This document shows, piece after piece, positions 1-41,331 of a stretch of DNA of 41,331 nucleotides. The notes beneath the pieces were generated by a model that ran no database searches, had not been told where the DNA came from, and was given only the letters and a program-made list of their open reading frames with translations. The translations under genes and the position numbers were made by a program. Within the stretch, counting starts at the first letter, position 1. Each line of letters begins with the position of its first letter. Origin of the DNA: a virus. The stretch lies in IMG/VR virus record IMGVR_UViG_3300046010_012266, positions 1 through 41,331 of that record. One strand, given 5' to 3'.

Positions 1-113
1 ACTTTACGAAATTTTAAATCTCGATGCCACATTAATTCTATTGGATCTATATTTTCATTAAATTCACGAATAATATATTTGTCTGTTACTTCTATGTCGG
101 TGTATGGGGTCAT
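1..113 (-). CDS. Hypothetical phage protein, C-terminus beyond window edge
   Basis: An open frame starts at an ATG (complement of 111-113) and runs off the left edge of the window, so only the first 37 residues are visible. They begin MTPYTDIEV and include the segment ELMWHRDLK. The Trp-His-Arg-Asp segment resembles small conserved proteins I recall from T4-like marine phages (WHRDRED-type), but I cannot name a function. The start overlaps the stop of the preceding gene in an ATGA arrangement, which points to translational coupling and supports this start. Confidence 0.6.
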   Translation of the reverse strand, partial: MTPYTDIEVTDKYIIREFNENIDPIELMWHRDLKFRK

Positions 114-931
114 TTTTTGTAAGGAGATAATGCTCGTTTAGATGAAAAAGTTTTTATATTTCTACTTTTAGCTAATTCTTTTATATTTGTTAAATCAGTT
201 CCTTGTTCGTTTAATAATAAGGACACAACATATTTATCTAAAGGTTTTATATCTTTATTTAATATTTCTATTTCTTGTTCTCCATATTCAGCTCCAGAAG
301 GTTCATAATCTATTTCAAATCCGTCTTGTTTAATTTTGTCAAAATTTATCACAAAACATGCTAATAAAGAATAATTAGATCTTTTACCATCTCCACCACT
401 AAAATCTATACTAAAATTTTTAAGTAGATCTTTATCAGTTGTCACAGATATAAAGGAATTACCTAATTTTTTAGCATCTCCTTTTATAGAATTACTTTTT
501 AATATTTGTTTAGCATTAGATAATGTAGTATAATGGTATACATATTTAATATCTTTATCACCAAATTTATAATCAGATTCAGATTTATATTTATTTCTTA
601 TATCATCTATAGCTTTATCATATTGATTTTTGATTTTTAAATAACTATTATATAACTCAGGAAATGTTTCTTTAAATTGAGTAGAATAGTTTTCAGCATA
701 ATAAGAAAAAGAATTATATTCGTCATATCCCATTTTTTCTATATTTATTTTAGAAATTTGAGGAAATTTAGTATAAAATTCTTTTAATTTATTATTATTC
801 CATCCGTATTTTTTTCCTAAAGAAATAAAAGCATCTTTTTGTAATTTAAGCAGTTGAGATAATTCTAATTCTTTTTGAATTAATTTTTCTCTAGTAGTAA
901 TTTCTTTTAATATATCTATAAGTTTAATCAT
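110..931 (-). CDS. Putative ADP-ribosyltransferase-like virion protein with capsid-targeting-like N-terminus
   Basis: This 273-aa protein opens with MIKLIDILKE, a 10-residue peptide ending Leu-Lys-Glu, the T4 prohead-protease type of site. A helical, Lys/Glu-rich middle (residues 12-120) follows. The C-terminal domain has features of an ADP-ribosyltransferase fold: YHYTT (132-136), FISVTTD (160-166, STT-like strand) and an acidic turn EYGEQEIE (215-222) that could hold the catalytic E-x-E. In T4, Alt is an ADP-ribosyltransferase packed in the head through such a peptide and injected with the DNA, so an analogous role is an inference. An RNase or toxin fold with a similar YHYTT motif is an alternative. 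The start forms an ATGA overlap with the upstream gene. Confidence 0.5.
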   Translation of the reverse strand: MIKLIDILKEITTREKLIQKELELSQLLKLQKDAFISLGKKYGWNNNKLKEFYTKFPQISKINIEKMGYDEYNSFSYYAENYSTQFKETFPELYNSYLKIKNQYDKAIDDIRNKYKSESDYKFGDKDIKYVYHYTTLSNAKQILKSNSIKGDAKKLGNSFISVTTDKDLLKNFSIDFSGGDGKRSNYSLLACFVINFDKIKQDGFEIDYEPSGAEYGEQEIEILNKDIKPLDKYVVSLLLNEQGTDLTNIKELAKSRNIKTFSSKRALSPYKK

Positions 932-1551
932 TTTTCTTTAACTTCATTCATGTTATAATAAAATGAATCTCCATCTTCAGTTATCCATCTATCAGATTGG
1001 TTTTCTACTGATGGCAATTCAGTGTCTACTTTAAATTGTTTTAGATCTTGTGGAAGTGATTTAGTTACCCAATTTGAATCTTTCCAAAATATTCTATTAT
1101 TAGGCATACACATTAAATATCCTTCATCTGATTCGAATATATGACCACATTTATAATCTGTGGGTTCATCACTATATGGGTTATCATACCAATCTACTGT
1201 AAACATATATGTTCCCCAGACTTTACTTCCATCTCTTAAAACAACCTGTGCTCTATGGTAAGCTAAAAAACTATATTCTATTATAGAAACATTTTCGCTA
1301 AAACAATCCCAAAGTTGTTTAAAATTAAATGGTATATCTTTTGTTGGAATCTTTGTATATATTTCAGAAAGTGGAACTCTAGAACGAACCATCCCATTAT
1401 CTGTCATAACATGAAAGGTTAATATAACTCCAGCACACGATTGGATACCAAAAACATACACATTATAAAACTCATCTGAATCTTTGTGGTTTTTGGTAAA
1501 ATATGATTTGCGAACTAATGCTTTAAAACTTGGGATATTTTGATTTAACAT
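928..1551 (-). CDS. Conserved hypothetical phage protein
   Basis: This 207-aa soluble protein is rich in aromatic residues (many Trp, Tyr and Phe) with predicted beta-strand character, for example VYVFGIQSCAGVILTFHVMT and YRAQ/VVLRDGSKVWGTYMF-like segments. It has no signal peptide, membrane segment or catalytic motif that I recognise, and no N-terminal Leu/Ile-x-Glu peptide. Its stop overlaps the ATG of the ADP-ribosyltransferase-like gene (ATGA), so the two are probably co-translated. A TATTTATA candidate promoter ends 10 nt before its ATG, which makes it the first gene of its unit. Function unknown. Confidence 0.75.
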   Translation of the reverse strand: MLNQNIPSFKALVRKSYFTKNHKDSDEFYNVYVFGIQSCAGVILTFHVMTDNGMVRSRVPLSEIYTKIPTKDIPFNFKQLWDCFSENVSIIEYSFLAYHRAQVVLRDGSKVWGTYMFTVDWYDNPYSDEPTDYKCGHIFESDEGYLMCMPNNRIFWKDSNWVTKSLPQDLKQFKVDTELPSVENQSDRWITEDGDSFYYNMNEVKEK

Positions 1552-1561
1552 TATCTTTTTT

Positions 1562-1569
1562 TATAAATA
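1562..1569 (-). promoter_or_regulatory. Candidate late promoter TATTTATA
   Basis: The octamer TATTTATA in the direction of transcription ends 10 nt before the ATG at 1551. It is one of ten copies found just upstream of minus-strand starts in this window. In an AT-rich genome a single copy means little; the support comes from repeated placement. Confidence 0.35.
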
Positions 1570-1626
1570 ATTTACATAGTACCTTTGAACAACCTAATTG
1601 GCGTTAAGATTGTGTTTGAGCTTTAT

Positions 1627-2355
1627 TTAAACTTCCAAAGATTTTTTTAAATTTGCAATGTTGTCATATGAAATAACTTCGTCGAACCCTTCGTCTGATG
1701 TAACCTTTTGAAAAGATTTAAACATACGGTCGAATACTTCTGGTGAGATTGTTTTGGATTTGCCGTCTAATTTAGCTTGCTCTGCCCTTTTTGCTCCGAC
1801 TTTTTTAATTATGTCTTCTGCTCCTTCAAAATTAAATACAACTGCTACCTTGTGATATTCATCCTCCGCACCTTCTATGGCTTTTAATGCTCCTTTTCTA
1901 GCACCGGCAGTCATATTAGTCATATCAACAATTATATTTGGTTCGCCTTTAGCTTGTTGAACTCTTTGATTAAATAAATCAACTACTTTATTATTAGCTT
2001 CTAATACTTTATCATACGATAGAGGAGCCCATGTCATATAAGAGGGGGATTTAACTACAGTACCGTATTTTTCGTTAGTATCTCCTTCCTTGGCATCTGC
2101 GGGGACTTGTGTAAACATATCGTCGTATGTCCATCCGTAGGTTTGTGCTACCTTCTCAGCTAGATCATCACGATTAATAATGTAGGGTTTTATACCTCTT
2201 AGTTCGTTTTTTATATACGTAGACTTGCCAATAGAAGGAGGGCCTACTAGCACATATAGCTTTTTTTTACCTAAACTACTGTCAGTAGCTTCAGTGATGA
2301 TGCCGGCAAGTTGCTGCCATCTACGAAAGATTTCTGGTAAGGGTTGTTTTTGCAT
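1627..2355 (-). CDS. P-loop kinase (polynucleotide kinase / zeta-like) with targeting-like N-terminus
   Basis: This 242-aa protein has a Walker A motif GPPSIGKST at residues 38-46, followed by INRDDLAE (about 59-66), typical of the zeta-toxin/polynucleotide-kinase branch of P-loop kinases. A later strand ending in VDMTNMT can supply the Walker B or substrate-binding Asp. The substrate cannot be told from sequence. The first 22 residues (…RRWQQLAGIITE) form a different version of the short N-terminal peptide seen in neighbouring genes and end in Ile-Thr-Glu, so this enzyme may be packaged and processed. Its ATG overlaps the stop of the upstream gene (TAATG). A bare regulatory or toxin-like kinase is the alternative. 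Confidence 0.7.
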   Translation of the reverse strand: MQKQPLPEIFRRWQQLAGIITEATDSSLGKKKLYVLVGPPSIGKSTYIKNELRGIKPYIINRDDLAEKVAQTYGWTYDDMFTQVPADAKEGDTNEKYGTVVKSPSYMTWAPLSYDKVLEANNKVVDLFNQRVQQAKGEPNIIVDMTNMTAGARKGALKAIEGAEDEYHKVAVVFNFEGAEDIIKKVGAKRAEQAKLDGKSKTISPEVFDRMFKSFQKVTSDEGFDEVISYDNIANLKKSLEV

Positions 2356-2672
2356 TATTTTTCTCTTATAAGTAATTCACCTAATACCTCCAAACGGCCT
2401 ACTTCGCGTTGAAACTCGGTTTGAGTCATATTCAATGAGATTTTTTTATATGTTTCGTTAAATTCTTTTTTAGCAGCTTCTTTATCAAATTTACCATTTA
2501 TTGCTTTTTTATAATAAGATGGTTTTACGTTAAAGTGAGTGTATGTTAGTAAAGCATCTCCACCTTTTTCTTTAGCATTAGCTATAATTTTTTCAGCACC
2601 TGCTAAACGGTTTTTAGCAAATTGCCTCTCTACCTCTTCTCCTCTAGTTAGTAGTTGAAGTAATTTTATCAT
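2355..2672 (-). CDS. Hypothetical small basic protein
   Basis: A 105-aa, Lys/Glu-rich and probably all-helical protein. The N-terminus MIKLLQLLTRGEE resembles the MIKLIDILxE peptide of nearby genes, but the spacing to Glu differs, so it is a weaker match. No enzyme motif is visible. It lies in a chain of overlapping genes: its stop shares bases with the kinase ATG, and its ATG overlaps the stop of the DUF5872-neighbour gene (ATGA). The coupling suggests that it is made in amounts similar to its neighbours. Function unknown. Confidence 0.7.
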   Translation of the reverse strand: MIKLLQLLTRGEEVERQFAKNRLAGAEKIIANAKEKGGDALLTYTHFNVKPSYYKKAINGKFDKEAAKKEFNETYKKISLNMTQTEFQREVGRLEVLGELLIREK

Positions 2673-3097
2673 TTTTTTACATTTTTAACAGGAGCATAAC
2701 CAGAACCATATGGTGCTGCTTTACCTGATTGTGGGTTTGTTGTTTCTTTTAATTTACGTAAACGTTCTGTTTTTTCTTTAGATGCTTCTTTTTTTGCAGT
2801 AATATATTCTAATCCTTTTTTCAAACGGGCTTTTGCTTCAGGATCTTTAGCATTTTGATATGCTGCTCTAACACGTTGATGAATTAAATTAATTATTTGT
2901 GACTGGCGAGCATGTGATTTAGATTTAAATGATGTTTTAGATAATGTATCTTTTATATCTTGAACAGTTTTAAATTTTATACGTACTGTATCAGTTGGAT
3001 CTTCATCTGTGTATAAACGACGATCTGATCCTTTAGGTTTTTTACCAGTACCAGTTTTGGGGTCTCTTTCAAGTAATATATCTATTAATTTAATCAT
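2669..3097 (-). CDS. Hypothetical basic protein with MIKLIDILLE targeting-like peptide
   Basis: I place the start at the ATG at 3097 rather than at the in-frame ATG at 3112. This gives the exact MIKLIDILLE peptide (Leu-Leu-Glu) shared with neighbours and an ATGA overlap with the upstream stop. The 142-aa product is very basic (Lys/Arg clusters throughout), mostly helical, and ends in a flexible Gly/Pro/Tyr-rich tail. A DNA-associated protein packed in the head would fit the composition and the peptide, but this is inference. No named family recognised. Confidence 0.7.
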   Translation of the reverse strand: MIKLIDILLERDPKTGTGKKPKGSDRRLYTDEDPTDTVRIKFKTVQDIKDTLSKTSFKSKSHARQSQIINLIHQRVRAAYQNAKDPEAKARLKKGLEYITAKKEASKEKTERLRKLKETTNPQSGKAAPYGSGYAPVKNVKK

Positions 3098-4191
3098 TTT
3101 GTTTTTCCCCATTTTTTACCTTTACCAGGTGTTTTACATTGAGCAGGTGTTGGACGACATGCTGGGTATTTGGAGCGTTTTTCTCCTTCTTTTCTACCAC
3201 ATGCTTTATAACCTCCATCTCCATCAGGTGCATTACAATCTACCCATCCACCTTCTTTACCTTTAGGTCCTTTACGTTTGAACCAAGTACGTAATGTTTC
3301 TTTGGCTTTTTCTCGAATTAATTCTTCACTTATGCCTTTCCAAATTTTACCTTTACGACATCTAACTACAGCACCTGATTTATAAGCGGAAGGTTTGTCG
3401 TATTTACGATCTGCTATACGAAGACAACGATCACGTTTTTCTTTTTTTTCTTGTATGTTAGAATCTTTTGTTATTGTGGTAGAAGATAATAGTTCTTGAT
3501 CTACTATTTTATTTTTTAAAGTAAGTAGTTTTTCTATATATCCTGAATTTCTTAGTTCTTTAAAAGCTAAATTTTCAATAGAATATTCTCCTTCTTTTTC
3601 TAATCCTGTTTTACGTAAATTTTTTAAATGTTGTACTAATTTTTTTATTTTTTCTAAATCAGGATTATTTATTAAATTATCAATTTCTTTTTTATATGAA
3701 TCTGCTTTTTTATTAATTTCAGAATCAGGAATTTCAATTTTTTCGTATGTTGGTAGTTTAATCCATTTATCTTTTAATAAAGAATAAATTCCTTGAGATG
3801 CATTAGGTTCATTTATATCTTGAATATATAATTCAATATTGCTATTATTTATTTTTAATTTATGATTTTTATTCCAATTGTTTTTAACTTCATTAAAATA
3901 TTTTTTAACTAAATCAGGGTCTGAGTATTTGTTTAAATCTACTAAAATATGAAGATCAATATCAGAATATTGGGTCCAATTATAATTTGCTGAACTGCCT
4001 AATAGGATTATATCTTTATATGGGTACGGCATTTCTAGTTCTTTCCAGAAATATTCAGCTATTTTAATTAAAACATTTTTAACTTTAGGCTTAATTGTGG
4101 TTTTATCAAAAATTAAAGGATTTAATATTTCTTGATTTACATATTCGGAAATATTAGATTTTTCTTTTTGTTTTAATTTTAATATTTTCAT
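3094..4191 (-). CDS. Nucleotidyltransferase-fold protein fused to a C-terminal DUF5872-like domain
   Basis: The 365-aa protein carries a minimal nucleotidyltransferase signature: LLGSSANYNW followed by YSDIDLHILVD (roughly residues 63-86), that is Gly-Ser, a spacer, then Asp-x-Asp for metal binding. A helical linker follows. The last 75 residues are Gly/Lys/Cys-rich (KGPKGKEGGWVDCNAP, then YKACGRKEGEKRSKYPACRP) and match what I recall of DUF5872, with four regularly placed Cys suggesting a metal site. The N-terminus includes SNISE (Ile-Ser-Glu at 14-16), a possible processing site. The nucleotidyltransferase target (protein, RNA or small molecule) cannot be read from the sequence. Confidence 0.7.
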   Translation of the reverse strand: MKILKLKQKEKSNISEYVNQEILNPLIFDKTTIKPKVKNVLIKIAEYFWKELEMPYPYKDIILLGSSANYNWTQYSDIDLHILVDLNKYSDPDLVKKYFNEVKNNWNKNHKLKINNSNIELYIQDINEPNASQGIYSLLKDKWIKLPTYEKIEIPDSEINKKADSYKKEIDNLINNPDLEKIKKLVQHLKNLRKTGLEKEGEYSIENLAFKELRNSGYIEKLLTLKNKIVDQELLSSTTITKDSNIQEKKEKRDRCLRIADRKYDKPSAYKSGAVVRCRKGKIWKGISEELIREKAKETLRTWFKRKGPKGKEGGWVDCNAPDGDGGYKACGRKEGEKRSKYPACRPTPAQCKTPGKGKKWGKTK

Positions 4192-4198
4192 ACCCCTT

Positions 4199-4522
4199 TT
4201 AATCTTTTACATCTTTAGGACGAGATATATATTTACCTGTAATTACTCCGGGGATATTTAAAATATTTTTTAGTATTTCTTTAAATCTTTTAAAATTAAA
4301 AGGTGAAAATGGAGAAGGATCTATTTTTAATGATAAAACATATTTATAATTTTTTCCAACATCATATTTATCTAAAACATCTATTACTGTTACCCCTTGA
4401 ACTGCTCTAATATCTGACAAAATATCAGATATATTTCTTTCTTCTGAAAGAAGAAAAATTCCTTTTATTTGATATATTTTAGGATTATATGATTCGTTTA
4501 ATATGTCTATTAATTTTATCAT
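4199..4522 (-). CDS. Small ferredoxin-like-fold protein with MIKLIDILNE peptide
   Basis: This 107-aa protein begins with MIKLIDILNE (Leu-Asn-Glu at residue 10), almost identical to the N-termini of the genes at 931 and 3097. The remainder alternates strands and helices: IYQIKGIFLL, then a helix, AVQGVTVIDVLD, YKYVLSLKIDP, a second helix and GVITGKYISRP. This is compatible with a beta-alpha-beta ferredoxin/ACT-like fold. No active site is visible. It lies directly after the ferritin-like gene with almost no spacer and is probably co-transcribed with it. Confidence 0.7.
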   Translation of the reverse strand: MIKLIDILNESYNPKIYQIKGIFLLSEERNISDILSDIRAVQGVTVIDVLDKYDVGKNYKYVLSLKIDPSPFSPFNFKRFKEILKNILNIPGVITGKYISRPKDVKD

Positions 4523-5068
4523 TTAAAAATATGTTTGTTCAAAGTACAATACTTCAAAATTATTTGATACATTAACTAATTGAGCAGCATTTAATAAATC
4601 AGCATATTCTTTTACAGAAGTTGTTTGGATTTGTCTTAATTCTTGTAAAAAATCAAATGTTGCTAAATCTGTTGGGAATACTATTGATGAATCACTATTA
4701 TATGATAAAAATAAATTATATTCCATCACATATGCCTTATTTATAATATCTATAAGATTTATAAAAGAAGGTACCATTTTTACCGGAGGTACAAAAGGCA
4801 TTACATTCCATCCTGTTAAATAATCCTGTACTTTTTTAGCATGAGTTAATTCACTTTCAGCTTCACCTGTAAAATAAGCAGCTGCTTTTTTATATGATTT
4901 ATCTTCACACCAGTTAGCAGCATTTCTATAAAAATAATGAGCTGTGTATTCATCCCCTATTCTTTCAATTAACATTTTTGTTACTTCAGGGGTTAAAGTT
5001 TTAGGAATTAATATTTCAGATTGTTGTGCAATCTGTATTTCATTAATATTATTTAATTTATTGCTCAT
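4523..5068 (-). CDS. Ferritin-like diiron protein
   Basis: The 181-aa four-helix protein shows a ferroxidase-type ligand pattern: E40 with Tyr seven residues on (Y47), E73 and H76 (ExxH in ESELTHA), E116 in the third helix, and Gln148 in the fourth. The 33-residue distance from E40 to E73 equals that between E17 and E50 of E. coli FtnA, as I recall that protein. Length and helix layout also fit ferritin. Its role would be iron oxidation/storage or protection from peroxide. The first ten residues end in Ile-Asn-Glu, so packaging in the virion is conceivable but speculative. It is the first gene after a TATTTATA motif and lies upstream of the MIKLIDILNE gene. Confidence 0.8.
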   Translation of the reverse strand: MSNKLNNINEIQIAQQSEILIPKTLTPEVTKMLIERIGDEYTAHYFYRNAANWCEDKSYKKAAAYFTGEAESELTHAKKVQDYLTGWNVMPFVPPVKMVPSFINLIDIINKAYVMEYNLFLSYNSDSSIVFPTDLATFDFLQELRQIQTTSVKEYADLLNAAQLVNVSNNFEVLYFEQTYF

Positions 5069-5082
5069 TTTGTGTTTTTTAT

Positions 5083-5090
5083 TATAAATA
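5083..5090 (-). promoter_or_regulatory. Candidate late promoter TATTTATA
   Basis: TATTTATA in the minus direction, 14 nt before the ferritin-like ATG at 5068, in the 52-bp gap that follows the stop of the upstream nuclease-like gene. Confidence 0.35.
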
Positions 5091-5120
5091 TATAAATTAA
5101 TTTGTTTTTTAATAAATATA

Positions 5121-6188
5121 TTATATTTTCAATTGAGGATATGATGTTGATAATACTATATTACTCATAAAATGTATATTGCCTTTTTCAGTACTATCTA
5201 TGAGTTCATCAGGAGTATATAAATTATAATTAAATGTATTGCTTGATATAATCATATAATAATCATTTTCTTTATGTGAATTAACATAACTAGATATATA
5301 TTTTTTATATAGTATATTTTTAATATTAGATATATTTTCTTTATCTAATTTTATATTATCAGTATTTGGGTAAAGTTTATTTAACTCATCATTGATAAAA
5401 TTTAAACTATCTGGATTTTGTTTGAAAATTTTACTTATATAAAATACAAGAGAAGAATTTTTAGGTTCAAGTTTTACATTAGAATACTTGTTAGCAAAAT
5501 CTTGGTATAATAAACTAATATCTCCCGATCTTTTCATTCCCGTTCCTGGGAATCTAGCACCAGATCCTTTAAGTTCAATTGTTTTGTTATCTATTTGAAT
5601 GTCTCCTATTTTTTGTTTTGTAGCATTAAAAAATAATGCTAAAGCAATTTCACCAACCCCTAACCCTTTACCCTTTTCAACAGGAGTATAAGTTAATATT
5701 CGTTTAATAAAGTTTTCAGGAAAATCAGTTTTAGTTTTTATTATATTATATAAATTTCCACTTTTACCTAAATCATTTAATGATAATAAATTATTAGATT
5801 TTAAATATTCTTCTAATTCTTCTGTGGTTTTGTATTTTGAGGTTAATAATAAAATATATTCTATTGTTTCTTTATTAAATTCTTTTAATTTTAATTCTTT
5901 CTCTAAATTGTCTTCTATTTTATTATCTTCTTTATCTTCCTTTTTATTTATTTTTTCTAAATATTTAATTACTTTCTTTTTAGCTTCTTCATCAGATAAA
6001 GTTGTTAATAAATTTAAAATTTCACTATCATAATCTTTTGGTTCTGGTTTTTCTTTTTCATCCAAACTAATACCTATTCTTTCTAATAAACTATTTAAAA
6101 TTTTAACATCCTGTTCATCATTCATGTCAGGATATCCTTTGGGAAACTTATATGAATATTTTTTAAAAAATAAATCCAATACATCCAT
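5121..6188 (-). CDS. PD-(D/E)XK nuclease-like phage protein
   Basis: In this 355-aa protein the segment at residues 178-209 reads as a PD-(D/E)XK core: Glu180 in GVGEIALAL, Asp196 in KIGDIQID, and Glu205-Leu-Lys207 in TIELKGSGARF. The N-terminal part (FFKKYSYKFPKGYPDMND) is a segment I recall from T4-like marine phage proteins, followed by an acidic, helical linker. The role could be DNA processing or restriction-like cleavage. It is not obviously a capsid protein, and its N-terminus lacks the short targeting-like peptide. A structural protein with a degenerate nuclease fold is the alternative. Confidence 0.55.
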   Translation of the reverse strand: MDVLDLFFKKYSYKFPKGYPDMNDEQDVKILNSLLERIGISLDEKEKPEPKDYDSEILNLLTTLSDEEAKKKVIKYLEKINKKEDKEDNKIEDNLEKELKLKEFNKETIEYILLLTSKYKTTEELEEYLKSNNLLSLNDLGKSGNLYNIIKTKTDFPENFIKRILTYTPVEKGKGLGVGEIALALFFNATKQKIGDIQIDNKTIELKGSGARFPGTGMKRSGDISLLYQDFANKYSNVKLEPKNSSLVFYISKIFKQNPDSLNFINDELNKLYPNTDNIKLDKENISNIKNILYKKYISSYVNSHKENDYYMIISSNTFNYNLYTPDELIDSTEKGNIHFMSNIVLSTSYPQLKI

Positions 6189-6199
6189 GACTATTTTAT

Positions 6200-6424
6200 T
6201 TATTGTTCTTTTTTATATTGTTTTATATTATGAGATAATACCTCATTAATATTTTTATTTATAGGCGCATTTTTATTTTTTAGTATCGATTGTCTTTGTT
6301 CACCAACAAAATTATTGATTAAATCAGAATCACTTTTTATAGCGCATTTATTACACCCACAACCACATTTGTTTTGTGAATTATGTATTTCTTTTATAAG
6401 CTGTTTTAATTCTTTTAATTTCAT
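6200..6424 (-). CDS. Small protein with Cys cluster and LIKE-type N-terminal peptide
   Basis: The 74-aa product begins MKLKELKQLIKE (Ile-Lys-Glu at residues 10-12), another instance of the recurring N-terminal peptide. It is immediately followed by a dense Cys cluster, KCGCGCNKCA, that could bind zinc, copper or an Fe-S cluster. The remainder is Asn/Lys-rich and low in structure. If the peptide were cut after the Glu, the Cys cluster would lie close to the new N-terminus. It is packed between its neighbours with short gaps and is probably in the same unit. Function unknown. Confidence 0.6.
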   Translation of the reverse strand: MKLKELKQLIKEIHNSQNKCGCGCNKCAIKSDSDLINNFVGEQRQSILKNKNAPINKNINEVLSHNIKQYKKEQ

Positions 6425-6425
6425 T

Positions 6426-6896
6426 TTATTTTTCTTCTGTGGGAGGTGTCTCTGGTGGGGTTTCTTTTTCTGAAGGAGTTTCAGTTGTTTTTGTAAGACC
6501 GGATGATGGGTATCTTAATATACGAGATATAGATTCTGTAGCTTGTTGTTCATTAGATACATTACTTAAATAATAATTTTTACCTTCTACCTGAGCAATC
6601 CATGATTTGTTTGTATATTTAAGATAAAAAAATTGACCATTATGTAATACTACTTTAAAAGTAGTAGGTTTTGGTGATACCCAATGTATATCTTCTATAA
6701 AATCTGAGTAAGACGGGGTTAAAAGACTAATTATTATACTTTTTAAATTTGGAAATTTAGCAAGAAAATAAATTTTTTCTTTAGGTTCTTCTTCTTTATA
6801 GAAATCTTTTTCACTTTTTTGATAAGTAAACTTTCCATTAGAGTAAATACTTCCAACCGCCTGTTTTATTTGGTTAATAAATTCCTCTTTGGTCAT
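6426..6896 (-). CDS. Hypothetical protein with Pro/Thr/Glu-rich tail
   Basis: The 156-aa protein has a mixed alpha/beta core containing FKVVLHNGQFFYLKYTNKSW, followed by a low-complexity tail of Pro, Thr and Glu (ETPSEKETPPETPPTEEK). No known motif is evident. The N-terminus MTKEEFINQIKQAV looks like the MKxxEFxxxIK class of neighbouring genes but has no Leu/Ile-x-Glu at the usual distance. It is separated from the gene on either side by only a few bases. Confidence 0.65.
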   Translation of the reverse strand: MTKEEFINQIKQAVGSIYSNGKFTYQKSEKDFYKEEEPKEKIYFLAKFPNLKSIIISLLTPSYSDFIEDIHWVSPKPTTFKVVLHNGQFFYLKYTNKSWIAQVEGKNYYLSNVSNEQQATESISRILRYPSSGLTKTTETPSEKETPPETPPTEEK

Positions 6897-6904
6897 ATTT
6901 TATA

Positions 6905-7192
6905 TTATTTTCTAGCTAAAGTTCTAGCTAAATAAATTTTAGCATTATCTAATAAAGTAGATAATTTAGGATCTCCATATGAATTAGCTACTTTTATAGC
7001 AGCATCTAAAGCATTATCCATTTCAACTGCTACATCTCCACTATCAGTTTCAGATGATATATCGATATTTTCTTCACCTGAAGGTGTGTCTATGTTTAAA
7101 TCTTCTTCAGTTTCAGTTTCTTCGTTTTTTGCTTCTCTAACAATTTTTTTAATATTTTCTTTAATAAAATATTTAAATTCTGATTTTTTCAT
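6905..7192 (-). CDS. Small acidic protein with IKE-type N-terminal peptide
   Basis: The 95-aa protein starts MKKSEFKYFIKE (Ile-Lys-Glu), again the short basic/hydrophobic peptide ending in the prohead-protease rule. A highly acidic, disordered middle follows (ETETEEDLNIDTPSGEENID), and then a short helical C-terminal domain. Such an acidic body behind a cleavable leader is reminiscent of T4-like internal or scaffold-associated proteins, but that is a comparison by composition only. A TATTTATA motif lies 21 nt upstream, inside the 3' end of the preceding gene. Confidence 0.65.
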   Translation of the reverse strand: MKKSEFKYFIKENIKKIVREAKNEETETEEDLNIDTPSGEENIDISSETDSGDVAVEMDNALDAAIKVANSYGDPKLSTLLDNAKIYLARTLARK

Positions 7193-7806
7193 TTTTTTAA
7201 TGTATTATTTGTATATAAATATGAATTAAAAAGGGTTCCTAATGAAGATGTTTTATGTTTTATAAATTCTAAACTATCTTCAGATATTTTTGTTTTTTTC
7301 TTAATATATTCTACACCTAATATTCCTATAAAATTATCATTTAAATCAAATAACGCAAACATATAATACGATTTTGTATTTAAATCATTATTATATATTT
7401 CTAATCCTTGATGTTTGTTTTCATCATAATCATTTATTAATATTTCACCATCTTCATATAATTTAGAAAGTGATTTACTAAATAATGATACTGGAATGTT
7501 GTGAAGGGTATCTTTAATACTGGGAGTGTTTGGGGTTAAATGTTCATAAAATATAGAGAATTTTTGAATTGATTTTCCCGTTGGATATAAATTACCACCA
7601 TTGTGGAACTGAATTATCCATGTTCTATCACAGTGTAATTCTTTTAAAAGAATATCTAATTGTTGATCTATTAGCTTATTAAATTCCATAACCTCAATAA
7701 GTGGATCGGATTTTGGTTTTTGTTTAGCTAATTTATTCTTTACAATTATAACTATTATAGGACCTAAAATTCCGGTTATTATTGCAGTAATTATGAGTGA
7801 TTCCAC
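7189..7806 (-). CDS. Membrane-anchored GAF-like domain protein
   Basis: The start codon of this frame is GTG. A hydrophobic segment (residues 4-22, IITAIITGILGPIIVIIV) followed by Lys-rich residues predicts one N-terminal membrane anchor with the rest in the cytoplasm. The soluble part resembles a GAF-type sensor domain: DRTWIIQFHNGG, later FALFDLNDNFIGILGVEY, and a closing helix, the usual order of GAF strands and helices. It might sense a small molecule or alter host membrane signalling after infection. The overlap with the following ATG (ATGA) suggests coupled translation. GAF assignment by pattern only. Confidence 0.55.
   Translation of the reverse strand: MESLIITAIITGILGPIIVIIVKNKLAKQKPKSDPLIEVMEFNKLIDQQLDILLKELHCDRTWIIQFHNGGNLYPTGKSIQKFSIFYEHLTPNTPSIKDTLHNIPVSLFSKSLSKLYEDGEILINDYDENKHQGLEIYNNDLNTKSYYMFALFDLNDNFIGILGVEYIKKKTKISEDSLEFIKHKTSSLGTLFNSYLYTNNTLKK
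7214..7221 (-). promoter_or_regulatory. Candidate late promoter TATTTATA
   Basis: TATTTATA in the minus direction, 21 nt upstream of the ATG at 7192 and inside the 3' end of the upstream coding region. Confidence 0.25.
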
Positions 7807-7828
7807 TATTAAAGAATTATATATTAAC

Positions 7829-7844
7829 TATTTATATATAAATA
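7829..7844. promoter_or_regulatory. Perfect 16-bp palindrome TATTTATATATAAATA
   Basis: Two copies of the candidate late element lie head to head and form a perfect 16-bp palindrome in the 42-bp gap between the genes at 7806 and 7849. In the minus direction it lies about 22-37 nt before the GTG start. It could be a bidirectional promoter element, an operator for a dimeric protein, or chance in AT-rich DNA. Confidence 0.35.
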
Positions 7845-7848
7845 CATA

Positions 7849-8421
7849 TTATTTTTTTAAATTTTTGAGATATTTTATAGATTCTTCCATATTTTGGTTT
7901 ATTTTATCTATATTTAAATTACTATCCCATTTTTCAATATCTCCTTGTTCTGTTACATATGATTGATTATTATCTTTTATACTTTCTTCAACCCACATTT
8001 GAAAATCATTAATAAAATTATCTATTCCTTCATTATGTATTTTTTTCTCATATTCCTCCCACAATCCTAATTTTCTTAACTCTGTTTCATATTCAACCAT
8101 ACAATTGAAACATTTTTTATGATTATTATATATTACCTTGTCATTTCTATGATTCATTATATTTGAACATGAAGGACAAAACAGTGGTACTAAAGATAAT
8201 TCTTTAATTTTATCTAATTTAGTTATATTTTGTTTTATTCCATCTTTAATAGTCCATTTTTTTCCATTTTCAACCCATATATCTCCTTCAACATGATCTT
8301 CTTTTTCAGGATTATATCCAATTCCAATTGTTGTTTTATCGTTGTGTTTTTTAGTAACTAAATTTCTAATACGTTGAACATCTTTCTTAGAAAATTCCTT
8401 TTTTAAAATATTATCTTTCAT
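7849..8421 (-). CDS. Zinc-ribbon-like conserved phage protein
   Basis: The 190-aa protein contains two CxxC pairs, FCPSCSNIM and KCFNCMVEYE, about 24 residues apart, typical of a structural zinc ribbon. The N-terminal half has a basic segment (KKDVQRIRNLVTKKH) and a strand-rich region with GDIWVENGKKWTIKDGIKQ, which I associate with a conserved protein of T4-like marine phages. The C-terminus is helical and acidic. Nucleic-acid or protein binding is plausible. Its stop lies just beyond the palindrome; its start overlaps the stop of the HAD gene (ATGA). Confidence 0.65.
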   Translation of the reverse strand: MKDNILKKEFSKKDVQRIRNLVTKKHNDKTTIGIGYNPEKEDHVEGDIWVENGKKWTIKDGIKQNITKLDKIKELSLVPLFCPSCSNIMNHRNDKVIYNNHKKCFNCMVEYETELRKLGLWEEYEKKIHNEGIDNFINDFQMWVEESIKDNNQSYVTEQGDIEKWDSNLNIDKINQNMEESIKYLKNLKK

Positions 8422-8933
8422 AATCCTAATTCTTTAAGTTTTTTTATAGTATTATCAGTACTAGTATGATGTATTCCAATACCTCCAGTATTAATCCATC
8501 TTTCTATAGTATCGGCTCTATCATCTATTAATATTTTATTTTCACCCGCTTCTAAATGTTTTTGTTTAGCAGATCTAAATATTATAGGAACATAACCTAA
8601 ATGTTTTTTAACCCACTCATTTTTACCTATTATTGATTCTTTATTTCTTGATGGAGCGGTTAAAATTATAGGTTTATATTTTTTTATATAACTCCATAAT
8701 TCTCTACCATCAGGCATCCATTCTATTGTTTCCCAAAATTGTTGTTCGGTCATCTTTTTATTTTTCAATCCATCTTTTAAAATTTCCCAAAACTCATTTT
8801 TACCTTGAGCATCGGCATGATGTGTTGAAACACCTGTTATTTCAAAATATCTTTTATCGAAATCTGCAAGACAACCATCCAAATCTTCGTATATGGTATA
8901 TTTTATTGAATTATAAATTTCTTTAAGTTTCAT
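8418..8933 (-). CDS. HAD-type 5'(3')-deoxyribonucleotidase-like protein
   Basis: The 171-aa protein shows HAD phosphatase motifs: motif I EDLDGCLADF with the nucleophile D17 and acid/base D19, motif II around ILTAPSR (Thr in place), a conserved Lys in the following helix, and motif IV ILIDDRADTIERW near residue 138. The compact size and DLDGCLADF fit the NT5C family, which dephosphorylates (deoxy)nucleoside monophosphates and would help steer nucleotide pools during infection. A phosphatase acting on another small substrate or on DNA ends is the alternative. It overlaps both neighbouring genes by 4 bp. Confidence 0.75.
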   Translation of the reverse strand: MKLKEIYNSIKYTIYEDLDGCLADFDKRYFEITGVSTHHADAQGKNEFWEILKDGLKNKKMTEQQFWETIEWMPDGRELWSYIKKYKPIILTAPSRNKESIIGKNEWVKKHLGYVPIIFRSAKQKHLEAGENKILIDDRADTIERWINTGGIGIHHTSTDNTIKKLKELGL

Positions 8934-11900
8934 AAACTTATTGATAATATTTCGGGATATTTTCTGTTAAATTCTCTCATTATTTTTCCACTAAAACTAT
9001 TTGCTTCATTTTCATGTTCAGATCCATCTTGTCCAGATTCAGGAGTTAATACTCCTTTTAAATCTTGCTCAAAATGTTTCATTTCATGACTAAGACTTCT
9101 ACATATATCACTTAAATTTCTTCCTTTTAATACTACAAAAATCTTTTTTTCTCCGGGAATATATCCTCCAAAACTTTTATGTTTTTGAGAATAATCATTA
9201 TTATTTATTAATACTATTTTTGGACGTTCTTTTAAATGTAAAACATCACAACAATAATTTACTAATTTATTTATATATAAAGCTTGATTTTTTATAGTAT
9301 TTTCTTGAATATTTTCTTTTTTTGGAAAAATTGCAAATACTACTCCTCCTTGTTCAACATAAGTAGTTCCAGGAACTATTTTAGATATAAAAGCTTTATA
9401 AAATTTATTTCTTTGATTTGAAGATAAAAATGCACCTTTATTTTTAGATTTTTCTTGAGGAACATATCTTATTCCTAATATTTCTAAATCTTTATTTTCT
9501 TTTAAAAATTCTTTTACTTCTTTTATAACAGTAGACATTATTCTAAATAATTCTCCTTTATTTGTTTCTTGGTAAATATCATCACTAAAAGTATCTAAAT
9601 GAAAATCTACTTGAAGAAATTTATTTATAGGAAATAAAGATATTTCATAATCAATTCCTGAATCTGTAGAGAATTTTAGGAATTTTTCATTATTAGAGTA
9701 CCTAGAAAATGTTTCATATGGTTGAGATGTTCCTTCACCTACCTCATTTATATTTTTTTCGTTTAAATTATTATTTTTCTTTAAAACTATAACTTTTCCA
9801 GATTTTCCATCTTTAGTTTTAAATTGTAAACCTGCATCTTTTCTAGAATACCCAGGAATTTTATTAGTTTTAGTTAAATTATTATAGATATTTCCATATC
9901 CACTTTCATCTAAACTTGATATTCCTATGTATTCTGGTTTTTTTTCTTGAGTAAAATCTAGTATAATTTTATAAATTGTTGATAATATTTTTATATAATT
10001 TCCTTTAGCATTTTTTGTTGGTAAAGAAGGATTCGGATTTGTATTTCCTATTTCATGAAAATCAATATTATAATATGAATCACTATTATATGGATTTTTA
10101 TCTAATTTTATTATTCTATAATTATAATCATATTCTCCTACAGTAAAATCTCCATTATCTATATCACCATATATTTCAACAGCATTATTTGGATTAAGAG
10201 ATATCTCATTTATTTTTAATTCGTATAATTGAGTAAATAACTGTGAACTTAAAGTTTGAGATTGATTATATTTAGGTAAATCAAGTATCCATTTTTTTTC
10301 TAAATTATTATTGTTTTCATTAATTTTATTTATTTGTTCAAATATTAATTTTACATCATTAGTTGCAAAATTAGATTTCCTCATTACTGTTTTAGCTATA
10401 ATATTATTAGCTTGTTTTACAAATGGGATATTAATATTTGATTTACTATCTGTGGTTAATACTTCTTTATATTTATTTAGAAAATCTATGAGTTTATTTT
10501 TATATTTTGATAATCTATCAAAAAATGCTATTAATTCAATATCGGTTATATCTTTTTTGTTTCTAGGGTCATTTACTCTATCAAAAAAATGATTACTAAA
10601 TTTTACATCTAAAGGAGATAATTTTTGATCAGCATAATAATCAATATCATCTAATTCATAAGATAATATTTTTTCTTGAATATTTTTATCTTCGGGTTTT
10701 TTATTTATTATCTCTAAAAATTGATCTATATCTACTCCATATGGTAAAAAGGTTTTTATACGATCTTTATCACCATCTTTAATAGCTTGTCTTAAATTAG
10801 TAGAACTAATAACTTCAGAAGTTCCTTCTATATTTTTATTTTCAATACTACCTAAATCTAAAGGTTCAGCATTTGGGTATTTTTCTTTATTATTTAAAGA
10901 TTTCCATCTATTTGATTCTCCTTTACCATATAATGCCATGTAATTGTTTACAGGATCATTTTCTATAATTTCATATGCTGTTTTAATTGGTGAAGGATCT
11001 TTTGAAATTTTTATTTCAACTTTAGAAGCATCTGAGCCTAATGTTTTTTCATATAATTCCCAAATTTGTTTTGATTGTTCATCATTATATTCTTCAAAGG
11101 ATTTTGGGGAGATTATAATTATAACTTTATCAGCTTTTTGTAATGCATATTTTACAGCTTCTAAATGTCCTTTATGTGGTGGTTTAAATTTACCTGGGTA
11201 TAAAGCTATAGTTTGTTTAGGGAGAGAATTAATAAATTCTTCAGGAAGTAAAGAAGCTACTAAATATTCTCCTAAATTTTTAATATAATTGTTTTCTAAT
11301 AATTTATCTACTGCTTGTAATGCTTTTTCTTTATTATCTCCTTTTGGAGTATTTTTTTCTCCACTTTTAACAGATACCATAGATTTAAATAAGCCTTTAA
11401 CACGATTTTTAGAACGTGGATTTTTCAAATTAGTAGATAAATCTTTTAATAATGTTTCAAAATCAGTATTAATATTATAATTAATAAATAATTTTTTAAC
11501 AGTATTCCAATCCGATGATTTCCATACATCAGTTCTATCTATTTCTTTAAAATTATCTAATGTTACTATACGTAATGTTAAGCCTGCTCCAGATAAATTA
11601 AATTCATATTCTTGATTAGGTTCAAGTTCAGGAACATTGGTAATACCTAATCGTTTAAATATATCTTTTGGATTTTCTTCTAAACAAATTATTTTAGCTA
11701 AACCTAAAAGTAAACCTTGTATTTCAGCTGGGTAGTCTAGGAATGAGTTTTTAAAGGTTAATTCTTCTTCACTAATAGAAACAATGTTATCTATTTGAAC
11801 AAATTGATCAGATGTATTAATTATTGGATATAATATAGTTACTAATTCACCACTACTAAGTGATTTTTTACCTTTATATTTATCACTTTTAAATGGTACT

Positions 11901-12148
11901 ATAACTGAATCAGGAAAAGTAGCAAAATATTTAGCTAAATCTTGTTTAATTAATTTTTTATCTGTACCCTCTAATTGAACTATTAAATCAATATCTCCAA
12001 AATCTTGTTTAACTCCAGCATTATATGAACCTGTTATTTTAGCTTTTTTAAAGCCTGGGAATTTGGATAGAATTTTGTCTATATAATCTTGAACAGTTTT
12101 TTCTACTACTGCTCTAGGTATTCTGTTCCCACCTGCTGATCCTGACAT
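8930..12148 (-). CDS. 1072-aa multi-domain protein: nucleotidyltransferase, cytidylyltransferase-like, duplicated domain, HExxH metalloprotease
   Basis: Several domains can be read in order. Residues 39-58 hold ITGSYNAGVK…GDIDLIV, a nucleotidyltransferase core. Residues 314-460 form a cytidylyltransferase-like domain with LYPGKFKPPHKGH (HxGH at 325-328) and the later ISSTNLR (448-453), as in NMN/pantetheine adenylyltransferases. Residues 510-605 contain a conserved-looking segment (SNHFFDRVNDPRN…NINIPFV…IIAKTVMRKSNF). Residues about 640-790 and 810-942 look like two copies of one strand-rich domain, each with a helix of the type RIMSTVIKEVKEFL. Residues 1017-1049 carry SLSHEMKHFEQ (zinc-binding HExxH at 1021-1025) and a downstream ENEAN that can give the third ligand. 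Whether it is cut into separate parts is unknown. It overlaps both neighbouring genes. Confidence 0.75.
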   Translation of the reverse strand: MSGSAGGNRIPRAVVEKTVQDYIDKILSKFPGFKKAKITGSYNAGVKQDFGDIDLIVQLEGTDKKLIKQDLAKYFATFPDSVIVPFKSDKYKGKKSLSSGELVTILYPIINTSDQFVQIDNIVSISEEELTFKNSFLDYPAEIQGLLLGLAKIICLEENPKDIFKRLGITNVPELEPNQEYEFNLSGAGLTLRIVTLDNFKEIDRTDVWKSSDWNTVKKLFINYNINTDFETLLKDLSTNLKNPRSKNRVKGLFKSMVSVKSGEKNTPKGDNKEKALQAVDKLLENNYIKNLGEYLVASLLPEEFINSLPKQTIALYPGKFKPPHKGHLEAVKYALQKADKVIIIISPKSFEEYNDEQSKQIWELYEKTLGSDASKVEIKISKDPSPIKTAYEIIENDPVNNYMALYGKGESNRWKSLNNKEKYPNAEPLDLGSIENKNIEGTSEVISSTNLRQAIKDGDKDRIKTFLPYGVDIDQFLEIINKKPEDKNIQEKILSYELDDIDYYADQKLSPLDVKFSNHFFDRVNDPRNKKDITDIELIAFFDRLSKYKNKLIDFLNKYKEVLTTDSKSNINIPFVKQANNIIAKTVMRKSNFATNDVKLIFEQINKINENNNNLEKKWILDLPKYNQSQTLSSQLFTQLYELKINEISLNPNNAVEIYGDIDNGDFTVGEYDYNYRIIKLDKNPYNSDSYYNIDFHEIGNTNPNPSLPTKNAKGNYIKILSTIYKIILDFTQEKKPEYIGISSLDESGYGNIYNNLTKTNKIPGYSRKDAGLQFKTKDGKSGKVIVLKKNNNLNEKNINEVGEGTSQPYETFSRYSNNEKFLKFSTDSGIDYEISLFPINKFLQVDFHLDTFSDDIYQETNKGELFRIMSTVIKEVKEFLKENKDLEILGIRYVPQEKSKNKGAFLSSNQRNKFYKAFISKIVPGTTYVEQGGVVFAIFPKKENIQENTIKNQALYINKLVNYCCDVLHLKERPKIVLINNNDYSQKHKSFGGYIPGEKKIFVVLKGRNLSDICRSLSHEMKHFEQDLKGVLTPESGQDGSEHENEANSFSGKIMREFNRKYPEILSISL

Positions 12149-13107
12149 TATTTTTTATATTTTATTAAATTAGAGTTATCTGGTAGGAATTTTCCTTTTA
12201 ATTCTAACCTATCTTGGTTTTTAATCCAATAGTCTTGTAAATCTAAAGGAATATCAGCTCTAGTAGAGTCTAATATTTTTAAATATCTATCTAAAATATT
12301 ATTTAATTTATTTTTAGGTAGATTATTTTTAATATAATCCATTAACTCAAAATAATCATTTAAAATATCTTGAGTTAAATTAATATTATATTTATCATTT
12401 AAAATTTGTATAGCTTCTTGAGGATTTGAAGCTACTAATTCACCAGTTTCTTTATCTGTTACCCCTCTATTATGATTAAAAGATAAACCTGCTTCAGAAA
12501 ACATAGATAACATTAATTGAGTTCTATGTAATCCTTTTACATTATCTTTATAAGTATTAGAATAATAACTAAAACTTAACCAATCTATATTTCCAACATT
12601 AATGTCAATTTGAACTGATTTTTCAAATATTTCTTTTTCATTTTTATCAAATTGGGGGAAATTACAAAATATAGAACCTCCACCTGCAGCTTTAATATCA
12701 GTTGTTATAAGTTGAGATTTTTCTTCTAGTTGAGTTGCTATTAACTCTAACATTGTTCTAAGTTTACTTTGTGTTTCAGAAGCAGATCGGGCACGTTTTC
12801 TAATTTTTTCAAATAAATTTTCAAATTCTGTAGGATTTAGATTCCATTTATCTAATAATGGTTCACCTTCTTTAGACATAAATTGATCTACATTTAAAGC
12901 TAAATCTATATCTCCAGATTCGTCTTTTTTACCTACTGATCCTAAAGTATTAAATTTGAAATCAACTTTTGGATAAACACGTTTTAGTTCTTTAGTAAAT
13001 TTTTCTAAAGTAGGTTGGATATATTCTTTTTTAATAGAAGAAGTAGTACCAAATACATTACCTCCTTCAGAAATTATATCTTTTAAAATTCCAACTAATG
13101 ATATCAT
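12148..13107 (-). CDS. Nucleotidyltransferase-fold protein with targeting-like N-terminus
   Basis: In this 319-aa protein TLGSVGKKDESGDIDLAL (residues 54-71) gives the Gly-Ser…Asp-x-Asp signature of the polymerase-beta-type nucleotidyltransferase fold, and VQIDINV near residue 168 could supply the third carboxylate. The first 14 residues MISLVGILKDIISE end in Ile-Ser-Glu and are followed by GGNVFG, a junction I recall from other phage proteins. It lies directly upstream of the 1072-aa protein, which starts with the same fold, and its stop shares bases with that ATG (TAATG), so the two may act together. Substrate unknown. Confidence 0.7.
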   Translation of the reverse strand: MISLVGILKDIISEGGNVFGTTSSIKKEYIQPTLEKFTKELKRVYPKVDFKFNTLGSVGKKDESGDIDLALNVDQFMSKEGEPLLDKWNLNPTEFENLFEKIRKRARSASETQSKLRTMLELIATQLEEKSQLITTDIKAAGGGSIFCNFPQFDKNEKEIFEKSVQIDINVGNIDWLSFSYYSNTYKDNVKGLHRTQLMLSMFSEAGLSFNHNRGVTDKETGELVASNPQEAIQILNDKYNINLTQDILNDYFELMDYIKNNLPKNKLNNILDRYLKILDSTRADIPLDLQDYWIKNQDRLELKGKFLPDNSNLIKYKK

Positions 13108-13109
13108 TC

Positions 13110-13916
13110 TTAGGGTTTATCATAAATATTTGGATCTAATTGAATCTCTAAAGGAAATTGTTCTGAATTTGGTTTAGGGTTAGGATTTTCTAATTTATAT
13201 AAACTAAAAATAGAATTAAATAATTCAAGATTTTTTTCTATACTAAGATCGGGTTCATAAACTTCCCAACCTTTACCTTGTATTTTTTTATTACTTTTAT
13301 CTTCGCCTCTTTTAGAAGATTTTAACCATACAACTCCAATACGATCTATTTTTTCTGCAAAATTTTCATTCCATGCTTGTGTATATGCTGCTAACTGTAA
13401 ATCGTGGCTTCTATGTAAAGAATTAGATGTTTTAATATCTAATAACCATCTTTCATTATTTATTTCAACTACTAAATCACAAGTACCAGCATATTCAAAT
13501 TTATCTGAAAAAAGATGGATTTCACTTTCTATAAGAACAGGTTTATATGTATTCCAAAACTCATGAAATTTTAAAATCATTTTCCATACTTCTAATGAAT
13601 ATTTAGAATTTCCATTATCATCAATCCATTGAATTTTTTCACCTTTTAAGTAATGCTCAATAGCATCATGGGTTTGTGTTCCTTCTTCTGCTGCTTTTCT
13701 AGCTATAACATCGGCATTATGTCCTACATCTTTAAGCCAATTTTCAAAAAATTTATTTTTTGGCATAAATTGTAAAATGCTAGTTACTGAGGGGTAGAAT
13801 TTTCCATATCTTGTATAAAACCTATTATCTAATATACTAGCTTTTTTTGAGTCCGAATCTATTTCTAGTATACGGGTAACATTTTTTTTATAAATGTTAA
13901 CATTTTTTTCAATCAT
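13110..13916 (-). CDS. PD-(D/E)XK exonuclease (RecB/Cas4-like)
   Basis: The 268-aa protein follows the RecB-family nuclease pattern: a His in GTQTHDAIEHYL, then ESEIHLFSDKFEYAGTCDLVVEI (catalytic Asp in GTCDLV), LLDIKTSN (Asp…Glu/Asp-x-Lys motif) and QLAAYTQAW (the Gln/Tyr motif IV helix). It has no Cys cluster, so an Fe-S Cas4 type is unlikely. The probable role is 5' or 3' resection of phage DNA in replication or recombination. It sits just downstream of the primase gene with a 4-bp overlap, which supports a replication role. Confidence 0.8.
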   Translation of the reverse strand: MIEKNVNIYKKNVTRILEIDSDSKKASILDNRFYTRYGKFYPSVTSILQFMPKNKFFENWLKDVGHNADVIARKAAEEGTQTHDAIEHYLKGEKIQWIDDNGNSKYSLEVWKMILKFHEFWNTYKPVLIESEIHLFSDKFEYAGTCDLVVEINNERWLLDIKTSNSLHRSHDLQLAAYTQAWNENFAEKIDRIGVVWLKSSKRGEDKSNKKIQGKGWEVYEPDLSIEKNLELFNSIFSLYKLENPNPKPNSEQFPLEIQLDPNIYDKP

Positions 13917-14848
13917 AAAATTTGGAGTTTTTTCTCTAATAATTTAGAGAATGTTAATTGTTTAGCTTTATGCAAAATTTTAGTAAATTCTATAAATCCT
14001 AATTCATTAGGATCTTTTTTATCTAATTCTATAAGATATACTTGTTTTCCTTCATTCATTAAATATTCACAATGTTTTAATGAAATTTTTAAAGCGTCTT
14101 TATCTAAAGCTATATATATTTTTTTAACTTTAGATTCAACAATTTTTTTAAGTAAATTTTCTTGAATATTTTTACCTAATAATGGAATTGCATTTCGCTT
14201 TATAGTCATAGCATCTAATGACCCCTCACATAAAATTATAGGAGATGACCAATTTATAAAAAATTCAAAAGGAATTATATTTCTGGATATTGGTGGGTTG
14301 TCGTATTTTTTGGAGGTAAATTTATCAAAACTTCTAGCTGTAAAGTAATTTATATTTCCATTATTGTCATATGACGGGATTATAATTCTTTTTTCATACT
14401 TTCCTTTATCACAATATCCTAAATTATATTTTATTATATCGTTTTCATTAAATCCTCTTGATTTTAAATAGGCTAAAGCATGTCTTCCTATAATATCTAA
14501 ATTATTATTATTTATTAAAGAAATAAATTCTTTAGGTAATGTAATTTGTTCATTTGCATGGTTTTGTTCTCCTATTTGATAATTAATTTTTAATAATGAA
14601 TTTAATTCTTGAATTTTATCTTTAGGAGCATGTATTTTTTTAAATAAATTTATTAATCTTTTTCCTTTATTTAAACATACCCAACATTGCCATGGATTTT
14701 CTCTATTTTTATTTTCAGTAAAATTTACTTCTAATTTAGGTTTGTGGTGTTTACAAAAAGGACAATGGTATGCATAATTACCTCGGGAAGTAGGTTTCCC
14801 TGTTCCCAAAACTGAATTTGTTAGTGTGATTAAAAGTTGATCAACCAT
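13913..14848 (-). CDS. DNA primase (zinc-finger plus TOPRIM, T4 gp61-like)
   Basis: I start the gene at the ATG at 14848 (MVDQLLITL), five codons after a TTG-initiated extension. The N-terminal zinc-binding domain has YHCPFCKHHKPK and WQCWVCLNKG (two CxxC pairs). The core includes RGFNENDIIKYNLGY and the RIIIPSYDNNG strand. The TOPRIM part has ILCEGSLDAMTIKR (catalytic Glu) and IYIALDKDALK (DxD). These features match phage primases that make RNA primers at the fork. About 311 aa is near the size of T4 gp61. It overlaps the exonuclease gene. The helicase partner is not in this window. Confidence 0.85.
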   Translation of the reverse strand: MVDQLLITLTNSVLGTGKPTSRGNYAYHCPFCKHHKPKLEVNFTENKNRENPWQCWVCLNKGKRLINLFKKIHAPKDKIQELNSLLKINYQIGEQNHANEQITLPKEFISLINNNNLDIIGRHALAYLKSRGFNENDIIKYNLGYCDKGKYEKRIIIPSYDNNGNINYFTARSFDKFTSKKYDNPPISRNIIPFEFFINWSSPIILCEGSLDAMTIKRNAIPLLGKNIQENLLKKIVESKVKKIYIALDKDALKISLKHCEYLMNEGKQVYLIELDKKDPNELGFIEFTKILHKAKQLTFSKLLEKKLQIL

Positions 14849-14893
14849 TAATATAAAATACAAACAAAAATTTGATTTTCCAAATTTTATTTA

Positions 14894-15340
14894 TTAGATA
14901 TTTTTAAAATCTTTAGTAAAAAAACGACCCTGAATATTATCATTAAAATATTTTTCTGGGGATTCTAATACTCCTAGTTTAAAAAGACATTTACATTCAT
15001 AATATGTTAAAAGTTTTTTATCAAAAACACATTGTAATATTACTTTATAAAAATTATCTTTAGGTTCATTTTTTATTAATTCTAATAATTGTTTATTAGA
15101 CCCCCAATACGTTTTCCAATCAGATTCTTTTTGTACTGTTTTTGATAATTGCTTTCTTCCAGGACCAGTTTGTTCTGCTAGTTCTTTTTTTGTTAATTTT
15201 TTTTTCACATTATGATAAAGATTTTTTTTACCTATATATAATTTTTGAGTTGGTATATGAACTATTTTATATATAAACCCATAAGTATTTAAAGGAAAAT
15301 CACTTAAATCTTTTATAACTTCATTTTTGTATATCCACAT
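14894..15340 (-). CDS. GIY-YIG-like endonuclease domain protein
   Basis: The 148-aa product has YGFIYKIVHIPTQKLYIGKK (residues 20-39), a GIY-YIG core in which GFIYKI and LYIGKK take the place of the two tripeptides, followed by WKTYWGSNKQLLELIKN and a Glu in TYYECKCLFKL. T4-like phages carry related stand-alone proteins. No intron or interrupted gene is seen next to it, so homing in this window is not supported. It sits between the primase and the tail genes with a 45-bp gap on the primase side. Confidence 0.7.
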   Translation of the reverse strand: MWIYKNEVIKDLSDFPLNTYGFIYKIVHIPTQKLYIGKKNLYHNVKKKLTKKELAEQTGPGRKQLSKTVQKESDWKTYWGSNKQLLELIKNEPKDNFYKVILQCVFDKKLLTYYECKCLFKLGVLESPEKYFNDNIQGRFFTKDFKNI

Positions 15341-15342
15341 TT

Positions 15343-16719
15343 TTATCTATCAAAATTTATTAATATTGTTGTATCTGTTGTATCAGATGAATTTAAAGGT
15401 TTAGCTAATTTAGCAACAGCTAATAATTCTTGGTTTTCATTATATAATCCAACTGTAGTGATATATGGAGTAAATATAGAACCCGTAACAAAATTATAGG
15501 TTTGTCCTTCACTTCCAGACATTAGGCTAGGGTTTAAACTAAAATTAAATTCATTTTCTCTAATAGTACATTTATATTGTGTTTCAAATATTGTCATACT
15601 ACTAGAAAAAGAACAAGTAACCCCAGAACCTGTAATAAATTCTTTTAAATTAGAATGGAATCCTCCACTTGTTATTGTTATTAGCCCATGTGGATAAATT
15701 ATATTTCCACATTTTAAGTTATTAATATTGTTATAAACATTTCCCTCACCATCATCATATAAAATAACAGAGCTTGTATAGGGTTGAGTATAAGCAGGAT
15801 CAATAATACTAATACTAGCTGAAAATACATCCATAGTCATTCCTGTATTAGTAAAAAATAAACTATAATTAGTATTAATTGTTGGAGTTATAGATTGGGT
15901 GATAAGAAAAGACATAGATACTATAGGATTTCCTGTAGTAATATATGAAATAGATTGAGAATATAAAAATGTTCCTGTATTATTTCCTATTCCTGAATTT
16001 ATATAAAAAGTAATGTTATTCCCCAAAGATGCTGTAAATATTAAATTTAAAGAGGCAGTAAGTAAAAGGGGTGAGGTATATGATTGATTAAATAAATAAG
16101 CAGCATTAGATGCTGTTAATCCTGAGTAGTCTAAGTATGTTAAACCATTTAATGGATCTATAGATGCGCTAAAATTATTTGCTGTTAATTCTGTAATAAA
16201 CAGTTGTTCATTAGCTGATGTTGAACTAGCAGAAAATATAATAGATTGTGTGTGTGATAATGGATAATTTTGTTCATATTTAAAACTTCCAGGATGAATT
16301 CTATTTCCGAATAATTTTGAAGGGATAGAAATTATTCCTATTTCATCATTAGTACCTGTAGGGAATGTTCTGTAATCTAGACTAGGAGATTGTAAATAAT
16401 TATCAAATCTAGAATAAACATCTTGTCCTATAAAATCACTAGATGTTGGTATTGGATTAGTTATATAATTAGTATAATATAATTGTTTAATTGAATTATA
16501 TACTAATCTTTGATATTGAGTTGTTAAAAATCCTGTTGTTGGTTCAGAAGAAAAAGTTAATGGAGAAAATAAAATATTACTTGAAATATTTTTACCTATA
16601 AATCTATCAATACCTACATCGCTAGAGGTAAATTCATTAGATAAAAATGTAAAACCTTTTTTAACATTAAAAGGAGTTATTATTGTATCCTGGGTTGTAA
16701 ATTGTTTATATGCACCCAT
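15343..16719 (-). CDS. Virion (tail) structural protein, paralogue of its upstream neighbour
   Basis: This 458-aa protein is rich in Ser, Thr, Asn and Tyr with many short beta strands, as is usual for tail or fibre components. Its last ~75 residues (…NEFNFSLNPSLMSGSEG…TTVGLYNENQELLAVAKLAKPL…) match the C-terminus of the next upstream gene closely, so both share an attachment or assembly domain. It sits at the downstream end of the tail module. The specific position in the particle (baseplate periphery, tail fibre, tail sheath initiator) is unknown. Confidence 0.7.
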   Translation of the reverse strand: MGAYKQFTTQDTIITPFNVKKGFTFLSNEFTSSDVGIDRFIGKNISSNILFSPLTFSSEPTTGFLTTQYQRLVYNSIKQLYYTNYITNPIPTSSDFIGQDVYSRFDNYLQSPSLDYRTFPTGTNDEIGIISIPSKLFGNRIHPGSFKYEQNYPLSHTQSIIFSASSTSANEQLFITELTANNFSASIDPLNGLTYLDYSGLTASNAAYLFNQSYTSPLLLTASLNLIFTASLGNNITFYINSGIGNNTGTFLYSQSISYITTGNPIVSMSFLITQSITPTINTNYSLFFTNTGMTMDVFSASISIIDPAYTQPYTSSVILYDDGEGNVYNNINNLKCGNIIYPHGLITITSGGFHSNLKEFITGSGVTCSFSSSMTIFETQYKCTIRENEFNFSLNPSLMSGSEGQTYNFVTGSIFTPYITTVGLYNENQELLAVAKLAKPLNSSDTTDTTILINFDR

Positions 16720-16729
16720 TTAATATTTG

Positions 16730-17782
16730 TTAAAAATCTAATTTAATCCTCACAAGTGCCTCTTTAGTAAAATCTTTTTTAAGAGGTCTTGACATTTTTG
16801 CTACGGCTAATAATTCATTATTATCATTATATAATCCAACTGTAGTAACATATGTTTTAGGATTATTAATAAAGTCCGAGAATACTAATTCTCCTGTACT
16901 TCCTGATATAAAACTAGGATTTTCAGAATAATTAAATTCAGCATTTTTTACTCTTACATATATATAATCTGAAGTGATAGTTTCTTGACTATTTAATGAG
17001 AAACTTCCACTAACATCACTTCCTGAGGCTATTCTTTGGAAAATTCTACTATTATTATTTCCTGAAGAGTCAGAAGATCTACTTGTTGCTAAATTTATAC
17101 CTCCACTAGCATATGGTAAATCTAATGCTGCTGGATTTAAAATAATGGTTCCTATATCTGGTAAAAACCAACCATAAGATCCAGAAGGAGTATAACCTGC
17201 TGTTACTCCTGAAAAAGGAGAAGTAGTTATGGCCGAACCATTACTACCACTAACTAAGTTGAATACTCTTCCAGCATCTGTATAAGTTATTGTTGTTACG
17301 TCATTACTATTATCAGTAATATTAATTGTTCTTTTACCAGCTCCACTACCAGAATATAAAGTTAAATTTAAAGATCCTGGAAATAAACTTTCTTTATATA
17401 GTGTTCTTGAAATTGATAATACATAAATATCAGTAACAGTAGTTCCTCCAAAATTAAAATCTGAATTTTCATCTCCTAAAACTAAATTTCTATATTGTCC
17501 ATACATTGTTTTAGTGTATGACACTCCAGGTACTAAATCATTATAATTTACACTTCCACTACCCACCTTATTTCCATAAACTATATCAAATTGTTTTTCA
17601 GCTGATGAAAGGCTAGAGGCAGTTTGATATACACTTAAATAATAATTTCCTGATGATCCAGCTTCCTGTGTTGATGAAGTATAGAATTTAGTTAAAGTTG
17701 GAGTATTGTTACTCCAACAAGTTGCTGTTATTGAATCAACTCCTACTAAAAAATCTGAATTTTCGAGTCTTGTAAATGACAT
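16730..17782 (-). CDS. Virion (tail) structural protein with shared C-terminal domain
   Basis: The 350-aa, Ser/Gly/Thr-rich beta protein has the C-terminal block AEFNYSENPSFISGSTG…TTVGLYNDNNELLAVAKMSRPL…KLDF shared with the downstream gene. The N-terminal parts of the two differ, as expected for proteins that use one docking domain with different exposed heads. I recall this C-terminal type from structural proteins of large marine phages. Start ATG is the first in frame, with a purine-poor, AT-rich leader. Confidence 0.7.
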   Translation of the reverse strand: MSFTRLENSDFLVGVDSITATCWSNNTPTLTKFYTSSTQEAGSSGNYYLSVYQTASSLSSAEKQFDIVYGNKVGSGSVNYNDLVPGVSYTKTMYGQYRNLVLGDENSDFNFGGTTVTDIYVLSISRTLYKESLFPGSLNLTLYSGSGAGKRTINITDNSNDVTTITYTDAGRVFNLVSGSNGSAITTSPFSGVTAGYTPSGSYGWFLPDIGTIILNPAALDLPYASGGINLATSRSSDSSGNNNSRIFQRIASGSDVSGSFSLNSQETITSDYIYVRVKNAEFNYSENPSFISGSTGELVFSDFINNPKTYVTTVGLYNDNNELLAVAKMSRPLKKDFTKEALVRIKLDF

Positions 17783-17799
17783 GTTTTATATTTTTTTAA

Positions 17800-18459
17800 T
17801 TATGATTGTATTTTAGTAACTGTTATAGGAATGGTTATACGAGCTCCACTGTCTCTTCCTTCAAATATCATACTTGCTTGTATTTGGGTATTAGAACCAA
17901 ATAAAGTATTAATAGTTGTGGCTTTTAAATTAAATGTAGTTCCTACTACAGTTTTAGAAACATTTGTTCCTAATGTTTGATTTGAATTTAAAGCTTCAGC
18001 TTGGGTTGTGTTAATACCTACACCATTAAATGTAGATAGTAATCTAATATCTGAAATAGTTGCAGTATATCCTGAAGATTCATAAACTGATGTGCCTCCT
18101 AAATAATTTAAAGTTTGAGGAGTAATTGCTAATGAAGCTCCTTGTTTTAATACTATTGAAGTATATCCAATGTCTAATATTGGCATTCTAGCAGTACCCC
18201 TGGGTAAAGTGACTAGTTTATATTTCATTATTTGAGTATTTAAAGGAAATGCTTCTAAAAGAGGCATTCCTTCTATTGCTTCTCCAGAATATGATGAACC
18301 TGATGGATGGTCGGGGTTATATAGTGTATAATCTATTTCATCATCAGATAATGCAAATTGAGTAATTCTAAAAGAACCATCATTTTTTGCTAAAAGTTCA
18401 CGGCCTTTGGTAGTTAATATTGCATCTACAGTAACTACAGTATTATTAAGGTATCCCAT
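17800..18459 (-). CDS. Conserved virion structural protein
   Basis: The 219-aa protein starts MGYLNNTVVTVDAILTTKGRE, an N-terminus I recall as conserved in tail-module proteins of T4-like marine phages, and continues with FRITQFALSDDEIDYTLYNP. The C-terminal half is strand-rich with a final ARITIPITVTKIQ. It is placed among large tail proteins. The exact role is unknown. A TATTTATA motif 21 nt upstream suggests that transcription may re-initiate here for the downstream structural genes. Confidence 0.7.
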   Translation of the reverse strand: MGYLNNTVVTVDAILTTKGRELLAKNDGSFRITQFALSDDEIDYTLYNPDHPSGSSYSGEAIEGMPLLEAFPLNTQIMKYKLVTLPRGTARMPILDIGYTSIVLKQGASLAITPQTLNYLGGTSVYESSGYTATISDIRLLSTFNGVGINTTQAEALNSNQTLGTNVSKTVVGTTFNLKATTINTLFGSNTQIQASMIFEGRDSGARITIPITVTKIQS

Positions 18460-18480
18460 TAGTGTAAATTATTATTTTAT

Positions 18481-18488
18481 TATAAATA
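18481..18488 (-). promoter_or_regulatory. Candidate late promoter TATTTATA
   Basis: TATTTATA in the minus direction, 21 nt before the ATG at 18459, in the 32-bp gap to the upstream structural gene. Confidence 0.35.
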
Positions 18489-18491
18489 TTG

Positions 18492-20852
18492 TTAAATTAA
18501 ACTTTCACTATTTAATTTTTTAATTATATTTGGTATTTCTTTTTTTAATGTAGGACTAATATACTGAGGAATCATGAAACCTCCACCATTAATATTAGCA
18601 GCTGTTATATCATTTAATAATATAAATGAAGGATCATCTACTAATCTTCTTATAAGGAATGAATTAACGTTTGTTCCATTTTCTATATTTCTATCTAATG
18701 TTAAATATAATGATCCTGAATCTTCTGGAGTGGATATTTCTTTTATGTAATATGATTTATTTTCATTATATTCAAATCTTATAGTATCTCCAATTTCAAC
18801 TGTAAAAGGGATAGTTGTAAAATAACCTGATCCATTAACATCTGTTTGATCTCTATCATATATAATTTCATTAAATTGTGGAGATCCTGTTAATATATTT
18901 TTAGCAGTAGAGCCTGTTTGAAAATAAAACTGACCGCTTCCTGAATATACTTCCAATGAAGTAAATAATTCAGGAATAACTAAAAATGTACCAGGGGGTT
19001 GTACATATAATTCTCCTAATTCAGATTCGTAAAATACTCCTACTCTAAGTTTAGAATCTCCATCTGGATAAAAGTAATTGGTTTCTAAAGTTTTGGTTAT
19101 TGTTTGCTCTAAACCTACAGAAAAATTTAATTGAGCTAATACTTGAGTATCATTTCCATTAAAATTTGTAGTAGAAGGAACAGATTGAATTTGAATTACA
19201 CCAGTACATATACCTCTAGAGTCAGATGGATTATCAATTAGTGGTGAAAATGTAGTAGCAGTTAATGTAATTTTAGTTTTTAATTTTATTCTATTATTAT
19301 TTGCTAAACTACATGTTATATAACTATTAGGAGCAGGAGACCAATTAACATTTGTAGGTGAATATCCAGAAGATGTTAAAAATTGTATAGCTTCTCCTGG
19401 AAATCCTCCTCCATCTTGATAGTAAGAAGAAGATATATATGAAATAAATTTAAAATCAGTAGTATTTGAATTATTTCCAAAACTCATAGTTGGAATAGCA
19501 TTAACATTACTTCCAGTTTGAGAATATATTATGGGAGCAAATTGTTTTCCAGCAGCATATATTGGAAAGTAATCGTTTGATGGGATATCATTTGGTGATG
19601 TTAAAGGTTGAGAAACTTGAACTAAGGAATTTTTTTCAAATGCATTAATTAAATTATAGTAATATGGATTATCTAATAAAGGTGAAGAAACTTCTCCATT
19701 TTCATTTATAAGATATTTTATTTTTGCACCTGCTCCATTCTTATATTCAGGAGGTGAACCTCCTATCCATTCAAAATATAATATGTATGTAGCAGGATTT
19801 GATACTATAACATCTCTAGACGATAAACTATCTCCTCCCCATTGTTGATTAATTTCTCCATTAGCAAATATAGCATTATTTGTGGGAGGAGTATAATAAT
19901 TAATATTAGCAGCATACATTTTACTACCATTATATCTTGGAAGAATATGTCTTTGTAAATTATAATAATAATCTTGTACTTCAGCAGGAAAAGCAGAATT
20001 GCTTATTATAAGATCAAAATTTGTAGGAATAAGTATTCCACTTTCATAATCTGCTTCCATATATTTTTTACTAAATATTCCAGTAATAGCATTATTAAAT
20101 AATACATTATAATCACTATTTATGAAATTTTCAGTAAGGTATGGTTCAAATATAATTTGATCTATAACTGAAGAAGTAGGAGATATAGATTGAGTAACTA
20201 ATAAAGATGCTGTTATACTATTTGTGAAAACTCCAAGTGAATGAACTGTTTGAGCCCATAAATGATCACCTTCAATTAATGAAAAACTACTAGTTATTGT
20301 AAAATTATTAGCACCAACTCCTAATGGTCCTATAGAACCTATTAAACTAGAAACTCCACTTGAATTTAATACATATAAATTTACTCCATCTAATCCTCCA
20401 TTTGTATTAACTAAACCTGAAAAAGTAACATTAATAGGAATATTAGGTGTTTTAGAACAAGTAAATCCTTCTGGGTATAATGATGCTGTACTCCAAGCTA
20501 AAGGGGATAAAATGGAAGATGTAAATATTAATCCTGTTGATGCAGAAGAAAAAGATTGTGTTACAGTAGCAGATATTTTATAATCCACAATAGTATTATC
20601 AGCTGAAGAAGTTGCTGGTGTAGGTGGATTTACATAAAATAAATAGTAATCCGGGTATTCAGTTATATTTAATACATCATATGTTTGAATACCTATATCT
20701 GAATATTTGATTTTGATTTTTTCTAAAGATTGAAGAGATATAGTATTATCAATTCCATTTTGGTCTATTCTATTTACTTTTATAAATAAAATTCCTGGAT
20801 TTACTCCCCAGGTTGCTGGGAAAATTGGGCCTGTGTAACTTGATGCTGGCAT
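18492..20852 (-). CDS. Large virion structural protein (tail/fibre type)
   Basis: This 786-aa protein is made almost entirely of beta-strand-prone Ser/Thr/Asn/Tyr-rich sequence with no catalytic motif. Around residues 110-230 it has immunoglobulin-like spacing (ACSKTPNIPINVTFSG-type strands). The C-terminus is more ordered and helical (ISPTLKKEIPNIIKKLNSESLI). Position between the 1247-aa protein and smaller tail genes suggests a baseplate-attached fibre or tail spike component. No known family can be named. Confidence 0.65.
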   Translation of the reverse strand: MPASSYTGPIFPATWGVNPGILFIKVNRIDQNGIDNTISLQSLEKIKIKYSDIGIQTYDVLNITEYPDYYLFYVNPPTPATSSADNTIVDYKISATVTQSFSSASTGLIFTSSILSPLAWSTASLYPEGFTCSKTPNIPINVTFSGLVNTNGGLDGVNLYVLNSSGVSSLIGSIGPLGVGANNFTITSSFSLIEGDHLWAQTVHSLGVFTNSITASLLVTQSISPTSSVIDQIIFEPYLTENFINSDYNVLFNNAITGIFSKKYMEADYESGILIPTNFDLIISNSAFPAEVQDYYYNLQRHILPRYNGSKMYAANINYYTPPTNNAIFANGEINQQWGGDSLSSRDVIVSNPATYILYFEWIGGSPPEYKNGAGAKIKYLINENGEVSSPLLDNPYYYNLINAFEKNSLVQVSQPLTSPNDIPSNDYFPIYAAGKQFAPIIYSQTGSNVNAIPTMSFGNNSNTTDFKFISYISSSYYQDGGGFPGEAIQFLTSSGYSPTNVNWSPAPNSYITCSLANNNRIKLKTKITLTATTFSPLIDNPSDSRGICTGVIQIQSVPSTTNFNGNDTQVLAQLNFSVGLEQTITKTLETNYFYPDGDSKLRVGVFYESELGELYVQPPGTFLVIPELFTSLEVYSGSGQFYFQTGSTAKNILTGSPQFNEIIYDRDQTDVNGSGYFTTIPFTVEIGDTIRFEYNENKSYYIKEISTPEDSGSLYLTLDRNIENGTNVNSFLIRRLVDDPSFILLNDITAANINGGGFMIPQYISPTLKKEIPNIIKKLNSESLI

Positions 20853-20864
20853 TATTAAAAATTG

Positions 20865-23800
20865 TTATGAGCTTCTTCTTCTTATAGTACCTCCATTATC
20901 ATAATATAAATATATTTCTCCAGAATTTGGTGATGTTAATGGATTTAAAAAATCACTATTTGATGTATATGATTCTCTATATAATGTTATTTCATAATTA
21001 TTTATAGTTGTATCAATAAATAAAAATGGGTTTTCTTCATTCAAATTTCCATCACTAACAATTAGTTGAGAACCACTAAATTCTCCATTGTAAAATTCAA
21101 CTTGAGTATTTCTTGATTCAGATATTAAACCTAAAGATGAATCTATAATTTCATACCAACTTTGAGTAAAATCAGGAATAAAATTATTTATAAAAGGATT
21201 AATTCCATTAAATTCTTCAAAGGTTCCCGCAGTACTACCTGAGGTTTCAACCATATCTATGGAACAAGAATAGTCATTAAAATTATATTCTACTTGAGCT
21301 GGTCTAACTCTATTTCTTTCTAGGTAATGTTGTTTTATTACTAATCCTGTAGCTAATCCAGATCTAACAGGAGTAAAGTCTTTTATTAATTTAAATAATG
21401 AATTATCATAATATTTAATTAATCTTATATATGCATTCCAATTATATGAATCAATATATTTTTTAAAATAATCGTCTCTTATATTATTTAAAGAAGTATA
21501 ATCCGTTCTAGATGAAGAATAATATCTAGGATCACCAATAAATTCTCCAATATTGAAATATCCGTATGAATTTGCTATATCATCATTTATTTCATTTTGA
21601 GGAGAAAAAGCAATTTCAACATAATTTATATCCTTTGTATAATTTCCAGATGAGGAATTAAAAGAACTTATAAAATATTGTTGTTGGATAGATTGTTGTA
21701 ATGATAATACATTTTCATAATTACTAGAACTAACTATTTGTATTTTATTAGAATTAGGATTTTGAATTCCTATTATTGGTTGATCTTGATAATAATATTC
21801 TATATTATCTACAGAATTATTATATCTAATTGAAGAGCTATAATATACTACATCAAAATTATTACTTGAAGTTAATGGCCCCCCATAAGTATTACCTCCA
21901 TATATTCCAAAGCCATATAATGAACCTCCTAAAATAAAAGATGCTGTTGGGTAAGAACCAGAATATGCTGGATGATGGGAATTATAGCTTGAAGAATTAG
22001 AAGAAGTAAGAGAAGATGAAAATTCAGCTTCTAATTCATTTCCTAATGGGGCTCTAAAATTAACTATATCAAAATATGAAAGTGAACCTGTAATATTTAT
22101 ACCTTCTATTGAATTAGGGTTCATAGTATAATCATAGAAAGTAGAAGAATTTATCTTATGTGAATGGTATCTAAATTCTTGAAATGAGCCTGAAAATATG
22201 GAAGATGAAAATCCTCCTAATAACGCGCCATAAGGAACATATGATGAAGTGAAGGGTTTATATATATTCCATGAAGTATTATATGATGAAGAAGTTGAAC
22301 CAGTAATACTTAATGAAGTTGAACCCGTATATCCTATAGTAAATCCATCTGGTCCATTATATATTTTATTTGCTGTTCTTAAAACATAATCATTATTTAT
22401 AATACTTTCTGAAGTATGGGTATTTTTATATAATGAAATACTCCACCAATCTCCATCAAAAAATGGTAAATTAATATTACTAGAAGTAACATATCCAAAT
22501 GCTCCAGAAATAAGTAATTTTAAATCACCATAATATTTTGAACTTGTAGCTACAGAACCACTATATGAACCACTTACTAATGATGAACCTGTATAATTTA
22601 ATTGGATACCAAAATCAAATTTAGAAGAATTTTCATTACTTGTTTTAACTAATAAATATTGTTGATAATTTGATGAACTTGGTATTCCATTAGTTTTAAA
22701 TCTAAAAAGTATTTCATCAGGTACATTAAAATTTCCTTCTGCTAAAAGATTTCTATATAAAGGAAGCCATGGGATTATAGGTTGAGCTTGTTGATATGTT
22801 TTAAAAGCATTTGAATATCTTTCAAAATAATAATCATAATCATTAACATTTATATCGTCTTTCCCTCCATATTCATTTATTCTAATTAAGGTATCAGGTA
22901 TTCCATATATATTTAATAATGTTTTTATACCATCTACTGTTCCTTTTTTCTTTAATAAATAAGGTAAATTGTTATATAAACGTTTATAAATACTATTATT
23001 TAAAGTTGCGATGGGGACCAATGAAGATGAAAGAGAACCGCTTATAGACGCTGTTATGTACGTTGTAATGAGCTCACTTCCCGTAAATTGCGTATTAAGA
23101 CTTGGAGTAACACCTAAATATGAAGCAAATAAATCATTTGTTGTAAAATTATTTTGATATATTTCTAAACCTAAAGATTTTAATACATCTGAAGTTAAAT
23201 CTTGGGCTATTCCGGATGTTAATCTATTATCAGCAACTAATTTATCTGTTATAGATTTTAAATAAATGAAAATATTATCATAATGCTGCCCTACCATATC
23301 TACAAATTCTAGATATGGAGTATTATCTTCATCCGTTCTTAAATATTCAGGAATAGTATATACTAAATAATCTTTATTTTGATTATCATATAGTATAGCT
23401 GAGGAAGTTTGGTTATTATACCATGTAAGAGTTTGAGCACTTCCTGTAGAATATAAAGTTACTGGGTTGAAGTTATTTTTAGGCCAAGAATAAGAACTTG
23501 ATTCATAATATAAAAAATATTCATATCCATCAAAATTTTCTATAATATTAGTTATATTATTTTGTAAAATTGTTATTGAAGATGAAATATGATATGATGA
23601 TGAAGATGAACCTGTAATGTTTGAAGTGATTTGGTTTATATCATTATTATAATTTTCAATATTTTTTACTTTTAAATAAAAATTATATAATCTTTGATAT
23701 GCTGAACTAAATTTTATGAAATTAGAGTAATCTTCATAATCGATATTTATTTGAATACTTTGATCTTCTAATAAGCTTTTTAATTGGTTTAAAGAACTAG

Positions 23801-24608
23801 TATTTGTAGTTGATGTTAAACTATTATAATTTTGAAAAGTAGTAGAATTACTTATTTGATCTAAAATATCTATATTTAAGTTTGGACCTTGAATATATAT
23901 ACTATCATCTACTTCTATTATTTCAGGGGGAAATTCAACATTAAATCCTATTGGATTTGCTGCTTCTTCAACAATCCATAATTCCGATTTTATATCAAAT
24001 TGAAGTGGTAATGGTTCGTATAATTTAACTAATAATACTAAATTATTGTTTTCTACTTGGGTTAAAAAATTTACAGCTATTATTAAATTATTATCTCCAA
24101 AATTTAATTTATAATCTGTAAAATAAGGATTATTTGCTTTAAAGGAAGCATAATTATTATAATCTGTAGTTATGGTATTAGATAAAATAGTATTAGAATA
24201 TAATTTTAATTCTGTTCTATCTGAAGAAATTTCTTTTATAAAGAATTTATCTGATGGGGATGAACCAAATTTTTTATTAAAAAATGTATAAACTGTTTCT
24301 ATTATTCCTTCAGAAATACCGACATTTTCTAAATCTTTAACAACATCTACACTTATTTCAGATATAGAACTTATACTATCATTAGTAGTACCCGCTTGAG
24401 AAGGATTATTTATAACAGAATAATGAGTGTAATTTAAATCTGAAAAGATTAAAATTTCATTATTATATATATGGAATTCTGAATAAGTGTTTGGGTTTCC
24501 AAAATTAGAATATATATCAAAATTTTTTATTAAAGATGTATCATTATTTGATATTTCTTGATATGAAAATTTTATAGGGTTTATATTTGTAATTATAGGT
24601 TCAGCCAT
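20865..24608 (-). CDS. Very large virion structural protein (1247 aa)
   Basis: The largest gene of the window. The N-terminal ~300 residues are mixed, with a helical stretch around 290-350. Residues about 430-560 form a helical block (DNTPYLEFVDMVGQHYDNIFIYL, LGLEIYQNNF, IYKRLYNNLPYLLKKKG…GIKTLLNIYGIP) that looks like a baseplate/tail wedge-type assembly domain. The remainder is Ser/Tyr/Gly-rich beta sequence with many SSS and TGSS runs, suggesting an exposed fibre-like region. Its placement just downstream of the gp6 homologue supports a baseplate-associated role. Function within the particle unknown. Confidence 0.7.
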   Translation of the reverse strand: MAEPIITNINPIKFSYQEISNNDTSLIKNFDIYSNFGNPNTYSEFHIYNNEILIFSDLNYTHYSVINNPSQAGTTNDSISSISEISVDVVKDLENVGISEGIIETVYTFFNKKFGSSPSDKFFIKEISSDRTELKLYSNTILSNTITTDYNNYASFKANNPYFTDYKLNFGDNNLIIAVNFLTQVENNNLVLLVKLYEPLPLQFDIKSELWIVEEAANPIGFNVEFPPEIIEVDDSIYIQGPNLNIDILDQISNSTTFQNYNSLTSTTNTSSLNQLKSLLEDQSIQINIDYEDYSNFIKFSSAYQRLYNFYLKVKNIENYNNDINQITSNITGSSSSSYHISSSITILQNNITNIIENFDGYEYFLYYESSSYSWPKNNFNPVTLYSTGSAQTLTWYNNQTSSAILYDNQNKDYLVYTIPEYLRTDEDNTPYLEFVDMVGQHYDNIFIYLKSITDKLVADNRLTSGIAQDLTSDVLKSLGLEIYQNNFTTNDLFASYLGVTPSLNTQFTGSELITTYITASISGSLSSSLVPIATLNNSIYKRLYNNLPYLLKKKGTVDGIKTLLNIYGIPDTLIRINEYGGKDDINVNDYDYYFERYSNAFKTYQQAQPIIPWLPLYRNLLAEGNFNVPDEILFRFKTNGIPSSSNYQQYLLVKTSNENSSKFDFGIQLNYTGSSLVSGSYSGSVATSSKYYGDLKLLISGAFGYVTSSNINLPFFDGDWWSISLYKNTHTSESIINNDYVLRTANKIYNGPDGFTIGYTGSTSLSITGSTSSSYNTSWNIYKPFTSSYVPYGALLGGFSSSIFSGSFQEFRYHSHKINSSTFYDYTMNPNSIEGINITGSLSYFDIVNFRAPLGNELEAEFSSSLTSSNSSSYNSHHPAYSGSYPTASFILGGSLYGFGIYGGNTYGGPLTSSNNFDVVYYSSSIRYNNSVDNIEYYYQDQPIIGIQNPNSNKIQIVSSSNYENVLSLQQSIQQQYFISSFNSSSGNYTKDINYVEIAFSPQNEINDDIANSYGYFNIGEFIGDPRYYSSSRTDYTSLNNIRDDYFKKYIDSYNWNAYIRLIKYYDNSLFKLIKDFTPVRSGLATGLVIKQHYLERNRVRPAQVEYNFNDYSCSIDMVETSGSTAGTFEEFNGINPFINNFIPDFTQSWYEIIDSSLGLISESRNTQVEFYNGEFSGSQLIVSDGNLNEENPFLFIDTTINNYEITLYRESYTSNSDFLNPLTSPNSGEIYLYYDNGGTIRRRSS

Positions 24609-24612
24609 TTAT

Positions 24613-24960
24613 TTATGGTAAATTACTTAAATTATTTTGCAAAGTATTAAATCTTTCATTAGCAGATAATAATTCTCTTCTCAAATCATTTATTTCAGCT
24701 ATCAATGCTTCATATATAGGATCTGTTTCTTCAGGTTTTATATAATCAGTTGATGTTTTAATAAGATATTCATGAGAATTTATATTCCCAAACTGAGGTA
24801 TATTAAAGAATAATTTATTATAATATGAAAAAAATTCCTCTATAGTAGGTAAAGGTTCTTCTAATGGAGGTGGAGAAACTAATTGAGAAAATTTAGTATC
24901 AATAGTATTCTCAAATTGAGTTTTATCATAAACTAATCTATTTAGATTAATATTATCCAT
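24613..24960 (-). CDS. Small tail-module protein
   Basis: A 115-aa acidic protein with a Pro-rich stretch (SPPPLEEPLPTIEEFF) and a C-terminal helix with heptad-like spacing (YEALIAEINDLRRELLSANERFNTLQNNL) that predicts a coiled coil. It overlaps the start of the upstream gene by 8 bp. It is probably a small assembly or linker protein that pairs with the 1247-aa neighbour, but this is inferred only from position and the coiled coil. Confidence 0.7.
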   Translation of the reverse strand: MDNINLNRLVYDKTQFENTIDTKFSQLVSPPPLEEPLPTIEEFFSYYNKLFFNIPQFGNINSHEYLIKTSTDYIKPEETDPIYEALIAEINDLRRELLSANERFNTLQNNLSNLP

Positions 24961-26083
24961 TTACAATTTTAAAATATTGATTATTACTTAATATTATAGT
25001 TGAACCATCTACAACAGTTTTTATTAAAATTTCATAATATCTTTCTTCTTGTAATCCATTCATGTATAAATTAAAATAATTTGATGTAGAATCAGTACTT
25101 ATTTTAGTATAAGTTGTATCAAAATCTACAACAAATTCATTAGTATCTAAATCTTTAATAGCATAATATGAACTTGTAGGTAAAAAATAATTATTTAAAT
25201 ATACAGATGAAGTTTGAAATACTCTAGTAGGATATGTAGGTCTTATATTTATTCTAAATTTTTCAATATTGTTTTTAGGATATTCTTGTTTATTATTAGG
25301 AATGGTAAATACTAATTCTGAAGTATTGATTTCAGAGTATGAAGAACCTGTTGAGAATAAATAATCATCCCATTTAAATTCTAATAATGGAGGATATATA
25401 GTATGAGTATCTCTTGAATAGTATTTCATTTGTATATCATAATATTCATTTGAATTAAATTCAGATGAATTATCTTGTTTTATTAAAAATCCATTATTAT
25501 TAAAAGTACCACTAACCCATGCTTTAATAGTATCTGTAACATTCACATTGATATCCAAATCACTATAATAATCAAAACTTTGAGTTTGAACTATATTTAA
25601 AGATAGATTTGAAGAACCAGTATACCAATTTCCCCCTCCAGGATTAGAAGAAGGGAATGAAGCTGTTATATATGCTCCAAAACTTGAAGTAGCCCATTTA
25701 GTAGAACCAGAAGCTTGGGTATATATCCAACTACATCCATTGGATATTACAGGTAAATCATAAAATTTTCCAGTTCCCATTGCCCATGGATTTGAAATAG
25801 GGTATATATAAAGTATTGTAGTGTTATTTAAACCTTCTATATTAGCTTTAAATAATTTTAAATTTGAATTCCATTGAGAACCAGAAATTTTATTATTAAT
25901 AATATCTGTTATTTCAGTTGAATCAAATTGTATTAATATTCTACTTACTTGTGGGCCAGTATTTGTTAAATCTCCTTCAGGATTTAATGATGTTTCTATA
26001 ATTTCATCTAATCCAGAATTAGATAGAGGACTTATTGAATATATAGTGGCATCCTTAGAAGGAAAAATTTTGTAAACAGCCAT
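24953..26083 (-). CDS. Virion protein with DNRLRE/carbohydrate-binding-like N-terminal region
   Basis: The 376-aa protein begins MAVYKIFPSKDATIYS and continues with a pattern like DNRLRE-type beta domains: RILIQFDSTEI, SNLKLFKANIEG, then paired Trp-containing segments, a DINVNVTDTIKAWVSG segment and GFLIKQDNSSE. These domains often occur on cell-surface or glycan-binding proteins. The C-terminal third is a separate strand-rich unit. It follows the gp6-like gene, so it may be a baseplate component that carries a receptor- or glycan-binding module. Family match by pattern, not proven. Confidence 0.55.
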   Translation of the reverse strand: MAVYKIFPSKDATIYSISPLSNSGLDEIIETSLNPEGDLTNTGPQVSRILIQFDSTEITDIINNKISGSQWNSNLKLFKANIEGLNNTTILYIYPISNPWAMGTGKFYDLPVISNGCSWIYTQASGSTKWATSSFGAYITASFPSSNPGGGNWYTGSSNLSLNIVQTQSFDYYSDLDINVNVTDTIKAWVSGTFNNNGFLIKQDNSSEFNSNEYYDIQMKYYSRDTHTIYPPLLEFKWDDYLFSTGSSYSEINTSELVFTIPNNKQEYPKNNIEKFRINIRPTYPTRVFQTSSVYLNNYFLPTSSYYAIKDLDTNEFVVDFDTTYTKISTDSTSNYFNLYMNGLQEERYYEILIKTVVDGSTIILSNNQYFKIVNG

Positions 26084-26096
26084 TTTTTATTTTGGT

Positions 26097-26104
26097 TATA
26101 AATA
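26097..26104 (-). promoter_or_regulatory. Candidate late promoter TATTTATA
   Basis: TATTTATA in the minus direction, 13 nt before the ATG at 26083, between the gp6-like gene and the next tail gene. Confidence 0.35.
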
Positions 26105-26113
26105 TTAAAGAAA

Positions 26114-27970
26114 TTAAAAACTAGTTACTCTTCCTATTATATCTGTGTTAGGATACCTAACTTCAAATATACATGGATCTAAACTAGGATATACAACATT
26201 ATTATATGTTGCTCCTTCAATATCATATGAATATTGAGAATACCCATTTATTACCCCATTTTTATTAGTTATTTTAATACTTTTAACAGTTTGAACACCA
26301 TTAATTCTGTCTAAAAGAACATATAAATTTCTTAATAAAATAGGTTGATTTATTTGCCATTTATCTATATCAAAGTAATTTTTTAAAGCTTCTACACATA
26401 AAATTAAAACTTCATTACTTACATAATCTGGGAGGGTTATTATTTCAAATTCTACTCCTATATTAATTATAAAAGCATCTTTTATTTTAATAGAATCATT
26501 AATCATTCTGTATTGGGATAAGTATGTAGATATATTCTGTTTTAAAGCATCAGAAGCATAATTTAATTTTTTATCTGTATTGTAACTTAGTACATACATG
26601 TTTAATACTGATGGAGATTCTCCTATTTCTAAATCTTCTAATTTTTGAGGTGTTGTGTATATTTTAGAAATACATCCATATTTTGATGGCATACTTAAAG
26701 CTCTAATAGTATAATCATCTACAGTAACTGCTCTTAATTGAGATTGGAATGAATTTAAAGAGTTTTGTCTAATTTCTTCTAAAGTGTCTCCATCTTTTCC
26801 TCCTGAAGCTGCTTTAGGATTAGTTACTGCTATACTATTAAATACTGTTTGAGCTGTTATATTATTTAAATTTGATTTTAAAAATTTTATATCAGCGGAT
26901 TGTACTGTTGTAAGTGTTTCAGAAGGTACATTTGAATTAACTCCTCCTCCAATTAAATATCTTATAGTTAATGTAGTATTTGAAGGAGCAATCCCATAAG
27001 TACCAGTATATAATATATTTGAAGGTGCATAAGCAGTAGTTAATTTATTTTGTCCAAATGATAATCCTATTCCTATGTTATTAGAATTAGGAACTATTTC
27101 TTCATCTGTATCTGTGGATACTCCTGATCCAAATTGTAATTGAAGTGTGGTTTCATTAAGAAATTTGGTTGAAAAACGTCTTTGTATTTTTTCTAATTTC
27201 AATAAATAAGGAACATCATTATATATACTGAAATTAGGATCATTTACATTTATATTTTTTATAGAATTAAATATTGTTTCTTGAGCTAAATATGGAACTT
27301 CATACCATTCGTTTCCATTATTATCCATTATATCTAATATCCCTATTATATTAGAACTATTTATTTCTATTGTGGCAAATTGTTCAGGAGCGTTAAATGA
27401 AACATTTGTTGAATTTATTTTAGCAGATATTGCTTTTCTAGATTTTTTAAGAAGAAAATAACTAGGTTCATTTCCTACTATTTGATATACAGATATTTCT
27501 GTAGGATCATATGATGAGGAATATGTAAAATTTATATCATCTTCAATTAAAAATGTACCTCCATTAGTTAAATTAGATTGAATTAATGCATTTTTATTTA
27601 TATATAAAGCATAATCAAAATCAGGAACTGATTGGCTTCCTGAAAGGATAGAAGGTACTATTTGATAAATATCTATATTTACAGTTGCGGCAGTTGTAAC
27701 TTTAGGTTTATAACCTAACATATATGCTAAATTAAATAAATTTTCTTTTTGTTTAGCATATTGTATAAAAGTTTCTTGTATTTGAGTATCAAGATAAAAA
27801 CTTAAAACATCTCCTACATACGAAGACATTTCCATAAACATCATCCCTATGGAAGAAGGAGTAAAATCATTATATGTTGTAGGAAAATATGTTTTAGAAT
27901 AGTCTATTAATTTTTGCCTAAAACTAGCAAAATCACGATTTAGATATTTTATGTCTTTATTTGTTGCCAT
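26114..27970 (-). CDS. Baseplate wedge protein, T4 gp6 / baseplate J family
   Basis: The 618-aa protein has the hallmark N-terminus of gp6-like wedge subunits: LNRDFASFRQKLIDYSKTYFP, then TPSSIGMMFMEMSSYVGDVLSFYLDTQ and a helix with FNLAYMLGYKP. A central baseplate_J-like part includes the GGKDGDTLEEIRQNS segment, and the C-terminal part DYTIRALSMPSKYG is also typical. In T4, gp6 dimers join the wedges into the baseplate rim. It is immediately upstream in the operon of tail genes and follows the gp25-like gene with overlapping stop and start, the same gene pairing as in many myoviruses. Confidence 0.9.
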   Translation of the reverse strand: MATNKDIKYLNRDFASFRQKLIDYSKTYFPTTYNDFTPSSIGMMFMEMSSYVGDVLSFYLDTQIQETFIQYAKQKENLFNLAYMLGYKPKVTTAATVNIDIYQIVPSILSGSQSVPDFDYALYINKNALIQSNLTNGGTFLIEDDINFTYSSSYDPTEISVYQIVGNEPSYFLLKKSRKAISAKINSTNVSFNAPEQFATIEINSSNIIGILDIMDNNGNEWYEVPYLAQETIFNSIKNINVNDPNFSIYNDVPYLLKLEKIQRRFSTKFLNETTLQLQFGSGVSTDTDEEIVPNSNNIGIGLSFGQNKLTTAYAPSNILYTGTYGIAPSNTTLTIRYLIGGGVNSNVPSETLTTVQSADIKFLKSNLNNITAQTVFNSIAVTNPKAASGGKDGDTLEEIRQNSLNSFQSQLRAVTVDDYTIRALSMPSKYGCISKIYTTPQKLEDLEIGESPSVLNMYVLSYNTDKKLNYASDALKQNISTYLSQYRMINDSIKIKDAFIINIGVEFEIITLPDYVSNEVLILCVEALKNYFDIDKWQINQPILLRNLYVLLDRINGVQTVKSIKITNKNGVINGYSQYSYDIEGATYNNVVYPSLDPCIFEVRYPNTDIIGRVTSF

Positions 27971-28377
27971 TAGCTAAAAGTTAATTCAATATTATCTGTT
28001 ATTCCTCCATTTGTTACACTATACGTTAAATTTATTTTTAATTGATTAGCATCTGGAATAGGGGTTACTAAGAGTTCAAGTATGTTAACTTGAGGAAAGT
28101 ATAATGATATTTGGGAAGATATATTTAATAAAAGATTATCCACATTGTCTTGAGTAAGTTGATTAAATAATTGTGCTCTTAAATTACCACCAAAATTTAA
28201 ATTAAATATTCTTTCATTTTGATTGGTTAAAATAAAATTGATTAAATTATTTTTAATAGTATCTTTAGTAGTATATGTTGTTTTAAATATTGCAGATCCA
28301 TTTAATGGTAAAGCTATTCCTATTCCATTTCTTGCTTGGACTTCTAAAGGATTTTTATTTGGAATTCTTATAGCCAT
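27970..28377 (-). CDS. Baseplate wedge protein, T4 gp25-like
   Basis: The 135-aa protein fits the gp25/lysozyme-like wedge family in size and pattern: a GIALPL strand early on, TTYTTKDTIKNNLINFILTNQNERIFNLNFGGNLRAQLF in the middle (the NERxxNxxFG block is diagnostic), and a C-terminal helix-strand unit DNLLLNISSQISLYFPQVNILELLV. In T4, gp25 sits in the inner baseplate and helps start sheath assembly. Despite the family name it is not expected to be an active lysozyme. Its gene overlaps that of the gp6 homologue. Confidence 0.9.
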   Translation of the reverse strand: MAIRIPNKNPLEVQARNGIGIALPLNGSAIFKTTYTTKDTIKNNLINFILTNQNERIFNLNFGGNLRAQLFNQLTQDNVDNLLLNISSQISLYFPQVNILELLVTPIPDANQLKINLTYSVTNGGITDNIELTFS

Positions 28378-28778
28378 TATTTTATCAATCCCATTATTTG
28401 ATCTAAACTAACTTCACCTGCAGGTAAACTACTACCTTCTGTAGCAGTATTAACATTAACTCCTGGATTAAAGTTATTTAGTGAGTCTGTTGTGTGATTT
28501 GAAAAATTTTTCCAATCACTATTACCAAAGGATTTAGCCGTTTCATTTAATATATCTTTAATAGGATCTCCAGTTGATTGAAATTTAGGTGAAGAATTTA
28601 AATTTATTGGAGAAATCATATGTTCTTTAATTGAAACTTGTGGTGATTTTTTAGGAGTATTATTAGTATGGGTAGAAAGAATTTCTATAAGAGATTCTTT
28701 AATTATTTCTTTAAAATCATCAGCTATAACTTCTTTTACGGCTTCTTTAATAAGTTTTTTAAATTCTAGTTTATTCAT
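28377..28778 (-). CDS. Hypothetical protein with LIKE-type N-terminal peptide inside the baseplate module
   Basis: The 133-aa protein begins MNKLEFKKLIKEAVKEVI, closely matching the N-termini at 6424, 7192 and 36101, with Ile-Lys-Glu at residues 10-12. An amphipathic helix region follows (DFKEIIKESLIEILS), then a Ser/Asn-rich, low-complexity body. Its presence among baseplate genes is unexpected for a head-packaged protein; it might instead be a tail assembly factor. It overlaps the gp25 gene start region and belongs to the same unit. Confidence 0.65.
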   Translation of the reverse strand: MNKLEFKKLIKEAVKEVIADDFKEIIKESLIEILSTHTNNTPKKSPQVSIKEHMISPINLNSSPKFQSTGDPIKDILNETAKSFGNSDWKNFSNHTTDSLNNFNPGVNVNTATEGSSLPAGEVSLDQIMGLIK

Positions 28779-28781
28779 GAT

Positions 28782-28789
28782 TATAAATA
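28782..28789 (-). promoter_or_regulatory. TATTTATA motif close to the ATG at 28778
   Basis: TATTTATA in the minus direction ends only 3 nt before the ATG at 28778. That is too close for a T4-type late promoter to serve this ATG, so it may serve the downstream gp25/gp6 genes or be chance. Confidence 0.2.
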
Positions 28790-28795
28790 TTTAAT

Positions 28796-30028
28796 TTATT
28801 CAGGTCTTAAATTAGGTTGAGAATCAATTATAAATTTTAATTCATCTATGAGTACTTGAATATCTGAGGAAAAGGATGCTTCTCCTTTCAATATTATAAC
28901 TCCTGTTGTGTTTTTAGCTACTGCTCTTCTTTTAGGATAAGTTATGTCTTCTGTTGTGGGTTCCAAAATTACTTCTAAAATAAATCCTCGATATGTAACT
29001 TGTTGAGACTGCATATTTATTATGGCTTGATTAGAAGTTAATGATGAAATTTCACTATTTACTTCAGAAAATGGTATATTCTGTTCTTCAGAACAATCTT
29101 TTATTAATAAATCTAACATTTGTAACAATGTTATTAATAGTTTTAAAACATTAGCCATAATAGCTAATACTAAAGCTGCTGAGCTTGTGACTGTTGATAA
29201 TGTTGATAAGAAATCTTTAAGTTTATCTTGAGCTTCTTTAAGAGTTATTACTAATCCTACTGTAGTAAATTGGTTAGGAATAGGAAGTGCTGAAAATATT
29301 GGGATTACTGTTTGGAATATTTCTATAAGAGTATTTAATCCTGTTAAAGAAGTAGAAACTATAGTTATAGAAGTATATGCTGTGTTTAGTTGTTTTACAA
29401 GAAGATTTCTTTTTTGAATTATTTCATTAATATTACTAGGACATTGTTTAGGAATTGTTTTTAGTAATTGTGAAAGTTGATTAGGATCTTGATATATGTT
29501 AGGGTTTGATAATATTTGATCTAATTGAGATATACCAAAACTTGATATTAAATCTAAAATTGGAGGTACTAATTGAGATTTTAAATCAATAGTATTTTTA
29601 GTCAAAATTTGAACTAATTTACCTTCTCCTTTTATTTTTATACTTGATGGAGAATTTCTTTCTATTTCACCAGCATTAGCTTTTTGTAATAATGTATTGG
29701 CTTTATTAGTATCTAATTTTGATTTAGTTAAATATATGTTTCCTAAATCTATATAATTATTAACTATAGGATTTTCAGCTTCATCTAAAGCAAATATATT
29801 AACATCTTTATAACCATTTGATTGAATTCTAAATCCATATGGAATATTACCAGTATTAATATATCCTAAAAATTCACTATCTAATTTTTTAATCATTACT
29901 TCCCCACTTTCATCAGGTTGTCCTATTTTAATTAATGGAACAGGTGGAGAAAATATATTCACAACAGATTCTTTTAATGGAAAATTTGTTTCAGAATCTA
30001 AAATTTTAAATCTGTATATAATTTCCAT
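28796..30028 (-). CDS. Tail/baseplate-module protein with N-terminal carboxypeptidase-regulatory-like domain
   Basis: The 410-aa protein has an N-terminal beta sandwich of ~100 residues (YRFKILDSETNFPLKESVVNIF…DESGEVMIKKL…YGFRIQSNGYKDVNIF), the pattern of CarboxypepD_reg/transthyretin-like domains. A long helical part follows with a very hydrophobic stretch around residues 275-305 (SSAALVLAIMANVLKLLITLLQML), which could be a membrane-active helix, a tape-measure-like segment or a coiled core. The C-terminus is a small alpha/beta unit. Location between hub and wedge genes suggests a central baseplate protein. Confidence 0.6.
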   Translation of the reverse strand: MEIIYRFKILDSETNFPLKESVVNIFSPPVPLIKIGQPDESGEVMIKKLDSEFLGYINTGNIPYGFRIQSNGYKDVNIFALDEAENPIVNNYIDLGNIYLTKSKLDTNKANTLLQKANAGEIERNSPSSIKIKGEGKLVQILTKNTIDLKSQLVPPILDLISSFGISQLDQILSNPNIYQDPNQLSQLLKTIPKQCPSNINEIIQKRNLLVKQLNTAYTSITIVSTSLTGLNTLIEIFQTVIPIFSALPIPNQFTTVGLVITLKEAQDKLKDFLSTLSTVTSSAALVLAIMANVLKLLITLLQMLDLLIKDCSEEQNIPFSEVNSEISSLTSNQAIINMQSQQVTYRGFILEVILEPTTEDITYPKRRAVAKNTTGVIILKGEASFSSDIQVLIDELKFIIDSQPNLRPE

Positions 30029-31255
30029 TTATGTTGTAAAGTTATTTTTAGATTTTATTGAATCTATATTGGTTATAAGATTATCTAAAACAAGTTTTAC
30101 TTCTGCAGATATTAAGTTTAATTGAGTAATAGGAGTTCCTTCTTTTCCGTATGCTAATATAGAACATACTTGCATAAATTCTTGAAGATTTGAAATAAGC
30201 TGTTTTAGTAAATCTGTGGTTTGGTTTCCTAATAGGATAGGTTCAGTAGCTTTAATTGAGCCTAAATATGATTTAGTTGAGTTTACAACAAATATATTTG
30301 TATCTACATTTACAGATTCTATAGATGAAAATCCTACACTTTTTATAGAACTTAATAATATATGATCTAAATTAGAATTTAATAATATTCGTCCTGAATT
30401 TAGGATTATTTGATTATTATTATATTCTTGAGGATCAGTAGGTTTGGTAGAAAAAGAACTATATCTTTTAGATGATACATTAATTGGAATTTTTTGTTTA
30501 GATGTTATATATAGTGAACTTAAATCTTCATTTATGTTTTCTAAAATATTTTCCCAACCATTATTTGATTTAACTCCTTGTCCATTTCGTAAAATAATTA
30601 TAGGATCACCATCATCTCCAAAAGAAGACCATAAATTTTTTATATTAGAATTTTTTACAGTACTTCCTATTCTTATTGAATTTCCCCATCTACCTTCAAA
30701 TATCATATCTCCTTCATATGGAAGAAGAGGATTAATATTTGATTTTTCTTTAAATGTTTGCCCTAAATTTATTCCAGCTTCATTATTTGGAACTATATTT
30801 GGTGAACCTTGTGAAGTTTGAATATAGTTTTTTTGTAAAGATTCAGGAATATTATCTTCATATATGTTATCAGGATAAGCATTATGATGTTGACTATTCC
30901 ATATGTTTAATGGAGTAAAATAATAAGATATTTTACTAACCGTTGATTGATCTATAGATAAATCTGGGAGTAGAAGTAGGTATACTATTTCATTTATTAA
31001 TGGATAATTTTTTATATTAGAAAAAAATGGAAGGGCGTATGGTAACTGTGTTGGTGGTAATGGAGTAGGAGAAGAGACTTGATCATAAAATATAGTTCCT
31101 ATTGAATTCCAACCTCCATATTGTTCAAATAATGGGTGAGAACTATCTAAAATTATATCTTTTACTCTTACTGCAGAATATTGAGGAATAGAAGTTACTG
31201 TAGTTTTAGGATTGGAAACTACTTTTTTTAACCCAGCAAATCCATACCTATACAT
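30029..31255 (-). CDS. Baseplate hub/spike candidate (gp5-like OB-fold region)
   Basis: The 408-aa protein has an N-terminal strand-rich region (YSAVRVKDIILD…) and a segment at about 180-200, DMIFEGRWGNSIRIGSTVK, that matches what I recall of OB-fold baseplate hub proteins (EGRxGNSIRxGS) in T4-like marine phages. IIILRNGQG follows. In T4 the hub gp5 carries this fold plus lysozyme and spike parts; no lysozyme motif or octapeptide spike repeat is seen here, so it may be only the OB part. The gene is next to other baseplate genes. Confidence 0.6.
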   Translation of the reverse strand: MYRYGFAGLKKVVSNPKTTVTSIPQYSAVRVKDIILDSSHPLFEQYGGWNSIGTIFYDQVSSPTPLPPTQLPYALPFFSNIKNYPLINEIVYLLLLPDLSIDQSTVSKISYYFTPLNIWNSQHHNAYPDNIYEDNIPESLQKNYIQTSQGSPNIVPNNEAGINLGQTFKEKSNINPLLPYEGDMIFEGRWGNSIRIGSTVKNSNIKNLWSSFGDDGDPIIILRNGQGVKSNNGWENILENINEDLSSLYITSKQKIPINVSSKRYSSFSTKPTDPQEYNNNQIILNSGRILLNSNLDHILLSSIKSVGFSSIESVNVDTNIFVVNSTKSYLGSIKATEPILLGNQTTDLLKQLISNLQEFMQVCSILAYGKEGTPITQLNLISAEVKLVLDNLITNIDSIKSKNNFTT

Positions 31256-31593
31256 TATTTTTCTTGATTTATTTTATTTATCTCTTCAAGAAGTTGAGCT
31301 TTTTCAGAATCACTTATTATAAAACCTTCTTCTCCATTAGAATTATTTAATAAAGCTCTTTGTACAATTGCGGCCATTTTTATTAACTGTTCATCATTCT
31401 TTACTCCTATTTCTAAATATTCTTTTATTAAAGGAACAATTAATGTAGCATCCCCTATATCATTTATCAAAGGTTTTAATTCAGATATAAGTGTGGATAT
31501 TTGTTTTTCTTTATTTTTAGAATTACTATATATTTCATTTAAAAGTTCAGAAAATGATTTTTTTCCAAAAATTATTTGATCTAGTTGACTCAT
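31255..31593 (-). CDS. Conserved small protein next to the late sigma gene
   Basis: The 112-aa protein is all-helical and acidic: SQLDQIIFGKKSFSELLNEIY, ISTLISELKPLINDIGDATLIVPLIKEYLEIGVKNDEQLIKMAAIVQRAL. I recall similar proteins in the same position beside the sigma-like gene of other large marine phages, but no function. Its stop overlaps the hub-candidate ATG. A TATTTATA motif lies 15 nt before its ATG, so it may be the first gene of the baseplate unit. Confidence 0.7.
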   Translation of the reverse strand: MSQLDQIIFGKKSFSELLNEIYSNSKNKEKQISTLISELKPLINDIGDATLIVPLIKEYLEIGVKNDEQLIKMAAIVQRALLNNSNGEEGFIISDSEKAQLLEEINKINQEK

Positions 31594-31608
31594 AATATAT
31601 CATTTTTA

Positions 31609-31616
31609 TATAAATA
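31609..31616 (-). promoter_or_regulatory. Candidate late promoter TATTTATA
   Basis: TATTTATA in the minus direction, 15 nt before the ATG at 31593, in the gap that follows the late sigma gene. It would start transcription of the baseplate genes. Confidence 0.4.
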
Positions 31617-31622
31617 TTAAAT

Positions 31623-32528
31623 TTATTCAAATTTTATATAATTATGCTCTAAATAAAATAAATAATTTCTATTAAAAATATCAGATAATATATTAGCAAC
31701 TTTAGTTATTTTAGGAGTCTTAACATCTATTATTTCTCTAATATAGATGTATAATGCTTTTTTATTAAATATATCAATTGAATCTCTTTTTTTAAATAAT
31801 TGTAAAATAGCATCTGCTATCTGTACTTCTTCCTGAAAGGTAAGTTCCTTTGTTTTTTTATTTATTTTTGGTGGAAAAATATTATATAAATTTTCATCAC
31901 AATATTTTACATATTCATCTATAAAAAAGTATAATTTATCTACACTTTTATCTTTTTCATAAATCAAATTGTGATCTATTTCATTATTTTCTTTTATACT
32001 ATCAACAGAAATTCTATTTTTTCTATTTTTATAATTTTTATCATTATATGAAATAAGCCATCTTTTTGTAATAGTACCAAAATATGAATATGCTTTGGGG
32101 GGAGTAATTTTTCTTAGTCTTTCTTTACACTTGGATGTAATATTTAATGAATCTATAAAACTATCTATTTGATCTTGAGTAACTCTATCTACATCCCCTA
32201 CATATTCTTCAAAATTATCATTATATTCTTCATTAAATTCTTTAGTTATTATTTTAGTGAATCTTTCTTGAATGTTTCTTCGGTGATTATAACGATAAAA
32301 TTTGGAAATTAAAAATATAATTAATTCATGTTGTAAATCTTCAATATTTGTTTCTTCTGTATAGTAGAATTTGAAGGTATGAATAATATTTTGGGTAAGT
32401 TTAAATAATGGATGATGAATTTTTTCTGAGTATATTCTGTTTTTTATCCTAGAATCATCAGTTTTATTATATTCTATAATAGCATTTTCTGTATCTATGG
32501 TAAAGTAATTTTTTGAAGATTTTTTCAT
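31623..32528 (-). CDS. Late-transcription sigma factor, T4 gp55-like
   Basis: The 301-aa protein matches the pattern of phage late sigma factors. It has an acidic/aromatic N-terminus (KNYFTIDTENAIIEYNKTDD), a helical block with IHHPLFKLTQNIIHTFKFYY and NIEDLQHELIIFLISKFYRY (sigma-70 region 2-like), and AYSYFGTITKRWLISYNDKNYKNR, the likely -10 recognition/helix region. It would direct host RNA polymerase to late promoters, probably together with a sliding clamp. Its gene sits just upstream of the tail genes it would activate and has a 4-bp overlap with the gene before it. Confidence 0.75.
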   Translation of the reverse strand: MKKSSKNYFTIDTENAIIEYNKTDDSRIKNRIYSEKIHHPLFKLTQNIIHTFKFYYTEETNIEDLQHELIIFLISKFYRYNHRRNIQERFTKIITKEFNEEYNDNFEEYVGDVDRVTQDQIDSFIDSLNITSKCKERLRKITPPKAYSYFGTITKRWLISYNDKNYKNRKNRISVDSIKENNEIDHNLIYEKDKSVDKLYFFIDEYVKYCDENLYNIFPPKINKKTKELTFQEEVQIADAILQLFKKRDSIDIFNKKALYIYIREIIDVKTPKITKVANILSDIFNRNYLFYLEHNYIKFE

Positions 32529-32797
32529 ATATTTGTTTTGTAATTCAGTAATTCATCACGTAACTTTTTTACTGAATTAAAGAACCATCCTATTTCATCA
32601 TCACTTTTAAATGATTCTTTTTCATCAATTTTACTTATTTTTATATCTATATTTTCTAATTCTTTATTTATAAATTTAAATCTTTCTTCATATTTAATAA
32701 TTACATCTTCAGTATTTTCTTGTTTAAGAAGTAAATTTCTTATAACAAAAGCTAAAATGAATATAACTATAATTAATAAAATAATAATATATATCAT
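32525..32797 (-). CDS. Small membrane protein with coiled coil
   Basis: A 90-aa protein with a hydrophobic N-terminal segment (residues 2-22, IYIIILLIIVIFILAFVIRN), giving one membrane anchor, followed by a Lys/Glu-rich helix with heptad spacing (EERFKFINKELENIDIKISKIDEK). The shape resembles small phage spanin- or anchor-type proteins, but no lysis partner is recognised nearby. It overlaps the late sigma and HD genes by 4 bp on each side. Confidence 0.7.
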   Translation of the reverse strand: MIYIIILLIIVIFILAFVIRNLLLKQENTEDVIIKYEERFKFINKELENIDIKISKIDEKESFKSDDEIGWFFNSVKKLRDELLNYKTNI

Positions 32798-33555
32798 AAT
32801 TTATCAAAAATGTTCTTTAACCCTTCACTTTTTATTTGACCCAAAGCTTTTGTTTTTATAGGTTGTTTCTTTGTTTCAATTTTAGATTCTGGGGGATCTA
32901 ATGAATTTAATTTTGGAAGCCAAGCCTTTTCAAATTCAATACGTGCTGCCATTAAATCGGCTTGATGAATTATAAAAGGAAGTGATGTTCTGGGTTTTTG
33001 TTCTGGGAGGAATGTCATTAAATATTTTTTATTTCCTTCATCATACAAACCATCATGTGTTTGAATGGTAATCATTTCATTAAATGTATATTTAATTCCA
33101 TGTTGTTGAAGTAAAAACAATCCTCTATCTGGTACTGAAGCAAATGGTAATTTTGAATTAAAGGTATAATCTTCACCTAATTTATCTTTACGCCATTGAT
33201 CAGTCTGAGGTATGTATGATTCATTTTGAGAATCTCCTATCTTACCTAAATCATGATTTAATGCTGAGAATGCTAATTCTTCTATAGTGTATGTAGAAGT
33301 ATCTACTCCCATTTCTACCCAAACATTATTTAATTTAAGAGCACAATCTACTACTCGTAAAACGTGATCTACATATCCTCCTGGGAATGCATTATGATAT
33401 TCTTTTTTATGAGAGGCTGGCATAAGTATAATACGTTCAGCATATTTTTCATAAAATGATTTTAATTCTGAGCAGCGAGGTTCAGAAATATATTTATCCA
33501 TTATGGATAATAAATTATTCCAATTATTTTGGATTTGTTCTGCAGTTAATTTCAT
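32794..33555 (-). CDS. HD-domain phosphohydrolase
   Basis: The 253-aa protein has the HD metal-binding pattern: H64 in GGYVDHVLRVVD, H101-D102 in ALNHDLGK, a His in TIQTHDGLYD and an Asp in IIHQADLMAAR. Members hydrolyse phosphate esters in nucleotides or cyclic nucleotides. In phages such enzymes may act on nucleotide pools or signalling nucleotides; substrate specificity cannot be told from sequence. It sits upstream of the membrane protein and late sigma genes as part of one overlapping run. Confidence 0.8.
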   Translation of the reverse strand: MKLTAEQIQNNWNNLLSIMDKYISEPRCSELKSFYEKYAERIILMPASHKKEYHNAFPGGYVDHVLRVVDCALKLNNVWVEMGVDTSTYTIEELAFSALNHDLGKIGDSQNESYIPQTDQWRKDKLGEDYTFNSKLPFASVPDRGLFLLQQHGIKYTFNEMITIQTHDGLYDEGNKKYLMTFLPEQKPRTSLPFIIHQADLMAARIEFEKAWLPKLNSLDPPESKIETKKQPIKTKALGQIKSEGLKNIFDKL

Positions 33556-33564
33556 AAATTTATT

Positions 33565-33765
33565 TTATTGTAAGCCGTTTCCTTCTTGTGGAGATAAAGG
33601 TTCTCTGGATATCATAGATTTAACATCTTCTAAAATATCTGAAATTTTGTTAATTGTAACTTTATAAGTAGATACTGGTTCATTTCTGGTTACAATACCT
33701 TCTAATACTTTTAATTGAGCTTCAATATGTTCAATTTTGTTAATGATTAATTCTCTGTTTCTCAT
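33565..33765 (-). CDS. Small coiled-coil conserved protein
   Basis: The 66-aa product is helical with a heptad-like first half (ELIINKIEHIEAQLKVLEGIVTRNEP) and a second helix (VTINKISDILEDVKSMISREP). I recall similar short proteins in T4-like marine phages, without a known function. It precedes the HD gene by 9 bp and is probably first in that run. An AT-rich leader with the sequence TATAAATA lies close to its ATG. Confidence 0.7.
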   Translation of the reverse strand: MRNRELIINKIEHIEAQLKVLEGIVTRNEPVSTYKVTINKISDILEDVKSMISREPLSPQEGNGLQ

Positions 33766-33779
33766 TTTATTTATAATTA

Positions 33780-33876
33780 ATATGTTTATTTATTTCCCCC
33801 ACGTTATATTCCTACGTTTCTACCCTATATTCCATTCAAACGTTTTCTTTACAACCCGTATTCTCAATATAATAAT
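33780..33876. other. Intergenic region with short degenerate repeats
   Basis: About 100 bp between the coiled-coil gene and the gene at 33877. It holds ACGTT three times (33801, 33814 and about 33840) and TATATTCC-like strings twice, a loosely repeated pattern on a less AT-rich background. There is no clear hairpin or promoter box. It may be an operator or transcript leader. Confidence 0.3.
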
Positions 33877-34287
33877 TTAAGATTTAACTGCCAAGCTAAA
33901 GTTAAAAAAATTTTCAAATTCATATAAAATTTGGCATTTTTCATATTCTTCTAACTTCAAAAAATATTCTTTCCCAGCTTTTATAGCAGTTAAACCATCT
34001 TTATTTATATATTTTTTAATAGAATCTAAATGATATTTTTCTTTTAAATCTATTAATTTTAAAAATGAAAAAGCTTTATCATAAATATAATTTATACTTT
34101 TATTTTTTATTTCTATTTCTATTACATCATCTAAACCAAATGTAGATATAGTTTTAGCTGTATTTAAAGTAAAACCTTCTATATTACTTACCATTTTTAT
34201 ATACATTCCTAAACAAAAAATAACTTGATCTGGGGTTAAATTTTCTATCCCCCCTTCAAATGTTTCTTCTTTACGTTTTCTACCCAT
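33877..34287 (-). CDS. Hypothetical helical protein
   Basis: A 136-aa protein with a basic N-terminus (GRKRKEE) and otherwise helical composition: LTPDQVIFCLGMYIKMVSNI, IYDKAFSFLKLIDLKEKY and ILYEFENFFNFSLAV. No known motif. It overlaps the upstream gene by 8 bp, so the two are translated from one message driven by the host-type promoter at 34676-34707. Confidence 0.7.
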   Translation of the reverse strand: MGRKRKEETFEGGIENLTPDQVIFCLGMYIKMVSNIEGFTLNTAKTISTFGLDDVIEIEIKNKSINYIYDKAFSFLKLIDLKEKYHLDSIKKYINKDGLTAIKAGKEYFLKLEEYEKCQILYEFENFFNFSLAVKS

Positions 34288-34660
34288 TTAGTATATGTTT
34301 ATCTAACTCATTTAGACTAGAAATACCATAGATATTAATTTTATCTAAAACATCATTAACATCAATATTCTTTAATAAGAATTCATTCAAAAAATTTGTT
34401 TCTGAATCACTTAATTCTAATTTACCAATATTAAATAGATCAGTAACATCTTCTTCAGTATCTATAATTTTAACAGAATATAAAATATCCTTTAATTTTT
34501 TTAATTCTTCTTCACTTCCAAAATATAATAATGATTTACCATTATAATCTATATCTATTTCATGAATATTTAAATCTCTAATACAATCCAATAAATATTG
34601 TGGAAATAATTCAATAAAATCCCCAACATGGATATTCAATGATATTTTTATTACTTTCAT
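34280..34660 (-). CDS. Hypothetical small alpha/beta protein
   Basis: I start this gene at the ATG at 34660 (MKVIKISLNIHVGDF) because a longer in-frame start at 34717 would lie upstream of the promoter -7 box at 34676-34683 and inside the terminator. The 126-aa product has a strand-helix-strand beginning (VIKISLNI, IELFPQYLLDCIRDLN, IHEIDIDYNGKSLLYFG) and a helical, acidic end. No family recognised. The promoter leaves a leader of only about 10 nt. Confidence 0.7.
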   Translation of the reverse strand: MKVIKISLNIHVGDFIELFPQYLLDCIRDLNIHEIDIDYNGKSLLYFGSEEELKKLKDILYSVKIIDTEEDVTDLFNIGKLELSDSETNFLNEFLLKNIDVNDVLDKINIYGISSLNELDKHILNG

Positions 34661-34675
34661 AATTTTTAATTTTGA

Positions 34676-34707
34676 TAAAAATACGTAAAATATTTTAGAT
34701 TTCCAAA
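34676..34707 (-). promoter_or_regulatory. Bacteroidota-type promoter (TTTG-N20-TATTTTTA)
   Basis: In the minus direction TTTG (34707-34704), exactly 20 nt, then TATTTTTA (34683-34676). This fits the Bacteroidota -33/-7 consensus TTTG…TAnnTTTG with A at the last base. It precedes the ATG at 34660. Confidence 0.75.
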
Positions 34708-34715
34708 TTTTTAAC

Positions 34716-34739
34716 AAAAAAAGCCAATCTAAGATTGGC
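34716..34739 (-). terminator. Intrinsic terminator (minus direction)
   Basis: GCCAATC, a 3-nt loop and GATTGGC form a perfect 7-bp stem (34723-34739), followed in the minus direction by a run of seven T (34722-34716). It ends the unit of genes at 34767-36531 and lies directly before the promoter at 34676. Confidence 0.85.
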
Positions 34740-34766
34740 CTTTATTTAAATTTAATATTAATTATA

Positions 34767-35186
34767 TTATTTTCTATTTTCCCTAAAAATAGCTCCAGAT
34801 GCAGCTCCAGTTTTACTTTTACCAGTTAATTTATCCTCAAGATCTTTACCTGGTCTTTTATCTAAATCAGCTATTAAAGTGTTTAATTCATTTTCATCTT
34901 TAACTGCATTAATTTTATTTAGCCAAGCTCCTTTAAGTTTAGTATTGGCACCACTTATTGCTTTACTTAAAACATCTTTTTTTGCTTTAAAATCTGAAGC
35001 TTTATCTATATTTCCTTTTATTTTATTCCAAGTTGTGGTTTGACCAAATAAACCTTCATTTACTTCTTCTTCTTCTATTACTTCAAGAATTAATTCTTTA
35101 ATAATTCCGCGAAGTTTTGATTCATTTTGCATTGATTTCATTTTTTTCTGCAATGTTTCTTCAATTATTTTATTTACATTTTTCAT
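34767..35186 (-). CDS. Hypothetical basic protein with internal IKE/ILE motifs
   Basis: The 139-aa protein has a helical, acidic N-terminal third (SKLRGIIKELILEVIEEEEVNEG) that includes Ile-Lys-Glu and Ile-Leu-Glu steps. A basic, Ala/Lys/Gly-rich body follows (AISGANTKLKGAWLNKI) with a flexible C-terminus (TGAASGAIFRENRK). If cut by a prohead-type protease after residue ~40 it would release a basic core, like T4 internal proteins. It is last before the terminator at 34716-34739. Confidence 0.65.
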   Translation of the reverse strand: MKNVNKIIEETLQKKMKSMQNESKLRGIIKELILEVIEEEEVNEGLFGQTTTWNKIKGNIDKASDFKAKKDVLSKAISGANTKLKGAWLNKINAVKDENELNTLIADLDKRPGKDLEDKLTGKSKTGAASGAIFRENRK

Positions 35187-35206
35187 TTTGTATGATATTA
35201 TTTTAT

Positions 35207-35214
35207 TATAAATA
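35207..35214 (-). promoter_or_regulatory. Candidate late promoter TATTTATA
   Basis: TATTTATA in the minus direction, 20 nt before the ATG at 35186. Confidence 0.35.
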
Positions 35215-35242
35215 CATTAGTCTTTAAAAAGAATTAAATTGT

Positions 35243-35539
35243 TTAATAAATAACGTTTTTTCTATTATTAATATAATTTTTTACATATTCATATGCTTCT
35301 CGTTTATCATCTTCATTTCCGGTTTTAGCTCTTCTCATAGCAAAATCTAAACCTCTAACATCCTCAGTCCCTGTAGTTTTTAATACATCTAATACATTTT
35401 TATAAGTTAATTCATACTTATAAAATTCATATACATCTTTAATAAAATCAAGCAATTCACTAGGAATTAAACTATTAGCATTTAATTCACTTTCATACAT
35501 AACTTCTCTAATGATTTCTTTTAATTGGGATCTAGTCAT
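35243..35539 (-). CDS. Small protein with IRE-type N-terminal peptide
   Basis: A 98-aa protein beginning MTRSQLKEIIREVMYE, with Ile-Arg-Glu at residues 10-12, of the same class as MKxxEFKxLIKE. The rest is a compact helical domain (LLDFIKDVYEFYKYEL, VLDVLKTTGTEDVRGLDFAMRRAK, AYEYVKNYINNR). No enzyme motif. Two bases separate it from its upstream neighbour, which carries the same peptide type. Confidence 0.65.
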   Translation of the reverse strand: MTRSQLKEIIREVMYESELNANSLIPSELLDFIKDVYEFYKYELTYKNVLDVLKTTGTEDVRGLDFAMRRAKTGNEDDKREAYEYVKNYINNRKNVIY

Positions 35540-35540
35540 T

Positions 35541-36101
35541 TTAATTTTTAATTATATCATAATATGGCTCATCAGGTTCACTTGTATTTAATTTTACTAA
35601 ATCTTTTAATTCTTTCATTAAATCTGATGGTAATTCTTGGTAATTTCTATAAATTAAATACTTCCTACCTGGAAATGCTGTTCCTCTATATTCTTTTATT
35701 TTATACATCATTGGATTAATACCTACTTTATCTAAAATAGCTTTAACTTGATCTTCTGGGGTTTGATTTTCTTTTAATGATTGGGTTTTTTCTTTAGCAA
35801 TTATTTTATCATCAATAAGTTTTAAATCACGTTTAATAGGATTTAATTTAACCTTAGTTAAAATACCTACTATTTTCCCAGTTGCAGGATAAAATTCACC
35901 CTTAAATTCAGGATCATGTTTTTTAATAATAGACATTACTTTATCTTTATTAGTTTCTAAACTACCACCATCCACAACTAAACGAATTTTTATTAAACCT
36001 ACGGATTTATTAGCTCGTTTACTTAATCCACTTTCTTCATTTTCTTTAAGAATTTTACTAATTTCTTCGCGGATTAGTTTACGAAATTCTATGATTTTCA
36101 T
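35541..36101 (-). CDS. Hypothetical protein with LIRE-type N-terminal peptide
   Basis: The 186-aa protein starts MKIIEFRKLIREEISKIL (Ile-Arg-Glu at residues 10-12), followed by a linker and two alpha/beta segments: SVGLIKIRLVVDGG…NKDKVMSIIKKHDP…GKIVGILTKVKL, which suggest a ferredoxin-like unit, and a C-terminal segment with AILDKVGINPMMYKIKEYRG. No function recognised. It is one of four consecutive genes with Leu/Ile-x-Glu-type N-termini. Confidence 0.65.
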   Translation of the reverse strand: MKIIEFRKLIREEISKILKENEESGLSKRANKSVGLIKIRLVVDGGSLETNKDKVMSIIKKHDPEFKGEFYPATGKIVGILTKVKLNPIKRDLKLIDDKIIAKEKTQSLKENQTPEDQVKAILDKVGINPMMYKIKEYRGTAFPGRKYLIYRNYQELPSDLMKELKDLVKLNTSEPDEPYYDIIKN

Positions 36102-36102
36102 T

Positions 36103-36531
36103 TTATTTAAGTTTATTAATTAAATTTTTAGCGATAGTTTTTTTATCATTTATAGATTTCTTAGATTCCCTAAAATCATTCATTAACTCTTCAACCTCTT
36201 TCAAATCCATGTCTCTCTGTTTCAATAACCCAGTTGCAATCCTATTAGCATCGCTTTTCTGTTTATATATACCTAAAATACTATTTGATTTTAATCCACC
36301 TTTTATCATTAAACCAAACCCAAACATATCAGTTTCAAATAATATATCTTCTTTAACAGAATTTTTAGTAGGTTTAACTACAACCCAAAATTCACCAATT
36401 TCATCAACTAAATCTTCATTTTTTGATACTTCATCGGTAGGTTGTTCTTCGATTGGTTGTTCACCGATAGGTTCTTTACCCTCAGTAAATAAATGTCTAA
36501 ATCTCCAATTAGATATATTAAATTCTTCCAT
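36103..36531 (-). CDS. Hypothetical protein with possible FTE-type leader
   Basis: The 142-aa protein begins with FNISNWRFRHLFTEGK, a leader ending Leu-Phe-Thr-Glu, then a Pro/Glu/Gln-rich spacer (GEQPIEEQPTDEV), a globular part (EIGEFWVVVKPTKNSVKEDILFETDMFGFGLMIKGG) and a helical end. The Phe-Thr-Glu step departs from the Leu/Ile-x-Glu rule, so its membership of the leader family is tentative. A TATTTATA motif lies 13 nt before the ATG; this is the first gene of the four-gene unit. Confidence 0.6.
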   Translation of the reverse strand: MEEFNISNWRFRHLFTEGKEPIGEQPIEEQPTDEVSKNEDLVDEIGEFWVVVKPTKNSVKEDILFETDMFGFGLMIKGGLKSNSILGIYKQKSDANRIATGLLKQRDMDLKEVEELMNDFRESKKSINDKKTIAKNLINKLK

Positions 36532-36544
36532 TTTAATGTTTTCA

Positions 36545-36552
36545 TATAAATA
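36545..36552. promoter_or_regulatory. Candidate late promoter between divergent genes
   Basis: The octamer reads TATTTATA towards the gene at 36531 (minus) and TATAAATA, the T4 late consensus, towards the Hc1-like gene (plus). It could serve either gene. It lies 13 nt from the minus-strand ATG and about 30 nt from the plus-strand ATG. Confidence 0.4.
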
Positions 36553-36588
36553 TGCGTATTTATTAGAAAATAAATAAAATAAATGTTT

Positions 36589-36759
36589 ATGACAACAAAT
36601 GAATTAATCACAAAAATGGAAGAAGTGTTTAACACACTTAAAACCGAACAAGCTAAAGTTACAAAGAAAGCCAAAAACAATGCCAGAAAATCTTCAACCG
36701 AGTTGAGAAAATTATTGGTAGAGTTTAAAAAAGCATCTTTGGCAGAATCAAAACAATAA
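36589..36759 (+). CDS. Histone H1 (Hc1)-like small DNA-binding protein
   Basis: A 56-aa plus-strand gene: MTTNELITKMEEVFNTL, then a Lys-rich stretch (QAKVTKKAKNNARKSS) and ELRKLLVEFKKASLAESK. Length, helix-basic-helix arrangement and the KAxxxARKxxxELRKL pattern resemble the short Hc1 histone-like proteins of Bacteroidota. An ATG six bases earlier (36583) would add Met-Phe. It would coat or bend phage or host DNA. It is the only convincing plus-strand gene of the window. A strong terminator follows 26 nt after the stop. Confidence 0.7.
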   Translation: MTTNELITKMEEVFNTLKTEQAKVTKKAKNNARKSSTELRKLLVEFKKASLAESKQ

Positions 36760-36785
36760 ACAAAAATGTTTAAAAAAAAGAAAAA

Positions 36786-36810
36786 GGGTACAGCATGTAC
36801 CCTCTTTTTT
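36786..36810 (+). terminator. Intrinsic terminator after the Hc1-like gene
   Basis: GGGTACA, a 3-nt loop and TGTACCC form a perfect 7-bp stem (36786-36802), followed by TCTTTTTTT. It ends transcription of the plus-strand gene. A-rich bases before the stem could give weaker function in the minus direction. Confidence 0.85.
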
Positions 36811-36903
36811 TCACCCTCTACTATATATATTTGTATATACCCTTAGGTATATATAAATTTTACCCTACTTATAAAAACACATCCCTTTATATATTCACCC
36901 AAA

Positions 36904-36981
36904 ATGGCTATAGTGAAAAAGAAATACCTTGTGGGAGACACCTATGGTGGATATGTTGGGTTTGAATATTTTTGGTTTTAA
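36904..36981 (+). CDS. Possible 25-aa micro-ORF
   Basis: ATG to TAA encoding MAIVKKKYLVGD followed by a Gly/Tyr/Phe/Trp-rich end. It begins with a basic segment and ends in aromatic residues, a plausible membrane-interacting peptide. There is no recognisable promoter, and the surrounding DNA is non-coding, so chance is quite possible. Confidence 0.2.
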   Translation: MAIVKKKYLVGDTYGGYVGFEYFWF

Positions 36982-37278
36982 TACTGGGATTAATATGTAA
37001 AGTATATAGATATATATCCTATCGACATGTTTTGTGTTAAAAAAATTTTGGTTAAAAACCTAATGTATTAAATATGTGTGTGGTTATGGGATGTAATAGA
37101 TGTGTGGTAGATGTGTGTGTGTGTGTGGTAGGGATATAAGTATATATTGTCGAGGGGCATATATAGTTATAACTTATACTTTTAATCTACTTTCCTATAT
37201 ACTACCCGCCACCCATATATTGACAGTAACGCGCGTGGGAGTAATATTATATTATACCATATATATATGCATAACTTA

Positions 37279-37356
37279 TTTACACCATAAAGTATACAAC
37301 ATGTTATTAACATAATATAAACGTTATTAACAATGGTCTATTTCTTTACACCATAA
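37279..37356 (+). repeat. Two pairs of direct repeats (iteron-like)
   Basis: TTTACACCATAA occurs at 37279-37290 and 37345-37356. GTTATTAACA occurs at 37303-37312 and 37323-37332, between them. The nested arrangement (A-B-B-A) in the non-coding region is typical of protein-binding sites such as iterons or operators. Confidence 0.5.
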
Positions 37357-37386
37357 TGCATGCATCAAAAGAACAATTGCTTATAT

Positions 37387-37414
37387 AAAAGTAAGGCCCA
37401 CATTTTAGTGGGCC
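37387..37414 (-). terminator. Intrinsic terminator after the AT-hook gene
   Basis: In the minus direction GGCCCAC, a 6-nt loop and GTGGGCC form a perfect 7-bp GC-rich stem (37395-37414), followed by TTACTTTT. It lies 23 nt after the stop of the AT-hook gene. Confidence 0.8.
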
Positions 37415-37437
37415 AAACTTTTCAAATTAAAACAACA

Positions 37438-37851
37438 TTAAGCAACATGTACAATTTCTTGATCAACTTGTTTTTTAGGTCTACCTCTTTTTAACAAACC
37501 AGCTTGTTTTTTAGCCATTAAATCTTTTAACCTAATTTGTCTAACACTATTTTCATCTACAGGTCTACCTTTTTTTAATATACCTGCTTCTTTTTTAGCA
37601 TTTAATTCTTTAAGTCGCTTTTGTCTTTCACTATCTTCTACTACTGGTCTACCTCTTTTTACATCACCTTTTAATTCTCTAGTTTTTAATCTTTGTTGTC
37701 TAACGCTGTTTTCATCTATTGGTCTACCACGTTTTACTTCTTTTTTAACAGTTAAATTGTTAATCATTTCTTCAAGTAATACACTTTTAATAGTGCTTGC
37801 TTTTTCAATTCCTAATTCTTTTGCTTTTGCTAATAATTCTTGTCTGTTCAT
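37438..37851 (-). CDS. AT-hook repeat DNA-binding protein
   Basis: The 137-aa protein has four AT-hook-like cores: RGRP at 41-44 and 66-69, KGRP at 94-97 and RGRP at 122-125, each within a repeat of 25-28 residues of the form K-R-G-R-P-[IV]-D-E-N-S-V-R-Q-x-R-L. The linker between cores is itself conserved, so the unit looks like a true tandem repeat. The N-terminus (ELLAKAKELGIEKASTIKSVLLEEMI) fits a SAP/HeH-like helix-loop-helix. Such a protein should bind the minor groove of AT-rich DNA at several sites. It has its own host-type promoter and terminator. Confidence 0.8.
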   Translation of the reverse strand: MNRQELLAKAKELGIEKASTIKSVLLEEMINNLTVKKEVKRGRPIDENSVRQQRLKTRELKGDVKRGRPVVEDSERQKRLKELNAKKEAGILKKGRPVDENSVRQIRLKDLMAKKQAGLLKRGRPKKQVDQEIVHVA

Positions 37852-37893
37852 AATGTTGTTGTTTTAATTGTTTAATTATTTAATTTCTTGATA

Positions 37894-37925
37894 TAAAGAT
37901 AATATAAATTTTTATACTTGCCAAA
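37894..37925 (-). promoter_or_regulatory. Bacteroidota-type promoter (TTTG-N20-TATCTTTA)
   Basis: TTTG (37925-37922), 20 nt, TATCTTTA (37901-37894) in the minus direction. It drives the AT-hook gene. The following transcript start region shares TCAAGAAATTAAATAATTAAA with the promoter at 38901-38932. Confidence 0.8.
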
Positions 37926-37945
37926 TATTTTGTGGTAAACAAATA

Positions 37946-38107
37946 TTAAAGTATTAATGCTTGAAATATAATACTTAATGTACCTAAAACAACCCATATA
38001 AAGGCTACTACCACTGTAATATTTTCGCCTTCTCGAATGGCATTTTTTAAAGATATTAATCCCGCTAAAGTAAATAAACTAATAATAATCAACACAAATA
38101 TTCCCAT
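37946..38107 (-). CDS. Small two-helix membrane protein
   Basis: A 53-aa gene too short for usual ORF cut-offs. It has two hydrophobic helices, IFVLIIISLFTLAGLISL (3-20) and ITVVVAFIWVVLGTLSIIF (30-48), joined by a short charged loop (KNAIREGEN). It should span the membrane twice. It is the third gene of a small operon that starts with the coiled-coil microprotein. Its stop is 21 nt from the upstream promoter box of the AT-hook unit. Confidence 0.6.
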   Translation of the reverse strand: MGIFVLIIISLFTLAGLISLKNAIREGENITVVVAFIWVVLGTLSIIFQALIL

Positions 38108-38127
38108 AATTTATTTTGTTAAATTGT

Positions 38128-38220
38128 TTATACTGATTTTGGTTTTATTCCTGTATTTCCTTCCCCTTGTTCTATATGAACAGGTTGAAATGGTTTTGGA
38201 TCGTAATTGATTGGTTTCAT
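38128..38220 (-). CDS. 30-aa microprotein
   Basis: ATG to TAA: MKPINYDPKPFQPVHIEQGE followed by GNTGIKPKSV. Pro-rich and without predicted structure. It begins only 3 nt after the stop of the coiled-coil microprotein and has the same orientation, so it is in the same operon. Coding status is supported by spacing and clean start/stop, not by any homology. Confidence 0.45.
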   Translation of the reverse strand: MKPINYDPKPFQPVHIEQGEGNTGIKPKSV

Positions 38221-38223
38221 AAA

Positions 38224-38352
38224 TTATCTACCTCCAGATGCTAATTCTTTTATCTCAGCTCTTAATTTTTTATTTTGGATCTTTAATTTATCTACTTCAT
38301 TACGTAGTTCTAGGATCATTTGTAAATAATAATCTATTTCTTTTTGTTTCAT
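38224..38352 (-). CDS. 42-aa coiled-coil microprotein
   Basis: ATG to TAA: a single long helix with leucine/isoleucine heptads (YYLQMILELRNEVDKLKIQN, then KKLRAEIKELASGGR), typical of a short dimeric or trimeric coiled coil. It is the first gene after a strong host-type promoter and has the AATTAAAACGAAACG leader seen at other early genes. It may be a regulator or an assembly factor. Confidence 0.6.
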   Translation of the reverse strand: MKQKEIDYYLQMILELRNEVDKLKIQNKKLRAEIKELASGGR

Positions 38353-38377
38353 AATCGTTTCGTTTTAATTTCTGACA

Positions 38378-38409
38378 TAAATGTACTATTATTTTTTATA
38401 CTTGCCAAA
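38378..38409 (-). promoter_or_regulatory. Bacteroidota-type promoter (TTTG-N20-TACATTTA)
   Basis: TTTG (38409-38406), 20 nt, TACATTTA (38385-38378) in the minus direction. It drives the three-microprotein operon at 38352-37946. Confidence 0.8.
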
Positions 38410-38429
38410 TGCTTTGTGGTAAAAAGATA

Positions 38430-38681
38430 TTAATTATAAAATGAATAAAATCCTAATTGTACATTCATTGTGTATATTTCTATTGAAACTACTTCCATAT
38501 CTAAAGATATTGAAGAATTATTCCATTCATCATCAAACATATAATCTTCACCATATTGTAAAATACTTTTATTAACTAATAATTGAAATAATATTTCAAA
38601 CTTACATAACATTTCATACAACTCAATTTGTTGTTTGGGTGTTAGTATTTTGAATTCAATTTTGTTGCTCATGTTATTCAT
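38430..38681 (-). CDS. Hypothetical small acidic protein
   Basis: An 83-aa protein, or 80 aa if the second ATG at 38672 is used. It has a helical first half (LTPKQQIELYEMLCKFEILFQLLV) and a strand-rich acidic second half (DDEWNNSSISLDMEVVSIEIY). No known family. The leader AATTAAAACAAATAG resembles leaders of other early genes here. It follows the 51-aa gene by 30 bp and is probably co-transcribed with it. Confidence 0.6.
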   Translation of the reverse strand: MNNMSNKIEFKILTPKQQIELYEMLCKFEILFQLLVNKSILQYGEDYMFDDEWNNSSISLDMEVVSIEIYTMNVQLGFYSFYN

Positions 38682-38711
38682 AACTATTTGTTTTAATTGT
38701 TTATGTTTTTT

Positions 38712-38867
38712 TTAGAATTGAATATAATCAATAGCTAATATACCTGTTGGTTTTCCATCAAGAGTTAATTCATAATTAGGGTCCATTCCTGTTAATATAA
38801 TATCATCTATTAACTGTTGGATGGTGTTAAATTTGTTTGTGTAGTAATTACATTTTAAGCTGTACAT
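38712..38867 (-). CDS. 51-aa hypothetical protein
   Basis: ATG to TAA: MYSLKCNYYTNKFNTIQQLI, then DDIILTGMDPNYELTLDGKP and a short tail TGILAIDYIQF. The pattern suggests a small alpha/beta fold with a final beta strand. It is the first gene after the host-type promoter at 38901-38932, with leader AATTAAAACTCAAAATT. Confidence 0.55.
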   Translation of the reverse strand: MYSLKCNYYTNKFNTIQQLIDDIILTGMDPNYELTLDGKPTGILAIDYIQF

Positions 38868-38900
38868 AATTTTGAGTTTTAATTATTTAATTTCTTGATA

Positions 38901-38932
38901 TAAATGTACTAACAATATTTTTAATCTCCAAA
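38901..38932 (-). promoter_or_regulatory. Bacteroidota-type promoter (TTTG-N20-TACATTTA)
   Basis: TTTG (38932-38929), 20 nt, TACATTTA (38908-38901) in the minus direction. Its TTTG is formed by the end of the T-run of the terminator at 38930-38972, so terminator and promoter overlap. Confidence 0.8.
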
Positions 38933-38972
38933 AAAAAAAACACCTGTAATGTCTTTTTAACACTACAGGTGT
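38930..38972 (-). terminator. Intrinsic terminator after the DUF932 gene
   Basis: ACACCTGTA and TACAGGTGT form a perfect 9-bp stem (38940-38948 with 38964-38972), followed in the minus direction by a run of eleven T (38940-38930). It lies 20 nt after the stop of the DUF932 gene. Confidence 0.85.
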
Positions 38973-38991
38973 ATTTCAGAAATTAAAACAA

Positions 38992-39792
38992 CTATTGAAC
39001 AAAAGTTTCAGCCAATTGATATAACTCAGCGTTTAGTTTTATATCTTGGTTAAAGTTTTTGATTTTTCTTGCTTTACGCATTTTTGAACCATAATTAAAC
39101 ATTCCGTTAATTATTTTTTCTTGAATACGATTGTAAACACTCCACAAATCATTACCTTTATCTTCATTTCTAATAGGTTCTACTAATGAATCAAGGTCAA
39201 AAGTATGTGAAGGTATGTTTTTAATTTCATCACCCAAACGTATTTCAAGAGCTTTCATAGCAAAATCTTTTATTTGTTCCATTTCCAATTGAATCGTTTT
39301 GAATTTGTTCATTGATTCAACTGTTAATGGAAGTTTTTCTACCATGTTTGTAATTACTTTTCTTAACTCTTCAAAATCATAACCCATGTGACGAATTTTC
39401 ATGTCTTCAAATTCCTCGGTTTTAATTACTAGACCATTTTCACAAACTAACCTAAATAATCCTGCGGTAAAAGTAAATGCATTTTTTCCATCACTGGAAT
39501 TGGTTAAGAGGATTTGTGGATAAGCATCATCACCATCTTCACCTTTAATCATTACATCGGGATTTCTAAATACTACAAGGTGTTTTTGAAAACCTACATT
39601 TTTTCTTGCTTTGACTTGTTTTGCATCTACTACGTTCCATCCTAATAATTCCATATCTTCAATGACTTGATAGGTAGGAATGTGGGTGTACTTTTCAGAT
39701 GTTATTTCTGCTCCTTTGGTTGCAAAAATACTTGGTGCTAATTCTTTGATTTCGGATTTGGTTTTGTAACCTTCATTTTTTAATTCTAACAT
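38992..39792 (-). CDS. DUF932-family protein
   Basis: The 266-aa protein fits the DUF932 family found on plasmids and phages: SEKYTHIPTYQVIEDMELLGWNV near the N-terminus, then QKHLVVFRNPDV, PQILLTNSSDGKNAFTFTAGLFRLVCENGLVI (the most diagnostic block) and a long helical C-terminus with NDLWSVYNRIQEKIINGMF. The function of DUF932 is not established. It has its own host-type promoter and a strong terminator, so it forms a single-gene early unit. Confidence 0.85.
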   Translation of the reverse strand: MLELKNEGYKTKSEIKELAPSIFATKGAEITSEKYTHIPTYQVIEDMELLGWNVVDAKQVKARKNVGFQKHLVVFRNPDVMIKGEDGDDAYPQILLTNSSDGKNAFTFTAGLFRLVCENGLVIKTEEFEDMKIRHMGYDFEELRKVITNMVEKLPLTVESMNKFKTIQLEMEQIKDFAMKALEIRLGDEIKNIPSHTFDLDSLVEPIRNEDKGNDLWSVYNRIQEKIINGMFNYGSKMRKARKIKNFNQDIKLNAELYQLAETFVQ

Positions 39793-39818
39793 AGCTTTTT
39801 TGTTTTAAATTTCTGAGG

Positions 39819-39850
39819 TAAATATAATGATAGTTTTTTAAATTTCCAAA
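39819..39850 (-). promoter_or_regulatory. Bacteroidota-type promoter (TTTG-N20-TATATTTA)
   Basis: TTTG (39850-39847), 20 nt, TATATTTA (39826-39819) in the minus direction. It drives the DUF932 gene. The leader has TCAGAAATTTAAAAC. Confidence 0.8.
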
Positions 39851-39869
39851 TATTTGTAGTAAAAAAGCA

Positions 39870-40274
39870 TTAAAATGATTGTTCGTAAGGTATAAATTCT
39901 TTTTCCATTATTTTGTTTTTAACAATTTCAATTAATTTAGTTAAACAAGCAAGTTCTGCTTCTTCGTATGTATGAAAATATGCTGCATATTGAGTTGAAG
40001 TATGCTCACCTGATAATACCCAACAAAATGTAGATTTATTACCTAATTCCATTGTTATCCAAGAACACAATCCATACTTCTCTCTAAACCATCTAAAGGC
40101 TTGTTGATAAAGTGGTGCTAAGATATAATCAAATTCTTGTGCATTTTCTTGATTTTTGCATTCTTCTATTCTTAACAGAATGTGCTTTAAATCATGTTTT
40201 GCTAAACAAGGCTCATCAAATCCTAACTCTTTAAGAGCTAATGCTTCGGTATAATTCACAAACTCTTTTTCCAT
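39870..40274 (-). CDS. Conserved phage protein of a tandem family, 3' end fused to the start of a lost copy
   Basis: The 134-aa protein reads EFVNYTEALALKELGFDEPC, then a body containing YQQAFRWFREKYGLCSWI and EEAELACLTKLIEIVK. I recall this type from phages of Bacteroidota, where related copies occur in tandem. Its last 12 residues MEKEFIPYEQSF nearly repeat its own first residues MEKEFVNYTEA. At the DNA level about 42 bp around the end (39898-39939) match the bases around its start (40264-40307). The simplest reading is that the stop after KLIEIVK was lost and the frame runs into the first codons of a deleted downstream copy. Function unknown. Confidence 0.75.
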   Translation of the reverse strand: MEKEFVNYTEALALKELGFDEPCLAKHDLKHILLRIEECKNQENAQEFDYILAPLYQQAFRWFREKYGLCSWITMELGNKSTFCWVLSGEHTSTQYAAYFHTYEEAELACLTKLIEIVKNKIMEKEFIPYEQSF

Positions 40275-40306
40275 TATTTTTTTCTTTTAACAATTTCAAT
40301 TAATTT
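40274..40306 (-). pseudogene. Remnant 3' end of an upstream tandem paralogue
   Basis: The 33 bases before the gene at 40274 encode KLIEIVKRKK followed by TAA that overlaps the ATG (TAATG). This equals the C-terminal KLIEIVK of that gene, so it is the tail of a lost upstream copy. No more of that copy is visible. Confidence 0.7.
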
Positions 40307-40424
40307 AAATTTTTTGTAGATTTGGTTGATTATCCAACACCGCCACGTGGAGGCATCTACTTGGTGTCACGGGCTTCGTTGCTACTTTGCTGTTATCGGC
40401 CGATTCAGTTTTTTCGCCATTCAT
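40305..40424 (-). CDS. Possible 39-aa protein of higher GC content
   Basis: ATG to TAA with a Lys/Thr/Ser-rich product (MNGEKTESADNSKVATKPV, then TPSRCLHVAVLDNQP). Base composition is clearly less AT-rich than neighbouring genes. It ends at the junction with the paralogue remnant, so the frame may have been cut short by that deletion. No homology recognised; coding status is uncertain. Confidence 0.35.
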   Translation of the reverse strand: MNGEKTESADNSKVATKPVTPSRCLHVAVLDNQPNLQKI

Positions 40425-40477
40425 GTTTTTTATTATAGTGTGTATCCCCTACTTCACCCAATTGGATACCAACACTT
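40425..40477. other. Structured spacer with inverted repeat
   Basis: In the minus direction GTATCC and GGATAC lie about 17 nt apart just after the CCA end of the first tRNA-like unit, followed by TATAAT-like bases. It may be a processing hairpin or part of the leader of the small ORF at 40424. Confidence 0.3.
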
Positions 40478-40480
40478 TGG

Positions 40481-40586
40481 TAGTCAGGACAGGATTCGAA
40501 CCTGCATTAAGCTACATATTGAGTGGGTGTCAACTTAATGTCTTCCAATCAATCATCACTCTACCGATAGCTTCCGCCACCTGACT
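40481..40586 (-). tRNA. Class-II-like tRNA or tRNA-like element, isotype unclear
   Basis: The 5' AGTCAGG and 3' CCTGACT give a perfect 7-bp acceptor stem. The T arm is GCAGG-TTCGAAT-CCTGT, and an encoded CCA follows (40480-40478). The D-arm start TGGCGGAA matches the leucine-like unit downstream. The middle is unusual: the unit is 106 nt, I find no clean 5-bp anticodon stem (best alternatives place GGA or TTG as anticodon, both with mismatches), and CATTAAG/CTTAATG form a 7-bp arm with a nested TTGA/TCAA stem where the variable arm should be. It may be degenerate, interrupted, or a tRNA mimic. Confidence 0.6.
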
Positions 40587-40587
40587 A

Positions 40588-40815
40588 TATTTGCCCCAAA
40601 TGAGATTACTTTGAGGACTAGATTTTAGCTGGTTTCCTTGCTATTTGAGTAACCAATTACTGTCTTACCAGATTTAAACCCGTCAACCATTACTTGGGGA
40701 GGGCATGGTTTTGCGCTCTTATTCCCAATGAGTTCTTTTGTAAAACCTAAGAACCAGCAGCTATAACTTGTGTTAAGGTCAAGTTACCATCACTATAAGT
40801 ATCTCTTACTTATTG
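40588..40815. other. 228-bp spacer between tRNA-like units
   Basis: No complete gene is seen. A minus-strand frame of about 50 codons without stop (…GFTKELIGNKSAKPCPPQV, then MVDGFKSGKTVIGYSNSKET) has its only ATG near the end, leaving 21 codons. The bases are less AT-rich than average. A remnant of a coding gene or a structured RNA are both possible. Confidence 0.35.
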
Positions 40816-40899
40816 TAGTCAGGACAGGATTCGAACCTGTAACAGCACTTACGTCAATCCCCTATATGGTTCAGCGTCTACCAATTCCGCCACCTGACT
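40816..40899 (-). tRNA. tRNA, leucine-like class II, anticodon atypical
   Basis: An 84-nt unit with perfect acceptor (AGTCAGG/CCTGACT) and T arm (ACAGG-TTCGAAT-CCTGT), D arm GCGGAATTGGTAGACGC as in tRNA-Leu, and a class-II variable arm. CCA is not encoded. By normal numbering the anticodon stem is GAACC/GGATT with one A-A mismatch and loop ATATAGG, giving AUA as anticodon. That reads a Tyr codon and conflicts with the Leu-like body. The promoter at 40926 lies just upstream. Confidence 0.75.
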
Positions 40900-40925
40900 A
40901 ATTAAAAGAACTTCTTTTGATGACC

Positions 40926-40957
40926 TAAAGATACGACTTAGAATCCTGTTAGGCAAC
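40926..40957 (-). promoter_or_regulatory. Bacteroidota-type promoter before the tRNA (GTTG-N20-TATCTTTA)
   Basis: GTTG (40957-40954), 20 nt, TATCTTTA (40933-40926) in the minus direction, the same spacing as the five TTTG promoters. The expected start is about 20 nt before the tRNA at 40899. Confidence 0.65.
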
Positions 40958-40965
40958 AGTTTACC

Positions 40966-40996
40966 AAAATATGAAGCGAGTTTTGACTCGCCTCAT
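40966..40996 (-). terminator. Intrinsic terminator after the 97-aa gene
   Basis: In the minus direction ATGAGGCGAGT and ACTCGCTTCAT form an 11-bp stem with one G-U pair (40971-40996), then ATTTT. It begins directly after the stop at 40998 and separates that gene from the tRNA promoter. Confidence 0.7.
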
Positions 40997-40997
40997 T

Positions 40998-41291
40998 TTA
41001 GATAATTTCTTTCACTTCAATATTATTACAACTGTAGCTAGGTCCTGTGCAGTAAATATAGGTTGGAAACCCACTTAACGCGCCTGCTGTAGCCTCTCCG
41101 TTGATTTTCGTCTTGGAACGGTATTTGATTAGTTGCTTAACATACTTCTTCAACTTACCCTTGTACTTACCTGCCTCGGTTTTATTTTTAAAACCCTGAC
41201 CTTCAGGTCCTGCATAGTAGTACCTGTTTCGTTGACCGTACCACCCGTCGTCGGTATAAGTTTCGAGCGCTACTACGATTTTTGATTCCAT
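40998..41291 (-). CDS. Hypothetical 97-aa protein
   Basis: A small protein rich in Tyr, Gly and Lys: ALETYTDDGWYGQRNRYYYAG, then a basic helix (KGKLKKYVKQLIKYRSK) and a C-terminal part with two Cys (YIYCTGPSYSCNN). Base composition is less AT-rich than most genes here. No family is recognised. It lies between a tRNA-like unit (15 nt upstream) and a terminator, so it seems to be transcribed together with that tRNA. Confidence 0.65.
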   Translation of the reverse strand: MESKIVVALETYTDDGWYGQRNRYYYAGPEGQGFKNKTEAGKYKGKLKKYVKQLIKYRSKTKINGEATAGALSGFPTYIYCTGPSYSCNNIEVKEII

Positions 41292-41306
41292 ACTTATTAA
41301 TTTTAG

Positions 41307-41331
41307 TAGTCAGGACAGGATTCGAACCTGT
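41307..41331 (-). tRNA. 3' end of a third tRNA with the same acceptor and T arm (cut by window edge)
   Basis: The last 25 bases are identical to the 3' end of the tRNA at 40816-40899: the T arm ACAGG-TTCGAAT-CCTGT followed by CCTGACTA. The rest lies outside the window, so the isotype is unknown. CCA is not encoded. Confidence 0.7.

Follow-up and report, generated by a model that had tools for sequence, protein, structure and literature searches.

The late promoters of phage T4 carry the short motif TATAAATA. Its early promoters have been described as host-type promoters that are extended and strong (PMC2988021). Among the Bacteroidota, the G at position -5 of the -7 box TAnnTTTG is nearly invariant in F. 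johnsoniae, whose -33 element is weak (PMC6847099, from which the host box positions used below are also taken), and the spacer length of B. thetaiotaomicron promoters is variable (PMC7366714). A literature search did not find the promoters of this phage lineage described, which does not by itself prove that no description exists.

The window, i.e. the whole stretch of 41,331 nt analysed here, represents 41 kb of the genome of a T4-type myovirus; its GC content is 26%, and only 5% of it is intergenic. Among cultured phages, the closest to it is Flavobacterium phage immuto (vB_FspM_immuto_2-6A, Immutovirus, NC_055915), with which it shares the gene order, both promoter motifs presented below and a sigma-like gene; the proteins compared are 39-47% identical, the baseplate wedge protein reaching 47% over 100%. 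A DNA-level search against known phages and an Rfam search of the window gave no match, and neither did a tblastn search for the DUF932 gene in bacterial genomes. The initial annotation had deduced a Bacteroidota host from the promoters; this phylum is supported, and on independent evidence, because the window is related to a Flavobacterium phage. Two genes of the region serve as landmarks:

38992-39792, minus strand, DUF932 protein of 266 aa (Pfam PF06067, E 7.7e-30; 45% identical to immuto gp159)
40815-40899, minus strand, tRNA-like gene (ARAGORN: Tyr(ata); D-arm resembling that of a class II tRNA-Leu)

The promoter motif under study occurs at the following positions, the early-class assignment being predicted from the sequence:

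34676-34707, minus strand, putative early-class promoter TTTGG-N19-TATTTTTA, 15 nt 5' of the ATG of 34280-34660
37386-37417, minus strand, seventh exact match, TTTGG-N19-TACTTTTA
37894-37925, minus strand, putative early-class promoter TTTGG-N19-TATCTTTA, 42 nt 5' of the ATG of 37438-37851
38378-38409, minus strand, putative early-class promoter TTTGG-N19-TACATTTA, 25 nt 5' of the ATG of 38224-38352
38901-38932, minus strand, putative early-class promoter TTTGG-N19-TACATTTA, 33 nt 5' of the ATG of 38712-38867
39819-39850, minus strand, putative early-class promoter TTTGG-N19-TATATTTA, 26 nt 5' of the ATG of the DUF932 gene
40926-40957, minus strand, putative early-class promoter GTTG-N20-TATCTTTA, 5' of the tRNA-like gene

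All of these except the 37386 match had been listed by the initial annotation, and the six sites were found where it had placed them: each is an intergenic, minus-strand TTG-N20-TAnnTTTA, and five of the six read TTTGG-N19-TAnnTTTA, as had been proposed. A shared start region, TCA(A)GAAATTAAA, was likewise recovered at 37894, 38378 and 38901, and at 39819 with one extra T. The statement that the sites always lie upstream of a minus-strand start applies to the five that precede an ATG, the 40926 site preceding the tRNA-like gene instead.

On the minus strand of the window eight TTG/TAnnTTTA pairs are spaced by 20 nt, against a mean of 1.4 pairs, 0.17 with an intergenic -7 box, at the other spacings between 5 and 40; the Poisson probability of this excess, about 3e-8, is post hoc, since the spacing had been chosen by the earlier reader. 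The -7 box is intergenic in six of the eight pairs, in spite of the small intergenic share of the window, and the refuting condition set by the initial annotation, a motif as dense within coding regions as upstream of genes, did not arise. Independent of that choice of spacing is the result obtained with a matrix trained on 193 sites from relatives, the window being left out, which placed all six sites within the nine best-scoring of some 82,000 window positions; the 40926 site has the top score of the whole window, and the six sites together with the 37386 match are the seven highest-scoring intergenic positions. The latter match scores as high as the listed six and is without a near gene start downstream; its spacer is the GGCCCAC/GTGGGCC terminator hairpin of the gene 37438-37851 (z -5.0), and it may possibly be a combined terminator-promoter. 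An exact match that coincides with a terminator would fit the view that AT-rich intergenic DNA gives rise to the motif by chance or through its terminators, with no promoters involved; the closeness of gene starts, the strand bias and the retention of the motif by orthologous genes across divergent phages make this view scarcely credible.

Two of the sites adjoin intrinsic terminators:

34709-34744, minus strand, intrinsic terminator of the gene 34767-35186 (z -2.65), directly upstream of the 34676 promoter
38926-38985, minus strand, intrinsic terminator of the DUF932 gene (z -5.6), abutting the 38901 promoter, with a U-tract that extends into the TTTGG of that promoter

In the relatives, an intrinsic-terminator hairpin folds around the -33 box in about a quarter of the early promoters. 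When the six window sites were searched for embedded hairpins, the spacers of five contained none and that of 40926 folded weakly.

The same promoter class is found throughout the relatives. The plus strand of immuto has 35 sites at N20 and no more than eight at any other spacing, clustering 5' of small ORFs between 60 and 76 kb. Among the other relatives, G014 has 27 upstream sites at N20 and G013 has 12, the other spacings being nearly empty. The promoter 5' of the DUF932 gene is kept in relatives, an early-class promoter is frequent 5' of the phosphohydrolase-sigma unit, and in some relatives tRNAs are preceded by such sites. In the immuto and G014 clusters the sites accompany many small non-structural genes and are mostly absent 5' of structural genes, the exceptions being a few sites near immuto structural genes at 90.6, 106.2, 114.0 and 149.7 kb. 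Immuto and the window differ in the -33 box, which is mostly GTTG(C) in immuto and TTTGG in the window, and in the leader (GGTATCAATAATTAAAAC in immuto, TATCAAGAAATTAAA in the window). A T4 MotA-like reading of the immuto TTGCTT was set aside, as the box lies about 5 bases farther upstream than that of T4.

The initial annotation had taken the sites as matches to the host sigma consensus, which needs correction. The window sites do show sigma-A-like features, namely the TAnnTTT core of the -7 box and a TTG near -33, and like the sigma-ABfr promoter (TTTG / TAnnTTTG) they combine TT(T)G with TA-n-n-TTT over a similar distance range; they differ from it by an A at -5, found in all six sites in place of the host G, by a spacer of exactly 20 nt where that of the host varies, and by a strong -33 element. 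Host counts were taken from upstream regions, because whole-genome pattern counts (TTTG form, exactly 20 nt) were uninformative for the Flavobacteriales. In upstream DNA of Bacteroidales, boxes at 19/20 nt spacing end in G 80 times and in A 15 times.

One might hold that the sites are ordinary host sigma-A promoters whose A at -5 merely follows from AT-rich composition, given the low GC content of the window and the frequency of TAnnTTTA alone, present 111 times on the minus strand of the genome. This explanation is already disfavoured and we regard it as improbable: among the IMG/VR relatives (L009-L130) the last base of the N20 sites is A in 126 cases, C in 4, G in 3 and T in 3, with at most five sites at other spacings, immuto at 35% GC has 35 A and one G on its plus strand, and in upstream DNA of low-GC Flavobacteriales G boxes are at least as numerous as A boxes (52 and 41, in a small sample with a weak spacing signal).

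The almost invariant A of the lineage and its rigid spacing, set against the G and the variable spacing of the host, as well as the G-type boxes of the unrelated Flavobacterium phage 11b (14 G vs 2 A), speak for a distinct specificity class, possibly of a middle type, read well only after an injected or early phage factor alters sigma-A or the polymerase; the A at -5 would then separate phage from host promoters by virtue of that alteration. Host sigma-A may read A-5 boxes poorly, which counts against a plain host reading. Nonetheless, the -33 TTG is that of the host and stands at the expected contact site of host sigma region 4, the remainder of the -7 box is host-like, and Flavobacterium phage FCL-2 carries both A and G boxes, which leaves this alternative rather unlikely. 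The best reading is that the phage lineage uses its own, tightened version of the host sigma-A promoter at these sites. Somewhat more tentatively, it is conceivable that the lineage has split from host recognition at one base, the A that replaces G at -5, with its spacer fixed at 20 nt, and that the upstream terminator, often placed around the -33 box, makes the promoter a compact terminate-and-restart element.

A second motif, TATTTATA, of late type, precedes other genes of the window:

36545-36552, minus strand, late-type motif TATTTATA, 5' of 36103-36531
35207-35214, minus strand, late-type motif, 5' of 34767-35186
31609-31616, minus strand, late-type motif, 5' of 31255-31593
28782-28789, minus strand, late-type motif, 5' of 28377-28778
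26097-26104, minus strand, late-type motif, 5' of 24953-26083, which adjoins the baseplate wedge gene
18481-18488, minus strand, late-type motif, 5' of 17800-18459
5083-5090, minus strand, late-type motif, 5' of 4523-5068
1562-1569, minus strand, late-type motif, 5' of 928-1551

In immuto it stands upstream of structural genes 17 times, against 0.15 expected, and the genes behind it probably serve later in infection. Some copies fall inside the early region. The region from 34.7 to 41 kb is therefore not the single early block that had been proposed, as TATTTATA precedes 34767-35186 and 36103-36531, the genes from 34767 to 36531 are without the early motif, and the 34676 promoter points outward into 34660-31623.

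The unit headed by the 34676 promoter, which has a TTGG-N19-TATATTTA counterpart at a similar location in relatives, contains a candidate for the factor that would read this second class:

31623-32528, minus strand, gp55-like late sigma candidate of 301 aa, recognised through aligned homologues, downstream of the 34676 promoter

In immuto the sigma-like gene is gp118, also downstream of an early promoter. Matches of the homologues to Pfam Sigma70_r2 (15 of 27) and to phrog_234 'late sigma transcription factor' (7 of 27) are all weak, those to Sigma70_r2 from phage records falling under the Pfam curated cut-off; the window member, which has an insertion of about 55-60 aa missing from most homologues, itself gave no sigma match. 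Its AF2 model has a pLDDT of 83, and in the structural comparison sigma factors occupied the top rows, yet within the range of unrelated helical models. Foldseek gave nothing at E<=0.001, searching PDB sequences with the sigma alignment yielded no match, and Pfam sigma region 4 (PF08281) was not found in ten phage records. No multisubunit RNA polymerase was detected in ten related phage records and the window; the search for a phage-type single-subunit enzyme (PF00940) was uninformative, its control also being without a match.

The motif, its position and conservation, its departure from the host consensus, the partition of genes between two motifs and the sigma-like gene are together likely to reflect a T4-style early/late programme rebuilt on a Bacteroidota promoter, the six sites being early-class promoters of a T4-type myovirus. 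An early promoter would consist of TTG(G), TAtaTTTA exactly 20 nt after the TTG, and a conserved A-rich leader followed by the ATG. As to which polymerase reads which class and when, we infer that the RNA polymerase of the host, together with the primary sigma factor, most likely reads the early sites at the start of infection; each site would serve a single small gene, a few of them, or tRNAs, and is often preceded, and in relatives overlapped, by a terminator, and the 34676 unit would supply the gp55-like late sigma for transcription from TATTTATA promoters at structural genes. Like the T4 early promoters, the sites appear as strengthened, extended copies of host promoters serving numerous small genes in a large myovirus, away from its structural genes; they differ in being based on the Bacteroidota rather than the E. 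coli promoter and in the terminators that sometimes overlap them. The late class shares with T4 and gp55 a short A/T motif without a -33 box at structural genes and, putatively, a small sigma-region-2-like protein, and departs from them in the motif itself, TATTTATA, and in the weak gp55 homology of the candidate.

The transcription programmes of Bacteroidota phages have been little studied, even though their hosts are dominant in guts and in many waters. The two-class promoter map proposed here (early TTG-N20-TATATTTA, late TATTTATA, and a sigma candidate) is testable and spans a wide group of uncultured phages of which immuto is the single cultured member; its motifs could be used for host assignment and gene orientation in metagenomic contigs. 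The one-base difference from the host leads to a direct biochemical question, namely how the phage competes for polymerase, since a single-base split in promoter recognition would allow a phage-altered polymerase to favour phage over host genes.

The contig (IMG/VR, 41,331 bases, 26% GC) carries almost every gene on its minus strand, where the initial annotation had reported six promoters with a fixed 20-nt spacing. All six were recovered exactly as described, at the same positions.

Exact sequence matches to the early-class motif, TTG-N20-TAnnTTTA
34676, minus strand, TTTGG-N19-TAnnTTTA
37894, minus strand, TTTGG-N19-TAnnTTTA
38378, minus strand, TTTGG-N19-TAnnTTTA
38901, minus strand, TTTGG-N19-TAnnTTTA
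39819, minus strand, TTTGG-N19-TAnnTTTA
40926, minus strand, GTTG-N20-TATCTTTA

Their placement just upstream of a start holds except at 40926, which precedes a tRNA-like gene (40815-40899) and no start codon. TAGTCAGGACAGGATTCGAACCTG and tRNA arms are common to this gene, 41307-41331 and 40479-40590, the last with a long additional stretch; ARAGORN detected 40815-40899 alone of the three, with an odd Tyr(ata) call and a Leu-like D-arm. A seventh exact match, at 37386, had been missed; since its spacer forms a strong GGCCCAC/GTGGGCC hairpin directly past the gene at 37438-37851, it is terminator-like and only possibly a promoter. About 600 bases at 36800-37440 lack convincing genes and contain short repeats, with a base composition more mixed than elsewhere.

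On the minus strand of the window, TTG and TAnnTTTA are paired at 20 nt eight times, six with an intergenic -7 box, while the other spacings from 5 to 40 average 1.4 pairs, 0.17 with an intergenic -7 box; the gene set used leaves just 5% of the window between genes. Because the 20-nt spacing had been picked from the same data, a matrix was trained on 193 sites from related contigs, excluding the window and two near-identical contigs. With this matrix, the six sites and 37386 are the seven top-scoring intergenic positions, and all six lie within the top nine positions overall.

The closest cultured relative is the Flavobacterium phage vB_FspM_immuto_2-6A (immuto; 160 kb; host Flavobacterium sp. 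LMO8). The gene behind the 39819 promoter encodes a DUF932 protein (Pfam E 7.7e-30), and the window also encodes a T4-type baseplate wedge, a NadR-like protein and a ferredoxin, all arranged as in immuto. This arrangement and kinship independently support the Bacteroidota host first proposed from the promoters; the baseplate gene by itself would not decide the phylum, since one other match of similar identity comes from a Microcystis phage. At most loci with a DUF932 homologue, that gene is closely preceded by [TCG]TTG-N20-TATATTTA or a sequence very like it. The immuto plus strand holds 35 TTG-N20-TAnnTTTA sites versus at most 8 at each other spacing from 15 to 25, mostly inside a small-gene cluster at 60-76 kb, where GGTATCAATAATTAAAAC often follows. 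With the 20-nt spacing, upstream sites number 27 in G014 and 12 in G013, two further relatives; other spacings give nearly none.

The claimed match to the host sigma consensus is approximate. Published Bacteroidota maps give the -7 box as TAnnTTTG: F. johnsoniae has a weak -33 element and almost no variation at T-12, A-11, T-8, T-7, T-6 and G-5 (PMC6847099), motifs SM1-3 of F. psychrophilum are variations on TAnnTTTG (PMC9723704), and the B. thetaiotaomicron spacer is variable (PMC7366714). Our sample of Bacteroidales upstream regions gave G 80 versus A 15 at 19/20 nt; the Flavobacteriales sample was too small for a clear spacing peak. Among the fetched relatives, boxes at the 20-nt spacing end in A 126 times, in C 4 times, and in G and T 3 times each. 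Thus, judged by sequence, the six sites resemble host promoters yet consistently differ at one defining position, host G against phage A. Since unrelated Flavobacterium phages disagree (11b has mostly the G box, FCL-2 is mixed), the A-type box also occurs outside this lineage; what is peculiar to the lineage is the pairing of this box with a rigid 20-nt -33 element.

Terminators also adjoin or enter these promoters. Of 34 immuto sites, 9 form a hairpin at least as stable as -9 kcal/mol in the segment from about -45 to about -13; in seven of these the 5' arm contains the -33 TTG, with a T-rich stretch next. Promoters with a terminator hairpin around the -33 box lie in immuto 22-76 kb (L212, L131) and in G014; one example reads AAAAGAGTTGC-loop-GCAGCTCTTTT, then TATCTTTA. 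Hairpins reaching -8 kcal/mol occur at 18 of 77 immuto and G014 sites versus 7 of 174 Bacteroidales promoters (P about 9e-6). Among the window's six sites a spacer hairpin is absent in five, and 40926 has a weak fold; the 38901 and 34676 promoters each directly follow a terminator, and another lies within 37386.

A second motif, the 8-mer TATTTATA, occurs 17 times 5' of immuto structural genes (expected 0.15), and in the window as follows.

Genes preceded by the late-type motif TATTTATA
928-1551
4523-5068
17800-18459
24953-26083
28377-28778
31255-31593
34767-35186, within the proposed early block
36103-36531, within the proposed early block

The early block, drawn initially at 34.7-41 kb, is smaller and differently bounded. 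The 34676 promoter is directed away from it, into a unit that encodes a phosphohydrolase together with a protein of 301 aa (31623-32528). Between 36531 and a plus-strand ORF at 36583-36759 (58 aa, lysine-rich, small histone H1-like by eye, no Pfam match) lie divergent TATTTAT motifs.

Homologues of the 301-aa protein match sigma region 2 in 15 of 27 cases and a PHROG late sigma family in 7 of 27, all weakly; its predicted structure (pLDDT 83) has sigma factors as best structural rows, but in the range of unrelated helical models. An insertion of ~55-60 aa lies within its conserved FDPxxGAKAYSYF region, as in the near-identical contig L067; extra length at this place is also seen in the relatives L095/L096, L023 and L039. 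Its immuto equivalent, gp118, likewise lies downstream of an early promoter (76.2 kb), and many relatives have an early-type site at a similar place relative to the phosphohydrolase-sigma unit. In L101, L102, L077, L082, L079 and other related contigs, TATTTATA lies 5' of this unit at a constant distance from TTG (12 or 25 nt), sharing bases with the early spacer or -7 box, which suggests that their sigma unit may have dual early and late promoters. The early promoters of T4 are host promoters in strengthened form, and its late promoters are recognised by gp55 (PMC2988021, PMC2988020); the parallel with the present phage is close, though here we infer both timing and polymerase.
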